Below are positions 1-64,000 of a stretch of 64,000 nucleotides of DNA, piece after piece (position 1 is the first letter of the stretch; each line of letters starts with the position of its first letter). Under the pieces are notes generated by a model. The model saw only the letters and a program-made list of their open reading frames with translations. It was not told the DNA's origin and did not search any database. Made by a program: the position numbers and the translations under genes. Location of the stretch: positions 5,634,501 to 5,698,500 of the forward strand of contig OX439043.1 in NCBI GenBank assembly GCA_949317995.1, in the 5' to 3' direction. The stretch comes from Acholoe squamosa (Eukaryota; Annelida; Polychaeta; Phyllodocida; Polynoidae).

Positions 1-2
1 CC

Positions 3-95
3 TTGGGAACTCTGAAAAGCGCCCCTGAAGAAGGAGAAGAGAAAATTGATTTCACTGGGGAAATGTCCTCCGCACTGAAGCCATCATTATTCTAG
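3..95 (+). CDS. 3'-terminal coding exon fragment, unknown protein
   Basis: The first bases of the window read open in one frame for 30 codons and end at TAG (93-95). The peptide is acidic and hydrophilic (contains KSAPEEGEEKIDFTGEMSS and ends KPSLF), with a composition more like coding sequence than like the AT-rich surroundings. The other two plus frames close within 30 bases. The rest of the gene would lie to the left of the window. I do not recognise the family, and a chance open frame of this length cannot be excluded. Confidence 0.4.
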   Translation: MGTLKSAPEEGEEKIDFTGEMSSALKPSLF

Positions 96-232
96 CATCC
101 CTCAATCATTACTCTGATCCAGAATGGCTTTTATATAAAGGGTTATAAGTGTTAATATTTCTCAAGCCTTTTTTTCTATAGGTCGATGGGGGTCGATGTA
201 TAGACAGGGTTAACTTATAGGTGGGGTTTCAG

Positions 233-471
233 TACCGTAATCTCTCACGTAGAAGACGCGGCGCGCATATAAGACGCACCCCCAACTCAGGAAAGGCTAG
301 TTCGCGTATAAGACGCACCTCTTAGGGGTGAATTTTTTGTAAGATTAGTACATTTCTGTAATAAAAAAACCTCGCATATAAGATGCACCCCCTTCTTGTG
401 GAAATCCTATAAGACGCACCTGGCCGTTGTTTGGCGTATAAGACGCGTCTTATATGCGGGAGATTACGGTA
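233..471 (+). mobile_element. MITE family A, copy 1
   Basis: About 240 bp bounded by TA and inverted ends (TACCGTAATCTC... and ...GAGATTACGGTA). The interior is built of repeated GTATAAGACGCACC-type motifs in both orientations. No coding capacity. The TA flank suggests Tc1/mariner-type mobilisation, which is inference. A decayed second end of the same family follows at about 520-573. Confidence 0.8.
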
Positions 472-608
472 GAAGGAAACTTATGCATTTTTCATTCTTT
501 TTAGGGGGCATAATCCAAAACTCTAGGTGCATCTTATATGCGCACTGCATCTTATACGCGGGGGATTACGGTATTTATGTTATAATAATTTTGTTTTCAA
601 ATATTTAC

Positions 609-829
609 CTGGTGTTCCGTGTTCCTCCCTGCAGCCAGCGCCCCTGTCCATGGTGTCCGTACATCTTGTCTTCTTTATTTGGACTGCCACCGTTTACTGA
701 TTTTGGACTGCCACAGTTATCTGATTCTGGACTACCACAGATTTTTGATTTTGGACTAACACAGTTTTCTAACACTTCCTTACATGGGGTAAGGACTTCC
801 ACAACTTCGGGCACCTTGTCTTTGGGATC
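609..829 (-). CDS. candidate internal coding exon with Cys/Ser-Pro-Lys repeats
   Basis: On the minus strand an open frame of about 73 codons ends at a good donor (CCAG|GTAAAT, cut after 609). A possible acceptor is CCTCCAG at about 830. The peptide holds four imperfect units of 10-11 residues (VSPKSKICG, SPESDNCG, SPKSVNGG, SPNKED) and then a basic segment, HHGQGRWLQGG. The repeat could equally be a non-coding minisatellite that happens to be open. No partner exon was identified in the window and no family is recognised. Confidence 0.3.
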
Positions 830-1436
830 TGGAGGTTTTTCAAAAACATTTTGAATTCATAAGATGATATAGATAACTTTATAGTAAATAATTTTATCAA
901 ATGTGAGACAAGTTACTATGGAAGGCCGGTACACCAATGCTAATGCCAAAAGCCAATGCCAATGCTAATTTCAAAATCTAATGCTAATGCCAGCCTTGAA
1001 AATGCCAATGTCAATAAACTAATGCCAATGCCAAATTTAAATGCTAGTGCTACAAATGAATGCCAATGCTAATGCCAAAATCCAATGCCAATGGCAAATT
1101 TCAATGCCAAATCCAGAAATGCATGCCAATTCCAATGCCAAAATATATGTCGAACGAGTCCGAGGATGTAGAGCAAGCTCTAGCCTTTGTCTCTGCATCC
1201 ACATGTGATTGGAGCATTTCCATAAGCCCTGGTTCGATCACATATGCACTTGTCAGGCTTCGTCTTCTTATAGATACAATATTTAACATTATTTACCAGC
1301 TTTGTGAGTATATTAATGGTGATAAAGAGCTTTCACAGATGCTATCCAAGAATAATCGATTTGAAACAAACCAGCTTCATTTGAGAAAGAAAATGAATGT
1401 GTAACATACGTTATCACATCAATACCTAACTGCATG

Positions 1437-1613
1437 TACCATAATCTCCCGTGTAGAAGACGCGTTGCGCGTATAAGACGCACCCCAAACTCAGCACATG
1501 CATTTTCGCGTATAAGACGCACATTTTAATGCCTAAATTTGTAAGATTAGTACATTTCTATAGTAAAATTGTTTGGCGTAGAGGACGTGTCTTATACGCG
1601 GGAGTTTACGGTA
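1437..1613 (+). mobile_element. MITE family A, copy 2 (shortened)
   Basis: Starts TACCATAATCTCCCG and ends GGGAGTTTACGGTA. Compared with the ~237-bp copies it lacks an internal block before the GTTTGGCGTAGAGGACG segment. Non-coding. Confidence 0.8.
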
Positions 1614-2078
1614 CGTGGATTTTGAAGTTCAAAGGCAAGTTTTCCTGTAAGTAATGAAATAATTGCCTCAATACACGTAAAAACCACATTCAAAGTCATA
1701 GCTAATGCTGCACCGTTGTCACATGTGACCAGGGTGTGAGTGGTGAGCCTATTGTCTCATTTTTATGGTGTTCCGTAAGACCCTGCAGTGCACACACCGT
1801 CGCCCTATGCTACACCTATAGGGCAGCTAGCTATTCCTGTATGGGGGTCGCCATTTTTGTTCTTAGCCCCAACGCCATCTTGGATTTCATCACAGAATTC
1901 TGGGTAATCTCTTATCTCCACCCTCATTCACTTTATAACAATGGTCACTGATAAGATTGATAAGCTGCATCTACCCTTATCTTAATCACCCAGGTAACTC
2001 CATATTGTTCCAGGTGTGAAGGGAGTGGATTAGCTTGGTAGGAAGACAATGGCCTAGGCTAGGTGTACTCAATGTGGG

Positions 2079-2650
2079 TGACATGTGATGTCTTATTGAA
2101 ATATCAAGTTTTTGACAGGGCTAGGATGTACACCTCCTACACGTACGATGCAACCACTCAGAATGACGGTTTGGCCTCAAGGCTATGACGTCATTCGGAA
2201 CACTGTTGCCAGGCAACAACCACTGTTGACAAATCTCCATGGGGAGTGTTGTCATGATCACTGGGGTTGCTATGCTACCCTAGTTACTGTCAGTCACATA
2301 GATTTGTTGACTGAAAATGAGCAGTTTCGTCCTATGGGGACTCATCAGGCATCTGTTTGTACATAAAAAGTGGCTGTAAAGCCAAAGTGGTCTCAAATCT
2401 CAAGAAGACTTGGAGTTGTAAGATCAGATTAACAGTAAGACTGTTAATATTGATACAGCTCAGAATGTGTTGGAACAGTCCGAGTCTTAGATAAATCACT
2501 GCGGTGATAATATCAGAAGGGCAGTTATTTAAAGTGTAAATAAAAGCCTAATCAGGCCCAAAAATATAGATTTTTGTTAGTGTTCCGTGTTATATATCAT
2601 GGATCACGGTATATAAATAGGGGGTTAGGTATAACATCCCGTACATGTCA
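2079..2650 (+). mobile_element. possible solo LTR
   Basis: A 572-bp block starts TGACATGTGATG and ends CCCGTACATGTCA, giving LTR-like TG...CA ends with an 8-bp inverted repeat. Inside are a weak TATA-like ACATAAAAAG (about 2360) and an AATAAA at about 2540. No target-site duplication or primer-binding site is visible, so the call is tentative. Confidence 0.25.
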
Positions 2651-3549
2651 CCCAAAAATTTAATTAAAAATTTTTTTGACGTGGCTAGGTTGAGTGGCAT
2701 GTGTGTGCAGGGAGTGTAGTACCTAGTACCGGAAAATTAGGGTAGAAGACTCTAATTTACCTATACAAAGACACCATCAATTAGCCAGCTCCAAATGGGG
2801 CATCAGCAATATTCAACCCTTGAGATGCATTTATTGAAATATCAAAGTTTAATATCTCTTGTATTTAAAGTATTAGATTTATACTAAGATTATCTAGTTA
2901 AAGTTGAAGGTATTTGCTATACAAAGATATAAATTTTAGAGATAACCTACAGATAGTAAATGAGGAAGAGACCATCAAAGTAGACTGTGCAAAGAGGCCA
3001 AATGTTGATCTAGCCCCCGACTACAATGTGCTAGTGGCGTATAGCAGGTGGTGACTGCGTCACCTTATCCACGTAGTGTACTGACCAAGACGGTGACGCA
3101 CTCCAGCAGAGGAGGTCGCTGTAAACAGTACGGAGCATGGTGCAAAACACGTCCACTGACGATGGGATTAGATCCTGCACGACAGGAACATTTTGAGGCC
3201 CGGGATAGAGCCGCGAAACCTCACTCTCTATCACTTGTTGAGATTTAAGGAAATAAAGAGGAGCGCACACACCTCAGGCCCCTTCACTCAAACTCCCATA
3301 ATATTAGCAATTTAGAAAAAAGTATTTCAAAAGAAAAAAATTTTGGCTTTTCAAATTGGCATTGGCATTGGCGCACCGGCCTTCCATAAGTTACACATCA
3401 TCTACAATTTATCATCTACTGAAGTTAAAAAAGCTTTTTTTGAGACAATCAGTTCAGTAATTTGTTTGCTTTCTGTAGGGCATGAATAATCTGTGTACTA
3501 GAGGTAAACATTTCTTGTACAGAAATTTGCCACATATTAGACATGGCCC

Positions 3550-3789
3550 ACCGTATTCATTCTGATAACAGCACCTGCTCTTATAAGCGCACTCCCCTTA
3601 TTCTTGGCCTTGAGCGCACCCCCGGTATATAATCATGCACAAGAAGTGCAGAAATAGATTTTAAGGACAAAAACTACCGACATTTAGGCTTTAGGTGGTA
3701 TGCTTATTGGAATTAATTTTTGTATCAAGGTTTTGAACTTCTAAGAACTTATTTGCGGCACCGGTGCGCTTAGTAGAATGAATATGGTA
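3550..3789. mobile_element. MITE family C, copy 1
   Basis: Inverted ends of the type ACCGTATTCATTCTGATAA and TTAGTAGAATGAATATGGTA enclose about 240 bp with GCGCACTCCC motifs. Similar to the copy at 5220-5454 and to a partial copy at about 39230-39340. No coding capacity. Confidence 0.65.
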
Positions 3790-3805
3790 TACATTTCTTG
3801 CACCA

Positions 3806-4078
3806 TAATACCCCGCATATAAGATGTGGTTTAGACGTCAGGATGAGAACCTACTATAAATTCTCTTGTATTAGCCGCACCCACATATAAGCCGCAGCCC
3901 CTACTTTGGGAGAAGCTATAGGCCATAGCCCAGCCTTGAAAATTAGTAGTTTAGTACTGTTTTATAGTGTAAAATACCCTCATATAAACCACACCCTGAC
4001 TTTGGCCAATTCCTATAGGCCCATTTTTATTTGGTTTCTGGTACTAGCCGCAGCTTATACGAGAGAATTTACGGTACT
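3806..4078. mobile_element. decayed relative of MITE family A
   Basis: Starts near ACCCCGCATATAAGATG and ends GAGAGAATTTACGGTA, with internal CGCACCCACATATAAGCCGC-like motifs. More diverged than the TACCGTAA copies, so an older insertion or a related subfamily. Confidence 0.45.
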
Positions 4079-4094
4079 CTGCATTATAGGATCC

Positions 4095-4279
4095 GCCAAA
4101 TATGGTGGTGCACCTCATGGGTGAGGATAGGGCCAAATATGGTGGTGCACCTCATGGGTGAGGATAGGGCCAAATATGGTGGTGCACCTCATGGGTGAGG
4201 ATAGGGCCAAATATGGTGGTGCACCTCATGGGTGAGGATAGGGCCAAATATGGTGGTGCACCTCATGGATGAGGATAGT
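4095..4279. repeat. 37-bp tandem repeat, 5 units
   Basis: Five near-identical 37-bp units beginning GCCAAATATGGTGGTGCACC at 4095, 4132, 4169, 4206 and 4243. The last unit differs by single bases. It directly abuts the left target duplication of the next element. Confidence 0.95.
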
Positions 4280-4288
4280 GAATTGTAG

Positions 4289-4820
4289 ATAGGAGTGTCA
4301 TCGATACCTACCAAATCGTTATGTCGCGATTTGCGCGATTTACGAAATCGCGATTATCGCATCGATCAAACCATTATATCGATACAGTCATTTGTCTCAT
4401 AAATGCACAGGATTTGGGCTTTCCAAATCTGAAAGAATTTTCCAGAAATTCCTATTAGAACCAAGAATTTTCCAGAAATTCCTATTAGAACCAAAGTTAT
4501 GATCAAAAATGTATTATGATTCAAATATATTTTGAATTACCCAATCCCAACAATTTTAAATTATAATTAATGCATCATTCATTTGAGTTTGCTATTGCAT
4601 TTTGCCAATAGATCAAATAATTCTGTAAATTTTGTGTACAGGGCAATATAATAACTCTAATTTGCCTAGTAATTAGAGAATATGAAAATTTCTTTCCCTG
4701 TTAAAAGCTCATATCATGGCCATTTTGCTCTATTTAGCAATAATCGATATATTTGAAATATCAAGACCAAAATGATGATATTCATCATCGATATATATAT
4801 TGGATGTCAATGACACTCCT
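4289..4820. mobile_element. hAT-like non-autonomous element (family F), copy 1
   Basis: Ends are TAGGAGTGTCATCGAT and ATGACACTCCT. The direct repeat AATTGTAG lies on both sides (4281-4288 and 4821-4828), an 8-bp target duplication as expected for hAT elements. The 530-bp interior is AT-rich and non-coding. Confidence 0.75.
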
Positions 4821-5219
4821 AATTGTAGAACACCTTTAATCAGAGTGTTTTATCCCCGTTTCTGCTAATGGGTTTGGAAAAAGTTTGGAGTGCGTCTTAT
4901 ATGCGAGGTGCACCAAACCCGCTGGGGATTATGGTAACAACAGTCAGGCCTTGATAGTCTGTCCCTTGATAGTCCGACATAAACAGGATTCACCATGCTT
5001 CTGCTGGGAGAGTTCTAATACATGAGCATACAAATATGACTTGATAGTCCGCCTGATGTGATCATTTTGCCTGCAACCACAAGGGGCGGACTATCAAGGT
5101 CTCACTGTACAATAATGAAGAAACATCAACAATGATAAAGGACACACACCACAAGCAGTGCATAAAGCAGCAGCACACCTTCACACATCTTTTCACAGCA
5201 TTGGGCAGAGAAAAACAAA

Positions 5220-5454
5220 TACCGTATTCATCCTACTGATTGCACATGTGCGAAAAATTAATTGGTCGATGCTGAAAACCTTATTAGAAGTATTAATTCT
5301 AATAAGCGCAACTCCTAAGAGCCTAAAATCGTTGTTTTTGCCCTAAAGATCTTAATATTTACACTTCATTTCACTGATTTAACATCAGGGTTGAGCCAAA
5401 AAAAGAGGGAGTGCGCTTATTAGAGCAGGTGCGCTTATTAGAATGAATACGGTA
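5220..5454. mobile_element. MITE family C, copy 2
   Basis: Begins TACCGTATTCATCC and ends TTAGAATGAATACGGTA, both bounded by TA. Inner parts match the copy at 3550-3789. Non-coding. Confidence 0.7.
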
Positions 5455-5962
5455 AACACACAGATGCGAGTCTCTACCACACCAAAAATCACAATTGTTC
5501 CGATTTTTTAGGCCTGAAATCATAATGATTCCAGAACTAGAAAATCGTTTCAATAAGAAACGGTGTTAGAGAACATAAAATTTGAAGACATGGCAATCCA
5601 TGGCTACTGTTCCCCTCCCCCTCAGTGAGCCTAAAACCAGGTCTATGGATTTTCTGCACGTAAATGGTTCAATATTTGGTAAAAGTACACAATATATGTG
5701 ATTGACAGTTAATTTCAAAACCTTTCATTTCCAGAAAGACTTAGGTCGCATAGAAGCCGCTCCTTTTTTTTTTTTTGTTTATAGCGGTCAGAAATCTAAT
5801 AACCATTCTTTCTTCCACAAGAAATCCAAATCTATATTTGTCAAAATTGTTGCAGAAAATTCATGGACTTTGACCGCATACCGTAAATTCTCTCATATTT
5901 AGCTGCACCACTGACTTTGGAATGAGTCATAAGCTGCACCTGGAGGGTTGAAGATTGGCAGT

Positions 5963-6199
5963 TACCGTAATCTCCCGCGTATAAGACGCGTCTTATACGC
6001 CAAACAAAATGCTGCTGGGTCTTATAGCTTACTCTCAAGTTGGGGGTGCATCTTATACGAGGGGTAATTTTACTATAGAAATGTACTAATCTTACAAAAT
6101 TCAGCCTGTAGAGGAGAGTCTAATACGTGAAACAGACATTGGCAAGTTAGGGGTGCGTCTTATACGCGCGCTGCGTCTTACACGCGGGAGATTATGTTA
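5963..6199 (-). mobile_element. MITE family A, copy 3 (reverse)
   Basis: Begins TACCGTAATCTCCCGCG and ends GGGAGATTATGTTA; the second terminus carries point changes. The block order is the reverse of the copies at 7960 and 10078. Just downstream (about 6230-6450) are further GTATAAGACGCACC-like remnants. Confidence 0.8.
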
Positions 6200-6812
6200 A
6201 GTAATATTCCATAGTGTTAAATACCCCCGTATAAGACGCACCCTTACTTAGGGCACAGTGGCGGCCAAGCCGTGGGGGATGCTCCCCCCCCCCCTAACAC
6301 TTTTCCATGATAGGCCTATAGAATATATATAGAAAATGGCCAATTTAACACCCCTATCCCCCTACACTCTTTGGGCTGCTCCGCCCCCACTGGGCACATT
6401 CTATAGGCCGCACCTCGGCTTGGGTTCTGGCAGCGGCTTATAATACGATTATTTAAGGAGAGAAAAACAAACAAAAAAATTGTAAATCACAACAGTATTG
6501 ATCATTTACTTACATGTTAGTAGCTAAGTGTGCGGAAATAGTCTGAAGTGGATTCAGAAATTCCACATATCTTAATATAAACACTCGATATCAAAAGCTG
6601 AATACTAAGATATGCATTTATCTATTAAAGTGTTCCAACAAATCAATTGAATGATTTTATCACTTATGTTAAACTTGACTTGGACCAATGTCTGCCACTG
6701 TATCAAGGATAATAAAACTTCAATATCTTGGTGCAGCAACAGACCAGTTCAAGTCAAGTCTTTAGCGTTTCCTGTCCCCAAGATCGTAGAGATTCGAACT
6801 GTGGGGCCCTTC

Positions 6813-7248
6813 TAGGAGTGTCATTGATATCCAATTTATTCCGATTTCGATTATCACCATTTTTGTCTTGATATTTCGATTACTAGATACAGGTCAAAAT
6901 GTCCTTGATCTAAGCTTTATACCACTGAGAGAATTTTTCAAATACTCTAATTAGAAGAAAAGTTAGAGCCAATCTTAAGTTCCCACTCTTAGACAAAAGA
7001 TTTAGCCAATTGAAAATATCTTTTTGATGTTATTTAACCTTTTGATAATTAATATTTTTCATGCCGCCATACATTTTGGTCCATAATTCTGGTTCTAATA
7101 GGAATTTTTACAGAATTCTTTTGGCATTTGACAGCTATGAATCTGCATTATCAGGGGCTAGAAAGATTGTATCGAATTTTATTTATGCGATTATCGATAT
7201 TTTGTAAATGGCGATGTATCGATTTGGGGAGTATCAATGACACTCAGA
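6813..7248. mobile_element. hAT-like non-autonomous element (family F), copy 2
   Basis: Left end TAGGAGTGTCATTGAT, right end ATCAATGACACTC. Flanked by the 8-bp direct repeat GGCCCTTC (6805-6812 and 7249-7256). Same ends as the element at 4289-4820 but shorter. Non-coding and AT-rich. Confidence 0.75.
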
Positions 7249-7959
7249 GGCCCTTCCCTCAGCTCGAGAGAGTCTGTAGAAAGCCTACATTATCAAGAAA
7301 TAATCTCCTCTTCTGAGTGAATTCCTTACTTCTGTGCCAAAAGCTCATATGATATTTCTTGATTCTGATACTGTTTTTCCCTTTGGTAGATTTTGGGGTT
7401 CTCAAATTGATTGAAAACTAAAAATCCAGACTTTATTCCTGTGGGAGATCCTCAGTGCAGCACTGCTCTAGCACAGTGCCAAAAATATATTCTTATATTT
7501 CCAAATTTGGGGCCAAAGCAGTGAGTTCTTTATTCACAACAGTGATGGGAATTTACTCTGATATGTTTCTGCTAGACCAGAACAATTAAAAAAATAAAAT
7601 AAATAAAATAAAAAAATTCAAAACCCCACTCATAAGTCGACCCCTCTCTTTGGGAGAAAAAATTCAACTTACATGAATAACAAAATTGCCAAAAAAAAAT
7701 TGATATATAGCCGGGGTTTTACGGTACTTTTTTTATCAATAGATAGCAGGCCCTGGGGCTGAGGGGTGTGTACTTGGTGGGGTGTGTAGAGTTATTACCT
7801 ATCATGTGTACTCTTTACTGCATATTGAATTAACTAACAAGTCTTACCTGCTGTGAGCGGTGTAGCCTTCTTGAAGAACTTACTGATAGGGCTGCAGTTG
7901 TCAGACCTGGAATAGAAACACAGGGGAAAGTGCTAACTATAAATTGGCAGAAAACAATA

Positions 7960-8196
7960 TACCGTATTCTCCCGCGTAGAAGAGGCGCTGCGCGTATAGG
8001 ACGCACCCCAAACTCAGCAGAAGCATTTTCACATATAAGACGCACCTCTTAGGGCTCAATTTTGTAAATTCAGTACATTTCTATAGTAAAATTACCCCTC
8101 GTATAAGAAGCACCCCCAATTTCAGTACATCCTATAAGACCCCCCAGCATTTTGTTTGGCGTAGAGGATGCGTCTTATACGCGGGAGTTTACGGTA
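7960..8196 (+). mobile_element. MITE family A, copy 4
   Basis: TACCGTATTCTCCCGCG to GCGGGAGTTTACGGTA, 237 bp, bounded by TA. Internal GACGCACCCC and ATAGTAAAATTACCCCTCG blocks match the other full-length copies. Confidence 0.85.
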
Positions 8197-8204
8197 AATC
8201 CTAT

Positions 8205-8487
8205 CACATAATCTCCCGTGTATAAGGCGCGTCTTATAAGAGAGGTTTTAGTTCTTCCTGGATCCACAAGGGGGAGATCAAGACCTTCATTTTGATATCT
8301 TACACTCACATATAACCTCATCAGCTGAATATGGGGTCCAGGGGGTCCATGCAACACATAGATTTTTGGACTTTTAAAATCCATTCAGTAGAACAAAAGT
8401 TATGATTTTTTAAATTTTTCTGGTCAAATCTCTAAACTAGGAGCGCCTTATAGGCGGGGTGCGCCTTATTCGTGGATGATTACAGTA
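8205..8487 (-). mobile_element. MITE family B, copy 1
   Basis: Shares terminal CTCCCGTGTATAAGGCGCG motifs with family A but has a different interior (TTTTAGTTCTTCCTGGATCC and ATCCATTCAGTAGAACAAAA). That interior is the reverse complement of the element at 61604-61898. Ends are partly decayed. Non-coding. Confidence 0.65.
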
Positions 8488-8489
8488 AC

Positions 8490-9266
8490 ATGTTAATCTA
8501 TGTAGGGAACTTGAGTTTTTTTTTGAGAAATTCCAAGTATTAGTGGCCGGAAATGTGCGTTCTTGTACCGGTTACGCAGGGGGCTCACCCACCAGGAACC
8601 TAGAGATTCTCTAACCTCTCACAGCGGTACAGAGATGAGAGTTTTAGATTTCTATTAAAGCTAGGATAAGACGTACCCGCTTTAGCATGTCACGTGACCA
8701 CCCATTGACCAATCAGGGCGCCTTTGATTATCAACAGGGGGTGGGGGTGCGCAAAAACTGAGGGATCCCTACTCGGCTACTGAGGGGGGGGGGGATTGTT
8801 GACCCCTCTGGTGGCGGGCGTAAAAAAATTTACCTTCTTTTTTAGTAAATTAAGCCTGCAAGCTACTATAGAACAAAGAGGGGTGGAAATTCTCCCTTCA
8901 TCTGGCACAAAATTTGCCTGGTGTTGGCGTTGAAGGGGGAGGGGGGGCACAAGGGTGCATGCTTGGAGAATCTACCTGGCCCTCCATGGAGACGAATGTT
9001 GACGCCGCCGCGGTTCCTGGGGTGCCCGGCCAAACGGGGGTTTGGGAGTCCCCGATCAAGGATATATGGCATATCTCATATGAATTTAAATGGAATATTA
9101 CTATTCAGATGAGATCTCATCTGAAAACAGTCGGAAGTGTGTGACAGCATGGTCCCACCACGTCCCTGAGGAACTGAGGCGGCGTGAATGTTTTTCTCCA
9201 GTGTGAACTCATTCTACTTCCGGCCAGGTAGAAATCCCCAGAAGTCACCCAGAATATGCATGTATT
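8490..9266. other. no gene seen; low-complexity and old repeat debris
   Basis: Contains G-runs (about 8786 and 8938-8946), a segment CCAAGTATTAGTGG shared with about 30288, and GC-rich patches. Short open frames here lack splice context and look accidental. Confidence 0.5.
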
Positions 9267-9566
9267 CATGACGCGAGTCGGAGAGTTTAAGCAGGGACAG
9301 AGAGGTTTAAGCTGAGACGATTAAAGCAGGGACAGTCCTATCTTTACCCATTTCATGATTCTATGGCATAGGGACAGTATCACTAGGGTTAGGGCTAACA
9401 TTCAAATTATATAAGAGAGGGATGTTATCATGGTTTCAATCGTTTTCAATGAGTTATTTGTTTTCAATGATGTGTCAGACAGAGATAGGGGGCCTACAAT
9501 GTGTCCCTGCTTCAACCATGTCTCAGCATAAACCGTCCATGCTTAAACTCTCCGACTCGCGTCATG
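9267..9566. mobile_element. 300-bp element with perfect 27-bp inverted ends
   Basis: The left end CATGACGCGAGTCGGAGAG continues for 27 bases and is matched exactly in reverse complement by the right end, which closes CTCTCCGACTCGCGTCATG at 9566. The interior repeats AGCAGGGACAG in both orientations. No coding frame; a MITE of unassigned superfamily. Confidence 0.75.
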
Positions 9567-9619
9567 GACTACTCAGAATATGGGCCAGATCATCTGGCAG
9601 ATGCGGAGGGGGGGGCTAA

Positions 9620-9716
9620 AAAATTCCATGCATCCGCGCGAAAACCCACCAACAGTCAACACTGTTGGCAACAGTCCAACACCCCCCCCCCTCCTCAGGC
9701 TCCTGTTGATAAATAA
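9620..9716. mobile_element. fragment of G-tract MITE (family E)
   Basis: Holds CGCGCGAAAACCCACCAAC, a C-run, and CTGTTGATAAATAATGACCA, resembling the right end of the elements at 42912-43187 and 63354-63660. Only one end is recognisable. Confidence 0.45.
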
Positions 9717-9749
9717 TGACCACTCCTATTAAAGCATAACTTGATCATG

Positions 9750-9920
9750 CTGGCCAGAATGGCTTGCCCCAGGTGACAGTTCAGTGGTACAAGGAATCTC
9801 TGTGAAAATAATGATGGATCTCTGGCAATTTTGGGATGAGGATTCTAATTTTGAGTATACTTTTAACAACTGTTTTTACATTGCATACATCACTGTCATG
9901 TGTTACAGATAATCACCTAA
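9750..9920. repeat. repeat family I, empty-site copy
   Basis: The sequence AATCTCTGTGAAAATAATGA, then TCTCTGGCAATTTTGGG, is related to 19690-19850 and to the two flanks of the Ngaro-like element (about 46380-46470 joined to 51723-51790). This copy has no insertion, so it serves as an empty-site reference for that retrotransposon. Confidence 0.6.
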
Positions 9921-10077
9921 ACTTCCCTATATGAGTTTAATGTATTTTATCAAGCTAGTTGGTAGGCATGGAATAAAGGCAGACAGTTTCTCTGATACTT
10001 CACTAAATGCCCGTGTGATATATGGGACTCAAGGAAAGTGGCTTGCAATTTCTTTTTTTATTATTATTCATATAAAT

Positions 10078-10314
10078 TACCGTATTCCCCCGCGTAGAAG
10101 ACGTGCTGCGCGTATAGGACGCACCCCAAACTCAGCAAAGGCATTTCCGCGTATAAGACCCACCTCTTAGGGCTCAATTTTGTAAATTCAGTACTGTTCT
10201 ATAGTAAAATTACCCCTCGTATAAGACGCACCCCCAACTTAAGGAAATCCTATAAGACACAGTAGGGATTTGTTTGGCATAGAGGATGCGTCTTATACGC
10301 GGGAGTTTACGGTA
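10078..10314 (+). mobile_element. MITE family A, copy 5
   Basis: TACCGTATTCCCCCGCG to GCGGGAGTTTACGGTA, TA-bounded, 237 bp, closely similar to the copy at 7960-8196. Confidence 0.85.
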
Positions 10315-10750
10315 ACTTTCATTTTCGCATGGTCTTCGTATGATTTACACTGGAATTAACAAGCCTGCACTGTAGATCTTAAATAATTTGGGTTAGTCCT
10401 TATATCCAAACGGGCCATAAACAAGTGAGTATATAATTCAACATGAAATTAAATCGATGATTCATCTTCTAATACAACTCTTGGTTATATCAGTGCTTGT
10501 GCTAGCAATCAGAGTATCTTGTTATTGTGAATTCTGGTCCAAGTGCATGTCGCATAGACGGTGTGATGAGATGAGGTAATGATGGAGGTAGGAGGAGCAC
10601 AGATCACATTTGGCGTATAACAGGAACATTTTACCGGAGACAGCACCGTAACGTTCTGAGATGTTGAACATTCTTATTTGAGTAACTTGAGGTATACTGT
10701 AGCCTGCCACATGTATTAATCAAATCCAATCAAACAATAACTGAACTCCT

Positions 10751-10883
10751 CAGAGATGCCACCTTTCCTAACTTTTCAGGAATTCCGAATTTTTGGCTTC
10801 ATTTCCTATTGGTATATCCTATTGGGAATTCAGAAAATTAGGATGATTTCCGACTTTTCTGTGATCTGTGAGTGGCATCCCTG
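10751..10883. mobile_element. short MITE with CAGAGATGCCAC ends
   Basis: Starts CAGAGATGCCACC and ends GTGGCATCCCTG, an imperfect inverted pair. AGGAATTCCGAATTTT-type motifs recur at about 40520-40655 in opposite orientation. Non-coding; hAT-like by the terminal sequence only. Confidence 0.5.
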
Positions 10884-11007
10884 ACGCCTAATTCATCTTA
10901 TATTCAGACAGTGATTTCTGAATTGAGGTGGCTGGCGGGGATTGTTAGTTCATTGTTTGGACATTTTGATAATTGACATTTTGGATAAACGAAATCTGTA
11001 ATACAGC

Positions 11008-11086
11008 AAGGCTTGGCATGGATTTGAACCCTGGGTCTACTGAGATCAAGGCAAAGACCTTACACATGAGCCATGGGGGCTGCTGT
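11008..11086 (-). repeat. tRNA-like sequence (SINE head or tRNA pseudogene)
   Basis: On the minus strand there is an A-box-like TGGCTCATGTGTAAGG followed about 25 bases later by GGGTTCAAATCC, a good B box for RNA polymerase III. I cannot fold a proper cloverleaf with paired acceptor and anticodon stems, so this is more likely a tRNA-derived SINE head or a decayed tRNA gene than a functional tRNA. Confidence 0.45.
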
Positions 11087-11737
11087 ATATGACCACCTAG
11101 AAGAAGATACATAATCTGCATGTCACTATTCTAGCCATATCCTTACATATGTTATTTGAATCATCCAAAACTTTAGGAATATGCCCGGACCATAAATCAA
11201 TATTATATCTACTGCAAAGATATGTTTAAAATCTAAGTGCTGAAGAAGTTATAATAATTATCTAATTACTTTTGGATATAAATTTGGGGATTTATGTGGC
11301 AAATCACTATATGATCCTATATAGGGTTGAACCGTCTGTATCTCAAACATTTGCATGGGACCCCCCCTATTTTTTTTTGCACGTATGAAAAGTACATATC
11401 ATTTTGAGACTGGTGAGAATATGGCAATAATCTAAGTAATTTTAGTCTATCCCCAATTGATAGAAAGAACCAGCTTGAAAATGAATATCTTCTAAAGAAG
11501 CAACTACCACAATACAATTGTAAAAGATGCAGTTTATTTGTGAACAATATGCTTCCTTTTTGGATGATGCAAAACACATGTTTTCTTCAGGATTTCCTAG
11601 AGTCAAAGTGAAATTTCTTACACTTGGGTTGGTTATATGAGACTTTTTTAATCCTTTTATAAACTCTAGAGAAAGTCTATTTGAAACCCATCTATGATAT
11701 CAGGAATTCAAAGCAAACCCTTGATCTTGATCCTGTT

Positions 11738-14100
11738 TTAGTGATATCCACTGGGAATACCAGGAGTCCCGGGAGGCCCGGGTGGACCGGGGGGTCCCCG
11801 TGCACATGTACTAGGGCAGACACCTGGTAAACCGGATGGACCTGATGGACCCGTTGGTCCAATAGGCCCAGGGATTCCTCTCGCACCTGATGGCCCAGAC
11901 GGTCCTGATGGTCCAACTGGCCCACTATACCCTCGTGGCCCCCTTGGTCCTGTTGGTCCAGCAGGTCCTGCTGGGCCAGGCTTTCCATTTAATCCATTGT
12001 ATCCACGAGGTCCTACTGGTCCAACGGGTCCGGTAGGTCCACTGGGTCCAGGGGGTCCAGGAGGTCCTCTTTTCCAGGCATGGCAGGTCAAGAATACAAC
12101 AGCTGAAAAAAGTGTGAGATCATAAAGGTGCTCAATAGTGCAGTGGTTACTTTTGAAATGTGAAATGAAGAATGTGAAAATTTGACAAAGATGTTTTCAA
12201 CTTTGAATTAACATTGACCATGGTTGATCAATGCTATTTCAATGTCGATTCAACTTCCTGTGCCCACTGCGACTAGAGGTCTATCCTCACATATGGTCAA
12301 GTCTCGCGAAATGGGGTCACACAGTAAAGGACCATACATGCCACATATGTTCTTCCCCTGTATATTCTATTTGGGGAAAGAGCATATACCGTAAACTCCC
12401 GCATATAAGACGCGTCCTCTACGCCAAACAAAATGCTGGGGGGTCTTATAGCTTTCTCTCAAGTTGGGTGTGTCTTATACGAGGGGTAATTTTACTATAG
12501 AACAGTACTGGATTTACAAAATTGAGCATTAAAATGTGCATCTTATACGCGAAAATGCATGTGCTGAGTTTGGGGTGCGTCTTATACGCGCAGTGCGTCT
12601 TCTACGCGGGAGATTACGGTAAGCATTTCTGATCGTATATGCTATCAAAGCGATGCATTTGCTATGAACGTTTCAGTTGATTGCTATACAGGCCACTTTT
12701 AAGATATAGCAACTTTTATTGGGTAAAAGTAGCACAGAACTATACATGCCACCTGGAACCATACATGCCTCACATTGTATCATATTTATCTCATAGTAGG
12801 TTTGAACTAATTCTGCCCTTGTCATCTGATTCCTTGTTTCATTTGCTTGTTATGACATAAGTATGTGATAGTTGATCCCAAAATGAAATGTATGGGGGGT
12901 GGAAATATGTAGCATGTATGGTTCCTCAATTTGGTTCCTCCATTTTGCGACACTTGACCATATGTGCCGCACCTTATATGTGAGGTATTACGGTAGGCTG
13001 CCTTTAACCCTTTAAAGGCCGCTGATGCATTAATGCATCATACCCATTAGTCAGCATGATGCACCAATGAAGTGCTGGTGAGCAGACTCGCCAGCACTTC
13101 TTTGGTGCATCATGACGACCCTCCTGGAGTTTATGTATCAACCATGAAGGGTTGGCATGATGCTCCAATGAAGTGCTGGCGAGCAGTCTCGCCAGCACTT
13201 CATTGGTGCATCATGACGACCAATAGGCATGCGGCCCTTAAAGCGTCAGTACCATGATACCTTGTGTATAATGTGCAGCTTATATTATAGGACGGACCTC
13301 TGGTGTGCTTTTTAGGATCTTCCTATACCCAGTGTGCCCCTTATAGACGAATCTTTGTACAGTACTAAAGTGGCCATGCATGGGTAAAATTTGACATGCA
13401 CGATATATTTCACTAATAAGGTCAGAAAACATGTATTTCATTTATATAACGACTTTTAAAATATTGAATGACAGGTGTGACAATGATCTAGTGTCTATGA
13501 TTAAACACATTTTTTGTGCCTCGGAAAAATATATAAAAGTTACTAAACTCTTTAGAATTCAGGATAAGAATTGTTGAAAAATAGGAAATAAATCAGAGAG
13601 TATTTCTACTCGGAAAAACAGTCAAATTATTAGAAGGAATTACTTCTATATGATGTAAGTATGTACTGTGTCCCTTTAAAGCGTTAAAACTAGTCAGCTG
13701 CAGTCATGGGCGTGGACTGGTTACCAGGTTTAGTCTGTGTAGGTTTTTATCTATATATGCTATAGAAGGGTGAGAAACTAGAGGCAACAGTGCTTCCCTC
13801 TGGTGCTTTCATTTGCTATGCACAGACCTTCATTACAGAGTTGAGTGGTGAATTTGCCAAAGTAACCCCTCACCTCCATAATCAAGGTCTGTTCATAGCA
13901 AATAAAAGCACCAGAGAGCAGCACTGTTGCCTCTAGTTTCTCACCCTTCTATAGCATATGGATAACACCTACACAGACTAAACCTGGTAACCAGTCCATA
14001 CCCGTGGCTGCAGTCATCAAAAGGTTTAATGAATAATGCACTCACCTGTGACTAGGAGCAATAGGTGTAGCCCTGTAGGGCTGATTGGTCTCGCCATCAT
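11738..14100 (-). CDS. small secreted collagen-like protein (two exons)
   Basis: Exon 1 (14100-14046) starts with tandem ATGs and encodes a hydrophobic leader (GLHLLLLVT). It ends at CACAG|GTGAG in phase 1. Exon 2 (12102-11738) follows the acceptor TTTTTTCAG and runs to TAA. The joined product is about 139 residues: a signal peptide through VVFLTCHAW, a basic KR, then about 27 uninterrupted Gly-X-Y triplets, a nine-residue break with two cysteines (GVCPSTCAR), about five more triplets and a short tail ending SGYH. Gly-X-Y repeats imply a triple helix, and the cysteines could form interchain bonds. There is no fibrillar propeptide, C1q or other head. TATATAAA at 14253-14246 upstream is a plausible promoter, and a minus-strand AATAAA lies at about 11538-11533. 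The intron carries a MITE, a TTAA element and a large fold-back repeat. The signal-peptide splice makes coding function likely; whether further 3' exons exist is unknown. Confidence 0.8.
12387..12621 (-). mobile_element. MITE family A, copy 6 (in collagen-like gene intron)
   Basis: TACCGTAAACTCCCGC to GCGGGAGATTACGGTA, bounded by TA, in reverse orientation. It lies within the single intron of the collagen-like gene. Confidence 0.85.
13004..13245. mobile_element. TTAA-flanked palindromic MITE (family P)
   Basis: Begins TTAACCCTTTAAAGGCCGC and contains long inverted GCTGATGCAT, GCATGATGCACCAATGAAG and GTGCTGGCGAGCAG arms. It ends near GCGGCCCTTAAAG. The TTAA flank and CCC terminus suggest piggyBac-type mobilisation; this is inference from the ends. 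Other members lie at 14391, 39745, 44225, 55153, 55620 and 57619. Confidence 0.65.
13690..14030. repeat. large fold-back (inverted) repeat in collagen-like gene intron
   Basis: Two arms of roughly 140 bases are nearly exact reverse complements. The left arm includes GGTTACCAGGTTTAGTCTGT and AACTAGAGGCAACAGTGC; the right arm includes AGCACTGTTGCCTCTAG and CCTGGTAACCAGTCCA. A spacer of about 45 bases separates them. Transcribed within the intron, it would make a long hairpin. Confidence 0.85.
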
Positions 14101-14245
14101 AGAATTGATGCAAAAAGTCTTCAATCCTCTGAGATACAGACAGTGAAGTATCTGGCAGCAGAAATATCAGCAGCAGTACTGGCTATTGTATGTGTAACAC
14201 TTTTGGCCGGGGATAAAGTGGATGGCGAGAAGTTTATAGCCCAGG

Positions 14246-14253
14246 TTTATATA
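14246..14253 (-). promoter_or_regulatory. TATA-like element of collagen-like gene
   Basis: TATATAAA on the minus strand lies about 150 bases upstream of the first ATG at 14100. It is the only TATA match close to that start. Its use as a promoter is inferred from position only. Confidence 0.35.
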
Positions 14254-14390
14254 CTAGAGCGTGTTTATTCTATACAAGCAAAAACATCATACATGGATAA
14301 CAGGCCCATTTATTCAGTATGTGTGTGTGCACTTTAAAACTGAATGTTTTCTCTATTAAGGTCTCACTGTGACTCTTCCCCGAATTGTCG

Positions 14391-15972
14391 TTAACTCTCT
14401 AAAGGCTGATTGTGAATTCATCATACCCATTGGTTGTCATGAAGCCCTGATGACTGACTCGCCAGGGCTAAGCTCCCACATCATACTGACCCTACAGGGT
14501 GGATACACTCCCGGAGGGTCGGCAGGATACTCTAATGAAGTTCTGGCTGGAAGACTCACCAGCATTTCATTGGTGCCTCTGACATCAGTGCCTTGGTGCA
14601 TGATGCTAACTGACGTCAGTGCCTTGGTGCATGATGCTAACTGACATCAGTGCCTTGGTGCATGATGCTAACTGATGTCAGTGCATTGGTGCATCATGCT
14701 AACTGACATCAGTGCCTTGGTGCATCATGCTAACTGACGTCAGTGCCTTGGTGCATCATGCTACCTGACGTCAGTGCCTTGGTGCATGATGCTAACTGAC
14801 ATCAGTGCCTTGGTGCATCATGCTAACTGACATCAGTGCCTTGGTGCATCATGCTAACTGACATCAGTGCCTTGGTGCATCATGCTAGCTGACATCAGTG
14901 CCTTGGTGCATCATGCTAACTGACACCAGTGCCTTGGTACATCATGCTAACTGACGTCAGTGTCTTGGTGCATCATGCTAACTGACATCAGTGCCTTGGT
15001 ACATCATGCTAACTGACGTCAGTGTCTTGGTGCATCATGCTAACTGACATCAGTGCCTTGGTACATCATGCTAACTGACGTCAGTGTCTTGGTGCATCAT
15101 GCTAACTGACATCAGTGCCTTGGTGCATGATGCTAACTGACGTCAATGCCTTGGCGCATGATGCTAACTGACATCAGTGCCTTGGTGCATCATGCTAACT
15201 GACATCAGTGCCTTGGTACATCATGCTGACGTCAGTGTCTTGGTGCATGATGCTAACTGACATCAGTGCCTTGGTACATCATGCTAACTGACATCAGTGC
15301 CTTGGTACATCATGCTGACGTCAGTGCCTTGGTGCATCATGCTAACTGACATCAGTGCCTTGGTGCATCATGCTAACTGACATCAGTGCCTTGGTGCATC
15401 ATGCTAACTGACATCAGTGCCTTGGTGCATCATGCTAACTGACATCAGTGCCTTGGTGCATCATGCTAACTGACATCAGTGCCTTGGTGCATCATGCTAA
15501 CTGACGTCAGTGACTTGGTGCATCATGCTAACTGACGTCAGTGCCTTCGTGCATCATGCGAACTGACATCAGTGCCTTGGTGCATCATGCTAACTGACAT
15601 CAGTGCCTTGGTGCATCATGCTAACTGACGTCAGTGCATTGGTGCATCATGCTAACTGATGTCAGTGCCTTGGTGCATCATGCTAACTGACGTCACTGCC
15701 TTGGTGCATCATGCTAGCTGACATCAGTGCCTTGGTGCATCATGCTAACTGACGTCAGTGCCTTCGTGCATCATGCTAACTGACATCAGTGCCTTGGTGC
15801 ATCATGCTAGCTGACATCAGTGCATCTTGCCGACCATCTAGGGGATAGCAGCTATTTTCTGTCTTGGTATGATGCATGAATGCACACACATTCTTAAAGG
15901 ATGCATCCATGCATTATGGCAACCCATGGCCATCATATATATTTATTAACTAATTAGCCTTTCAAGGGTTAA
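14391..15972. mobile_element. TTAA-flanked palindromic element with embedded satellite
   Basis: Starts TTAACTCTCTAAAGGCTGA and ends CCTTTCAAGGGTTAA. The ends resemble the other family P members (TTCATCATACCCATTGG, GATGCATCCATGCATTATGG), but the middle is almost entirely the 31-bp satellite. This enlarges a normally 250-550 bp element to about 1.6 kb. Confidence 0.6.
14581..15825. repeat. 31-bp satellite, about 40 units, with CRE-like palindromes
   Basis: Units of 31 bp contain GTGCCTTGGTGCATCATGC and TAACTGAC. The variable core is TGACGTCA in many units and TGACATCA in most others. Length variants at about 15226 and 15313 lack one short block. TGACGTCA is the consensus cAMP-response element, and the CG-to-CA variation looks like deamination at methylated CpG. 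No coding frame persists. Confidence 0.95.
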
Positions 15973-16975
15973 AGGTTTTAGAGGAAGGAAGTCATAGTTG
16001 TGCAGGAATTTCAGGGATGGGCCAAACAAAGCCCTTCAGAAGATTATCGTGATTTCACTTGTTGGTACGACAAGTGAATGAGATGCATGTTTTCACGGAA
16101 CTAGGAGTTTCCAAAGGTTTATGTATGTTTTAGGTCTCTTCTTAACCATGTCTCCATGGCTGAGTTTACTCACTGAGGCCCAGGCTCCAACAGCGGCACA
16201 TATATGGCATTGTTGCCTACAGACCACAGTCTCCTTTTTTCTGTCTGTTATTATTTATATCACCATACTGGCCCGTATAAGTGCCCGGGCGCTCATAAAT
16301 TTCTATTTGAATACTGTTTTTAGTGCTTAAGGCTTATGTTAATACCTTCCTACCCCCAGCTCTTAACCAGGCCATTACGTTGTATGTAGTGCACTGGAGT
16401 ATCCTTTATGCTTGTCTCCCAAATACCAACTTTAACCAAACAGAACAAAGGGAAAGGTGTTTCACACAGAAATGCTATCACGGCTGTGTTGCAAGTGGAG
16501 CCTTCGAGAGAGACCCAGGGGGGTGCCTCATTAGATCACCAGTAACTTAGCATAAGGACAAAAAAAAAGAGGGTTGGTTTCCAGTAACATGGTCAAAATG
16601 GTTAAGGTCGGTAGGTTGGATTTTTTTTTTTTTATTATCATAATTTTTTAGCCAATGCCTCAAGATATAGTCATAGTTTGCTAGGATTCCAAAGGTTATT
16701 GTGAGAAATGATCATTCCCCACATCGAAAACAGGGAAAATGATGGGAAAATATCTATATGAATGTCAAATAAAGATTTTGAAGAAAAAATATTTAAAAAA
16801 ATTGAAATATCTACAAAATTCAGAAAAATCTTTAAAAGAATCTCCAAAAAATATGAGGTCGGCCCTGTTTAGCCGAGGTTGGTCGGGTGACCGGAAACAA
16901 ATCTTTTTTTGGCCTAACGTTAAAAACGATATGTGACATTCCTAATTTCATATTGACGATTGTCTTACCAGCATG
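15973..16975. other. no gene seen; diverged repeat remnants
   Basis: A T-rich segment preceded by GGTCGGTAGGTTGGATTT (about 16608) and a related block with GGTTGGTCGGGTGACCGG (about 16880) look like two ends of an old repeat. No splice-supported coding exon is visible. Confidence 0.4.
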
Positions 16976-17824
16976 TACCGTAAACTCCCGCGTATAAGAC
17001 GCGTCCTCTACGCCAAACAAATCCCTACTGCGTCTTATAGGATTTCCTCAAGTTGGGGGTGCGTCTTATACGCGGGGTTTTCCAACTTCTCATTTGGGAA
17101 AATGCGCCAATGACAGCTTGAACTCATATAGCCAGCACCGCGGCAGACCGGTGGCTGTAGATTTGCTCGGCGGGTTTGACGCCGACCGTGTGCCGATGAC
17201 AGCTTGAACTCATATAGCCTGCACCGCGGCAGACCGGGAGGTGTCGACGGGCGCTCGGCGGGTTTGACGCCGACCGTTTGCCGGTGACAGCTTGAACTCA
17301 TAGAGCCTGCACCGCGGCAGACCGGTCGGTGTAGATTTGCTCGGCGGGTTTGACGCCGACCGTGTGCCGATGACAGCTTGAACTCATATAGCCTGCACCG
17401 CGGCAGACCGGGAGGTGTCGACGGGCGCTCGGCGGGTTTGACGCCGACCGTTTGCCGGTGACAGCTTGAACTCATATAGCCAGCAGCGCGGCAGACCGGG
17501 AGGTGTCGACGCGCTTGGCGGGCAAAACGCCGACCGTGCGCCGATGACAGCATAGACTCAACAGGTTGACAATGCGGTGTGGCTTGCCGGGGTGTAGGGA
17601 ACACGTGGGCCGATGACAGCATCGACTCATAGAGGGGTGGGGGGGGGTGGGGGTGCGTCTTATACACGAACCCCCCCTGCTGAGTTGGGGGGGCGTCTTG
17701 TACGGGTTTTTTTTTACAAATTGATTCAGGGGGGTTGGATGCGTCCTCTACGCGAACCAGCCTACCGTGAGTTTGGGGAGCGTCTTCTATGCGCACCGCG
17801 TCTTCTACGCGGGAGATTACGGTA
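16976..17824 (-). mobile_element. MITE family A, copy 7, expanded by an internal satellite
   Basis: Ends are TACCGTAAACTCCCGCG and GCGGGAGATTACGGTA with TA flanks. The outer blocks match the normal ~237-bp copies, but the middle is replaced by a GC-rich tandem array, giving about 849 bp. A minus-strand frame stays open for about 250 codons through the array. Confidence 0.8.
17105..17640. repeat. 86/88-bp higher-order satellite inside a MITE
   Basis: The marker GACAGCTTGAACTCATA or its variant recurs at 17112, 17198, 17286, 17372, 17460 and 17546, so spacing alternates 86, 88, 86, 88, 86. The two unit types differ (GTGTAGATTTGCTCGG versus GGTGTCGACGGGCGCTCGG), making a dimeric 174-bp repeat. 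Units contain GGCGGGTTTGACGCCGACCG. A shorter final unit ends near 17640. Confidence 0.9.
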
Positions 17825-18486
17825 ATCCTTATATGAAAATAATTCCCATAACACCTTGCCTATAAGGCTCACCAAGAGTTTATGGATAATCTTAGGAAAA
17901 TAAAAAAAAAAAATGACATAACTTCTGTTCCAATCAATGATCTTTTCATAATTCGGAAACACATACATAGCTAAACGCCTCCCACACCCACTTGCACTGG
18001 GCCTAATCTTTATGAGTAGGGAATCGGGTAGATTAACCTAAAGACGACCGTTCCTGTGCAGGTTTTTAATCAGGTATTTGTAGTTGCTAATATCTCGTTT
18101 TGGGTCTTCAGACTTCCAAAATAAACTGAATGAAAGATTATTGTTTGGGGTTTTGTACCTGTTATATAATTCGAAAATCCATTTATATATTTCATTTCTA
18201 GATTATCACCCTTACTACAGACATTCCATTTAGTTCAATTTCACCTTGAGACGACCACTTTGCACCTAGAGTTGACCACTTCATATCCACCCTTTTGATT
18301 AAAACTAAAGATTAAACAAGTTCCTTAAGTATATTTGAAATAAAATAGCATCGTTTGCTGTAGTGGAGACCAATAACCACCACTGCCAAAAGGTATCTTA
18401 GTAGATAGGAATGGTCTATACACAGTCTGTAACATTCACAGAGGGAGCCACCCATCAGGGCATTGTGAACTATTTGTCTCCAGGAC

Positions 18487-18723
18487 TACCGTAATCTCCC
18501 GCGTATAAGACGCGCTGCGCGTATAAGACGCACCCCAAACTCACCACATGCATTTTCGCGTATAAAACGCACATTTTAATGCTCAATTTTGTAAATCCAG
18601 TACTGTTCTATAGTAAAATTAACCCTCGTATAGGACGCACCCCCAACTTGTAGAAATCCTATAAGACTCACAAGGCATTTGTTTGGCGTAGAGGACGAGT
18701 CTTATACGCGGGAGTTTACGGTA
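18487..18723 (+). mobile_element. MITE family A, copy 8
   Basis: TACCGTAATCTCCCGCG to GCGGGAGTTTACGGTA, TA-flanked, 237 bp, with the standard internal blocks. Confidence 0.85.
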
Positions 18724-18977
18724 ATTGTCAGACCTAATTTTCAATCACAAAGTTAGGGTCTCGTGTTAAAGCACCCACTAAGGGGGTAACGATCTCTCAG
18801 TCACAAAATTCTTAGGCATACACCTCAGATGTTATTATTGATGCTTTGAGTGCATAGGGTTGCACTGTGTCAGCAATATTTCATGTGTGCTTTGAGCCTA
18901 CTGTCAAACAGCCTGTACCAATATGGTGGCTCCAAGAGTGTCCTACCCTTTACAGTATTCTCTTTACTATATATAGC

Positions 18978-19023
<46 letters not shown>

Positions 19024-19080
19024 CATGTATATATATATATGTATATACATGTATATATATGTATGTATATACATGTATAT
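18978..19080. repeat. AT / GTATATACAT microsatellite
   Basis: A run of TA dinucleotides grades into TGTATATACA repeats. Apparent open frames of Ile-Tyr and Val-Tyr are artefacts of this composition. Confidence 0.95.
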
Positions 19081-19689
19081 TAGGGTTGTTAGTATAGTAG
19101 GGTTGTTAGTATTTATCTCCTTCACACTTCAAAACTCCTTATTAACCCTTTGAGGGCCACATGGGTGCCCACACGCCATAACTCTTTATGTCATTGTTGT
19201 TGGAGTTGTGGCTCACCAGAACTGTACTGGTGCCTCATGCATCAATATGTTCCAAAATTTAAAAGAAAATAATTAATAAAAAAAAAATAAAAAAAATTTT
19301 ACTTTCCCAAGTGGGATGGGATTCCCAGGTCCAGGTGAAGGTTTTACAGTGTGATGGCCCTAGGTATTTAAATAACACTGTGAATCCTCAGTTAAAAGAG
19401 ACGGCCTATTTACACAGAAGGATTATTCCGGTTACACCTTGCGTTGTGTTCCTATGCTCTGGGTGCATGATATAAGCGAGGTGTAGGTCTATACAATAGA
19501 AAGGTACTTAACTTAACTACCAAGAAATCCTAGTCCAAGTTCCCAGATACTTTTACTTTTGTATTGTGACCAAAAGGTTTGAAGGTTCAATCTTATTGAG
19601 CGATTTCTGCTGAAATCGGAAATGCATGTATGTCGTACACAAAGCCAGGGATCTTTGTAAAACTGCAAAATGATTACGGTGGTTCACTG

Positions 19690-19860
19690 TTCAGTGAACC
19701 AGGGTAGTTTTTACAAGAAGCCCTAGATGGCAGTATGATGGTAGAAGGAATCTCTCTTAAAATAACGACAGATCTCTGGCAAATTAGGGAAAAGGTTTTC
19801 AACATTATGTTGACGATTTGTTTTTAATACAGTGCAGACAAACAATAGGTATGATCACCT
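19690..19860. repeat. repeat family I, second copy
   Basis: GTAGTTTTTACAAGAAGCC, AGATGGCAG and AAAATAACGACAGATCTCTG parallel 9750-9920 and the flanks of the Ngaro-like element. This copy is also uninterrupted. Confidence 0.6.
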
Positions 19861-19969
19861 CTGTGATATTATCTATGAACCCCTAATGTCACTTTCTGTT
19901 TGGCTGCTCAGATATATGGGTGATTCTTCTCAAGTGTCCCACCTTTTGTTTTTTTGGGGTCTTTGTGTG

Positions 19970-20040
19970 AGTGAGTGAGTGTGTGTGTGTGTGCGTGCGT
20001 GCGTATGTGTGTACGTGCATATGTGCGTGTGTGTGTAACA
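19970..20040. repeat. GTGAGT / GTGT microsatellite
   Basis: GAGTGAGTGAGTGTGTG passes into GTGTGTGCGTGCG and then interrupted GT repeats. It adjoins a hexamer-rich fragment (ATGGCAAATG variants) of the element whose ends are at 912 and 3396. Confidence 0.9.
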
Positions 20041-20164
20041 AATGGCAAATGAGAATAACAATTGGCAAGTGGCAAGACATAAGTAGCAATTGGCAATTGA
20101 CAAATAACAAATGGCAAATGGGATGTCGCACCGGCCTTCCATAGGTAAGGTAGTACTTGGGGGC

Positions 20165-20345
20165 AGGCCTCCCTAGCCCACTTAAAAGGGTCTATATCTC
20201 CTCTTTCCTATCCCTCGGGATGTGTGTGGTGCACATGTGCGGGCACTGACACATTCCTCTGTGAAATTGTGTAATGTACTTTAATATCGCCATGATTATG
20301 ACCTCAGCTGTCGAAATGGCGTTAAACGTCTATTACTCACTCACT
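20165..20345 (+). mobile_element. SINE-like repeat with ACTC tail, copy 1
   Basis: The sequence AGCCCACTTAAAAGGGTCTA, GGATGTGTGTGGTGCACATG, GGCACTGACACATTCC, then GCGTTAAACGTCTATTACTC and a short (ACTC) tail. The same order recurs at 42800-43240. A simple-repeat tail at one end and no inverted termini fit a retroposed SINE; no clear RNA polymerase III A and B boxes were identified. Confidence 0.5.
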
Positions 20346-20378
20346 CAGTACTTGGGGCCCTTAATCAATGTTCTGAAT

Positions 20379-20615
20379 TACCGTAAACTCCCGCGTATAA
20401 GACGCGCTGCGCGTATAGGACGCACCCCCTTCTTGGGAGGAGCATTTTTGCGTATAAGACGCACCTCTTAGGGGTGATTTTTGTCAATCCAGTACTGTTC
20501 TATAGTAAAATTACCCCTCGTATAAGACGCACCCCAAACTTGAAAAAATCCTATAAGACCCCCCAGGCATTTGTTTGGCGTAGAGGACGCGTCTTATACG
20601 CGGGAGTTTACGGTA
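20379..20615 (+). mobile_element. MITE family A, copy 9
   Basis: TACCGTAAACTCCCGCG to GCGGGAGTTTACGGTA, TA-flanked and very close in sequence to the copies at 10078 and 18487. Confidence 0.85.
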
Positions 20616-21286
20616 GCTAGTAAAATGAAGTATCTGGAATCAAACTCAAACTGTCGTTTTCTCTTCAAGTCAGGGATTAATCTATATGAAAAATCTTGCA
20701 GAACACTCAGTAATCTAGTATATTGTTTGGATGTACTGACAAAGGATGTGATGGTGTTTAACTTTTATTTTATGCTGACATAAATATTATCATTTTGTGG
20801 ATGGTAAGAAAATGCATGAGTTAGTACCGACATTAGCCTAAGACTATGGTAATTTTATAAGTCATGGTTTTATCTCTCACGTAATAATGATATTTATTCA
20901 TTCACTATCACTCATGGCCCCCGGACGTAAAACTAAACAAACAAACAAACACCAGGTCTGAAAAGTGGGAGATCACTTTTGGCCCCTGCCCTAGGATGAG
21001 GATCTGCAGTTATCGTTAGTACCAAAATATGACCTAAAGAGTGGGAATGGATTATATAATCTACCAGCCTTTTCATTTTTGTCCTATGTTTTCATTCTTT
21101 TCTGAAAATTGATATATTTGAAATATCAACATCAAAATAGTGATAATCATTATCGAAATAAATTGCAAATCAATGGCACTCCTACAGTAATATTGATAAA
21201 CATTCCCGTACTAATCTATCATGTAATGCCCACTAGAAGTGGCCAAAATGCGTGACTTCAATTGGTGGCGCTGCCTGGTGTAAAAA

Positions 21287-21352
21287 TTATCTAACTCTGT
21301 TGTATCTCCTGTATGGTATGTCTTTTGATGGAGCTTCTTCCATGATTTTCAC
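21287..21352 (-). CDS. candidate terminal coding exon (minus strand)
   Basis: The acceptor TTTTTGTTCTCTTTCAG is excellent and is followed by 21 open codons to TAA. The peptide begins VKIMEEAPSKDIPYRR and ends YNRVR, basic and polar. The frame (phase 0) is chosen because it gives the sensible reading. It could be the last exon of a gene starting near 27495, but no intermediate exons were established. I do not recognise the protein. Confidence 0.35.
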   Translation of the reverse strand: MKIMEEAPSKDIPYRRYNRVR

Positions 21353-24249
21353 CTGAAAGAGAACAAAAAGCACAAGTTATTTTGCTGTAAATTTATCTTG
21401 TAATATGGCAATTTCAAAATTGATTGTCCATTTTAATTTCTCACAGTATTTCATTTTTTTCTTTAATATAATGATCAACACTTACTCAATCTAATGTAAG
21501 CCACAACTGCAAACAGTGTTAAAATCCAACGCTGATTGAACTGGTGACGCTTAAAGTAACTGTCAAAACTGATCTGAGACAGTAGTATCCATATGCATAT
21601 CCAGGGTCACTCTTGTTATTACAAGATGATATCTGTCGAATTTCAAGGGCTAAATTTTTTCCTTGTCTGGAGGTTGTATGTATGCATTTGAAGTAGCTTT
21701 GGGTGCATTTCCTGAAAGCTGAAATGCCAGTACATTTGAGACGTAAACTGGCCAAGGTTGGCACTCTACAATAGTGACATGGTTTGTCATACCGCACAGT
21801 GGGAGTTGAGTTCATTTCATAGGGAATTTATGTCATTTTTAGATATGCAGCAGATCCTTTAGCAAGCCAGCAGGTCTTATAGAGCTCACATAAACGGTTT
21901 TGGTGCACTTGGAATCAAGTCTCTACTCCATTTAGTTACAGAGATATTCATAATTGAAGATTTCTATGACCGTGACCTTGACCTGTGACCTCCATACTAT
22001 AAAAAACATTGAAAGCTTTGAGTGAGTGAGTAATAGATGTTTAAAGCCATTTCGAAAGCTTTGCATCAGTTGTACACTAAACTATCATGAAGTATTAAGT
22101 GTGTGAAAGTATTAGTTTTCTGATAAATGTATCAGTTTTCTGATAAATTCTTGCAAAACAAAGTCTCTGACCTTGACCTTGCCTATAATTTGACCTTGAA
22201 TGGTGTTCAAGGTCATGCAAACCCTGTGTAAAGTCTCCAAGTTTGTTTCTAATGATAGCACATTATTATTGAGTACAATCAAGGGAAGTATAATGATTCT
22301 GGACCATTTGACCTTAAAAGCAATTAATGGTGACCTTTGACATTGAGCCAAGGTCAAGGTCAACCTCATGCACCAAGCTAGCATCAGGAACTTATACAGA
22401 CTGTCTCCGAAAATTTCATGCCAAAATATTTGACGTTTTTTTAAATATACTAATATTAAGATCCTTACATTTTGCTATTCTGGCTCGCTCCAATGGATGT
22501 GATCCCTAAGAACCAGGAAATGTGCCACATTTGAGGTTCCTTAACTATTGGGAGGTTGTCACCAAATAAGGCCAAATCTCTGACGTTCAAATGCAAATAT
22601 CTCAGCGAATAATAGGAGTAGAGACTTGATTCTAGGTGCATTGGAATCCTCTGACCAAGCTCTATCCGATCTGCTAGTTGGCTAAAAGATCTTAGTCACT
22701 GGGCGCGACTCAGTTAAGGACTGAGTCGCTGGGACTGGCATACCTAAAACTTTCAGGTGCTCTAGAAACAGCAAGTTTCTAAGAATAACATTTGACAGAA
22801 ATGAATCCCCAACAATCAGCTTATGATATTGACAAGAGTACCACCTTAGTTTTGCTGTCTGTGAGTGGGAAGAGCGTCTTTTGTTGGAAACTTTTGGATC
22901 GCACCCTTTTCCAAGATTTGGCACATGCCGTGTGGGTTGCAAGGGTAGCTATCAGCAGGTGCATTTTCTGCCAGACAGGAAGTCAATCTCCACACTCCAA
23001 GCAGATTCTCATGAATAACATTATTTCATGAATAACACCTCTGTTGTGAGACCTGAAACCACATCCAACATGGCGACCTTGGCAGCTAAACTTGATATGA
23101 AGTCTAACAGATTTGCGAGAACCAAATAATCTGGGCCCCCGTATTAAAGGCATCTCACAAAATGGCAACAAACATGTCCTAGGAAGCCATCTTTAAGAGG
23201 AAAGCGACATAAAAAAATTATGTCCTACAATTCCAGCCACCTGACAAATGTGCCCTATGCAGGAAGCCTGACTCTCCCGTCAGGACAAAAGGATCTGGGC
23301 CATATTTAAAAATCACATGAACTCCCTAACATTGTAAGTATGTCAGCGTTGGGGCTGATATGAGCCTGGACTGCGTCATGGAAAACTGTGCCAGGCTTGG
23401 ATGGTTTGTGCAGGGACAGGTCTCAGTGATCAGCTTATAACCATGGGAAATATTGGAGGGTTTACCTGATTGAGAATTTGTACCCCAAGTACACAAAATT
23501 TCCTTCGATTTAGTGTATGATTTTTTTCACAACTCTAATTAGTTAATTAATTGTCACCTTAATTAGGTCAATGTAATCAATACCCCCTGATCAAATACAT
23601 GAAGGAATATAGGAAGTCATTCAAAAACATATACGGCACATGGCTATTGTATTATTGACCAATGGGAGGCATCCCTGGCATATACTGCGGAGTCGGGGGC
23701 TGAAGGTGTTAGTCATAGTGGCGTCGGGGTCTAATGGCAGCCCCCAGCTGATAATGGCTATGTGAGCTATAGAAGAGGTAGTATATGGTCTTAGCATCAT
23801 CTCTGCCAAATATGAAGAAAATCTATCGTTGAGCACATAGTTTTCTAGGATCAGCAGTAATTTGTAATTGATAATTTCTGCCCAAATTAAGGGATTTTAC
23901 TAACTTTTATCTTTAAAAATTGATATTTCCACTTCTTTTGGTCAGAATCACCTGGGATGAACTGCATTGTGTTGGCAAAATGCCAGGCTTTCAGGGGATG
24001 TAAGCTTTTCCATGATACATCAAGTTTAAAAATCAGACTAAAATCATGGAAAGGTCACACATGTTCCTTCTTTGTACCGTTTAAAATGATGACGAAAAAA
24101 ATGCCCACTTTTGATCATGAAAACTACCATAACTTCCTCAATTTTCACTTTAAATGAAAAATTCCAAAAGCATATTATTACTAACATGTGTCTCTAAAGG
24201 CTGTGCTAAAAGCTAAGCGATCAGACAGCTTTTCAATTTTTAGTGACAT
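21353..24249. other. no supported gene; repeat-like segments
   Basis: At 21940-22390 there are several TGACCTTGACCT-type runs common in molluscan repeats. A cysteine-containing minus-strand frame at 21815-21519 (CRVPTLASLRLKCTG segment) lacks recognisable splice sites. A diverged family F end (TGGCACTCCTA) sits near 21175, just outside this block. Nothing else is assignable. Confidence 0.35.
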
Positions 24250-24257
24250 ACCTAAAC

Positions 24258-26292
24258 TAGCGAAGTCAGCCAAACCACGGGACCCGGGAATCATATCTGC
24301 CACTATGCTAAACATGCATCACTAAAACAGGGATTTCTCAGCCCCTAATTATCAAAATATTACTTGGGTGGTATCTACGAAAAGATAAGAATCTCATCTA
24401 TGTAATGGTAAATAATATTTCCTCAAAGGATTTGATTGTGTTGTCTTTAGAGGTATGGAAATGTGGTTGAAATTGAGATTCTGTCAGGGCACCCTGCGGT
24501 AGCAACTTGAATGACCATGCACTTATTGCAGAAATACATAGATATTGCTTGTTTGTAACAAAGTAAGAGATGATACAGTGTTATATCCTTATGGCCAACA
24601 TCTAAACCTACATTTTGAGGGGTTTTCCTCAAATATTAACCCAGAATTAAGGGCAGGGCGTTCTTGCAAACATATACAACTTTGAGGCCATTTTGCCATA
24701 AAAATATTGATTAAAGAAGCTATCAGAAGATACAGGGCTTTTCTACAGTATTTCTTTAACCCAGATATGGTCAGTCCATATAGATACATAGCTGCGAATT
24801 TCTGCGATTTTTAATCTGCTGAATGCATTTTACCAAAAAAACTCAAGAAAATTTATTTAAAACTTTAATTTCAGCTTGAAATTTAAAATACTTTTACATC
24901 TAGTAATTTGATGCCACTCACATACATTAATCTGCCGAAATTTAGCTTTAGGAAGGTATTATTTGTTAGTAGATTGGCCTATTCAATCAGAAGTTATCAG
25001 CAATTATGTAGAACAATACCCGAATGCCCCACGCGCAGTGCATGTTTAATGGTCGGTCTTATCTTAGGGATGGGCACCCAAAATTAAAATTTTAACCATC
25101 CAATCGAGAAATTATACCCTAGAAAGAAGAAATCTTTGCCAACATTATGCTTTTTGAATAAATGTAATACAGTAACTAGAAGAGAAGCAATGCATTTTTG
25201 AATATAAAAAAGTTAGGAGTATTTTCTGTCACCTTTTCCTGGTCAATATCAGCTCAGTGAGGGAAAATTAGGTCAAATCATGCCTCACTGACCACACTCA
25301 CTGAGTGGTGCATTTTTGACATTATCTCTTGTAAATGCTCATAATTTTGTAACAGTTTAAGTTAGAGAGAAGCCAGTCACATCAGTGGACAGAAAACAGT
25401 TTGGTGGTTCTGGGGGTATAATTTTTTTTATGATTTGATATGGAGAAGTCTATCATATTTTGATGGAAACTCAAAATTCCCTGTGGTGGAGTAAAATCAC
25501 ACAGGTCAGTTTTGTGGAATTTTAAGCAAAATATGCTGTTACTGTTTTACTTCTAGCACTTTTCAGCACACAGATAGATAGGAATAGATTTTAGATTCTT
25601 GTAGAAGACAAAATTGCGGACATTTTGGTTGTAGTTCTAAAAGGTGAATAAATACTTTGAAATTTCAAAAAAATGGTTAAAAATCTGAATTATTTTTTTC
25701 CAATTTGAAAATTTCAAAAACTCTATTTTTCCACATTAGCCAGGAAGCTTGATATCTTAAGTTTCAAATTGCTCCAAAAAGCATGTTATTTGGTAAAGAA
25801 CTGTAGGAATTACAACAAATTTAGTAACTGATGTCAGGGTCAGAGGCACTCCGGTCAGAGCAAACATTGTCATTTGAAAACTTCATCTATAAAAAAACTA
25901 CACATCCAACAAGAAAATGCCTATGCCATATTCCTATTCTATGGGTCTTTTTACATAACATACCAAAAGATGGTATTTTTCCATGGAACAGAAGTAACAA
26001 AATTCAGGTTTTGAAATTGCTCTATTTACTATAGTGACAGAGAGGCAGCGTTCAGCAGTAGCTGCTGGCGCCCATCCCTACTTTAAAATATCTGATAATT
26101 TCACCATGATATGCAGGGCAGCAAATGGCAGAATAATTTTTACTATACAAATGTATAAAGTGTTATAGAAAGGCTTCTAGTAGGGGTATCAACTTGATTC
26201 AAAAACCTATGAACTCTATATTTTAAGCCCTTTCATTTGATATAGAATTTGGTTAGTTCTGTTGATGTCATCTTATTTGACTGACTTCGCTA
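24258..26292. mobile_element. hAT-like element (family H), 2 kb, with nested element
   Basis: Left end TAGCGAAGTCAG and right end CTGACTTCGCTA are exact inverted repeats. CCTAAAC lies directly outside both ends (24251-24257 and 26293-26299), a 7-bp match to a target duplication of 7-8 bp. No transposase is readable. Family G copy 1 is nested inside. Confidence 0.75.
25065..26080. mobile_element. TAGGGATGGGC element (family G), copy 1, nested
   Basis: Starts TAGGGATGGGCACCC and ends GGCGCCCATCCCTA. It is about 1,016 bp and aligns over its whole length with 26318-27331. No clear target duplication is seen here. No conserved coding frame between the copies. Confidence 0.7.
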
Positions 26293-26317
26293 CCTAAACA
26301 TTGGGTAGTGCAGTAAT

Positions 26318-27331
26318 TAGGGATGGGCACCCATAAATTAGATTTTGTACCATCCAATTGAAAATTATGCCCTCGGAAAGAAGAAATCCGTGCCAACTCA
26401 ATGCTTTTTAAATAAATGTAATAGAGTGATTAGAAGAGAAGCAGTGCATTTTTGAATAAAAAAAAGTTAGGAGTATTTTCTGTCACCTTTTTCAGGTCAT
26501 TATCAGCTCTGTGAGGGAAAATTAGGTCAAGTCAAGCCTCACTGACCACACTCACTGAGTGGTGCATTTTTGACATCATCCCATATAAATGCTTATAACT
26601 TTCTAACAGTCAAGGTTACAGAGAAAACAGTCATACCAGAAGACAGAAAACAGTTTAGTGGTTCCAGGGGTATAAATTATTTTGTGATTTGACATGGAAA
26701 AATGTATCATATTCTGATGGAAACTCAAAATTCTGTGTGGTGGAGTAAATTCACTCAGGTCAGATTTGTGCAATTATGAGCAAAATATGATGTTACTCTT
26801 TTTCTTCGAGCACTTTTGAGCACACAGATATTTAAGAACCAGTTGTAGATTCTTGTAGAAAACAAAATTGCGGACATTTTGGTTGTGGTTTTCAAAGGTA
26901 CCCCAAAAATTTCTAATTTCAAAAAAATGGTTAAAAATTTGAAATATTTTTATTCAATTTTAGATTTTACAAAATTCTGTCTTTCTTCATTGGCCAGGAA
27001 GCTTGATATTTTAAGTTGAAATTGGTTTTTAAAGTGTGTTATTTGACAAAGAATTGTAGGAATTACAACAAATTTGGTAACTGATGTCGGGGTGAGACTC
27101 ACCCCGGTCACATCAAACATGGTCATGTATATACTTGACGTTTTAATAAACTTGACATCCCACAAGAAAATGCCTATGATATTCATATTCTATGGGTCTT
27201 TTTACATAACATACCAAAAGATGGTATTTTTCCATGGAACAGAAGTAACAAAATTCAGGTTTTGAAGTTGCTCTATTTACTATAGTGACAGAGAGGCAGC
27301 GTTCAGCAGTAGCTGCTGGCGCCCATCCCTA
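26318..27331. mobile_element. TAGGGATGGGC element (family G), copy 2
   Basis: Same ends and length as copy 1. It is flanked by CAGTAAT on both sides (26311-26317 and 27332-27338). Ends and duplication length fit a hAT-type element. The interior shares long stretches with copy 1, such as CTCACTGACCACACTCACTG and ACATAACATACCAAAAGATG. Confidence 0.75.
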
Positions 27332-27469
27332 CAGTAATGCGGCCAAAACCGAAAGTGCACAGGGAGTGTCAGAAACAGTGATCAAACACGCGGTTTACTG
27401 AGTGAAGACATCTAATATTACGCCGGCAGCACAACGTACATCTAAACCATCTATGTATACATCTCTTAC

Positions 27470-27495
27470 CTTAAAGGTCTTTTTCGTTTGGGCAT
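27470..27495 (-). CDS. candidate first coding exon, MPKRKRPL...
   Basis: On the minus strand ATGCCCAAACGAAAAAGACC opens a basic N-terminus (MPKRKRPL) that stops in phase 2 at TTTAAG|GTAAGAG, a strong donor. The preceding 100 bases are GC-rich and contain ACTTCCGG, an ETS-family motif common in metazoan housekeeping promoters. The basic run resembles a nuclear localisation signal. Downstream exons were not found with confidence in the repeat-rich sequence to the left. The product is unknown. Confidence 0.45.
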
Positions 27496-27534
27496 CTCAA
27501 GGCTAAATTGTTCGTCAGAAACTCATCTCACTCC

Positions 27535-27640
27535 TTCTTCCCGCTGTTTACCCCGGAAGTGAGGAATGGCCGAACTTCCTGTTAGTGTGGGCGCGTGCCG
27601 TGAGATGTCAGCACAATCACCGGATAACAGGCAAGATTTC
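27535..27640 (-). promoter_or_regulatory. candidate TATA-less promoter with ETS motif
   Basis: A locally GC-rich stretch includes CCCGGAAGTGAGG on the plus strand (ACTTCCGG on the minus) and GGGCGCGTGCCGTGAG. It lies immediately upstream of the candidate first exon. Function is inferred from motif and position. Confidence 0.35.
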
Positions 27641-27699
27641 CCGCCAATGGGCCCAGCCCCGACTACCGTAGTCTGTATGGTACGTGCCAGACTGTATCA

Positions 27700-28767
27700 C
27701 TAGGCCGGGGGCTGATAGGGCCCACCATGCACCCCCCCCCCCACATCCCAAAGCGACGGGTATTTTTTTGATCCTTAGGGTCCCCTGAACAAGATTCAAA
27801 ATGTTAACATTAATTATCTTGGGATGCACTACCGGTTTTGGCTCATTATCCATGTGCGGGTTCAGACCACTTTTGGGTCAATTTTTATACCATGTTATTC
27901 AAGGGGTATGCTCAATCCCCAAGCTCTAAGACTATCTTACCTTGTCTGGATCCTGAAGCTTTTGTTCTTGTTGGAAAGAAGACATAATAAGCTTTTCATT
28001 AAGCCTTAATACATGTTTTTAAGCTCAGATTTGAGTGTATCAGACAGTCGGGAAGACGGAAGATTGAAATTACAAAGTTCCTTTTTTTACTGAAAATCTT
28101 AAATGCGCTCCAGATACATGTATAAAACTTGCCCTTATCCACATCTAAAAATTTTTTTTTTTTTTGGGGGGGGGGGTCATTTTGCAAAATCAGTTCTAAG
28201 TGGAGGAGGGGGGGGTCATGATCATTTTTGTCATAGTGGTGCAGGGATATTGCCAGGGCCGCGCCCTGCGCCTTACGTGCATTTATATCTAAAATGGCGC
28301 ATTAAATGGAACCTATTGTGTGCCATTTGGCCCATCTCTCTGCCCCTGGTCTAGGGCTTTCAAAAACTGAAAGAATTTTGTAAAAATTCCTATTAGAACC
28401 AGAGTTATTGAACAAAATGTCCCATGATATAACTGTTAAAGTTTTAGGTCCAAGAGCGTAATGAAAGCTCTTCAAATTCACAGCTAAAATCTCAACAATG
28501 CATTGTTAGATGAGCATAGGGTGGATTTGGCATGAGACAGACACATACCTTGGACCCTAAAATTTTATATAGAGGAGCTAAATCAGACTGGTATCAATGT
28601 TAAATGAAAGTTCATGTATGCTACTTAATGTTTATGAACATCCAACATCCGACTCTAGGTGAAATTTAACTTTTCCATTTCCCTTAATTTGATTAAAGAT
28701 ACGGGCTTGCTGGTTCATTGAAAATCTTTTATTGATAATTTGATATAAAGCCCCAACTCTCCTCTTT
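27700..28767. other. no gene seen
   Basis: C- and G-homopolymer tracts (27727-27742, 28153-28178, 28202-28217) and AT-rich unique sequence. A family F-like fragment (GAAAGAATTTTGTAAAAATT) is near 28370. No exon evidence. Confidence 0.4.
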
Positions 28768-28922
28768 AAAGGGGGACTAGCACAGCAAATTTCAACATTG
28801 GTACCGGATCAAAGATGATTGATAAATCCGCAGGAACCAGCTAAATATTTCTCATTGGTCAAGGGGTAGCCACGTGATCTAATAACGTGGGTATGTCTTA
28901 GCCGTGCTAGCCACCCTTTAAA
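28767..28922. mobile_element. 155-bp MITE with AAAGGGGGACTAGCAC ends
   Basis: The left end AAAGGGGGACTAGCAC is matched in reverse complement by GTGCTAGCCACCCTTT at the right, next to TTTAAA on both sides. Interior motifs (CATTGGTCAAGGGGTAGCC, CACGTGATC) resemble a reversed segment near 8690. Non-coding. Confidence 0.65.
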
Positions 28923-29734
28923 TGGGTGTCTTCATATTAGATATAACTGCAATGGTTTTAAACTGATTTCCACAAAAAGAAGGGCCCATATTCAGACTGC
29001 AATTTACTGTCCGGAACTAGTGAATCTACCCTAACATTTACTGTGGTAAATACCCTTGTGAACAAGTAAGACCATTTCACTCCCTACACTAATTAAGGCC
29101 ACACTTTCTTTTCTTTTGTTATTGACTGATAAAGATAACAGTGAAGAACTACACTTTTTTTAATTTTCATTAGATAGGTTAAAGACAGCCCCCCCCCCAA
29201 TGACTGTTAAAATGTTTTCTTATATGACCTGTGAAAACCTTTTGACCCTCAAGTGTAGGAAATCCTACAGTCTGTAATAGATATAGGAGAAATCATATCC
29301 CTGCTTATACGGGGGAATTTATGTATTACTACTGTAACACTCACCTATCAAATATCTAATGTGTTCATTAATATTCTGTTATACATTGTCAAAAGCCCCA
29401 TATTCTGCACCTTGTGTGCAGGAAGGGCCCTTTTAAGATTATGGATTAAAAAAGAACACACTTTTCATCTGAAGTATGAAAGTTTAGAATTATCTACATG
29501 AATAATATGCTGCAGCCTATATACAGGGTTTTACAGTACTTTACTTTCGGAAATTTTGGAACAGTGAATCCCTACTTTATGACCCATAATGTATCTAAAT
29601 GGCACATCAATCTCTCCAGAAGTGCGCCATTGGCTCATTACCAAAAGTCCTGGCAATATCCCTGGTGGTGGGAGGTCCCAAATAAATATGCCGATCCAGC
29701 AAAATCCATCATTATCATGGTCAGCGCTTGGTAG

Positions 29735-30155
29735 GCTGACTATGGTCACTGGTGACAGAAAGTCAGCCTTTCAAAGGCTGACCTTGGTCACCAGTGACAG
29801 AAAGTCAGCCTATCAAAGACTGACTTGTCACTGGTGACAGAAAGTCAGCCTATCGAAGGCTGACCTTGGTCGCCAGTGACAGAAAGTCAGCCTATCAAAG
29901 ACTGACTGGTCACCAGTGACAGAAAGTCAGCCTATCAAAGACTGACTGGTCACCAGTGACAGAAAGTCAGCCCATCAAAGACTGACTGGTCACCAGTGAC
30001 AGAAAGTCAGTCTATCAAAGACTGACTGGTCACCAGTGACAGAAAGTCAGCCTATCAAAGGCTGACCTTGGTCACCAGTGACAGAAAGTCAGCCCATCAA
30101 AGACTGACTGGTCACCAGTGACAGAAAGTCGGCCTATCAAATGCCAACCATAGTC
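29735..30155. repeat. ~40-bp tandem repeat, about 10 units
   Basis: Units contain GTGACAGAAAGTCAGCC and TATCAAAGACTGACTGGTCA, alternating two spacings because some units read GGCTGACCTTGGTC instead of GACTGACTGGTC. The start is near a GGTAGGCTGACTATGGTC variant. No stable coding frame. Confidence 0.95.
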
Positions 30156-30954
30156 AGTCTGGAATTAGCACATGCAGTATCAGGAAGGGGATGGAAAAAG
30201 TGCTCTAAAATATTCAATTTCAAGTCTGGGTGGATTGGAAAGTAGACAAATTGGGTAATGTCAGACAGTTGAAATAATCACAAAATTCCAAGTATTAGTG
30301 GTTCAAAAGTGCTCACAATTAAGCCCATGTTAGCACCCCTTTCCCCCAGTTTTAAACTAGAGCTTTCTCTGCCTCTCTACAGGAGTAAGGGGGAGTAAGG
30401 GAGGCAGAGTTCCTCAGCCTAAGCCCCGACAAGAGGCTTCAGTACCGGGTAGTCGAAGCGCATAAATTTTTTCTCTCAAAAACTGACCCTAGGTTAGAGG
30501 GATTTTGGTAAAAAAGTACCACATTTTTGAGCAAGTTTGTCAAAAATTGACACGAGGGATGACTTTTGTAAAAAAAAAAAAAAAAGGACCCTTGTTCAGA
30601 GGGATCCCCCCCCCTAAAAAAAAAACAGGTTTAGAGGGATTTTGCTCAAAAAAGTACCTTTGCCAGCCGCACACTTGTGTATCTCAAACTTATGAAGTGT
30701 CCCCCTCCCTCCCCCCAGGCTTTTACCCCACACTGAAAACCCTCCAGATCTTTAAACTCGTCAGATTGAGGACCTATAGTCATCAGGAGAATTACAGACA
30801 GAGGGCAGCACCTTACAGGGAGTGAAATCCCTCAGTATACCTCTCCCAGGTATAAGTCTATGGCATTATTTTGACAATATGTGACAAACTCACAAGGTGG
30901 CAGGTATGTGCCACTCATGTTTGATGATCAGGCCTTCAGTTTTCAACTGAAGGT

Positions 30955-31200
30955 CTTCACCGCTGAGGAATTAAGGTGCTCAAGTTGACGATACCCAAAT
31001 CTACAGCTTTGGGTAGTCAGATTGAGCACCCAAGGTAGTCAGCACCAATGTTGTCACTCTAACAACATTATGTAATAGGTTTGACTACCTTGGGTCAGTG
31101 TGTTGACCTAAACCGATCAGGTTGACTACCCTGGGTGCTCAATCTGATGACCCAAGGTTGTAGATTTGGGTATCGTCAGTCTGATGACCTTGGGAATTTC
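30955..31200. mobile_element. palindromic MITE
   Basis: Left arm GACGATACCCAAATCTAC and TCAGATTGAGCACCCA. The right arm has the reverse complement, GTAGATTTGGGTATCGTC and TGGGTGCTCAATCTGA. The inner loop contains CAACATTATG. Non-coding, could fold as a hairpin. Confidence 0.75.
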
Positions 31201-31739
31201 AGTGCAGCCTTTCTACATGGAGGGTAAAATGCCCTACTCTTTTGTCAAACTAGCTAATTTATGTGTTATTAGCATATCTTACCTTATTCTACCCTGTCAT
31301 CGCTTGAACTTCAATATGAAATATCTAAAATGCTACTTTAGATGATTTACAATGTCCAAATCTTAGTAGTAGTTCATGAAGATTATCTTTAGCTTCTTTT
31401 TCTATGACAAGAATCTAAATGAAGCATTTATGCCAATTATGATGCTTTTTTACGTCTATGTCGGCCTTTTACCACAAAGGCTGTGGGCCTTTTACCCCAG
31501 CCTCAAGACGATGGTGTAAAAGGCCCACTTTTTTGTACGCATGCTTCATTGTAACATTCTATGAGGCAGGGCTGTCAAGCTTTTGCACATAAAGAAAATA
31601 TGATTCCATCCTTTGATTAATGTAAACAGTATTCTGTAAGTAGCAATAAATCTCTTAGAAATGGCACATTTGTAATTTAAGGGCATCTAACCCCACCCTA
31701 CCTAAGGAAGGCAATCACACAGATTAAGTTAATATAACG

Positions 31740-31745
31740 TTTATT
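31740..31745 (-). terminator. poly(A) signal for alternative ferritin A 3' end
   Basis: AATAAA on the minus strand about 280 bases beyond the stop codon of exon 5' (32023). No closer match is seen. It would allow the second 3' cassette to end its own transcript. Confidence 0.4.
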
Positions 31746-32022
31746 GTCATTTGTATTCATGTAAAATAATAGCTCTCCCTCCTGGGCTCTCCATCTGTGA
31801 AACTAATAATCCTATAACTTCCATACTACAATCATTCAGACGTTTTACCTTCAACCACCTTTACATATTTTAAAGAGTGTTTATTTGCATAATTTCCTGA
31901 TGGTTATTAAGTTATTGAATAATATTCAATAACTTTTGTAATTCACACTGGTAAATGATTTCGACATAATTATGTTTACTCATATTACAACACAATGAAA
32001 TATAATTATAATAAGGTGATGA

Positions 32023-32175
32023 TTATGATCTTTTCCCACTGTGGAGTTCTTCATCAAATATCGTCCATCCGATCGTGTCTCCCTCTAGTCGAGTCATGAC
32101 ACTCACCCAGTCCGACAACTTCTTAGCTGAGTCCACCTGCTCTGTCAGGAATTCACTCTCCAAGTAGTTTTGTAG
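32023..32175 (-). CDS. secreted ferritin A, alternative terminal exon 5'
   Basis: The acceptor GTTGTCCAACAG is followed by 50 codons and TAA, the same length and phase as exon 5 (34463-34311). By eye about 39 of 50 residues match, and most changes are conservative. It includes [15 protein letters not shown], which carries the ferroxidase Gln (human H-chain Q141 position), and ends DEELHSGKRS. With 32608-32730 it forms a second complete 3' cassette of the ferritin gene. It may be an alternative terminal exon or a remnant of a partial tandem duplication. The lack of any stop or frameshift argues that it is expressed. Confidence 0.8.
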   Translation of the reverse strand, partial: LQNYLESEFLTEQVDSAKKLSDWVSVMTRLEGDTIGWTIFDEELHSGKRS

Positions 32176-32607
32176 CTGTTGGACAACGGGGAAGGGTACT
32201 ATATTTACTTGGCAAACAAGGTATTTCAAACATTTGCAAACGTTTAAAATTATGTGGTTTTGGTAAAAGAAGTTTGTGAAAAACGTTTTTCTTATGTTAA
32301 AAACGTTTTCACATTAATAATTTTTTCCATCTTATATAGAAGAATCATCAGGGGTGGTCTGGGGGGGGGGCACAGCGAAGAAAATAAATTTGATCTATAG
32401 GGGACACAGCCAGCATTCCCCACCATATTTCCTACAGTTAAGAGTTTAACCAGGGCCCAATTTCAGGGGGTCTAGGGGGGCACTTGCCCCTCAGGCGACC
32501 CCTGGATCCGCTACTGATCACTTTGATCCACAGCTTTGACGAGAAATTACTTTTGGATATATTTTGTTGTTGATCACTAGGTGGAATATAAAAAGATAAA
32601 CTCTTAC

Positions 32608-32730
32608 ATGCGGATCATTCTTTTCTTGTGCCATCCAGTGAATGTCCAGCAGTTGGTTGTTGACGCGTTTCTCCAGATTTAGTGCCTCTTTCAAACCATG
32701 CAGTGGTGTCTGCCACTCAGTGGCTACGGC
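32608..32730 (-). CDS. secreted ferritin A, alternative exon 4'
   Basis: The acceptor ACTTTGCAG precedes 41 codons ending at CAT|GTAAGAG, with exactly the length, phase and splice-site sequences of exon 4 (35217-35095). About 36 of 41 residues match ([20 protein letters not shown] versus [20 protein letters not shown]). It contains the ferroxidase Glu in NLEKRVNNQLL (E107 position) and the ferritin segment LLDIHWMAQEKNDPH. No copies of exons 1-3 are seen near it, so it can only make a ferritin by splicing from exon 3 of the upstream gene or by another unseen start. Confidence 0.8.
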
Positions 32731-33399
32731 CTGCAAAGTCCAAACATAAGGTGAGGCTCCACTACGCGATTTTTTGGTACAGTCTCACATAGTTTTATCC
32801 CTATAGTGCTTATATTGTAAACATGAGATTCAAAATTGTAAACATGAGATATCAGGGGTCATTTCATGGGTGATCTCTCTCCTTGTATGCCATATTTACA
32901 AACTAACCTACAAGACTCTGTGATTGGGCGGGAGTTCAATATATAAGCATCAACACAGCAAAATATAGATAACAACACAGCTGTTACACAGATCGCAGGG
33001 TCTTGTACTGTAAAAATCAAACCTGTCTGATATTGAGTTGCAGAGAGTCATCAGTGTGAAAGTCTGCAATATTTACATTAGGTCAACTTAATTTAGCAAA
33101 CAAAAACATCCTTTGGCAACCAAAATATGCCTGAGATTGTACACAAAGCCTTCCCCACATAAACAGAAAGCTCTCTCAATCTTCTATTTACACCTTGAAA
33201 TAATAACAAATACCACTCTATAATCTGTGTTTGTGTCTGCAACTGCAAAGTATGAATAAAGATCTACTTTCCACTGGCTTAGGTGAAAAGTTTGTTTATA
33301 CTGGGTTGGCACCTGAATATGTTACCATATATAGACTTAGCACCTACATAGTTTAGATGTATAATTTGTGCTACAAGATTTGAATGAGAACTTTGCATC

Positions 33400-33615
33400 T
33401 ACAAAGTCTAAATAAAGGCTTTGCTGTACGCACACATGCGAAGCCTAAATAAAGACTTTGCATGCACACCTGCAAAGTCTAAATAAAGGCTTTGCATGCA
33501 CACCTGCAAACTCTAAATAAAGGCTTTGCATGCACACCTGCAAAGTCTAAATAAAGGTTTTGCATGCACACCTGCAAAGTCTAAATAAAGGCTTTGCATG
33601 CACACCTGCAAAGTT
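33400..33615. repeat. 34-bp intronic tandem repeat related to exon 4 acceptor
   Basis: Five to six units of CACCTGCAAAGTCTAAATAA plus AGGCTTTGCATGCA. On the minus (transcribed) strand each unit reads CTTTATTTAGACTTTGCAG, which has the form of a 3' splice site. Diverged single units extend to about 33240 and 33970. It lies in the 1.6 kb between exon 5 and exon 4'. Confidence 0.9.
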
Positions 33616-34222
33616 TGAATACACAGCATTGGGACTGGCAAGTTTCTAATCAGACTTTGCATCTGTATTTAATTTGTCAAAATATAAACTATACTGCAAA
33701 TTGTGATGGTTTATGTTTCAAATTATCTGAATTGCAAAATGTGAATATATCCATACTATTTTGCAACCTAAAATGTACTCTTTTAATATATATCTGATTT
33801 ACGATCACATACAAAGCCTACAATTTGAATTCATGCAATCAACTTTGTCGAAGCAAATACGGCTGCAGATCAAAAGTAAATAGTTTGGGACTTATCGAAT
33901 CTATAAAGCAATAAGCGTGAAGAAAGCACTGCAAGGGGCCATATCTCAACATAGGCATAGCACCTACAAAGTCCATTAAATATTAATATAGCATTTTAAG
34001 CAAAGTTTGAATTCATCAAAAAAGATAATGTCCACACCAGCCATTTTGTTTTTATCATATTTATTGTTTGTAAAAAAAAAAAAAAAAAAAAAAAAAGAAA
34101 AAAGAATTGTATACGACACACCACGTCTTACTTACAGTAGCTGTTATTTGCTGCTCAGAAATTATAATAAAATATAAATCTTCTCATAAATTGGATGACA
34201 TAAAGCATAGCCAGTCAGATTC

Positions 34223-34228
34223 TTTATT
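34223..34228 (-). terminator. poly(A) signal of ferritin A
   Basis: AATAAA on the minus strand about 83 bases after the stop codon at 34311, a normal distance. It separates the first 3' cassette (exons 4-5) from the second (4'-5'). Confidence 0.55.
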
Positions 34229-34310
34229 TTATAATCACTAAAATAGCACCTGCAATATTTCTTTTCTAATGCTGTATTTTCTTTTTTCTCCCTAGTCATT
34301 TAGTAATTAA

Positions 34311-37300
34311 CTATGATCTCCTTCCACTGTAGAGTTCCTCATCAAACAAAGTCCAGCCCACAGCGTCTCCCTCCATGCGCGCCATGACACCGACCCAGTC
34401 TGACAACTTCTTAGCTGACTCCACCTGCTCTGTCAGGAACTCTCCCTCCAGGTAGTCCTGAAGCTGTAGGGCAAAAAAGGAACAAATATGATTTTATTGC
34501 TGAAATTAGGGACGAGTCATTTATTGCTAGGTGCGGGGGGGGGCTTGATGGATTTTGGTGGATGGGCTTTCTCACCCCCCCCCCAAAAAAAAAAAAAAAA
34601 TCAAAAAAAAATCAGATACACATGGAATGACGCATCCCGATGGGTATTTGAATTGCCCATATTTAGTTTTGACCCCCCCCCCCCAGTGTGAAGGTTTATT
34701 GGGTTTTGGCCCCCGCCAAAGGGCTCTTTTCAAAAAGACCCCCTATATTTAACAAGCCCCCCACCTGGCAATAAATGACATGCCCTTACTTGTCTCAATC
34801 CTAACAAATGTAACATATGCTGGGAGATTGTGTCTTAGTACTTGCTTCAATATAAGCTCCATTTTTGCAGATTTTGTCACAAATAATTATCTAATAAAGA
34901 ACAGGAAATGTAGTAAATAGAAGAGGGAAGTGACTGGCATTTGGAAAAAAAAATGCTATGTTCTAGTCAGTAAAATGGCGTATCAGCACAGATGCAAGTT
35001 CTTCTAGGTTTAATTGCGGCATGAATATTTCTTTCTATTTTTTTAAAGAAATCTGGATGTGGAAGAGCAATAGCAGTGCAAAATCATCTCTTACATGGGG
35101 ATCGTTCTTTTGCTGTGCCATCCAGTGGAGGTCTAGTAGCTGGCTGTTGACACGTTTCTCTAAATTTAGCGCCTCTCGCAGACCGTGCAGTGGTGTCTGC
35201 CATTCAGTGGGCACAGCCTGCAAAGTACCACGGTTTCACCAAGGATTGAAGAGTGTGAGAGACTGTCGCCAAGCAGAGGCAATCCTAGGCATAGTAGTAG
35301 TAAGAGGGAGTGAAGGCTCTAGTCCCAACTCTCCTTTGCCACCCATGAAGGGCCTAGGATCAAAGAGGGGTACCTCAGTAACCAGCTCTTGTCCCAAGTC
35401 TACTTTGTCCACCTGTGGTGCCAATGCATAGGTAGAAAATTGGGGGAACCAGCAAACGCAGGTTCACCCTCTGATCTTACATATAGAAGTAAACAGGAAG
35501 CCTCACTGGAAGCGGGACTGACCTCGTGCAAAGTACCAATGTAGGAAATAGGCTGCAAAGCTCAGCTGCCAAAACTAGACCTTCATATCCCCACTACAGA
35601 TCTATGTCAGAATCCTTCTCTGCCTCAGCAAAGCTAATGATTATTAAACCACTAGGCAACATGGAAAAGTTGATAGAATTAGGATACCATACTGCAAAGT
35701 GTGAAAGAGGTTCTGAAACGGTTAAATTAATTCTCATAAAGCCAGACTGTAGAATAATATTTGTATCCTCAAGATAAGTTGCCGCGACAACATTCGTAGA
35801 GCAGGTACAGCACCTGCTGGGTATGAATAAAGACATAACTTCCATAATGAATTAATACAGTACCTGCAAAGACTTAATTGGCATGTGCAAAGTGTAAATG
35901 ATAAGACTATAAGGACTCACGAACTGTGAAAAAGACCCCTAAACGTTGAATAAAGACTTAACACCGACCAGGTGGAGACTTAGCCACTGTGGACACAGAC
36001 TTAGCACCTACAAATTGTGAATATTGGCCCACAGACTATAAAGGACTGTGACAAAAGAAACCTGATACAAAAAAGGTGTGAATAAAGACTTTGCACCAAC
36101 AAGGAGTGATTGAGACTTATCACCTTTAAAGTGTGAATAAAGACTTAGCAGCTGCAAAGCATGATAAAGACTTAGCGGCGATGAGGTGAGAATTGAGACT
36201 TAGCACCAACAAGGTGTGAGTACAGACTTAGCACCTATAAATGATGAATAAAGATTTTGCACCTATAAGGTGAGAATTGAGACTTTACACCAAGAAGGTG
36301 GGATTGAGACTTGAAGGTGTGAATAAGGACCTAGCACCAACAAGATTTGAATAAAGACTTTTCACCAGCAAGGTGTGAGTAAAGACTTAGTACCAACAAG
36401 GTGCCAATAAGGACCTAGCACCAACAAGATTTGAATAAGGACTTAGCACCAACAAGGTGTGAATAAGGACTTAGCACCAACACAGTGTTAATAAGGACTT
36501 AGCACCAACAAGGTGTGAATAAAGACTTAGCACCAACACAGTGTTAATAAGGACTTAGCACCAACACAGTGTTAATAAGGACTTAGCACCAACACAGTGT
36601 TAATAAGGACTTAGCACCAACAAGGTGTTAATAAGGACTTAGCACCAACACAGTGTTAATGAGGACTTAGCACCAACACAGTGTTAATAAGGACTTAGCA
36701 CCAACACAGTGTTAATAAGGACTTAGCACCAACAAGGTGGTAATAAGGACTTAGCACCAACAAGGTGTTAATAAGGACTTAGTACAAACAAGGTGTGAAT
36801 AAAGACTTTGCACCAACAAGGTGTGAATAAGGACTTAGCACCAACAAGGTGTGAATAAAGACTTGCACCAACAAGGTGTGAATAAAGACTTTGCACCAAC
36901 AAGGTGTGAATAAAGACTTTGTACCAACAATGTGTGAATAAAGACTTGCACCAACAAGGTGTGAATAAAGACTTAGCACCAACAAGGTGTGAATAAAGAC
37001 TTTGCACCAACACAGTGTTAATGAGGACTTAGCACCAACAAGGTGTTAATAAGGACTTAGCACCAACACAGTGTTAATGAGGACTTAGCACCAACAAGGT
37101 GTTAATAAGGACTTAGCACCAACACAGTGTTAATGAGGACTTAGCACCAACAAGGTGTGAATAAAGACTTAGCACCAACACAGTGTTAATAAGGACTTAG
37201 CACCAACAAGGTGGTAATAAGGACTTAGCACCAACAAGGTGTTAATAAGGACTTAGTACAAACAAGGTGTGAATAAAGACTTTGCACCAACAAGGTGTGA

Positions 37301-40300
37301 ATAAGGACTTAGCACCAACAAGGTGTGAATAAAGACTTGCACCAACAAGGTGTGAATAAAGACTTTGCACCAACAAGGCGTGAATAAAGACTTTGCACCA
37401 ACAAGGTGTGAATAAAGACTTTGTACCAACAAGGTGTGAATAAAGACTTTGCACCAACAAGGCGTGAATAAAGACTTTGCACCAACAAGGCGTGAATAAA
37501 GACTTAGCACCAACAAGGTGTGAATAAGGACTTAGCACCAACAAGGTGTTAATAAGGACTTAGTACAAACAAGGTGTGAGTAAAGACTTTGTACCAACAA
37601 GGTGTGAATAAAGACTTTGCACCAACAAGGTGTCAATAAAGACTTAGCACCAACAAGGCGTGAATAAAGACTTTGCACCAACAAGGTGTGAATAAAGACT
37701 TTGTACCAACAAGGTGTGAATAAAGACTTTGCACCAACAAGGCGTGAATAAAGACTTTGTACCAGCAAGGTGTGAATAATGACTTTGCACCAACAAGGTG
37801 TGAATAAAGACTTTGTACCAACAAGGTGTGAATAAAGACTTTGCCCCTATAAGGTAAAAATTGAGACTTTGCACCAACAAGGTGTGATTGAGACTTAGCA
37901 GCTGCAAAGCATGAATAAAGACTTAGCACCAACAAGGTGTGAGTAAAGACTAAGCACCAAGAAAGGTGTGAATAAAGACTTAGCACCAATAAGGTGAGAA
38001 ATGGGACTTAGCACCAACAAGGTGTGAGTAGACTTTGCACCAACAAGGTGTGAATAAAGACTTAGCACCAACAAGGTGTGAATAAAGTATTGACACTTAC
38101 AAGGTGTAAATAAAAAGCACCAACACACTTGTTAAGACTTAGCAGTTGCAAAGTGTTAATACATAATTAGCATCCAAAAAGTGTGAACTTTTTAAGTGTG
38201 AAAGGAGACTAAGTACCTGCACCAGCAGAGTATTGATACAAACTTGAAATATAGACTTGATTTGTACGCACAATTGAATTACCACCAACATGTTATCACA
38301 TAAAATGTGAATTCAGACTTAGCACCTGCAAAGTTGAATCAAAGACTTTCTGTGAGCTTGCAAATTATGAATAAATAAGACCTTAGACCCTAGGATGCAA
38401 AGTGTGGAGATGGACTTTACATAATTTGCATATCTGCCTACCCGGTGCCTACCATATTCAAGCCACGATAGACTTGCAGGAGGCCCCTTACAAGTGTCCC
38501 ATGTACATATACTTACATTTATCCTAACTCTAGATGTAAACTTAGTAAATTAAACCTGCAGCATATCTTACACTACTTTTGAAAATGCTGTATTAGACTT
38601 GCCTTATACAGCATTTTAACATGAGCTTTATATTATGGTTTTACCATACCGGAATAGACTTGTAATGTACGCGGCCGCCCCTCTGTACTACATAGTCCTG
38701 TAATTTCTTGGCGTGTTCTCGTTCCTCGTCAGCCATGGCCGAGAAGAACTTGGCAAAACCCCGGTAGGCGACATCATCCCGGTCATAGTATGCAGCCTAG
38801 AGGAACAGGTGAAGATTGATATCTTAGAGGTGTTGTTGTTTTTGTCTTTTTTTTTATCCCTTTTTTTGAAAAGGAAAGAAAAAAATATATAAATTAAGTA
38901 TGTATGCCTTCAGGCCCCCCATGGTCAAAGGTAAAAAGTTCCCCAGTTGCTAACCCCTCACAGTATCCATAACAACTGTAAACAACTCGGTTGCTACTCC
39001 CCTGGAGGAGCTGCTCCACCATTGGTCAATGTAGGTCACATGTCAACCACTATAAAAGGGCACTTTAAATTTTGAAGTGCTCATTCCAGCAGTAACTGCC
39101 ACCAAGCACAGGTACCCCGTACAAGCCCAATTAAGTATGCATGTGATTAAACAAAATGTGAGAGAGGAATATAATATGCAGTCAACATTTATTAGGACAT
39201 TTGCACATACTAACTTTAAGGCGTTGAGACGCCCCCACCATGGGCGGGGGTGCGCTTATCCGAATTAATTTTTGCTTTAGGTTTTCAGCATCTTAAACAT
39301 AATTGTCTTTGCTGGTGCGGTTATTAGAATGACTATGGTAAGTGGTTTGTTACCTCTCTGAGAGCACAGAAACCCCTATTTTGAATCTTCTAACAGAGTA
39401 AAACATAGAAACGAAATTATAATGACCTTTTATATATTCTAAACAAAAGTACTTCTTCTTTTTGCCAAGTAGGCCATTATCAATATGCGAGTTTGGAGAA
39501 CTTGGATCTTTAAAAGGAAAAAAAACCTCTTCCAAGTGGCTTATTGCCTTACCATGGCCTGGTAGGTGTAGGAGGCTGTTAGCTCCATCCTAATCTGGTC
39601 ATTAAGTTCATTCAGACACACACGCGCAAAGTTCTGACATGACGCGGTCGACGTGTACAGAGGGTTACACGTAATGGACGGGCGCACATCTGAACCATTG
39701 TCACCTGAATTAAAATAAGAAATTATTAACATAAGATAAATCAGTTAACCCTTTAAGGGCCGCTGATGCAATAATGCATCATTCCCATTAGTCGTCATGA
39801 TGCATGAATGCAGCCCTGGCAAGTCAGTCGCCACGGCTACATTCATGCATCATGACGACCCTACGGGATTGAACTCCTTGAGGGTCGTCAAGGAGTTCAA
39901 TCCCTTGAAGTGCTGGCAAGCAGTCTTGCCAGCACTTCATTAAGAGAATAGACAACGATCTTCTTCACATCGAGACTGTCTGTTGTTCTATGATGCACGA
40001 ATGCATCTGAGTGCATTATAGAACAACAGGCAGTCAAGATGTGAAGAAGGAGTTGTCTATTGTCTTTATAAAACATTGTACATTTCATTCCAACCAATCA
40101 ACTACCAAATCAAGGTATTTTTAGACCAATTAATGCTACTTGACTGGTTTACAGCTATGGTGACCTTGCTCAGCCGTGCATTGTATTCCTATAATGCACT
40201 CAAGGTCACTTCTATCGTGCAGCAGAGCACTGCATCATGACGACCAATGGGCATGATGCATTAATGCATCAGCAGCCTATAAAGGATTAAGGAGGTATTG

Positions 40301-41529
40301 TCATAAAGTGATATTATCAGGCACATCTCATCCTTCACCATCATATAGAAAAGGATTAGATGCAACAAGTCAGAAACGTGACCTTTCACCCCATTATGTC
40401 AATAGGGGGTTTCCATGGTTACAAAAAAACATTTCCCCCTCCTTTTTGTAACCAAACGCCTCACCTTTCTGATGGTAAGAAAAAAGATGTCCCCTGACCC
40501 AAACAGTTTGGACTATCATCGATGTCACTCACTGAGCTCTCAGCATTCAGAAATAAGCCTAATTTTGTCAATTTCCAAAAAGGAAATGCCTACAGGAATT
40601 ACAGTCCAAAATTCGGAATTCCTAAAAAGCTAGGAAAGGTGGCATCTCTGGAATATTCAGCTGTCCTTGATTTACTGGGGCAGATTTTTACTGTGACACC
40701 TTATACAACATAGCCAAAGTAAGGGTGTGTCTAATGGGCAGGGTAAAATATAAAGGGCTCGATATAATCCTAAAGCTACTTTACTGGTCTAATATAATAT
40801 TTCACCACATACAAAGCACATATCTATCTTTTGCTGCTTCCATAAGGTGTACATGTACCAGGGCTCGATCCTTATGTCAAGGTGAATATCGATGCTCCAT
40901 AGAGAAAGCACTGAGACCACGTATTGCACCCCCGCGTTAAATAACTTATTGATGAAATATCGATTGATTTTCCACTCAAACACCTTGACATAAATGTAAA
41001 GATGAACTCGCGTGACCTTGACATAAATGTAAAGATGAACTCGCGTGTCCTGCCCACTCCGCACTCGGCCTATCGGCCTCATGCGGAACGGGCAGGACAC
41101 GCTCGTGAAGAAACGGTCAGCTCAAACTAATCATGGTTTACCTTTGACATTTTATCCCACTCATACTTGGGGTATTCTGGTAATCTATACTTCTAACCCA
41201 CATTATGACTTTAGGAACATCCGAGAGCCAGGGCGCTTCGCATATTAGCTGTTCCTTTTACACACGGTTTTCAAATGTATAAAATTTAACATAATCTAGT
41301 CAATATTGTATTGGTCTAGCATGTGTATGCTTGATACATGCATGTGTATTATGAGAGATACAGGGATTGTAATTGCGAATCTACACTGCTATCTCCAAAT
41401 CTTTCTGAAATCTGGAGAAAATAATTAATTACAGTAAATATACAATATATAAATCCACCAACCAGTAACAGCAAATCCCAGGGCTACCAGTCCCAGTAGG
41501 ACCAGTAGTGTGTAGAAGTACTTAGTCAT
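34311..41529 (-). CDS. secreted ferritin A (five coding exons)
   Basis: Ferritin stores iron as a 24-subunit shell; an H-type subunit oxidises Fe(II). Coding exons: 41529-41463 (signal peptide [20 protein letters not shown]), 39704-39553, 38796-38650, 35217-35095 and 34463-34311. Phases join exactly (ACT-G|GT-GAC, then phase 0 throughout) with GT/AG borders, giving about 213 residues. The mature N-terminus carries cysteines (CNPLY...SCQNFARVC) as in extracellular ferritins. Ligands at the human H-chain positions are visible: E27 in RMELTASY, Y34 in ASYTY, E62 and H65 in [11 protein letters not shown]107 in NLEKRVN, Q141 in LTEQVESA. It should therefore be catalytic and exported or vacuolar, perhaps a yolk or haemolymph ferritin. 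No iron-responsive element is evident near the ATG. Intron 3 carries a 2-kb minisatellite. The two last exons are duplicated downstream. Confidence 0.92.
35690..38400. repeat. 28-bp minisatellite in ferritin A intron 3
   Basis: The core at 36050-38130 consists of about 70 units of 28 bp (AGCACCAACAAGGTGTGAAT plus AAAGACTT), with blocks of variants (CACAGTGTTAATAAGGAC). Flanking diverged units read CACCTGCAAAGTGTGAATAA. That older form equals, on the transcribed strand, a pyrimidine-rich stretch followed by CACACTTTGCAG, like the exon 4 acceptor (GTACTTTGCAG). The 84-bp triple period makes long false open frames on the minus strand. Confidence 0.95.
39230..39340. mobile_element. MITE family C, partial copy 3
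   Basis: CGGGGGTGCGCTTATCCGAA and the end TTATTAGAATGACTATGGTA match the right half of the copies at 3550 and 5220. It lies in ferritin A intron 2, just upstream of exon 3 in transcription order. Plus-strand TATAAAAGGGC at about 39052 is nearby but has no linked gene. Confidence 0.5.
39745..40290. mobile_element. TTAA-flanked palindromic element (family P) in ferritin A intron 1
   Basis: TTAACCCTTTAAGGGCCGC at the left and GCAGCCTATAAAGGATTAA at the right, a TTAA duplication with inverted CCCTTTA-type ends. Internal nested palindromes include GATGCATGAATGCAGCCC, GAAGTGCTGGCAAGCAG and CTTCTTCACATCGAGACTG. Non-coding. Confidence 0.7.
40520..40655. mobile_element. short MITE, reverse copy of 10751-10883
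   Basis: Contains CGGAATTCCTAAAAAGCTAG and GAAAGGTGGCATCTCTGG, the reverse complement of the element near 10751. Its left end is diverged. Confidence 0.45.
40981..41102. repeat. direct repeat plus near-perfect hairpin
   Basis: CCTTGACATAAATGTAAAG and ATGAACTCGCGTG occur twice in tandem (33-bp unit). They are followed at 41045-41102 by a hairpin: GCGTGTCCTGCCC pairs with GGGCAGGACACGC, and CCGCACTCGGCC pairs with GGCCTCATGCGG around a 4-base loop. It lies in ferritin A intron 1. The function is unknown. Confidence 0.7.
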
Positions 41530-42795
41530 TGTGGTACCTTGTCTCTCTGTGTGTGTGATGGTAAAGTACAGGAGACCTACAGGGGTACAGGAGGATCAGC
41601 TGGCAGGGGGCAGGGGGGAGGGGGGCAGGGGGGCAGGAGGAGGGGAGACCCTGGTACTGTCATGGACCACATGATCAGCTAGAAGGAGCCTGCGCAGTAG
41701 TGTCCAAGAGTTAAAGTAGGGATATCAGCTCTATGTCATGGAACAATCTTTAAGGGCCACTCAATCATCTTTCCACTTGTGTGATATTTCATTTTTTTAC
41801 TTCCTTAGTGTACTGTGCTCTTGATTGAACCATGCAGATAATCCCTTATTTCAACGTCAGCCTTGAGGATCAATGTGTTCATTCATATTCCCAACAATGT
41901 CATGGGATTTTCTACACCCTTTTCTGAGACAGAAAATGTTAAATAAAAGATCCAAATTCAAAATTTATAGACATCCTGAAACATTTTATTTATTTCATAA
42001 TTTTTTCTTTTGATATAATGATATAATCTTAAATCTATTATGTTTATTTCTCTAAACTGGTAAGACTTTCATAGATTTGTGTAGAAGGGTTTGTCATAAT
42101 TATTGCAGGTGAATAACAGATATCCCATCTTTAAGTAGTGTAATAAGACCTTCATGAACCCTTTGTTCCATGTATCTAACAAGGACTTGTGAACTTAGGA
42201 TGTTATTGCTTTCACCATACCCAGAATAGACTTGCACCATTACAAGGCATTGATGTCATTAATAGTTTTTGAAATATTTGCTCCTACCTTTTAACAAACA
42301 TATTGCTGGGCCAGGAAAACATTGTTTTGTGGATTTTAGACGGACTCAAAAATATGATTTCATACAACTTTGTTTTTAGCCCCCCCCCCTTAATTCACAT
42401 TTATATATGCATGAAGAGAGTTGGAGGGGGTAGTGGACTTTGCCAATTTTAATCATTGGATTTAGAGGAGGAATTTAATGTCTTGGAATTCAAAAGCATC
42501 CTTAAAATAAGAGAAAAAAATCACTCCCCTGTCAAAAATGTTGAATCCAGTCCCATTATTAGGTTGTTTAACCTGAGGACTATCAATAAATGACATATGT
42601 CCTAAACAAGTGCTTCATTCTCCATTGTTGTTGAGGTTGAGTGGGGTGATCAATTGTAAGGTAGATAAGCCATGACACATGTCTCCCAGCTCAAGATAAC
42701 ATCTAAATATTATAATGATTTGTTGTAGTGTGGTCTAGTGAAGTATATGAGGGCCCTATTGTAGTGCAAAGTGTGTTTTATCTTATCTGTTTTAT
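41530..42795. other. region upstream of ferritin A; no gene seen
   Basis: Should contain the ferritin A promoter and 5' UTR. There is a G-rich tract (GGGGGCAGGGGGGAGG at about 41606-41630) and no convincing TATA box. A possible acceptor-like CCCCTGTAG sits on the minus strand at about 41582. The rest is AT-rich with diverged repeat words. Confidence 0.35.
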
Positions 42796-42799
42796 TCCT

Positions 42800-43240
42800 T
42801 AATCCCGAGCTTCACTAGCCCACTTAAAAGGGTCTAATTTTCATCTTTCCAATCCCCTCAGGATGTGTGTGGTGCACATATGCGCGGGCACTGACACATT
42901 CCTCTGTGAAATCATTTTTTAACAATAGAGGGGGGGGGGGCTGGTGGGTTTGATGGGGGTCAGAATTTTTTCAACCCCTCTGATGGGGTGGATCAAAATA
43001 ATTTCACCTGTTTTCAGTGGAAAACCCCACGCATTACTATAGGTTAAAAGAGCACGTTCACATGCGATTTTCAACCCTTACGGGGGGGGGGGTCAACAAA
43101 ATTTTATCCCCTTGAGGAGGGGGTCAAAAAAGTTTTCACGCGTCCGTGCGCAAACCCACCAGCCCCCCCAGTTGTTAAAAAATGATCACTCCCTTAGCTG
43201 TGGAAAAGGCGTTAAACATCTATTACTCACTCACTATTTA
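42800..43240 (+). mobile_element. SINE-like repeat with ACTC tail, copy 2, interrupted
   Basis: AGCCCACTTAAAAGGGTCTA and GGATGTGTGTGGTGCACAT to GACACATTCCTCTGTGAAAT match 20165-20280. The 3' part, GGCGTTAAACATCTATTACT CACTCACT, resumes at 43208 after an inserted family E MITE. Confidence 0.6.
42912..43187. mobile_element. G-tract MITE (family E) nested in a SINE-like repeat
   Basis: Ends ATCATTTTTTAACAA and TTGTTAAAAAATGAT are inverted repeats. Inside each end is a G-run or C-run followed by CTGGTGGGTTTG or CAAACCCACCAGC. About 275 bp, non-coding. A related full copy is at 63354-63660. Confidence 0.75.
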
Positions 43241-43347
43241 TTAATCCTCTTATGGCATTACATATAGCATAAAACCCTTCGTATAAGCCTCTTCTCCATA
43301 TTCATAAGCCCCCCCCCCTCTTTTGGAGAAAGTTGTAGGCCACACCA

Positions 43348-43438
43348 AGTGCAGGAGTGCATCATGCCCATTGGTCATCATGATGCACCAATGAAGTACT
43401 GGCAAGTCTGATCACCAGCACTTCATTGGCGCATCATG
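43348..43438. mobile_element. fragment of family P palindromic MITE
   Basis: CATCATGCCCATTGGTCATC, GATGCACCAATGAAGTACTG and CAGCACTTCATTGGCGCATC form the typical inner hairpin; the outer TTAA ends are missing. Confidence 0.5.
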
Positions 43439-43439
43439 T

Positions 43440-43995
43440 CTGAACGAATAAACAAACGATCAAATGAATGACAGAATAAATGAATTAATGAATGCACCGG
43501 GTGAATGAACATATGAACAATGGATGCACAAATGGATGAACGAATGAGTTAATAAACGAATGAGTCGAGGAATGATAAAAGCTCCTCCATAAATTTTGCG
43601 TTGAATATGTGAATGGATGGAATATGAGAATGGATGAATGACAGAATGAATGACAGAATAAATGACAGATTGAATGAAAGATAGAGAGGATGAATGAAGG
43701 AATGAATGAATGATGGAATTAATAAAAGATGGAATGGAAGAATTGGAGAGAAAAAGATTATAGAATAAGTGTCTGAGAGAATGAATGACTGACAAAATAA
43801 ATGAATGACAGAGTGATTGAAAGAATGAATGAATGGCTGAATGGATGACAGAATACATTAATGACTGAAGAAATGACAGAAAGAACGACTGACAGAATGT
43901 AATTAAGTGAATGAATGACAGAATGAATGAATAAATCGATGAATGAAATAATGAACAATATAGTGAATAGATGAATGTATAGGCATTTATCACAA
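43440..43995. repeat. GAATGAAT-derived tetranucleotide tract
   Basis: About 550 bases of diverged GAAT/GAATGACA repeats. The minus-strand reading gives Ser-Phe-Ile-His runs over more than 180 codons without coding features, so it is treated as a repeat and not a gene. Confidence 0.9.
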
Positions 43996-44224
43996 AGAGG
44001 GACCTGCCCAAGTCTACAGTGTCATGAGGTCAAAGACTGCCCTTACTGTACCACTCCCTGCCCACCCTGGAGCAGACACCACCATGCAGGGTAGCATGTC
44101 CTCCATGGGTGTAATCTATGGACAATATCCAGATGGACTTAGTCCTCCAGGCTCTACCTTATCCAGCCACTGTCCATTGTCTGATTATCTATCTACTCTA
44201 TTAGCCCTCTAAGTAAGGGACTCT

Positions 44225-44600
44225 GATTCATTAGCGCATTATGCCCATAGGTCTGCATGATGCACCAATGAAGTGCTGGTGAGTCTGGGGGCCCCCAAGG
44301 GGACCCCCCTGAGGTCACAATGTCGCCGAAATGCAAGGCCTCAGGTCACATGTCACTTTTTTAGGGAAAAAAACATGTCTAAAAATCTCAAAATTTAAGG
44401 CCCCAGATCAAATGTCACTTTTTTATGGATTGGACATGTCACATGTCACTTTTAAAAGGGTACAATGTCGAAATTTCACCTAAAATTACCAAATGTCGCC
44501 ATGTCGTTTTTTACCCCTTGGGGGCCACAGTCTGCTCGCCAGCACTTCATTGGTGCATCACACCGCCTCTCCGGGAGTGTTTCAACCCTGGATGTTCAGC
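44225..44600. mobile_element. family P palindromic MITE split by another insertion
   Basis: The left arm GATGCACCAATGAAGTGCTG ending GTGAGTCTG and the right arm GTCTGCTCGCCAGCACTTCA are the two halves of the usual hairpin, separated by 44288-44528. Confidence 0.7.
44288..44528. mobile_element. 241-bp nested MITE with AGTCTG target duplication
   Basis: Termini GGGCCCCCAAGGGG and CCCCTTGGGGGCC are inverted repeats. AGTCTG flanks both sides (44282-44287 and 44529-44534). The interior repeats ATGTCACTTTTTT and ATGTCG motifs. An uninterrupted GCGAGTCTGCTCGCC at about 55938 shows the empty site. Confidence 0.8.
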
Positions 44601-44832
44601 ATAGAGCCTAAGTGTAGCTCTGGTGAGTTACTCACAATTGCTGCTTAAATTAATGCATCATGGTGGGGAATGAGCATATCTACAAGCTAAAGGGGACCTC
44701 CAGAATGCCCCTCTCAGAGGTCCCTTTCACCTTGTTGATCCACATATGGTTTAGTGAATTAAAGCATTATGAGATGCTGAAATGGTTATAAACCTTGGTG
44801 CCATACCTCCCCCCTCCCCCCCCACAAAGACC

Positions 44833-44882
44833 ATGTGTGTATGTGTGTGTGTGTGTGTATGTGTGTGTGTGTGTGCGTGTGT
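44833..44882. repeat. TG microsatellite
   Basis: GTGTGTATGTGTGTGTG-type run just upstream of the candidate 5' UTR exon of ferritin B. Confidence 0.95.
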
Positions 44883-44885
44883 ATC

Positions 44886-44990
44886 AGCTGAATGCTCAGT
44901 GAGAGTGAGAGTAGGGGAGAGGAGTTACTTCAGGAGTAGAGGGGACAGGACCAGGAGGTGAACCCAGACCAGGACCTAACAGACAAACAG
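44886..44990 (+). other. candidate non-coding first exon of ferritin B
   Basis: A purine-rich segment ends AGACAAACAG|GTAAGGAG, a consensus donor, with no ATG. The ferritin B start codon at 52477 directly follows an acceptor (TTGTTATAACAG|CAGA), which implies an upstream 5' UTR exon; this is the best nearby candidate. The 5' limit is arbitrary. No TATA box or iron-responsive hairpin is evident. Confidence 0.35.
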
Positions 44991-44999
44991 GTAAGGAGT

Positions 45000-46380
45000 C
45001 CATCATTTTATACATCTAATTTACTGCTAACGTCATCAAACTATTGAAAAAACTATAATATCCTGCGAATGTCGATGGTCCACTTGGCATCTGTTGCGCA
45101 ATCTAGAAATATATACAAGAGATGTGAACTAGAAGGCAGTAAACTCACTTACGATTTAAGACCTAATGAGTCTTTGCTCTTCAAAGCTGAATATTGCAAT
45201 GTTACTAATTCATGCCCCACACAAAACTGATTATTAGTCCAAAAGAGATGAAGAGTGATCCAACAGTACCTTATACATTACCATTTAAAGTGAAACATGT
45301 GTTAACCTGTTCATTATCATCAAATGTAAATAATTTCATCCCTGTTCATGTTGTTTATAGAAATGTTCTTAAAGTAGCAGGCAGGTAGATTGAAATGACT
45401 ATATATGTGATTAGAATTATATTGTACTAGAGATTTCTTGAAATCATACACAAACACAAGCTTTGTAAACCCATAGAAACACCATTGGATATGCTATATA
45501 GTAATTTACTCGAATTACCGACATACCAACATGATGCCAATATGCTTTTTGTGAAACTGTTTTTATATCTATTCCAGGAAACAAATGTATCCAATCTTGT
45601 ATATCCTGTCTTCATATTGTAACAGAAAATCGCCATGTGCAGTTACAGTAAATGCCTATTTTATAGGACATAAAAAAAATGTAAAAGACTACGGGCGTTA
45701 CAAGGCACACCCATATAAGAAGCACCTTAACTTGATGGGGCTCAATTACGACTCATCTGATGTAAAATATTCTCAACTATAAGGTGCACCCCTAACTTTG
45801 GCTGCTTCTATGAGGTGCCTTTTATATGAAGTAATTACAGTACATGGTGGGGTAAAGGTGTAAAATGACATCTAAGAATTATCAAATTATCCGTTTACTT
45901 GAGGATGAATGGTTAGGAATTAGTCAGTGCAAGAGTGCGCAGGAGGCAGTGTCTTCAACGGGGGGGGGCACTCCCCTAGCTCTGCTTTATCTAATGTGAG
46001 CATTCTTTCAAGGGAAAGCAAAGCCCTTTTGGGTTTCTTGTTCAGGGATCTTCTCTAATCCATTAGGAAAATATGCTTGTGGGAAACTTGTGGGGGCTAA
46101 GAATCTTTTTGTTCCCGTGCAATTGGGAGTTGATGCACTATACTCCCTGGGATAGGTGGACTGTCCTAAAAGGTGGTTGGGGGGTAGGGGGTGGGGTAGG
46201 TGGACTATGGGCCATGGCCCCCATGCTAGAAAAGGCGCAGAATATGCCCCAACCCGGCCCACCCCCATCCCCTAGAAGAAAAAAAGAGACTAGTTTACAC
46301 TTATATATGATGAACTTGAACATTAACATTCAAATTGGCCTAAAATAGGGACAAGGAAATTTAAAAGAGAACCACCATAA
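45000..46380. other. AT-rich sequence, no gene seen; one decayed MITE
   Basis: At 45644-45842 an old family A-like element can be traced (GGCACACCCATATAAGAAGC to GAAGTAATTACAGTA). C/G-rich short frames at 46073-46348 have no splice support. Confidence 0.4.
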
Positions 46381-46470
46381 TTGTAATGCAGTGAGACCAG
46401 TGTAGTTTTTACAGTGAAAAGCCAGATGGCAGCACAATCATGCACAGTGTCTCGAGGACCCTCTGTAAAA
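46381..46470. repeat. repeat family I, left part, interrupted by the retrotransposon
   Basis: CAGTGTAGTTTTTACAGTG, CCAGATGGCAGC and ACCCTCTGTAAAA match family I up to the insertion point. The right half resumes at about 51723 (AATGATGATAGC to AAATTGCCAGAG). Confidence 0.6.
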
Positions 46471-46628
46471 AATGTTAAGCATCAATAGTTGATGCGAGTA
46501 TTGATCACTAGGGGGAAGCCTAGTCCCCACACCTGTACAGGTAGACTGGTGCAGGTATGCTGACCTAGTTAGTACTTCCCCCTGCCCGCTGCAGGCATGC
46601 TGCTAGCTCTATGTTGCTCACAAATTTT
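46471..46628 (+). repeat. split direct repeat A1 of Ngaro-like element
   Basis: 158 bases nearly identical to 51463-51620, starting AATGTTAAGCATCAATAG and ending TTGCTCACAAATTTT. Differences are isolated (CTGGTGCAGG versus CTGGTCCAGG; CCCGCTGC versus CACGCTGC). The internal AGGGGGAAG and CTTCCCCCT can pair. Confidence 0.95.
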
Positions 46629-46655
46629 GTCACCATAATTCTCATAATTGTCACC

Positions 46656-47987
46656 ATGGGAGTTATATGCGAGGCTTGTGAACACGAATATCATGGGAAC
46701 AAGCGTGCTTGTCCGGAATGCACATGCCCCAACCCGAGATGGAAATCGGGGGAATACATGGTGAGCCAGACGAAGCCGGCAGACCAGAAATCGGCCATGC
46801 AGAACGACCACGGGGAGGCCCACCAGGACGACGCGTCCGAGGGGATCGACAGTAGCTCCCGTCAGCAGACTGCAGGCCCCGGGGTGCAGACCACAACTTC
46901 GGCGGTAGACCCAAACGACCCAAATGCAGACCTACAGGCCAAAATTGAAGCTGAACGGGCCCACAAGACTTACATCGAAGCTATTTCTAAGAGACGTGAG
47001 TTAGAATTGGAGCTAGCGACACTTAGAGCAGAAAATAAATGTACCTTGAGAGATTTGGACGATGGGGTCCGTGCTTGGCAGGGAGTTATGTCAATTTATT
47101 CCAATGATGCCAATCGTCTGGCAGGTACACTTGGCCCCAATGGCAACAGTATGGGCATTGGTACACTCTGTCCAGCAGATGGTCCCAATGCCGTAGACTA
47201 TTCACTACAACAGGGCCAAAAGTCTACAGTAGGTCCAAATGTCTCCGGTCCATCGCTGGTACCTACAGTAGAAGCTCTGACTGGCCAGGCACAAGCACAC
47301 CTGAATATTCAGTGCGGAGACCAAGATGGCGGACAGGACCTTCCTGTTGGCAAGTTTCAGGCCAGTGAGACAGCTATTACAGGCCAAATAGGCCTGTCAC
47401 AGGCCTCAGCCAACGACAAACTGTACTACAGGGACTCAGTGGGTATGTTCCATGAACTTTCTAATGCAAACATCCCCAATAAGGCCCCAAAAAGCTCAGT
47501 AGGTCTATCGCTCAGCGGAGGACCGGTTGTCAACAAAGCCTCCGGCGGTTGCACGCTCACCGAAGGTGCAAGTTATCAAGAATATCTGTTGTGGAGGCAA
47601 GGTAAATTAGTTGGCAATGCTGAATCTGGTGTAAATAAAGGTGTTATTACTGCGCCTCAGGGTTATCGACCGCTAGGTGGGACCGAAGGACCCACACCCC
47701 TGGGGGAAGGTAGTACTCCTTTGCTTTTGGCTGAACCTACTAGTAAACCTCACCGTATTATTCACAACAGAGGTGTATATGAACTATCTAAACCAGCTGT
47801 GCCTGCAGCACCCAAGAGAGTTATTCACCAAGGCCAAGTTTATGAGTTAGTTCAATCATCTACAGCTAACCCCCCAGTGGCAGCTGCTCATCAGACGCTT
47901 CAGACAGGATTATCCAGCGCGGGATTATCCACATCTTCGCTAGCCCTACTAGATGGAGATACCAGCAATTTGTTTATGGCTAAATAA
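46656..47987 (+). CDS. Ngaro-like gag, N-terminal part
   Basis: The start is taken at 46656 because ACCATGG is a strong Kozak context; an in-frame ATG at 46611 lies inside repeat A1. The protein begins with a small zinc-ribbon-like CEAC...CPEC motif, followed by a charged, partly coiled segment (IEAERAHKTYIEAISKRREL). A low-complexity Pro/Gly/Ser region holds two copies of a motif: HRIIHNRGVYELSKP and KRVIHQGQVYELVQS. It ends at TAA, but the next frame (47997) is in the same register nine bases on, so the stop may be a mutation or be suppressed. The position as first ORF fits Gag; sequence homology is not recognisable by eye in this part. Confidence 0.65.
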   Translation: MGVICEACEHEYHGNKRACPECTCPNPRWKSGEYMVSQTKPADQKSAMQNDHGEAHQDDASEGIDSSSRQQTAGPGVQTTTSAVDPNDPNADLQAKIEAERAHKTYIEAISKRRELELELATLRAENKCTLRDLDDGVRAWQGVMSIYSNDANRLAGTLGPNGNSMGIGTLCPADGPNAVDYSLQQGQKSTVGPNVSGPSLVPTVEALTGQAQAHLNIQCGDQDGGQDLPVGKFQASETAITGQIGLSQASANDKLYYRDSVGMFHELSNANIPNKAPKSSVGLSLSGGPVVNKASGGCTLTEGASYQEYLLWRQGKLVGNAESGVNKGVITAPQGYRPLGGTEGPTPLGEGSTPLLLAEPTSKPHRIIHNRGVYELSKPAVPAAPKRVIHQGQVYELVQSSTANPPVAAAHQTLQTGLSSAGLSTSSLALLDGDTSNLFMAK

Positions 47988-47996
47988 GTTCAAGGT

Positions 47997-48272
47997 ATGC
48001 CTGACCTGGATTGGTTAAATAATTTCAAAATGCTGTCAGATACTACAAAACGCAAGCGTTCCACTAATAAGTTACGCCCTGACTTCTACATTGATGTTGA
48101 CAAGAAATTCGAAGAAATGAGTCTTCAAGAACTGGTCAATGGCATGAACTGTGTTGCGGACTACATAAGTAATTCCAACCTCCCTAGGGTTAGTCTAGAT
48201 GGCTACAGAGCACATATGCGATTTGTGTCATTAAAGGCTCAAGGAAATGCTTTCTCATCCAAAGCTCTCTAA
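47997..48272 (+). CDS. Ngaro-like gag, middle segment
   Basis: In the same frame as the preceding ORF, separated only by TAAGTTCAAGGT. It encodes 91 residues (MPDLDWLNNFKMLSDTTKRK, then FEEMSLQELVNGMNCVADYI) ending VSLKAQGNAFSSKAL. The protein appears to continue in the +1 frame from about 48235-48272 (SKYDHKVVTDVIEG), so one frame change separates it from the zinc-finger segment. Confidence 0.6.
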   Translation: MPDLDWLNNFKMLSDTTKRKRSTNKLRPDFYIDVDKKFEEMSLQELVNGMNCVADYISNSNLPRVSLDGYRAHMRFVSLKAQGNAFSSKAL

Positions 48273-48681
48273 ATATGATCATAAGGTAGTGACGGATGTG
48301 ATAGAAGGCAAATTGGTTGATTTTGAGGCAGGGTACAAACCAGCCATCGAAGCGCATTTGAGTGCTGAGCATATGTGGGTCGTAGAGAATTTATCGAATC
48401 CCAATTCTAATTCACAGGACAAAACCAGCACGAAGAAGAGACGCCGGCGTCAGCGGGAACAGCGTTCTGACAACTACCCCGCTGGTTGGCCTGCCGATGT
48501 GTGCTGGAAGTGGAATCTCGGGTCTTGCGACTATGACCCGTGTTATAAAAAACATGCCTGTGCTACATGTAGGGGGCAACACAAGAATAGATTCTGCAAG
48601 AATGATGATTCCAATGCTGCTAGCACTGCTCCGCAACAGTCTTCGGGCCCTCATGATAAGCAGGAAAAACACAAGCCATGA
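48247..48681 (+). CDS. Ngaro-like gag, C-terminal zinc-knuckle segment
   Basis: A helical segment (KVVTDVIEGKLVDFEAGY) is followed by a very basic KKRRRRQREQR and a Cys/His cluster, CWKWNLGSCDYDPCYKKHAC, then ATCRGQHKNRFC. Similar Cys/His clusters occur in Gag proteins of DIRS-order elements and probably bind nucleic acid. The frame ends at TGA (48679-48681), and the RT frame follows in the same register with no further stop. The initiating ATG is not required if this part is reached by frameshift. Confidence 0.65.
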   Translation: MLSHPKLSKYDHKVVTDVIEGKLVDFEAGYKPAIEAHLSAEHMWVVENLSNPNSNSQDKTSTKKRRRRQREQRSDNYPAGWPADVCWKWNLGSCDYDPCYKKHACATCRGQHKNRFCKNDDSNAASTAPQQSSGPHDKQEKHKP

Positions 48682-50415
48682 CTGGATGACTTATGTTGGC
48701 TGTGGCTGGGGAGTGATAATAGAATTACGTGTGCACCGTCATTATCAAATTTGTTGAGCACCTATGTTGACCTTGCTCCTCTGTGGGACTGTAATATTCC
48801 TTTGTTTGTCCAAGGAGTACGCGCTCAATTTAAACCGTGCGGCTGGCGCAAAATGTTATCAGGGGGTGATGACCAGGTTTTCGGTAAAGAGGCTTGGGAT
48901 ATTAATTCCCACTATTTACTAGATGGCGTCCTACACGACTTCAAGCTGGTGGACCCTGGTGCCCCCGTTGAAGGATATTTCTGTAAAAATTACTCTTCGG
49001 CCACTAATGACGCTTTCAGCGCTATTGACGCTATCGTATCAAATGAGTTAGAGAGTGGTAAATTGTCTGTTGTTGAGGAAAAACCAAAATGCATTCATGC
49101 ACTAGGTGCGGTCACCAAATCCGGTGGGGGCTATCGTCCAATTACTGATGCTAGTAGGCCTTTAGGAAAAAGCGTTAACAATTATATGGGTCAGACCTTC
49201 CATTCATTTAGCTATAAGTCAATTGACAATGTTTCGGCCCTGACGACACCCGGCTGTTTCATGGCGGTGACGGACATCAAAAGTGCGTATAGAATGGTTT
49301 TAATAAGGCCTGACGATAGAACCCATCAGGGTCTATTCTGGAATGGTGAATTTATCCAGGACAATTTCATGAGTTTTGGTACAAGAACAGCGCCGTACAT
49401 CTTTAATAGTATTTCTGATGCGGTCGCTCGTTATATGACTGCTAGTGGTTTCTCCTGTCTGAATTATCTAGATGACTTTATCGTTCTTGGAACCACTTAT
49501 GAGGAATGTAAAAATGCTCAGCTCTATTTACATGCTACCTTACGCTCTCTAGGTTTTTATATAGCCTATGATAAGGTTAGCTCACCATCCCAGGTCCAAC
49601 GCTACCTGGGTATCAAGCTAAACTCACGGCTGATGACACTAAGCCTCCCACAAGATAAAATAGAAAAGCTACACCAGGAACTGCGCTTTTTTACTGGTCG
49701 CCGCAGGGCGACAAAGCGGCAGCTGCAACACTTGTGTGGCATACTTAGCCATTGTTCAACCCTGGTGCGCGGTGGGAGGACCTTTTCGCATCGAGTCATC
49801 AACATGCTACGCGCCTTCACTGCTAGGAAGAGATATATAACTCTTTCTGAGTCTTTTCAAGAAGACCTAGGCTGGTGGAACCAGTTTGCTGCATGGTTCA
49901 ACGGTTCCGCCAAAATAATCCGTCCAGCCCCTTATGTATCGGCCATATACACTGACGCATCTGGCACGGGTTACGGTGCCATACATGGACTAGATTGGAT
50001 CTGCGGTCAATGGTTTGACAGTTTGATTATGGAGTCTGATCAACAGAGCCATTGTTTAGCACCTCCCAGTATGGAAATCCCTGTCAACATCAATGTCAGA
50101 GAATTATACCCGGTATATGAGGCATTGGAGCGCTGGGGCCCCTCATGGAGGGATTGTAAAATATTGTGTTTCACAGACAACACTCAAGTAGTGGGTGCCA
50201 TAAACAAGGGCAAGAGTGATAATTTTGTTTCTATGTGTTTATTGCGTAAAATGTTCTGGCTAACTGTTATATTTAATTGCCAGCTAATAGGGGTCCATAT
50301 ACCGGGCAAAGACAATATTGTTGCTGACGCGCTGTCCCGTGTTACGTCAACAAGTGATATACCACTATTTGTGTGTTGCAGGGGTGGAGGATCGAACCAG
50401 ACAACTGGACTTTGA
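48682..50415 (+). CDS. Ngaro-like reverse transcriptase / RNase H
   Basis: 578 codons, counting the stop, open from directly after the gag TGA. RT motifs in order: a GGGYRPITDASRPLGKSVNN substrate-binding region, AVTDIKSAYRMVLIRPDDR with the first catalytic Asp, FGTRTAPYIFNSISDAV, and the active site NYLDDFIVLG. A thumb follows with YLGIKLNS. The RNase H domain has YTDASGTGYGAI, INVRELYPVYEAL, CFTDNTQVVGAINKG and HIPGKDNIVADALSR, giving the D-E-D-D set. No ATG start is obvious before the domain (the first strong reading begins after TGA or from a TTG at 48751), so expression probably depends on gag. The last ~98 bases overlap the recombinase frame. Confidence 0.92.
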   Translation: MDDLCWLWLGSDNRITCAPSLSNLLSTYVDLAPLWDCNIPLFVQGVRAQFKPCGWRKMLSGGDDQVFGKEAWDINSHYLLDGVLHDFKLVDPGAPVEGYFCKNYSSATNDAFSAIDAIVSNELESGKLSVVEEKPKCIHALGAVTKSGGGYRPITDASRPLGKSVNNYMGQTFHSFSYKSIDNVSALTTPGCFMAVTDIKSAYRMVLIRPDDRTHQGLFWNGEFIQDNFMSFGTRTAPYIFNSISDAVARYMTASGFSCLNYLDDFIVLGTTYEECKNAQLYLHATLRSLGFYIAYDKVSSPSQVQRYLGIKLNSRLMTLSLPQDKIEKLHQELRFFTGRRRATKRQLQHLCGILSHCSTLVRGGRTFSHRVINMLRAFTARKRYITLSESFQEDLGWWNQFAAWFNGSAKIIRPAPYVSAIYTDASGTGYGAIHGLDWICGQWFDSLIMESDQQSHCLAPPSMEIPVNINVRELYPVYEALERWGPSWRDCKILCFTDNTQVVGAINKGKSDNFVSMCLLRKMFWLTVIFNCQLIGVHIPGKDNIVADALSRVTSTSDIPLFVCCRGGGSNQTTGL

Positions 50416-51376
50416 GGCTTCTGAATTGAGAGCTCGGACTTGGGCTCCTAGTACGTGGCGGACAGAAGCCTCACAGTGGAAACGCTATATAACTTTCAGC
50501 TTTTCAGTCCTTACCCCAGCTTTGCCTTCAACTCCCAAACACTTGTGTCGTTATATAGTGGACCTGTCCAAAAATTTGAAATATTCAACAATTCAGAACT
50601 ATGTTAGCGGAGTGATTTCTCTTAATGCTTATTTTGGTTATGATACCAAGTATATCCGCTCAGACTTCTCCTTTATCATGACTATGGCAGGGATCCGACG
50701 TGTATTAGGTGATCCCGAGCCAGTTCGCCCTTCTTTTACACTGAAGGATATTCTAAGTATGTTTTCCTTTGTAGACATGTCAAAACTAGAGGATAGAGTC
50801 TTGTGGACCTGTCTCGCCTTAAGTTTCCGAGGACTACTGCGCAAGTGTAATATCGTTCCTGATAGCACTGCGGCTACTGGTGTTCATTACCTCAAGAGGG
50901 GCGCTGTTTCTTTCACTGATTGGGGCCTGGAAATAGCGGTCTCAAGTTCAAAGACAATACAACATGGTCAACGGGTACATAAAGTACCTATTACATTGGC
51001 TCCAGGTTCCCCACTGTGTGCAGCCAGTTTGATAAAACGACATATGGCTGAATTCCCTAGCAAGGACCCGGAGGCCCCAGTGTTTGTATTACCAAGGAAC
51101 AATATCCTCACACCTGTGACATATCCAATTTTGTTGGGATTTCTAAAAAGGCTCTTGAAATCTGCTTTGTTACCTAGTGATCGAGCTGGCTTGCATTCAT
51201 TCTGCAGAGCTGAAGCTCTTTATATGTACAATCTTGGTCTGACAATCGAAGATATCAGACAAGCTGGAGATTGGGACAGTATGGCCGCTCTTCTATATCT
51301 AACCAAACCATACAGCTCCCGTATTGACACTGATTACGTTGTTTCCAATTGCTTGTCAAAAAACTTTACCATTTAA
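50318..51376 (+). CDS. Ngaro-like tyrosine recombinase
   Basis: Open for 352 codons in the +1 frame relative to RT, overlapping its end. The true start is uncertain, since the first codon of the frame is TTG. The N-terminal SAM-like core-binding part (STWRTEASQWKRYITF, TIQNYVSGVISLNAYFGYD) is followed by the catalytic domain. The first Arg is in ALSFRGLLRKCNI, the His-x-x-x-Arg box in GLHSFCRAEALYMYNLGL, and the nucleophilic Tyr probably in AALLYLTKPY after GDWDS. The R-H-R-Y set thus appears complete. Such enzymes insert the circular cDNA of DIRS-order elements without target duplication. Confidence 0.9.
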   Translation: MLLTRCPVLRQQVIYHYLCVAGVEDRTRQLDFEASELRARTWAPSTWRTEASQWKRYITFSFSVLTPALPSTPKHLCRYIVDLSKNLKYSTIQNYVSGVISLNAYFGYDTKYIRSDFSFIMTMAGIRRVLGDPEPVRPSFTLKDILSMFSFVDMSKLEDRVLWTCLALSFRGLLRKCNIVPDSTAATGVHYLKRGAVSFTDWGLEIAVSSSKTIQHGQRVHKVPITLAPGSPLCAASLIKRHMAEFPSKDPEAPVFVLPRNNILTPVTYPILLGFLKRLLKSALLPSDRAGLHSFCRAEALYMYNLGLTIEDIRQAGDWDSMAALLYLTKPYSSRIDTDYVVSNCLSKNFTI

Positions 51377-51392
51377 TTCTTACTTGGAGTTT

Positions 51393-51465
51393 GCCGGTGT
51401 TCAGTTTCACAGGACCAAGTCCAGATACTTAGTTACTTGTTCCTATTCTCCTCGTAAGGATTAAT
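51393..51465 (+). repeat. split direct repeat B1
   Basis: 73 bases (GCCGGTGTTCAGTTTCACAG to CTCGTAAGGATTAAT) matching B2 at 51650-51722 except for two substitutions. It adjoins A2 directly, forming the B1/A2 junction. Confidence 0.95.
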
Positions 51466-51620
51466 GTTAAGCATCAATAGTTGATGCGAGTATTGATCAC
51501 TAGGGGGAAGCCTAGTCCCCACACCTGTACAGGTAGACTGGTCCAGGTATGCTGACCTAGTTAGTACTTCCCCCTGCACGCTGCAGGCATGCTGCTAGCT
51601 CTATGTTGCTCACAAATTTT
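51463..51620 (+). repeat. split direct repeat A2
   Basis: Second copy of A1. It shares AAT with the end of B1, so the circle junction reads GGATTAATGTTAAGC. Confidence 0.95.
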
Positions 51621-51649
51621 TTCTTTCATTTGTTTTTGTTAATAAATAG

Positions 51650-51722
51650 GCCGGTGTTCAGTTTCACAGGTCCAAGTCCAGATACTTAGTTACTTGTTCC
51701 TATTCTCCTCGTAAAGATTAAT
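51650..51722 (+). repeat. split direct repeat B2 (right end of element)
   Basis: Second copy of B1, ending GTAAAGATTAAT. The next bases, AATGATGATAGC, belong to the interrupted host repeat. Confidence 0.95.
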
Positions 51723-51814
51723 AATGATGATAGCATTGTCTCAAAATTGCCAGAGAACCACTTTTAATTTGACAACTTTTTCCTTTTACAGTTTCTTTTT
51801 TTTTTTAAAGTTTT

Positions 51815-52465
51815 TGTTTTGTTTTGTTACAGCAGTATAAAGGTGTCATTGGATATTGCCCTGTTACTTTTTCAGTAAAAGAAAGTGTTAGTAAGTATTG
51901 TTCTGTTCTTTTTATTTTGTTACAGCGGAATTACCCTGTTTTTGTGATAGCAGAATAGGGAGGCAAAGTTATGCCCCATGACAACTGATTCTGGGCGTTG
52001 CATATTTAATTATCTCCCACAGGCTTGAAGGGACACTGTTTTATTTAATTACAGCAATATAAAGGTGTTACTGAGTATAACACTGTTTTTTACAGCAATA
52101 TAAAGGAGTTATTGAGAATAACACTTTTTTATATTTTAATTACAGCAATATAAAGGTGTTACTGAGTATAACACTGTTTTTTACAGCAATATAAAGGAGT
52201 TTTTGAGAATAACACTTTTTTTATATTTTAATTACAGCAATATAAAGGTGTTACTGAGTATAGCACTGTTTTATTTTATTACAGCAATATTAAGGTATGA
52301 CTAATTATAACACTGTTTTATTTTATTACAACAATATAAAGGTGTGACTGAGTATAACACTGTTTTATTTTATTACAGCAATATTAAGGTATGACTAATT
52401 ATAACACTGTTTTATTTTATTACAACAATATAAAGGTGTGACTGAGTATAACACTGTTTTTTGTT
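51815..52465 (+). repeat. ~47-bp minisatellite copying the ferritin B exon 1 acceptor and signal-peptide codons
   Basis: About ten units. Each has a T-rich tract, then TTACAGCAATATAAAGGTG and TTACTGAGTATAACACTG. Read in register with exon 1 (TAACAGCAGAATGAAGGTG, TTGTTGAGTATAACATTG), the best units encode IKVLLSITL against MKVLLSITL in the gene, with ATG changed to ATA. Every unit keeps an AG acceptor or a one-base variant (ACAACA). The array leads directly into the real exon. Older, more diverged units begin near 51815. Confidence 0.92.
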
Positions 52466-52476
52466 ATAACAGCAGA

Positions 52477-55400
52477 ATGAAGGTGTTGTTGAGTATAACA
52501 TTGGTGGTGCTGGTGTCGTGTAGCAGCGCCGAGCCGTGGTTTAACAGCGGGTCACAAAGTGACCAGGCAGCAGCCAGCAGCAGGGACACACGGAGCACCT
52601 CCAACAGTCGTATGTATCTATAGGCTAATAAAGTGTTAAAAACGTGTTTTTAACATGTGGAAACATTTGGAGGTGTAGGTAAAAAAAACACGTTTTTCTT
52701 ACATTTTTTGTAAAAAAAACAACAAAAAAACGGCTTGAAAGTTTTTTAAAACTTTTTTACATTAAGAATAACACTTTTAACCTAAAATAAAACGTATTTA
52801 CAGATCATTAAATAACGAGTTTTTTGAGCACATGTTCTAACGTTCCTTTTACGTTAACAAAACATTTGGTAAATATAGGAACATAAGAAAAACTTCCATC
52901 CTTTAAAAAACGGTAAGGGATATCTTGAAAAGATGTGGGTAAAAAAATGCTTAAAAAGTTTTTTTTTTTTTTTTTACATTAAAAAGTTTTCTTTCAACAT
53001 TTCAACCAAGCCTATAAAAACTTTTCTTAGTTGTATGTTTTAACATCGAAATTGTATTTCTTGTTTTAACCTAGAAATAATACATTTTAAAAGACTATCA
53101 AAATAATAAGGTTTTTTGAAGAACATGTGTTGACAGTTCCTTTACGTTCAGAACAAACGTTTGGAAAACTTAAAAGCATGAGGAGAACGTTTCTTACCTT
53201 TCAGAAAAACGTTTTCTCAAAAAAAGAAAAGTGGGAAATACACTCGCATGCAAATAAAATAGAGGAAAGAAGGGAGAGAATAGCATTTATGATTTAAAAA
53301 GAAAATGGTTGATTAACCAGATTTCATTTTTATGACCAATAGTAAGGTGTACATCTGGCTTGGGGTTGATCTACTGAAATGTACTGAAAATGATCTACAG
53401 TAGATGATGATGAGAATTCTGCCATGAGGAAACACGTGACAGACAGGTCTATAGGAGCAACATAGAAGGAGCGTCTAAAGTGTATAACAGCTTCCACCAA
53501 AAAAATTGCAAAACTTGCGATACTGAAAGAAAAATATACTTTTCGAACACAAAGATTTATCATACTTTCTTGCCAAAAGCTAGGTATAGGTATATCTTAT
53601 TCCATATGATAGTTTTAAACTTAATTCAATCAAAGTTTAATTCTTAACCATTATTCCATCTTCCTTCGTTGCAACTTCATCAGCGGATCGTCCTAACCCT
53701 ACCTGTGCTTCAACTAGGGGCGCATGCCAGAACCTCGACACCCGCATCCAGACCGGCATTAACAACCAAATACTGGAAGAATTCAAGGCCAGCTACACCT
53801 ATTTAGCTATGGTAAGTATACATTGTATATGTAGTTATATGTGTTTATGAATATATAATAACAACCAAATACCTAGCTATGCTATGCAGGCTACATGTTA
53901 CTCTTGGAAACGTTCAAAATCGATTTGAAATTAAAAGCATTAGTAAAAGACTCATTTCTTACACCAGGGAAAAAAAAAAACGTTTTTCAACGTTTTCGGG
54001 AAGATATAAAGTATCTAAGGAAAGAAATCTTCTAAGAAACACTGATTACATTTTTGAAATGTCAAAATTGTTTTTAAACCTACAAGTAAATTTTTAACTT
54101 CCGTAATGCGCAATTTCACGTGTAGAACAAACAACTGCAAAACTAATGAACCTATAAAAACTATTAAACTTTTATGTCAAAGATACGTTTTCTGCAGTTT
54201 AAACATACCAGAATATGTCTTACTTTTTGATGATTTTCGCTAGGACATAGACTCTTGCCATTTGCCGAAATACCCTGTCGTAATATCTATTCGAAATAAC
54301 AAAAAAAAAAGAATATGTGGACGTACCTTCTCTGTGATTTCCCATAATATTTGCTTGTTGTGTTATATAATTATATTTTTGGAAAAATCACGAAAAAACA
54401 CACTTCTCCCTCTTTTATCAACTAAACCAAGAGCACATGATTCTTAAAAGACTATTATAGAAAGCAATTTCCCTTTTAACATATCTTTCTTCTAACCGAA
54501 TCCAAGCATCTCCGTAGCAAAAATAAGTGAAAGGGGATGGGTCCATGATACGTTTTTTCAACGTTTGTAAAACATTTCTAAGTTATGTTATTAAAAATTA
54601 CATTTTTAACTCAAAATAAGAACGTTTCTATAGGATGATAACAAACCTTTGACGTTTTGATATCTAAAACAAACGTTTTGCAAATTCGGGAACCTAATAA
54701 AGCATTTTCTAACGTTAAAAAAAGACGTTTTATGCCAAGTGGGTTGAGGTAAGAATGGCTACATGTAGCTGTAGATGATAAGGTAAATCTGCTGTACAAG
54801 ACTGGGACAATGTCCATGGTGGATTAGTCGGGATTTGTTCGGTTGTTACAAAGGATGGACTTTGTCACTGGTCTGACATCAGAGAGTAATACCCGGTACA
54901 AACTTTAGCACTAGGTCCATCTATTGGCCACTAGCTGGTCTGGAGCTGGTTCTGATGACACTCACTGATAAGAACTGATAAGATGGGACCAGCATGTCCC
55001 TGGAAGTGGATGTTAACCAGGGACAAGGTACCCATCATGGTATGTTTTACCAGTTGGTTTTACCTCAACCAGCAAAATTCAAAATGGCGGCTCCACTAGG
55101 CCTCCATACTGAGTCCTATACAGTACGCCGGTACCGCGGGGTAACCCTATAACCCTTTAACGACTGCTAAATCATTAATCCATTAACCCAGCTAGCAACG
55201 TCTCTTTGTTACCTAGGTATGATGCACCAATGAAGTGGTGGTGAGCATACTCGTCATCACTTGACTCGTCTGTCATAATAGGCATAAAGCACTCGAGCAG
55301 CATTTCCACTTTGTGAACAAAAAACGTATTTCCAACAGTTGCAAAAAAAGGTTTGGATAAAAAAACGTTTTTCACAAACGTTTTTATCTTGTTTTAAATA

Positions 55401-58400
55401 AACGTTTTTCAAAGTTTTTCAACCAATTTTCAACCAAATGAAAACGTTTGATTTTTTCTAACTTTTTTTTTCAACCAGTTTTTAGTTATGTTTCTTTTAC
55501 GCTAAAAAAACGTAAACTTTTCTTAACCTAAAATAAAAACTTGATTATATGCCAAGTGGGTTGCAACTGTTGGGCTTGTTACAGGACATTTGGTGCGTAA
55601 AAGATGCACCATAGAGACCCGGCGGGTAACGTGACGACCTGGCATGATGCACTGTTGAAAGAGAGAACTGATGCAGGAGTGCATCATGCCTGTTGGTCCA
55701 GGTGATGCACCAATGAAGTGCTGGAATGCCTCATAATGCATTTGAGCCTCATGCCAACTCACCCATCGCATTGGCTCAGTAAGGTCGGCATGATGCATGA
55801 ATGCAGCCCTGGCGAGTTACTCACTAGGGCTGCATTCATGCATCATGCCGACTAATGGGGAAAGGGTTATCTCTTTAAAGGCCACTGATGCATTGATGCA
55901 TCATGCCCATCGTCATGATGCACCAATGAAGCACTGGCGAGTCTGCTCGCCAGTGCATCAGCGGCCTTTAAGGGGCTGTGTACAAATGACGTCATGCAGG
56001 AGGGGGGTTCCACTTGCCTTGACCAAGCATGACAAGGGGGGGAGGGGGGGTCATGGGCTGCATGACATCATGTCATCAAGAAATCACAATATGCTTTGGT
56101 TTTGGCAAGAACAAAAACTTTTGTAAAAAGATTTGTAAAGGTAGGGAAGTTTAATGCATTCATCTGACATAAAGTTATTACCTATAGGCCCTACATGCAT
56201 GCATTCCTCAGACATTTTACTCAATGAGTGTCACTGCCATCACTGCCATCAAAGTGTAAAATCAAGGTGATGTCCAGGCCACTATAAGGGGGCACTACTA
56301 CTCTATCAATATAATCTATACCAATTTAACCCTTTTTGAAAAGGGCCACTGCTGCGCTCAGGATCTAAAATGATGCATCTAAAATTCCCCTGAACTGCTG
56401 CTGTTGCCTCAGGGCAGCATCCATGGTAATCCACAGGCTTCTTTTTGAAAAGGTGTGATATTGCCCCCCCCCCCCTCCTTGAGGTGTCAAAATTATTTTG
56501 CTGCTCCCCCAATCCACCCCCTCCCGGAGTCCCACTGTTGATAAATATTGAACACTCCCCTGGAGCTCTCCACCACCCTGTTGCTATTTTCACTGAGGGG
56601 ATGCTTGGGGAGATGTAAAGGGGACCTCCCTCCAAACTTACTCTCCACATCTTTGTCTGAATGGAACTCTATCGGACTCACCTTATTTGCAGATTCTACA
56701 GTAAAATGCTGAGGTGACTCTATTGCTTTGTAAGATCACAAATTGGAACTATGATTGCAATCGATGGTCTCCTGAGAATTTGTGATGCTTTCTGAGTTTT
56801 TTCTATTAGGCCACTCACTAAATTCAGAGTGTTCTGCCTGAAACCTATTTCTAGTACACTTGTATATGGTTCAAGTTACAGATTAAATCAATACATTCAA
56901 TATATCAATACATTCAAGCTCTTGAACTATATGATCCTTAATAATAACTGTTCTCGATTTTCTCTTCGCTGACAAGTGTACAACTTTTACTGTAAAGGAG
57001 GCAGACTATTAACTGTATTGGACTACTGATCTAGACAGTTTTTAAGCCCTTTTGTGACAGGAAATACTTGTGTATGATCACAAACATAGTACTCCGTGTA
57101 TAACTCTAAGGCATGGACATGGTACATCCTGCATATAGGGACCCATACATTATATAAGCTGACAGTGTTTGGCATGTTTCTCTGTTCATTTGTTGATCAG
57201 TGCTAGTTCTTTTTTCACTTTGCATATATGTTATCCTTTATTGCCAATTCACACCCACTATATGTCCCTTTGAACCATTTTAATTTGTTTATAGCCTATA
57301 GACCTTCACTATTCATGCACTTTGGGGGGGGGTATCTCTCTGCATGACGTCATGCTAAGGGGGGGTCAAGTGTTGTATGACGAAACATGACAAGGGGGAG
57401 GAGGGGGTCAAAAATGGTCCAAAAATGCATGATGCCATTTGTACACAGCCTAAAGAGTTAAACCATGTTGTTGTATGTAATTACATCCAGGCACCTGAAT
57501 TAATATGTTGATATAAGATAAAAGGAAAAGAAAAAAAAACACACTAAGGTCATGTGGTTCTATAAAGCCCTTTGAAGTCTGCATGGTGTTTAAACCGTTG
57601 ACATTGTATCATAATGCCTTAACCCTATAGGGGCGGGTACTGCATGAGTGCATCATGTCAATTGATTGTCCTGATACAGTTATGATGAAGTGCCTGTGTG
57701 AGTCTGCTCACCAGCACCTCATTGGTTCATCAGACATGCCACTTGGTACATTGACTTGTTACTCTGACTATACTCTATCTATGGGTGTATCATTAGGTTG
57801 GAAATGATATTGGCACCATCCTAAAAGGGTAGTTTTCTAGAACAGGATGTAAGACCGCATACATGTACACAATGGCACCACCACAACATGTGACGTGTAC
57901 ACATGGACATCGTGGTTAATTCCACCCCTGGAACTCTGGTCCTGGATTTTTGATACATTATGTAGCGGACAGATCAGTCATTACGCCGTTACTGCTAACC
58001 GTATTGGAAACGATTAATGAAATTAACATACTTTCAATCAAAAAGAAAAAGGGTATTTAAGCAGAAAAACCTTTCCTCTTATTTGTGTATGCTTTATGCA
58101 TTCATTCTTTCTTTTATTAATTTATTCATTCATTCGCTTATTGCTCGTTCCTTCCTTCGTTCATTTATTTCTTCAATTATATATTCTTTAAAGATATTCA
58201 GAATCAACATGACTAAGATAGGAGTACGTTTACCAACCCTATGGATTCGGTATGATCTATGAATGCAGCCCCGGCGTGGAAACTCATTATACAGAGCTGC
58301 ATCTGTACACATCCCATTTGGAAAAAAATGACGTTTCTTAAATGCTAAAAACGTTACCAAAACTTAGTATTAAACATGGAAAAAAACCTATTCTAATGTT

Positions 58401-61400
58401 CTATAAGATAAGTTTTTATTTTAGGTTAAGTAAAAGTAATCTTAATGTAAAAGTATATAAAAAAAGGTTTTCCAAATGTTAAACACATGTAAAAACGAAC
58501 ATAAAAAGCTGTTTTCATTACATTAAATGTTTATGTAGAAACGTTTTTTAACGTAAATTACCGTTTTTTCTAAACGTTTTCAAATGTTAGAAGAACTTTT
58601 TGAAAACAATAGAAGAACTTTTTGCCAAGTGGGATGTACTATACAGACCACTGGGTGTGATGCAGTAATGGAATAGTGGTTCTGAAGAGGTGAACTCTAC
58701 TTAATTGCAGACTTGTTGTCTTCTCCCTGAAAAGCCTGTTTTGTGATAAACTTTAATTATTAATTCAAAGCTTGTCACTTTATGTATTTTCAGGCTAGTT
58801 TCTTTGACCAGGATAACCAGGCCCTACGTGGGTTCGCTAAGTTTTTCCGGGGAGCATCAGATGAGGAGCGCATGCACGGTACTAAACTCATGGACTACCT
58901 GAACAAGCGGGGCGGAAATGTGCAACTAAAGGCCATCCCAGTAGGTTATAGTTATTGTACAACAAGGGTTAAGTGCAACTAAAGGCCATCCCATTAAGTT
59001 ATATATTGCTACTGTAAGGTGTGGCTATAGCAAGCGAGGATGGACCCACTGGACCAGTACGCCTTATAGATGAGAGGCGTCTATTTTCTAAGATTTTCTG
59101 AAACCTACCCAATGTACTGAGGCCTCTTGAATAGGCTGTCTCAGGGATAAATTTAGAGTGGGTGAATTTGTGAAAATGCATGGGTATATGGAACTAAAAA
59201 AATCCTTAGAATCAGGGAAACCCTGAGAACTTTCATCACTGACATTATCAGGCATTTATATAAATTAACCTGACAGTTTATGGCCTGTCAGTCTTAGCTC
59301 TACCGTTATGACAGTGAGTAGCCACTCATGTAGTATTGTATTATAGAGGTATAAACATGAGGGCATGGGTACTTAGATATAAAGTAGTGCATTTAGCCTA
59401 CTTGTTCTCGATTTATGAAACAATCAATGTACTGAGTGCAGGTCATTAAAAAAAGGTTTGTTTTTTTTTATCTAATTTAATATACATATGCTTTTGTTAC
59501 TTCTTTTTTAACCCATACCTTTTACAAACTTAAAAAAAAAAAATAAAAACTAAAAACAGATGTTTTTTTTTGTCAATTGGTTATTAGGATGGTGTCACTG
59601 TTATTACATACAATACTGTGCAATACAATGTTTACAGGTACACATTATTCCTCCCTTATTGTGCAGGCACCTACCAAGATAACATGGGCCAATGCTAAAG
59701 AGGCTGTAGATGATGCGCTCGCCCTGGAGAAGGTCGTTAACGGTAAACTCCTGGACCTTCACTGGACGGCACAACAGGTCAACGACCCTGATGTAAGTAT
59801 AGCACTTTTTGAAATACATTTTTTTTGTGAGGATGACTTGATCTGACGTGAACGCCTCATAGACCAGTGGTTTATGTTCTATTACCCTGATTATTGTTAG
59901 AGAAGATCTGTAGAATGTAGATTCTGGTAGCTGAAAGAGACATCTATATAGTATTCTCAACTTTGGACCTTTGCACAAAGAAAGTTGGGAAAATAAAAAT
60001 CTTGAAATAGATAAACATTGCAGCGAAATATCTTTCAGCACATCTAGATTTTAAAAGAAAAGTTTGTTTTCTTATTCAACTTTCTGTTCAAAATAGCATT
60101 TGTAAAAGATGTAATCAATGTTTGTCCTGTTCGTGGTTGACATCTGTGGTGTCTCTGTATAAAGTTTCTCTGTGGTTTCTCTATGATTGACACTGACTGT
60201 TTATCTGTAGCTGACAGCAACTGTTTCTGTTTGGTTGACACTGACTGTTTCTCTGTAGTTTCTCTGTAGTTGACACCAAATGTTTCTCTATGATTGACAG
60301 TAACTGTTTCTTTGTAGTTTCTCTGTAGTTGACACCAAATGTTTATCTGTAATTGACAGTAACTGTTTCTCTGTAGATGACACTAAATGTTTCTCTGTAA
60401 TTGACAGTAACTGTTTCTCTATAGTTTCTCTGTAATTGACAGTAACTGTTTCTCTGTAGTTGACACTGACTGTTTCTCTGTAGCTGACAGCAACTGTTCC
60501 TGCGTAGTTGACACTGACTATTTCTCTGTAGTTTCTCTGTAGTTGACACCAAATGTTTCTCTATAATTGACAGTAACTGTTTCTCTGTAGTTTCTCTGTA
60601 GTTGACACTAAACGTTTCTCTGTAATTGACAGTAACTGTTTCTCTGTAGTTGACAGTTACTGTTTCTCTGTAGTTGACACCAAATGTTTCTCTGTAATTG
60701 ACACTAACTGTCTCCCACTTGGCATCAAAAAGTTTTTTAAAACTAAAAACGTTTGCCAAACGTTTATTTTAAATGTAAAAATGGCCAAAACATGTACTCA
60801 ATAAACTATTTTAACATTTTATTCAAACATTTTATTTAAGGCTAGAAAAGGTAATTTTAACATGAAAATAACTTAACTTAAAATCTTAAACTTTAAGAAA
60901 TGTTGAAGAAGTGAACAGTAAAACATTTTCTTTTTGCATTCAAAGGAGTTTTTGCAATATATCTTAAATGTTTATTAACATAAAAAAGGTTTTTCAAGAA
61001 CGTCTCTCAGTCAAACCTGATAAAAACGTTTGCAAACGTTAAAAATATGTTGTTGTTTTAATGCCACGTGGGTTGTTTGTGGTTTCTCTGTACAAAACAC
61101 TTACTGTTTCTCTGTGGTTTCTCCCTAGTTAACAATAACTGTTTCTTTGTGGTTTCTCCCTAGTTAACAATAACTGTTTCTCTGTGGTTTCTTCCTAGTT
61201 GACATTCACTGTTTCTCTGTGGTTTCTCCCTTGTTAACAATAACTGTTTCTCTTTGGTTTCTCCCTAGTTGACACTAACTGTTTCTCTGTGTTTTGTCCC
61301 TAGTTGACACTTACTGTTCCTCTGTGGTTTCTCCCTAGTTGACACTAACTGTTCCTCTGTGTTTTGTCCCTAGTTGACACTAACTGTTTCTCTGTGGTTT

Positions 61401-61592
61401 CTCCCTAGTTGACACTAACTGTTCCTCTGTGGTTTCTCCTAGTTGACCAACCTACTGGAGGGTGAGTATCTGGAGGAGCAGGTGACCGCTATTAAACAGC
61501 TATCTGACTGGTCTGCTATTCTGACGCGGTTCGGCACCAACAAGGTTGGAGAACACATCTTTGACCAGGAGCTCTTTGACGGAAAGCGCTGA
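52477..61592 (+). CDS. secreted ferritin B (five coding exons)
   Basis: Coding exons: 52477-52609, 53684-53811, 58794-58940, 59667-59792 and 61443-61592, all with GT/AG borders and matching phases (phase 1 after exon 1, then phase 0). About 227 residues. The signal peptide is [18 protein letters not shown], followed by a Ser/Asp/Gln-rich linker and a Cys pair ([11 protein letters not shown]). The ferritin fold starts at [13 protein letters not shown]. Ferroxidase ligands at human H-chain positions: E27 in [10 protein letters not shown]34 in ASYTY, E62 and H65 in [11 protein letters not shown]107 in ALEKVVNG, Q141 in LEEQVTAI. Exon 3 is 147 bases, as in ferritin A, and exons 4 and 5 differ by one codon each, so the two genes are paralogues lying head to head. 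The start follows an acceptor at 52472, so a 5' UTR intron is likely. AATAAA at 61598-61603 lies just after the stop codon, immediately before a MITE. Confidence 0.92.
52625..53235. repeat. AACGTTT-rich repeat block in ferritin B intron 1
   Basis: Repeated AAAACGTTTTT, TTTTAACATT and ACGTTC words in both orientations match blocks at 53960-54740, 55310-55560, 58314-58633, 60714-61072 and 62590-62800. Most belong to an inverted-repeat family ending CCCACTTGGCA; this block has lost clear ends. Confidence 0.6.
54535..54745. mobile_element. CCCACTTGGCA-type MITE, partial
   Basis: ACGTTTT-rich body ending TATGCCAAGTGGGTTG. Only the right terminus is clear. In ferritin B intron 2. Confidence 0.5.
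54940..55085 (+). repeat. dispersed repeat (family J), copy 1
   Basis: GAGCTGGTTCTGATGACA, CCCTGGAAGTGGATGTTAAC and CAGGGACAAGGTACCCATCA recur in inverted orientation at 63835-63975. A local palindrome is centred on GAAGTGGATGTTAACC. Identity unknown. Confidence 0.55.
55310..55562. mobile_element. CCCACTTGGCA-type MITE, partial
   Basis: Body of AAAACGTTTTTCAC and ACGTTTTTATCTTG words, ending ATATGCCAAGTGGGTTG at 55562. The left end is merged with a family P fragment (55190-55300). Confidence 0.5.
55620..55975. mobile_element. family P palindromic MITE copies
   Basis: Two adjacent hairpins: GGCATGATGCATGAATGCAG with CTGCATTCATGCATCATGCC (about 55787-55850), and GCACTGGCGAGTCTGCTCGC with GCCAGTGC (about 55932-55957). 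GGCCTTTAAGGGGC marks an end near 55974. The second hairpin is the uninterrupted form of the site split at 44288. Confidence 0.6.
56130..58310. other. ferritin B intron 2, mostly unassigned
   Basis: Contains a G-tract repeat with CATGACGTCATG (57325-57450, related to 55984-56085), a family P fragment at 57619-57735 (TTAACCCTATAGGGGC) and a TTCATTCATTC tract near 58100-58180. No exon is seen. Confidence 0.4.
58314..58633. mobile_element. CCCACTTGGCA-type MITE in ferritin B intron 2
   Basis: Begins CCCATTTGGAAAAAAATG and ends TTTTTGCCAAGTGGG, about 320 bp, with ACGTTTTTTAACG and ACGTTTTCAAATG words inside. Non-coding. Confidence 0.65.
60130..61442 (+). repeat. minisatellite of exon 5 acceptor-like units in ferritin B intron 4
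   Basis: Units of about 29-40 bases at 60130-60713 (GTTTCTCTGTAGTTGACAC) and 35 bases at 61075-61440 (GTGGTTTCTCCCTAGTTGAC). The authentic exon 5 junction is GTGGTTTCTCCTAG|TTGACC, so most units contain a pyrimidine tract, an AG and the first five exon bases. A MITE at 60714-61072 splits the array into an older and a younger part. The last unit is the real exon border. Confidence 0.93.
60714..61072. mobile_element. CCCACTTGGCA-type MITE inserted in the minisatellite
   Basis: Begins CCCACTTGGCATC and ends ATGCCACGTGGG, with ACGTTTGCCAAACGTTTA and AAAACGTTTGCAAACGTT inside. About 359 bp and non-coding, the clearest full-length member of this family. Confidence 0.75.
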
Positions 61593-61603
61593 TTAGAAAT
61601 AAA

Positions 61604-61898
61604 TACCGTAATCTCCCACGTATACGGCGCATCCTGCGTATAAGATGCACCTAGAGTTGAAGAATATAGTCAGAAAAAATAAAAATTCATAACTTTTGTT
61701 CTTCTAAATGGATTTTGAAAATTAAAAAAGCTATATGTAGCTCTGGCCTTCCGTACACCTCTGGAGCCCTCTATCTCATATTATCACTTAGGAGGAGTTT
61801 AATATATCAAATGAAAGCTCTTGGTGTCCCCCTTGTGGATCCAATGAGAACTAAAACCCTGCATATAAGACGCGCCTTATACACAAGAGATTACGGTA
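61604..61898 (+). mobile_element. MITE family B, copy 2, abutting the ferritin B poly(A) signal
   Basis: TACCGTAATCTCCCACG to AAGAGATTACGGTA, TA-flanked, 295 bp. The interior (AACTTTTGTTCTTCTAAATG, CCCCCTTGTGGATCC) is the reverse of 8205-8487. It starts one base after AATAAA at 61598-61603. Confidence 0.8.
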
Positions 61899-62589
61899 AA
61901 TATTATTACAAATAAATATGGAACACTGTCTAGAATAACACAAAAGCAGGGGAAATTTTATTTTTGCTGAGGCTCCATCATATACAGGCTGTGTTCTTTT
62001 ATTATATGTGTAATAGTAAAGAAAATCATATTGGCTGCAATATCCTGTTAAGGACCGTTGGTGGATTACTGCATTTTCAGTCCTTTATGGATGTAAAAGA
62101 GCATCGATAATTATCAGATGATTCTGTGTTCTGCTCAAAGATGTAAATACAGTAAATAATCCAATAAAAATTGTATATAATGATCTTAATGTGCATCGGA
62201 ATGTTGTAAAATATCTATTAATAAAGACAATACAGAGTTAATGTGTTATGTCTCTTTAATACTTCCTTGTGTGATTTACAAATATGAGGCACACCACTTT
62301 GCAAAATAAAAAATAAAAAAGAGAAACCAACAAAGAAGCAAACACATATGTCTCTTATCATCAGTGTAAAGAGAAAGGTTATTTGTATTTCAGAAGTTTC
62401 GCCAATTTGATCGTTTATTTATCTATTTATTTATCATGAAGTATCCGAAAATGTTATTTTGAATAAAAGACCTAAATTAAAGTTAAAGAAAAACAGAGTG
62501 TTGTGTGCATGCAGACGGCCGTTTTCATACCAATTGTGTATCGGAGAGGACCTTAGAAACACTCTATTATGCGTTTTTTTAGCGCATGC
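61899..62589. other. AT-rich 3' flank of ferritin B, no gene seen
   Basis: Further AATAAA matches (about 61910 and 62220) could serve as the original poly(A) site if the MITE split the 3' UTR. No coding exon evident. Confidence 0.4.
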
Positions 62590-62799
62590 AACTGTGGGTC
62601 TCCATGTCGGGAAAATGCTATGGTTTTTTTAAAGTTAAGGACGTTTTAAAACGCTTTTTGATGTTTACGTCTCTAAAGTTTTTCAACATACTAAAAACGT
62701 AGATATATTTTACGTAAGGAAAATGTCTTTTGCCAACGTTTTTTATCCTTCCGATGTAACAAATATATGTTCGCTTAGTTTTTGTTTATTTTTTTTGGA

Positions 62800-63310
62800 A
62801 AGTGGGGGTATCCCGAACTACAGCTGCCACTTAGTCTGATCCTACAGAGCGTTCCTTCTCGGCCTTAGACTAGAAGATCAGCAGAAGCCTTATAGTTTAT
62901 ACAGCACATGCAATGTGAGCCTGCCTCACCCTCAACGGGTCTGAGAATGGTATGCTGGGGCGAGCGTTGGCAGCACTGCTCTCCGACCTTCCTGCCTTAG
63001 GCTCGAGAGGTCACCACCCAACCTTAGGCTATATAAGGCCAGGTCAGTAGCTGCTGGAGGGAGAACCCTCGCGGGCTCTGTACGGTCAGTAAGCACTTCC
63101 CTCCTCTGGTTACGAGAACTTACCTAGTAACTCATTGTTTGATTGTCTGAATACCCTGATACGAATACACTTGAACGCGGAAGCCCTTAGTCGGATTGTA
63201 AGCAGGATTCTGAATAAACCTTGTTGCCTCTTCTGTACTGGAGATTGTCGTTCGGTAGTTCTTTCCGGATTAGACATACAAACCCCAAGTCAGAATACTT
63301 GACCATTACA
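62800..63310 (+). mobile_element. candidate solo LTR
   Basis: A moderately GC-rich block has a good TATA box (GGCTATATAAGGCC at about 63028-63041). About 180 bases later comes GAATAAACC (about 63212), and the block ends near TTGACCATTACA. That promoter-to-poly(A) arrangement is typical of LTRs. The 5' boundary and a target duplication could not be fixed, and no adjacent polyprotein or primer-binding site is seen. Confidence 0.35.
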
Positions 63311-63353
63311 GATTATACTAGCTCCCGAATTTATCCTTCAGCTGCACCTTAGG

Positions 63354-63660
63354 GAGTGATCATTTCTTAACAACAGAGGGGGGGGGGGGGGTAAGTGGGT
63401 TTGCACATGGATGCTCACAAATAATTTTGACCTCGTGCCCTCAAATTCTTTTGACCCTTCATATAGGGAACAAAAATTGCGCACCCTTTTAACCTATAGA
63501 AACGGCCAGGCTTTTTTCACTGAAAACAGGTAAAATTATTTTGTCTCCCTCTCAGTAGGGTTAACAAAATTTTGCCCCCCCCCCTCCAGTCAAGCGGTCG
63601 AAAAAATTCTGACCCCCTCCCCTCAACCCACCAGCTCACCTGTTGTTAAAAAAAATGTTG
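63354..63660. mobile_element. G-tract MITE (family E), full copy
   Basis: GAGTGATCATTTCTTAACAA with a G-run at the left, and a C-run with CAACCCACCAGCTCACC and TTGTTAAAAAAAATG at the right. Shares inner CTGAAAACAGGTAAAATTAT with the element at 42912-43187 in inverted order. Non-coding. Confidence 0.7.
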
Positions 63661-63834
63661 ACATGTGCGCCTTACACATGAGGTGCGCCGTATAAGTTTC
63701 TAGTTTCATTGCCAATAATAAAGTGAAACCCCTTGTACAAGGCGCACCCTGACTTTAATTTGGAGCATCTCAGTCAGATCTGTATAGGAGCCTAGATCTT
63801 TACCTAGTGAATCCGCCATTTTTAATTTCACTGG

Positions 63835-63975
63835 TTCTACCAAAGGTGGCAAAACATACTCATCAGGCATTGTTATGATGGGTACCTTGTCCCTGGAAGT
63901 GGATGTTATCCAGGGATATGCTGGTTGCCATCTTATCAGCTTATCAGTGCATGTCGCCAGAACCAGCTCCACTCC
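63835..63975 (-). repeat. dispersed repeat (family J), copy 2
   Basis: GATGGGTACCTTGTCCCTGG, GATATGCTGGTTGCCATC and CAGAACCAGCTCC are the reverse complement of 54940-55085. A minus-strand frame is open here but is explained by the repeat. Confidence 0.55.
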
Positions 63976-64000
63976 CGCTTACACCCAATAGGCCATACCA

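What the first reader, a model, noticed from the sequence alone, without database searches (positions are those of the whole stretch)
51815..52510. Minisatellite made of a splice acceptor plus signal-peptide codons, start codon lost in the repeats
The array immediately upstream of ferritin B exon 1 repeats the exon's own acceptor and its first nine codons. The best units translate IKVLLSITL where the gene has [12 protein letters not shown] is ATA in the units, while the acceptor AG is mostly kept. Intact acceptors without start codons could act as decoy or alternative 5' UTR splice sites, letting transcripts vary their leader without adding upstream AUGs. Tandem amplification of a 3' splice site with coding sequence is not a pattern I know to be described for ferritin genes.
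Basis: partly seen in the sequence, partly recalled or inferred. Interest (0 to 1): 0.85.

Follow-up and report, generated by a model that had tools for sequence, protein, structure and literature searches.

The report
Duplicated splice acceptor beside ferritin exon
Upstream of a secreted-ferritin gene lies a row of about ten degenerate copies of that gene's own intron end and first coding bases, a kind of repeat already described in lancelet genes and most likely a by-product of DNA duplication rather than a switch.

Summary
Between 51829 and 52472, 10 units match the first 31 bases of ferritin B exon 1 at 21-25 positions; the best of 126,456 background positions is 20. The ATG reads ATA in 8 units and ATT in 2; AG is intact in 8 of 10. 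The interpretation mostly fails. Every intact unit acceptor lies upstream of an ATG at 52391, so its use adds an upstream AUG unless a further splice removes it; ATG and AG changes look like single events spread by copying. Nor is exon 1 unique: the exon 5 acceptor of the same gene is repeated in a 35-bp array (8 TAG copies before the real one), and the exon 3 donor boundary has a second, GT-less copy. Such boundary duplications are published in amphioxus genes as "mirages", reported not to disturb splicing. About 11.7% of the window is tandem repeat, and the 19 ferritin splice sites surveyed are not hit more often than random positions. Verdict: new member of a known kind, probably neutral. 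RNA and species could not be tested; a promoter-array rival (TATAAAGG in 8 units) stays open.

The parts
51829..52472 (+). Array of 10 alignable units (41-51 bp from 52051 on; a degenerate 5' part, 51829-52050, holds one alignable and two poor units), each alignable unit with T-rich tract, ACAG or ACAA, and a copy of the first 31 exon bases
52281..52468 (+). Two tandem 94-bp dimers, 91 of 94 identical (counted from the printed alignment), i.e. a recent duplication inside the array; 52051-52233 holds a second pair of 91 and 92 bp
52469..52472 (+). Inferred true acceptor (ACAG) of ferritin B exon 1, followed by CAGA and the ATG
   Evidence: homology to units; not confirmed by RNA
52473..52609 (+). 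Ferritin B exon 1 (ATG at 52477, signal peptide [18 protein letters not shown] by eye), donor GTATGT at 52610
53684..53811 (+). Ferritin B exon 2
   Evidence: joined protein aligns to ferritin
58794..58940 (+). Ferritin B exon 3
58973..58993 (+). Second copy of the last 21 bases of exon 3 (21 of 21 identical) with the donor GT changed to TT: duplicated 5' splice boundary, offset 53 bp
59667..59792 (+). Ferritin B exon 4
60164..60711 (+). Diverged array in intron 4, units related to the exon 5 acceptor
61097..61447 (+). 35-bp array running through the exon 5 acceptor; 8 TAG copies followed by TTGAC (6) or TTAAC (2) before the true TAG at 61440-61442
61443..61592 (+). Ferritin B exon 5 with stop codon; the acceptor is fixed by a gapless match to a solved ferritin
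46471..51722 (+). Ngaro-like tyrosine-recombinase retroelement with split direct repeats (46471-46631/51463-51623, 98%; 51393-51465/51650-51722, 97%), ending 107 bp before the first unit
   Evidence: the family name rests on layout and recalled features, see report

Best explanation
The array is a 'mirage': a tandemly duplicated intron/exon boundary. A segment spanning the 3' end of a 5'-UTR intron and the first about 31 bases of exon 1 was duplicated head to tail and then expanded and homogenised as monomers and dimers by unequal exchange or slippage. The exon-side copy is held in place by selection on the coding sequence; the upstream copies are intronic and free to drift, and their common ancestor already differed from the gene at the ATG. 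The real acceptor is most likely the last AG, next to the ATG, and the array is mostly neutral. The sequence homology, the dimer structure and the recurrence at other boundaries of the gene are shown here; the 5'-UTR intron, the duplication mechanism and neutrality are inferred.
For: Units match exon 1 better than any of 126,456 background positions. The same gene has an array through the exon 5 acceptor that matches it (score 55; maximum 22 among 400 pyrimidine-rich AG sites) and not other acceptors (next best of 11 scores 20), and a second copy of the exon 3 donor boundary. Four control arrays show no comparable match to any of the 11 acceptors (best scores 13-18). The 94-bp dimers are nearly identical, as expected of unequal exchange. 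Published amphioxus cases have acceptor- or donor-spanning units of 10-160 bp, cryptic AG/GT signals and normal splicing (PMC3087553, passages; PMC3902484, passages).
Against: No RNA evidence that an intron ends at 52472. The units also contain TATAAAGG, so a promoter array is possible. The organism is not identified. The exon part shared by the exon 5 array is only TTGAC and is not significant alone (15% of background 20-mers score as well; 88% for the 60164-60711 array). Arrays over splice sites are not in excess: against 2000 random window positions the exon 1 and exon 5 acceptors each rank at P = 0.10 and the exon 3 donor at 0.145, with P(>=2 of 19) = 0.58 and P(>=3 of 19) = 0.53. So there is no sign of a process aimed at splice sites.
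Confidence: 0.7

Rival explanations
1. Promoter array. Transcription starts downstream of a TATA box carried by the units (TATAAAGG), the last beginning 48 bases before the ATG, and there is no 5'-UTR intron; the ACAG is a coincidence of T-rich promoter sequence.
For: TATAAAGG occurs 12 times on the + strand of the window, 8 of them in the array. The last one, in the unit at 52422, lies at a distance that would give a very short leader.
Against: TATAAAGG is what the exon's ATGAAGG context becomes with ATG to ATA, and the 8 copies are one founder. The other ferritin B array sits on an internal acceptor fixed by protein homology, so boundary arrays form in this gene without any promoter.
Confidence: 0.15
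2. Working decoy or alternative acceptors: the array AGs are used and vary the 5' leader of the ferritin mRNA.
For: On a rough, recalled matrix the 10 intact unit acceptors score 5.1-8.4 and 6 of the 10 beat the gene's own 5.8.
Against: Each intact unit acceptor leads to at least one uAUG. The two AG columns are not clearly better kept than the rest (one of the two varies, against 17 of the other 33, over 10 units plus the gene). Published mirages are reported not to disturb splicing.
Confidence: 0.1
3. The array came first and exon 1 was born from its last unit: a minisatellite unit gained an ATG and became the signal-peptide exon.
For: The gene copy sits at the 3' end of the array, and the direction ATG to ATA or ATA to ATG cannot be told from the units.
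Against: At exon 5 the exon bases are ferritin coding sequence alignable to other ferritins, so there the copying most likely went from exon to array. 4 of 10 exon 1 units carry an in-frame stop.
Confidence: 0.05

Closest known systems
'Mirages' of amphioxus genes (Adh3, troponin C, globins BflGb6/BflGb9, PGBD5)
   Same: Tandem, minisatellite-like duplications spanning an intron/exon boundary, on acceptor or donor side, with copies of splice signals (PMC3087553 and PMC3902484, passages).
   Different: Here one array sits at the initiation exon, so its units are copies of the start-codon region; two arrays and one simple duplication affect three boundaries of a single gene, one of the boundaries (exon 1) being inferred. 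Species not established; no RNA.
Human IFI6 (6-16) minisatellite with multiple splice donor sites
   Same: A minisatellite that repeats a splice site (only the title of the 1995 report was seen, in the reference list of PMC2572611; details recalled).
   Different: It provides donor sites in a transcript; here acceptors are repeated and use is unknown.
Minisatellite expansions in human genes hosted in segmental duplications
   Same: Tandem repeats with on average 30-bp units that change exon/intron structure (PMC2812944, passages).
   Different: Repeats contained in exons of recent human paralogs and judged by transcripts.

Membership tests
amphioxus 'mirage' | Tandem units span an intron/exon boundary | tested here: met
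   Exon 5 array at an acceptor fixed by protein homology; exon 3 donor copy; exon 1 array by sequence, its boundary inferred
amphioxus 'mirage' | Unit length within the published 10-160 bp | tested here: met
   41-51 bp, 35 bp, 53 bp; range
amphioxus 'mirage' | Copies carry AG/GT signals in many but not all units | tested here: met
   AG in 8 of 10 exon 1 units; 8 TAG-bearing exon 5 units plus one near 61231 that reads TTG; GT lost in the exon 3 copy
amphioxus 'mirage' | Homogenised core with diverged edges | tested here: inconclusive
   Edge distances 6-11 overlap core distances 0-10
amphioxus 'mirage' | Normal splicing is kept | not testable with these tools
   No RNA data
amphioxus 'mirage' | Copy number varies between haplotypes or somatically | not testable with these tools
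   One haplotype only; near-identical dimers make it likely
amphioxus 'mirage' | Found in a cephalochordate | tested here: inconclusive
   No genome held. A Ngaro-like element is compatible: such elements with three ORFs are reported in amphioxus (PMC2632668, passage), but that passage mentions other invertebrates too
IFI6-type splice-donor minisatellite | The repeated site is a donor | tested here: not met
   The exon 1 and exon 5 arrays repeat acceptors

The most novel reading that the evidence does not exclude
The array is a length-variable bank of alternative acceptors for the 5' leader of an iron-storage gene: different array alleles give mRNAs with different numbers of short upstream reading frames (two of the four array ATGs open the same 16-codon frame, at 52297 and 52391), and so different ferritin output.
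Probability: 0.06. Interest if true: 0.6.

Novelty: new member of a known kind. Interest (0 to 1): 0.3.

Why it matters
It adds a ferritin gene, with two arrays and one simple duplication at different boundaries, to the genes in which intron ends were caught in the act of multiplying. Such structures have been proposed as raw material for new introns (PMC3087553, passage), and a copy at an initiation exon is a case where extra acceptors would alter only the leader, not the protein. The null result, that 19 splice sites are not hit more often than other positions in a repeat-rich window, bears on whether mirages need any special mechanism.

Tried and rejected
Selection against upstream ATGs: the shuffle test is formally extreme (4 against 10.8, 0 of 500) but rejected because units are not independent. 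Selection to keep AG: no clear sign. Special targeting of splice sites: not supported by the survey of 19 boundaries. A separate placement test, with both ferritin B array ends falling at an acceptor in 0.00041 of 200,000 random placements, was chosen after seeing the arrays and carries little weight. Ferritin A arrays: the array at 33402-33621 resembles the ACTTTGCAG acceptor of exon 4' (2 of 400 AG sites as good; intron part P = 0.0032; but P = 0.22 and 0.11, and no match on the exon side, 0.99), and the 28-bp array at 36073-38114 shows no significant match to its own exon 4 (P = 0.275; 0.23); neither is claimed. An iron-responsive element: 0 Rfam matches at gathering over the window; at E up to 5 over 39500-53000 no IRE among 16 matches, all 16 below their gathering scores. 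A donor match of the exon 1 array to exon 4 (P = 0.007) was put down to the 72 donor tests made. The first exon 1 test included the gene's own 25 intron bases inside the array and is void; it was redone with the array cut at 52440. The exon 5 test used an array cut at 61420, which overlaps the tested stretch by three bases; the best alignment lies elsewhere. In one search the 'intronic 25' backgrounds did not exclude the arrays themselves (so 0.0042 for exon 1 and 0.0028 for exon 5 are conservative). The acceptor matrix is rough and recalled. The 11.7% repeat coverage uses my own merged list of TRF intervals. Taxon: no eukaryote collection is on hand; a paper on amphioxus MITEs was not held; a survey lists DIRS1-like elements in Branchiostoma and many other taxa, so the element does not settle it (PMC3266345, passages). 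A copy of part of exon 2 in intron 2 shows only a 14-base match and is not claimed. One search printed only the first 150 rows of the self-comparison; one search dropped 43 of 302 reading frames lying in arrays or the retroelement and one search showed 98 of the remaining 259; one search scanned 5 sequences against Pfam, so other genes in the window were not annotated.

Full report
What is there. Ferritin B lies on the + strand from 52473 to 61592. Its five coding exons were placed by tblastn (exons 1-4), by reading the sequence (exon 5) and by splice motifs. Joined, they give a 227-residue protein whose residues 60 to 222 align with a solved ferritin (best E 5.7e-45); the one alignment printed runs without a gap through the exon 4/exon 5 junction. 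That fixes the acceptor at 61442/61443. Exon 1 carries a start codon at 52477 and a signal peptide (judged by eye); the AG that ends five bases before the A of the ATG is acceptor-like (ACAG), but nothing here proves an intron ends there.

The array. TRF reports 10.1 copies of a 47-bp unit at 52033-52500. Cut at the acceptor, 12 candidate units lie upstream of the gene. Against the 31 exon bases after the acceptor, 10 of the 12 reach 21-25 identities and two reach 14 and 12; of 126,456 positions elsewhere in the window the best reaches 20, once. The position of the ATG is ATA in 8 and ATT in 2 of the 10. AG is present in 8 of 10; the two AA units lie in two copies of the same 94-bp dimer. In a 35-base comparison the matching units of the two dimers are identical, and the full dimers differ at 3 of 94 positions, all at the gene-side end; the 91/92-bp pair differs by one substitution and one inserted T. 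So the array has grown recently by whole dimers. The outermost unit at 51829 shares one base with the gene that the other nine have changed (CAG against CAA), which fits older copies surviving at the edges, but the distances of edge units (6-11) overlap those within the core (0-10), so this is weak.

The start codon. Four ATGs lie in the array, at 51971, 51978, 52297 and 52391. All ten intact unit acceptors (8 alignable units plus 51922 and 51947) lie upstream of the one at 52391. Any leader spliced at them would hold at least one upstream AUG unless a further splice removed it. The low total of ATGs against shuffles is explained by copying of one ATG-free founder.

Not only exon 1. In intron 4, an array of 35-bp units (61097-61447) runs through the exon 5 acceptor. 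One search lists 8 TAG copies before the true one; 6 of the 8 are followed by TTGAC, as in the exon, and the two farthest by TTAAC. One further repeat, near 61231, has lost the TAG. The array matches the exon 5 acceptor with score 55; the maximum for 400 pyrimidine-rich AG sites is 22 and the next best real acceptor scores 20. The exon contribution is only five bases and is not significant alone. A more diverged array of related units lies at 60164-60711 (score 40 against background maximum 24). At exon 3, the last 21 coding bases are repeated exactly 53 bp downstream, and in that copy the donor GT reads TT. So three boundaries of this gene have been duplicated, that of exon 1 being an inferred boundary.

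Is it special? By my merged list of TRF intervals, 11.7% of the window is tandem array. In a survey of 11 acceptors and 8 donors of the ferritin genes, the exon 1 and exon 5 acceptors reach a duplication score that 10% of 2000 random positions also reach, and the exon 3 donor one that 14.5% reach. Three of 19 is what such rates give (P about 0.53). Among 2000 positions outside arrays the same scores are rare (0.004, 0.004, 0.035), so the duplications are real, but there is no excess at splice sites. The simplest account is that tandem duplication is frequent here, that some events straddle exon edges, and that selection on the exon then fixes one end.

Comparison with what is known. The globin paper (PMC3087553; [quoted passage not shown] The PGBD5 paper (PMC3902484; passages) adds that gene and cites Adh and troponin C. 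The original Adh report was not held and is known to me through these citations. The structure here fits the published features that I could test clearly (boundary span, unit length, partial keeping of AG/GT); homogenisation of the core was inconclusive. The species cannot be named from the tools; amphioxus is my inference from the resemblance. The Ngaro-like element next to the array is compatible: it has split direct repeats and a reverse transcriptase domain by Pfam, while its two other frames gave no Pfam match and the tyrosine recombinase is recognised by eye. Ngaro-like elements with gag, reverse transcriptase and recombinase frames are reported in amphioxus (PMC2632668, passage).

Mechanism. 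Shown: homology of units to the boundary, recent dimer duplication, recurrence at other boundaries. Inferred: the 5'-UTR intron, unequal exchange or slippage, and neutrality. The main rival is a promoter array, since the ATA form of the unit creates TATAAAGG in 8 units. A search of the held library for ferritin gene, minisatellite and intron found no paper; another on intronic minisatellites, alternative acceptors and start codons listed one paper, a beetle genome, not opened.

Noticed in passing
32020-39704, minus strand: Ferritin A: exons 2-5 from 39704 to about 34311, followed by a second exon 4/exon 5 pair (32730-32608 and 32175 onward), either a partial tandem duplicate or alternative last exons; the 73-copy 28-bp array lies in intron 3 and a 34-bp array lies before exon 4'.
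   Followed up: partly
41529, minus strand: Candidate ferritin A exon 1 ([23 protein letters not shown]) with a C-rich pyrimidine tract and TAG about 47 bases upstream; the tract is itself a small tandem repeat (TRF 41602-41645). Hints that both genes have a 5'-UTR intron.
   Followed up: partly
46471-51722: Ngaro-like retroelement with long open frames and split direct repeats 97-98% identical, so probably a young insertion, 107 bp upstream of the first unit.
   Followed up: partly
53859-53881: Intron 2, 47 bp past the donor, holds a 14-base exact copy of exon 2 sequence (TAACAACCAAATAC) followed by TAGCTATG as at the exon end; possibly a further boundary duplication with a deletion.
   Followed up: partly
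11741-12196, minus strand: Open frame with Gly-X-Y repeats, collagen-like by eye.
   Followed up: no
233-471, 5960-6207, 7956-8197, 10075-10315, 12387-12622, 18487-18724, 20376-20615: Seven copies of a ~240-bp dispersed repeat, 78-91% alike in the full-length pairs printed, plus partial copies; probably a short mobile element (capped listing).
   Followed up: no
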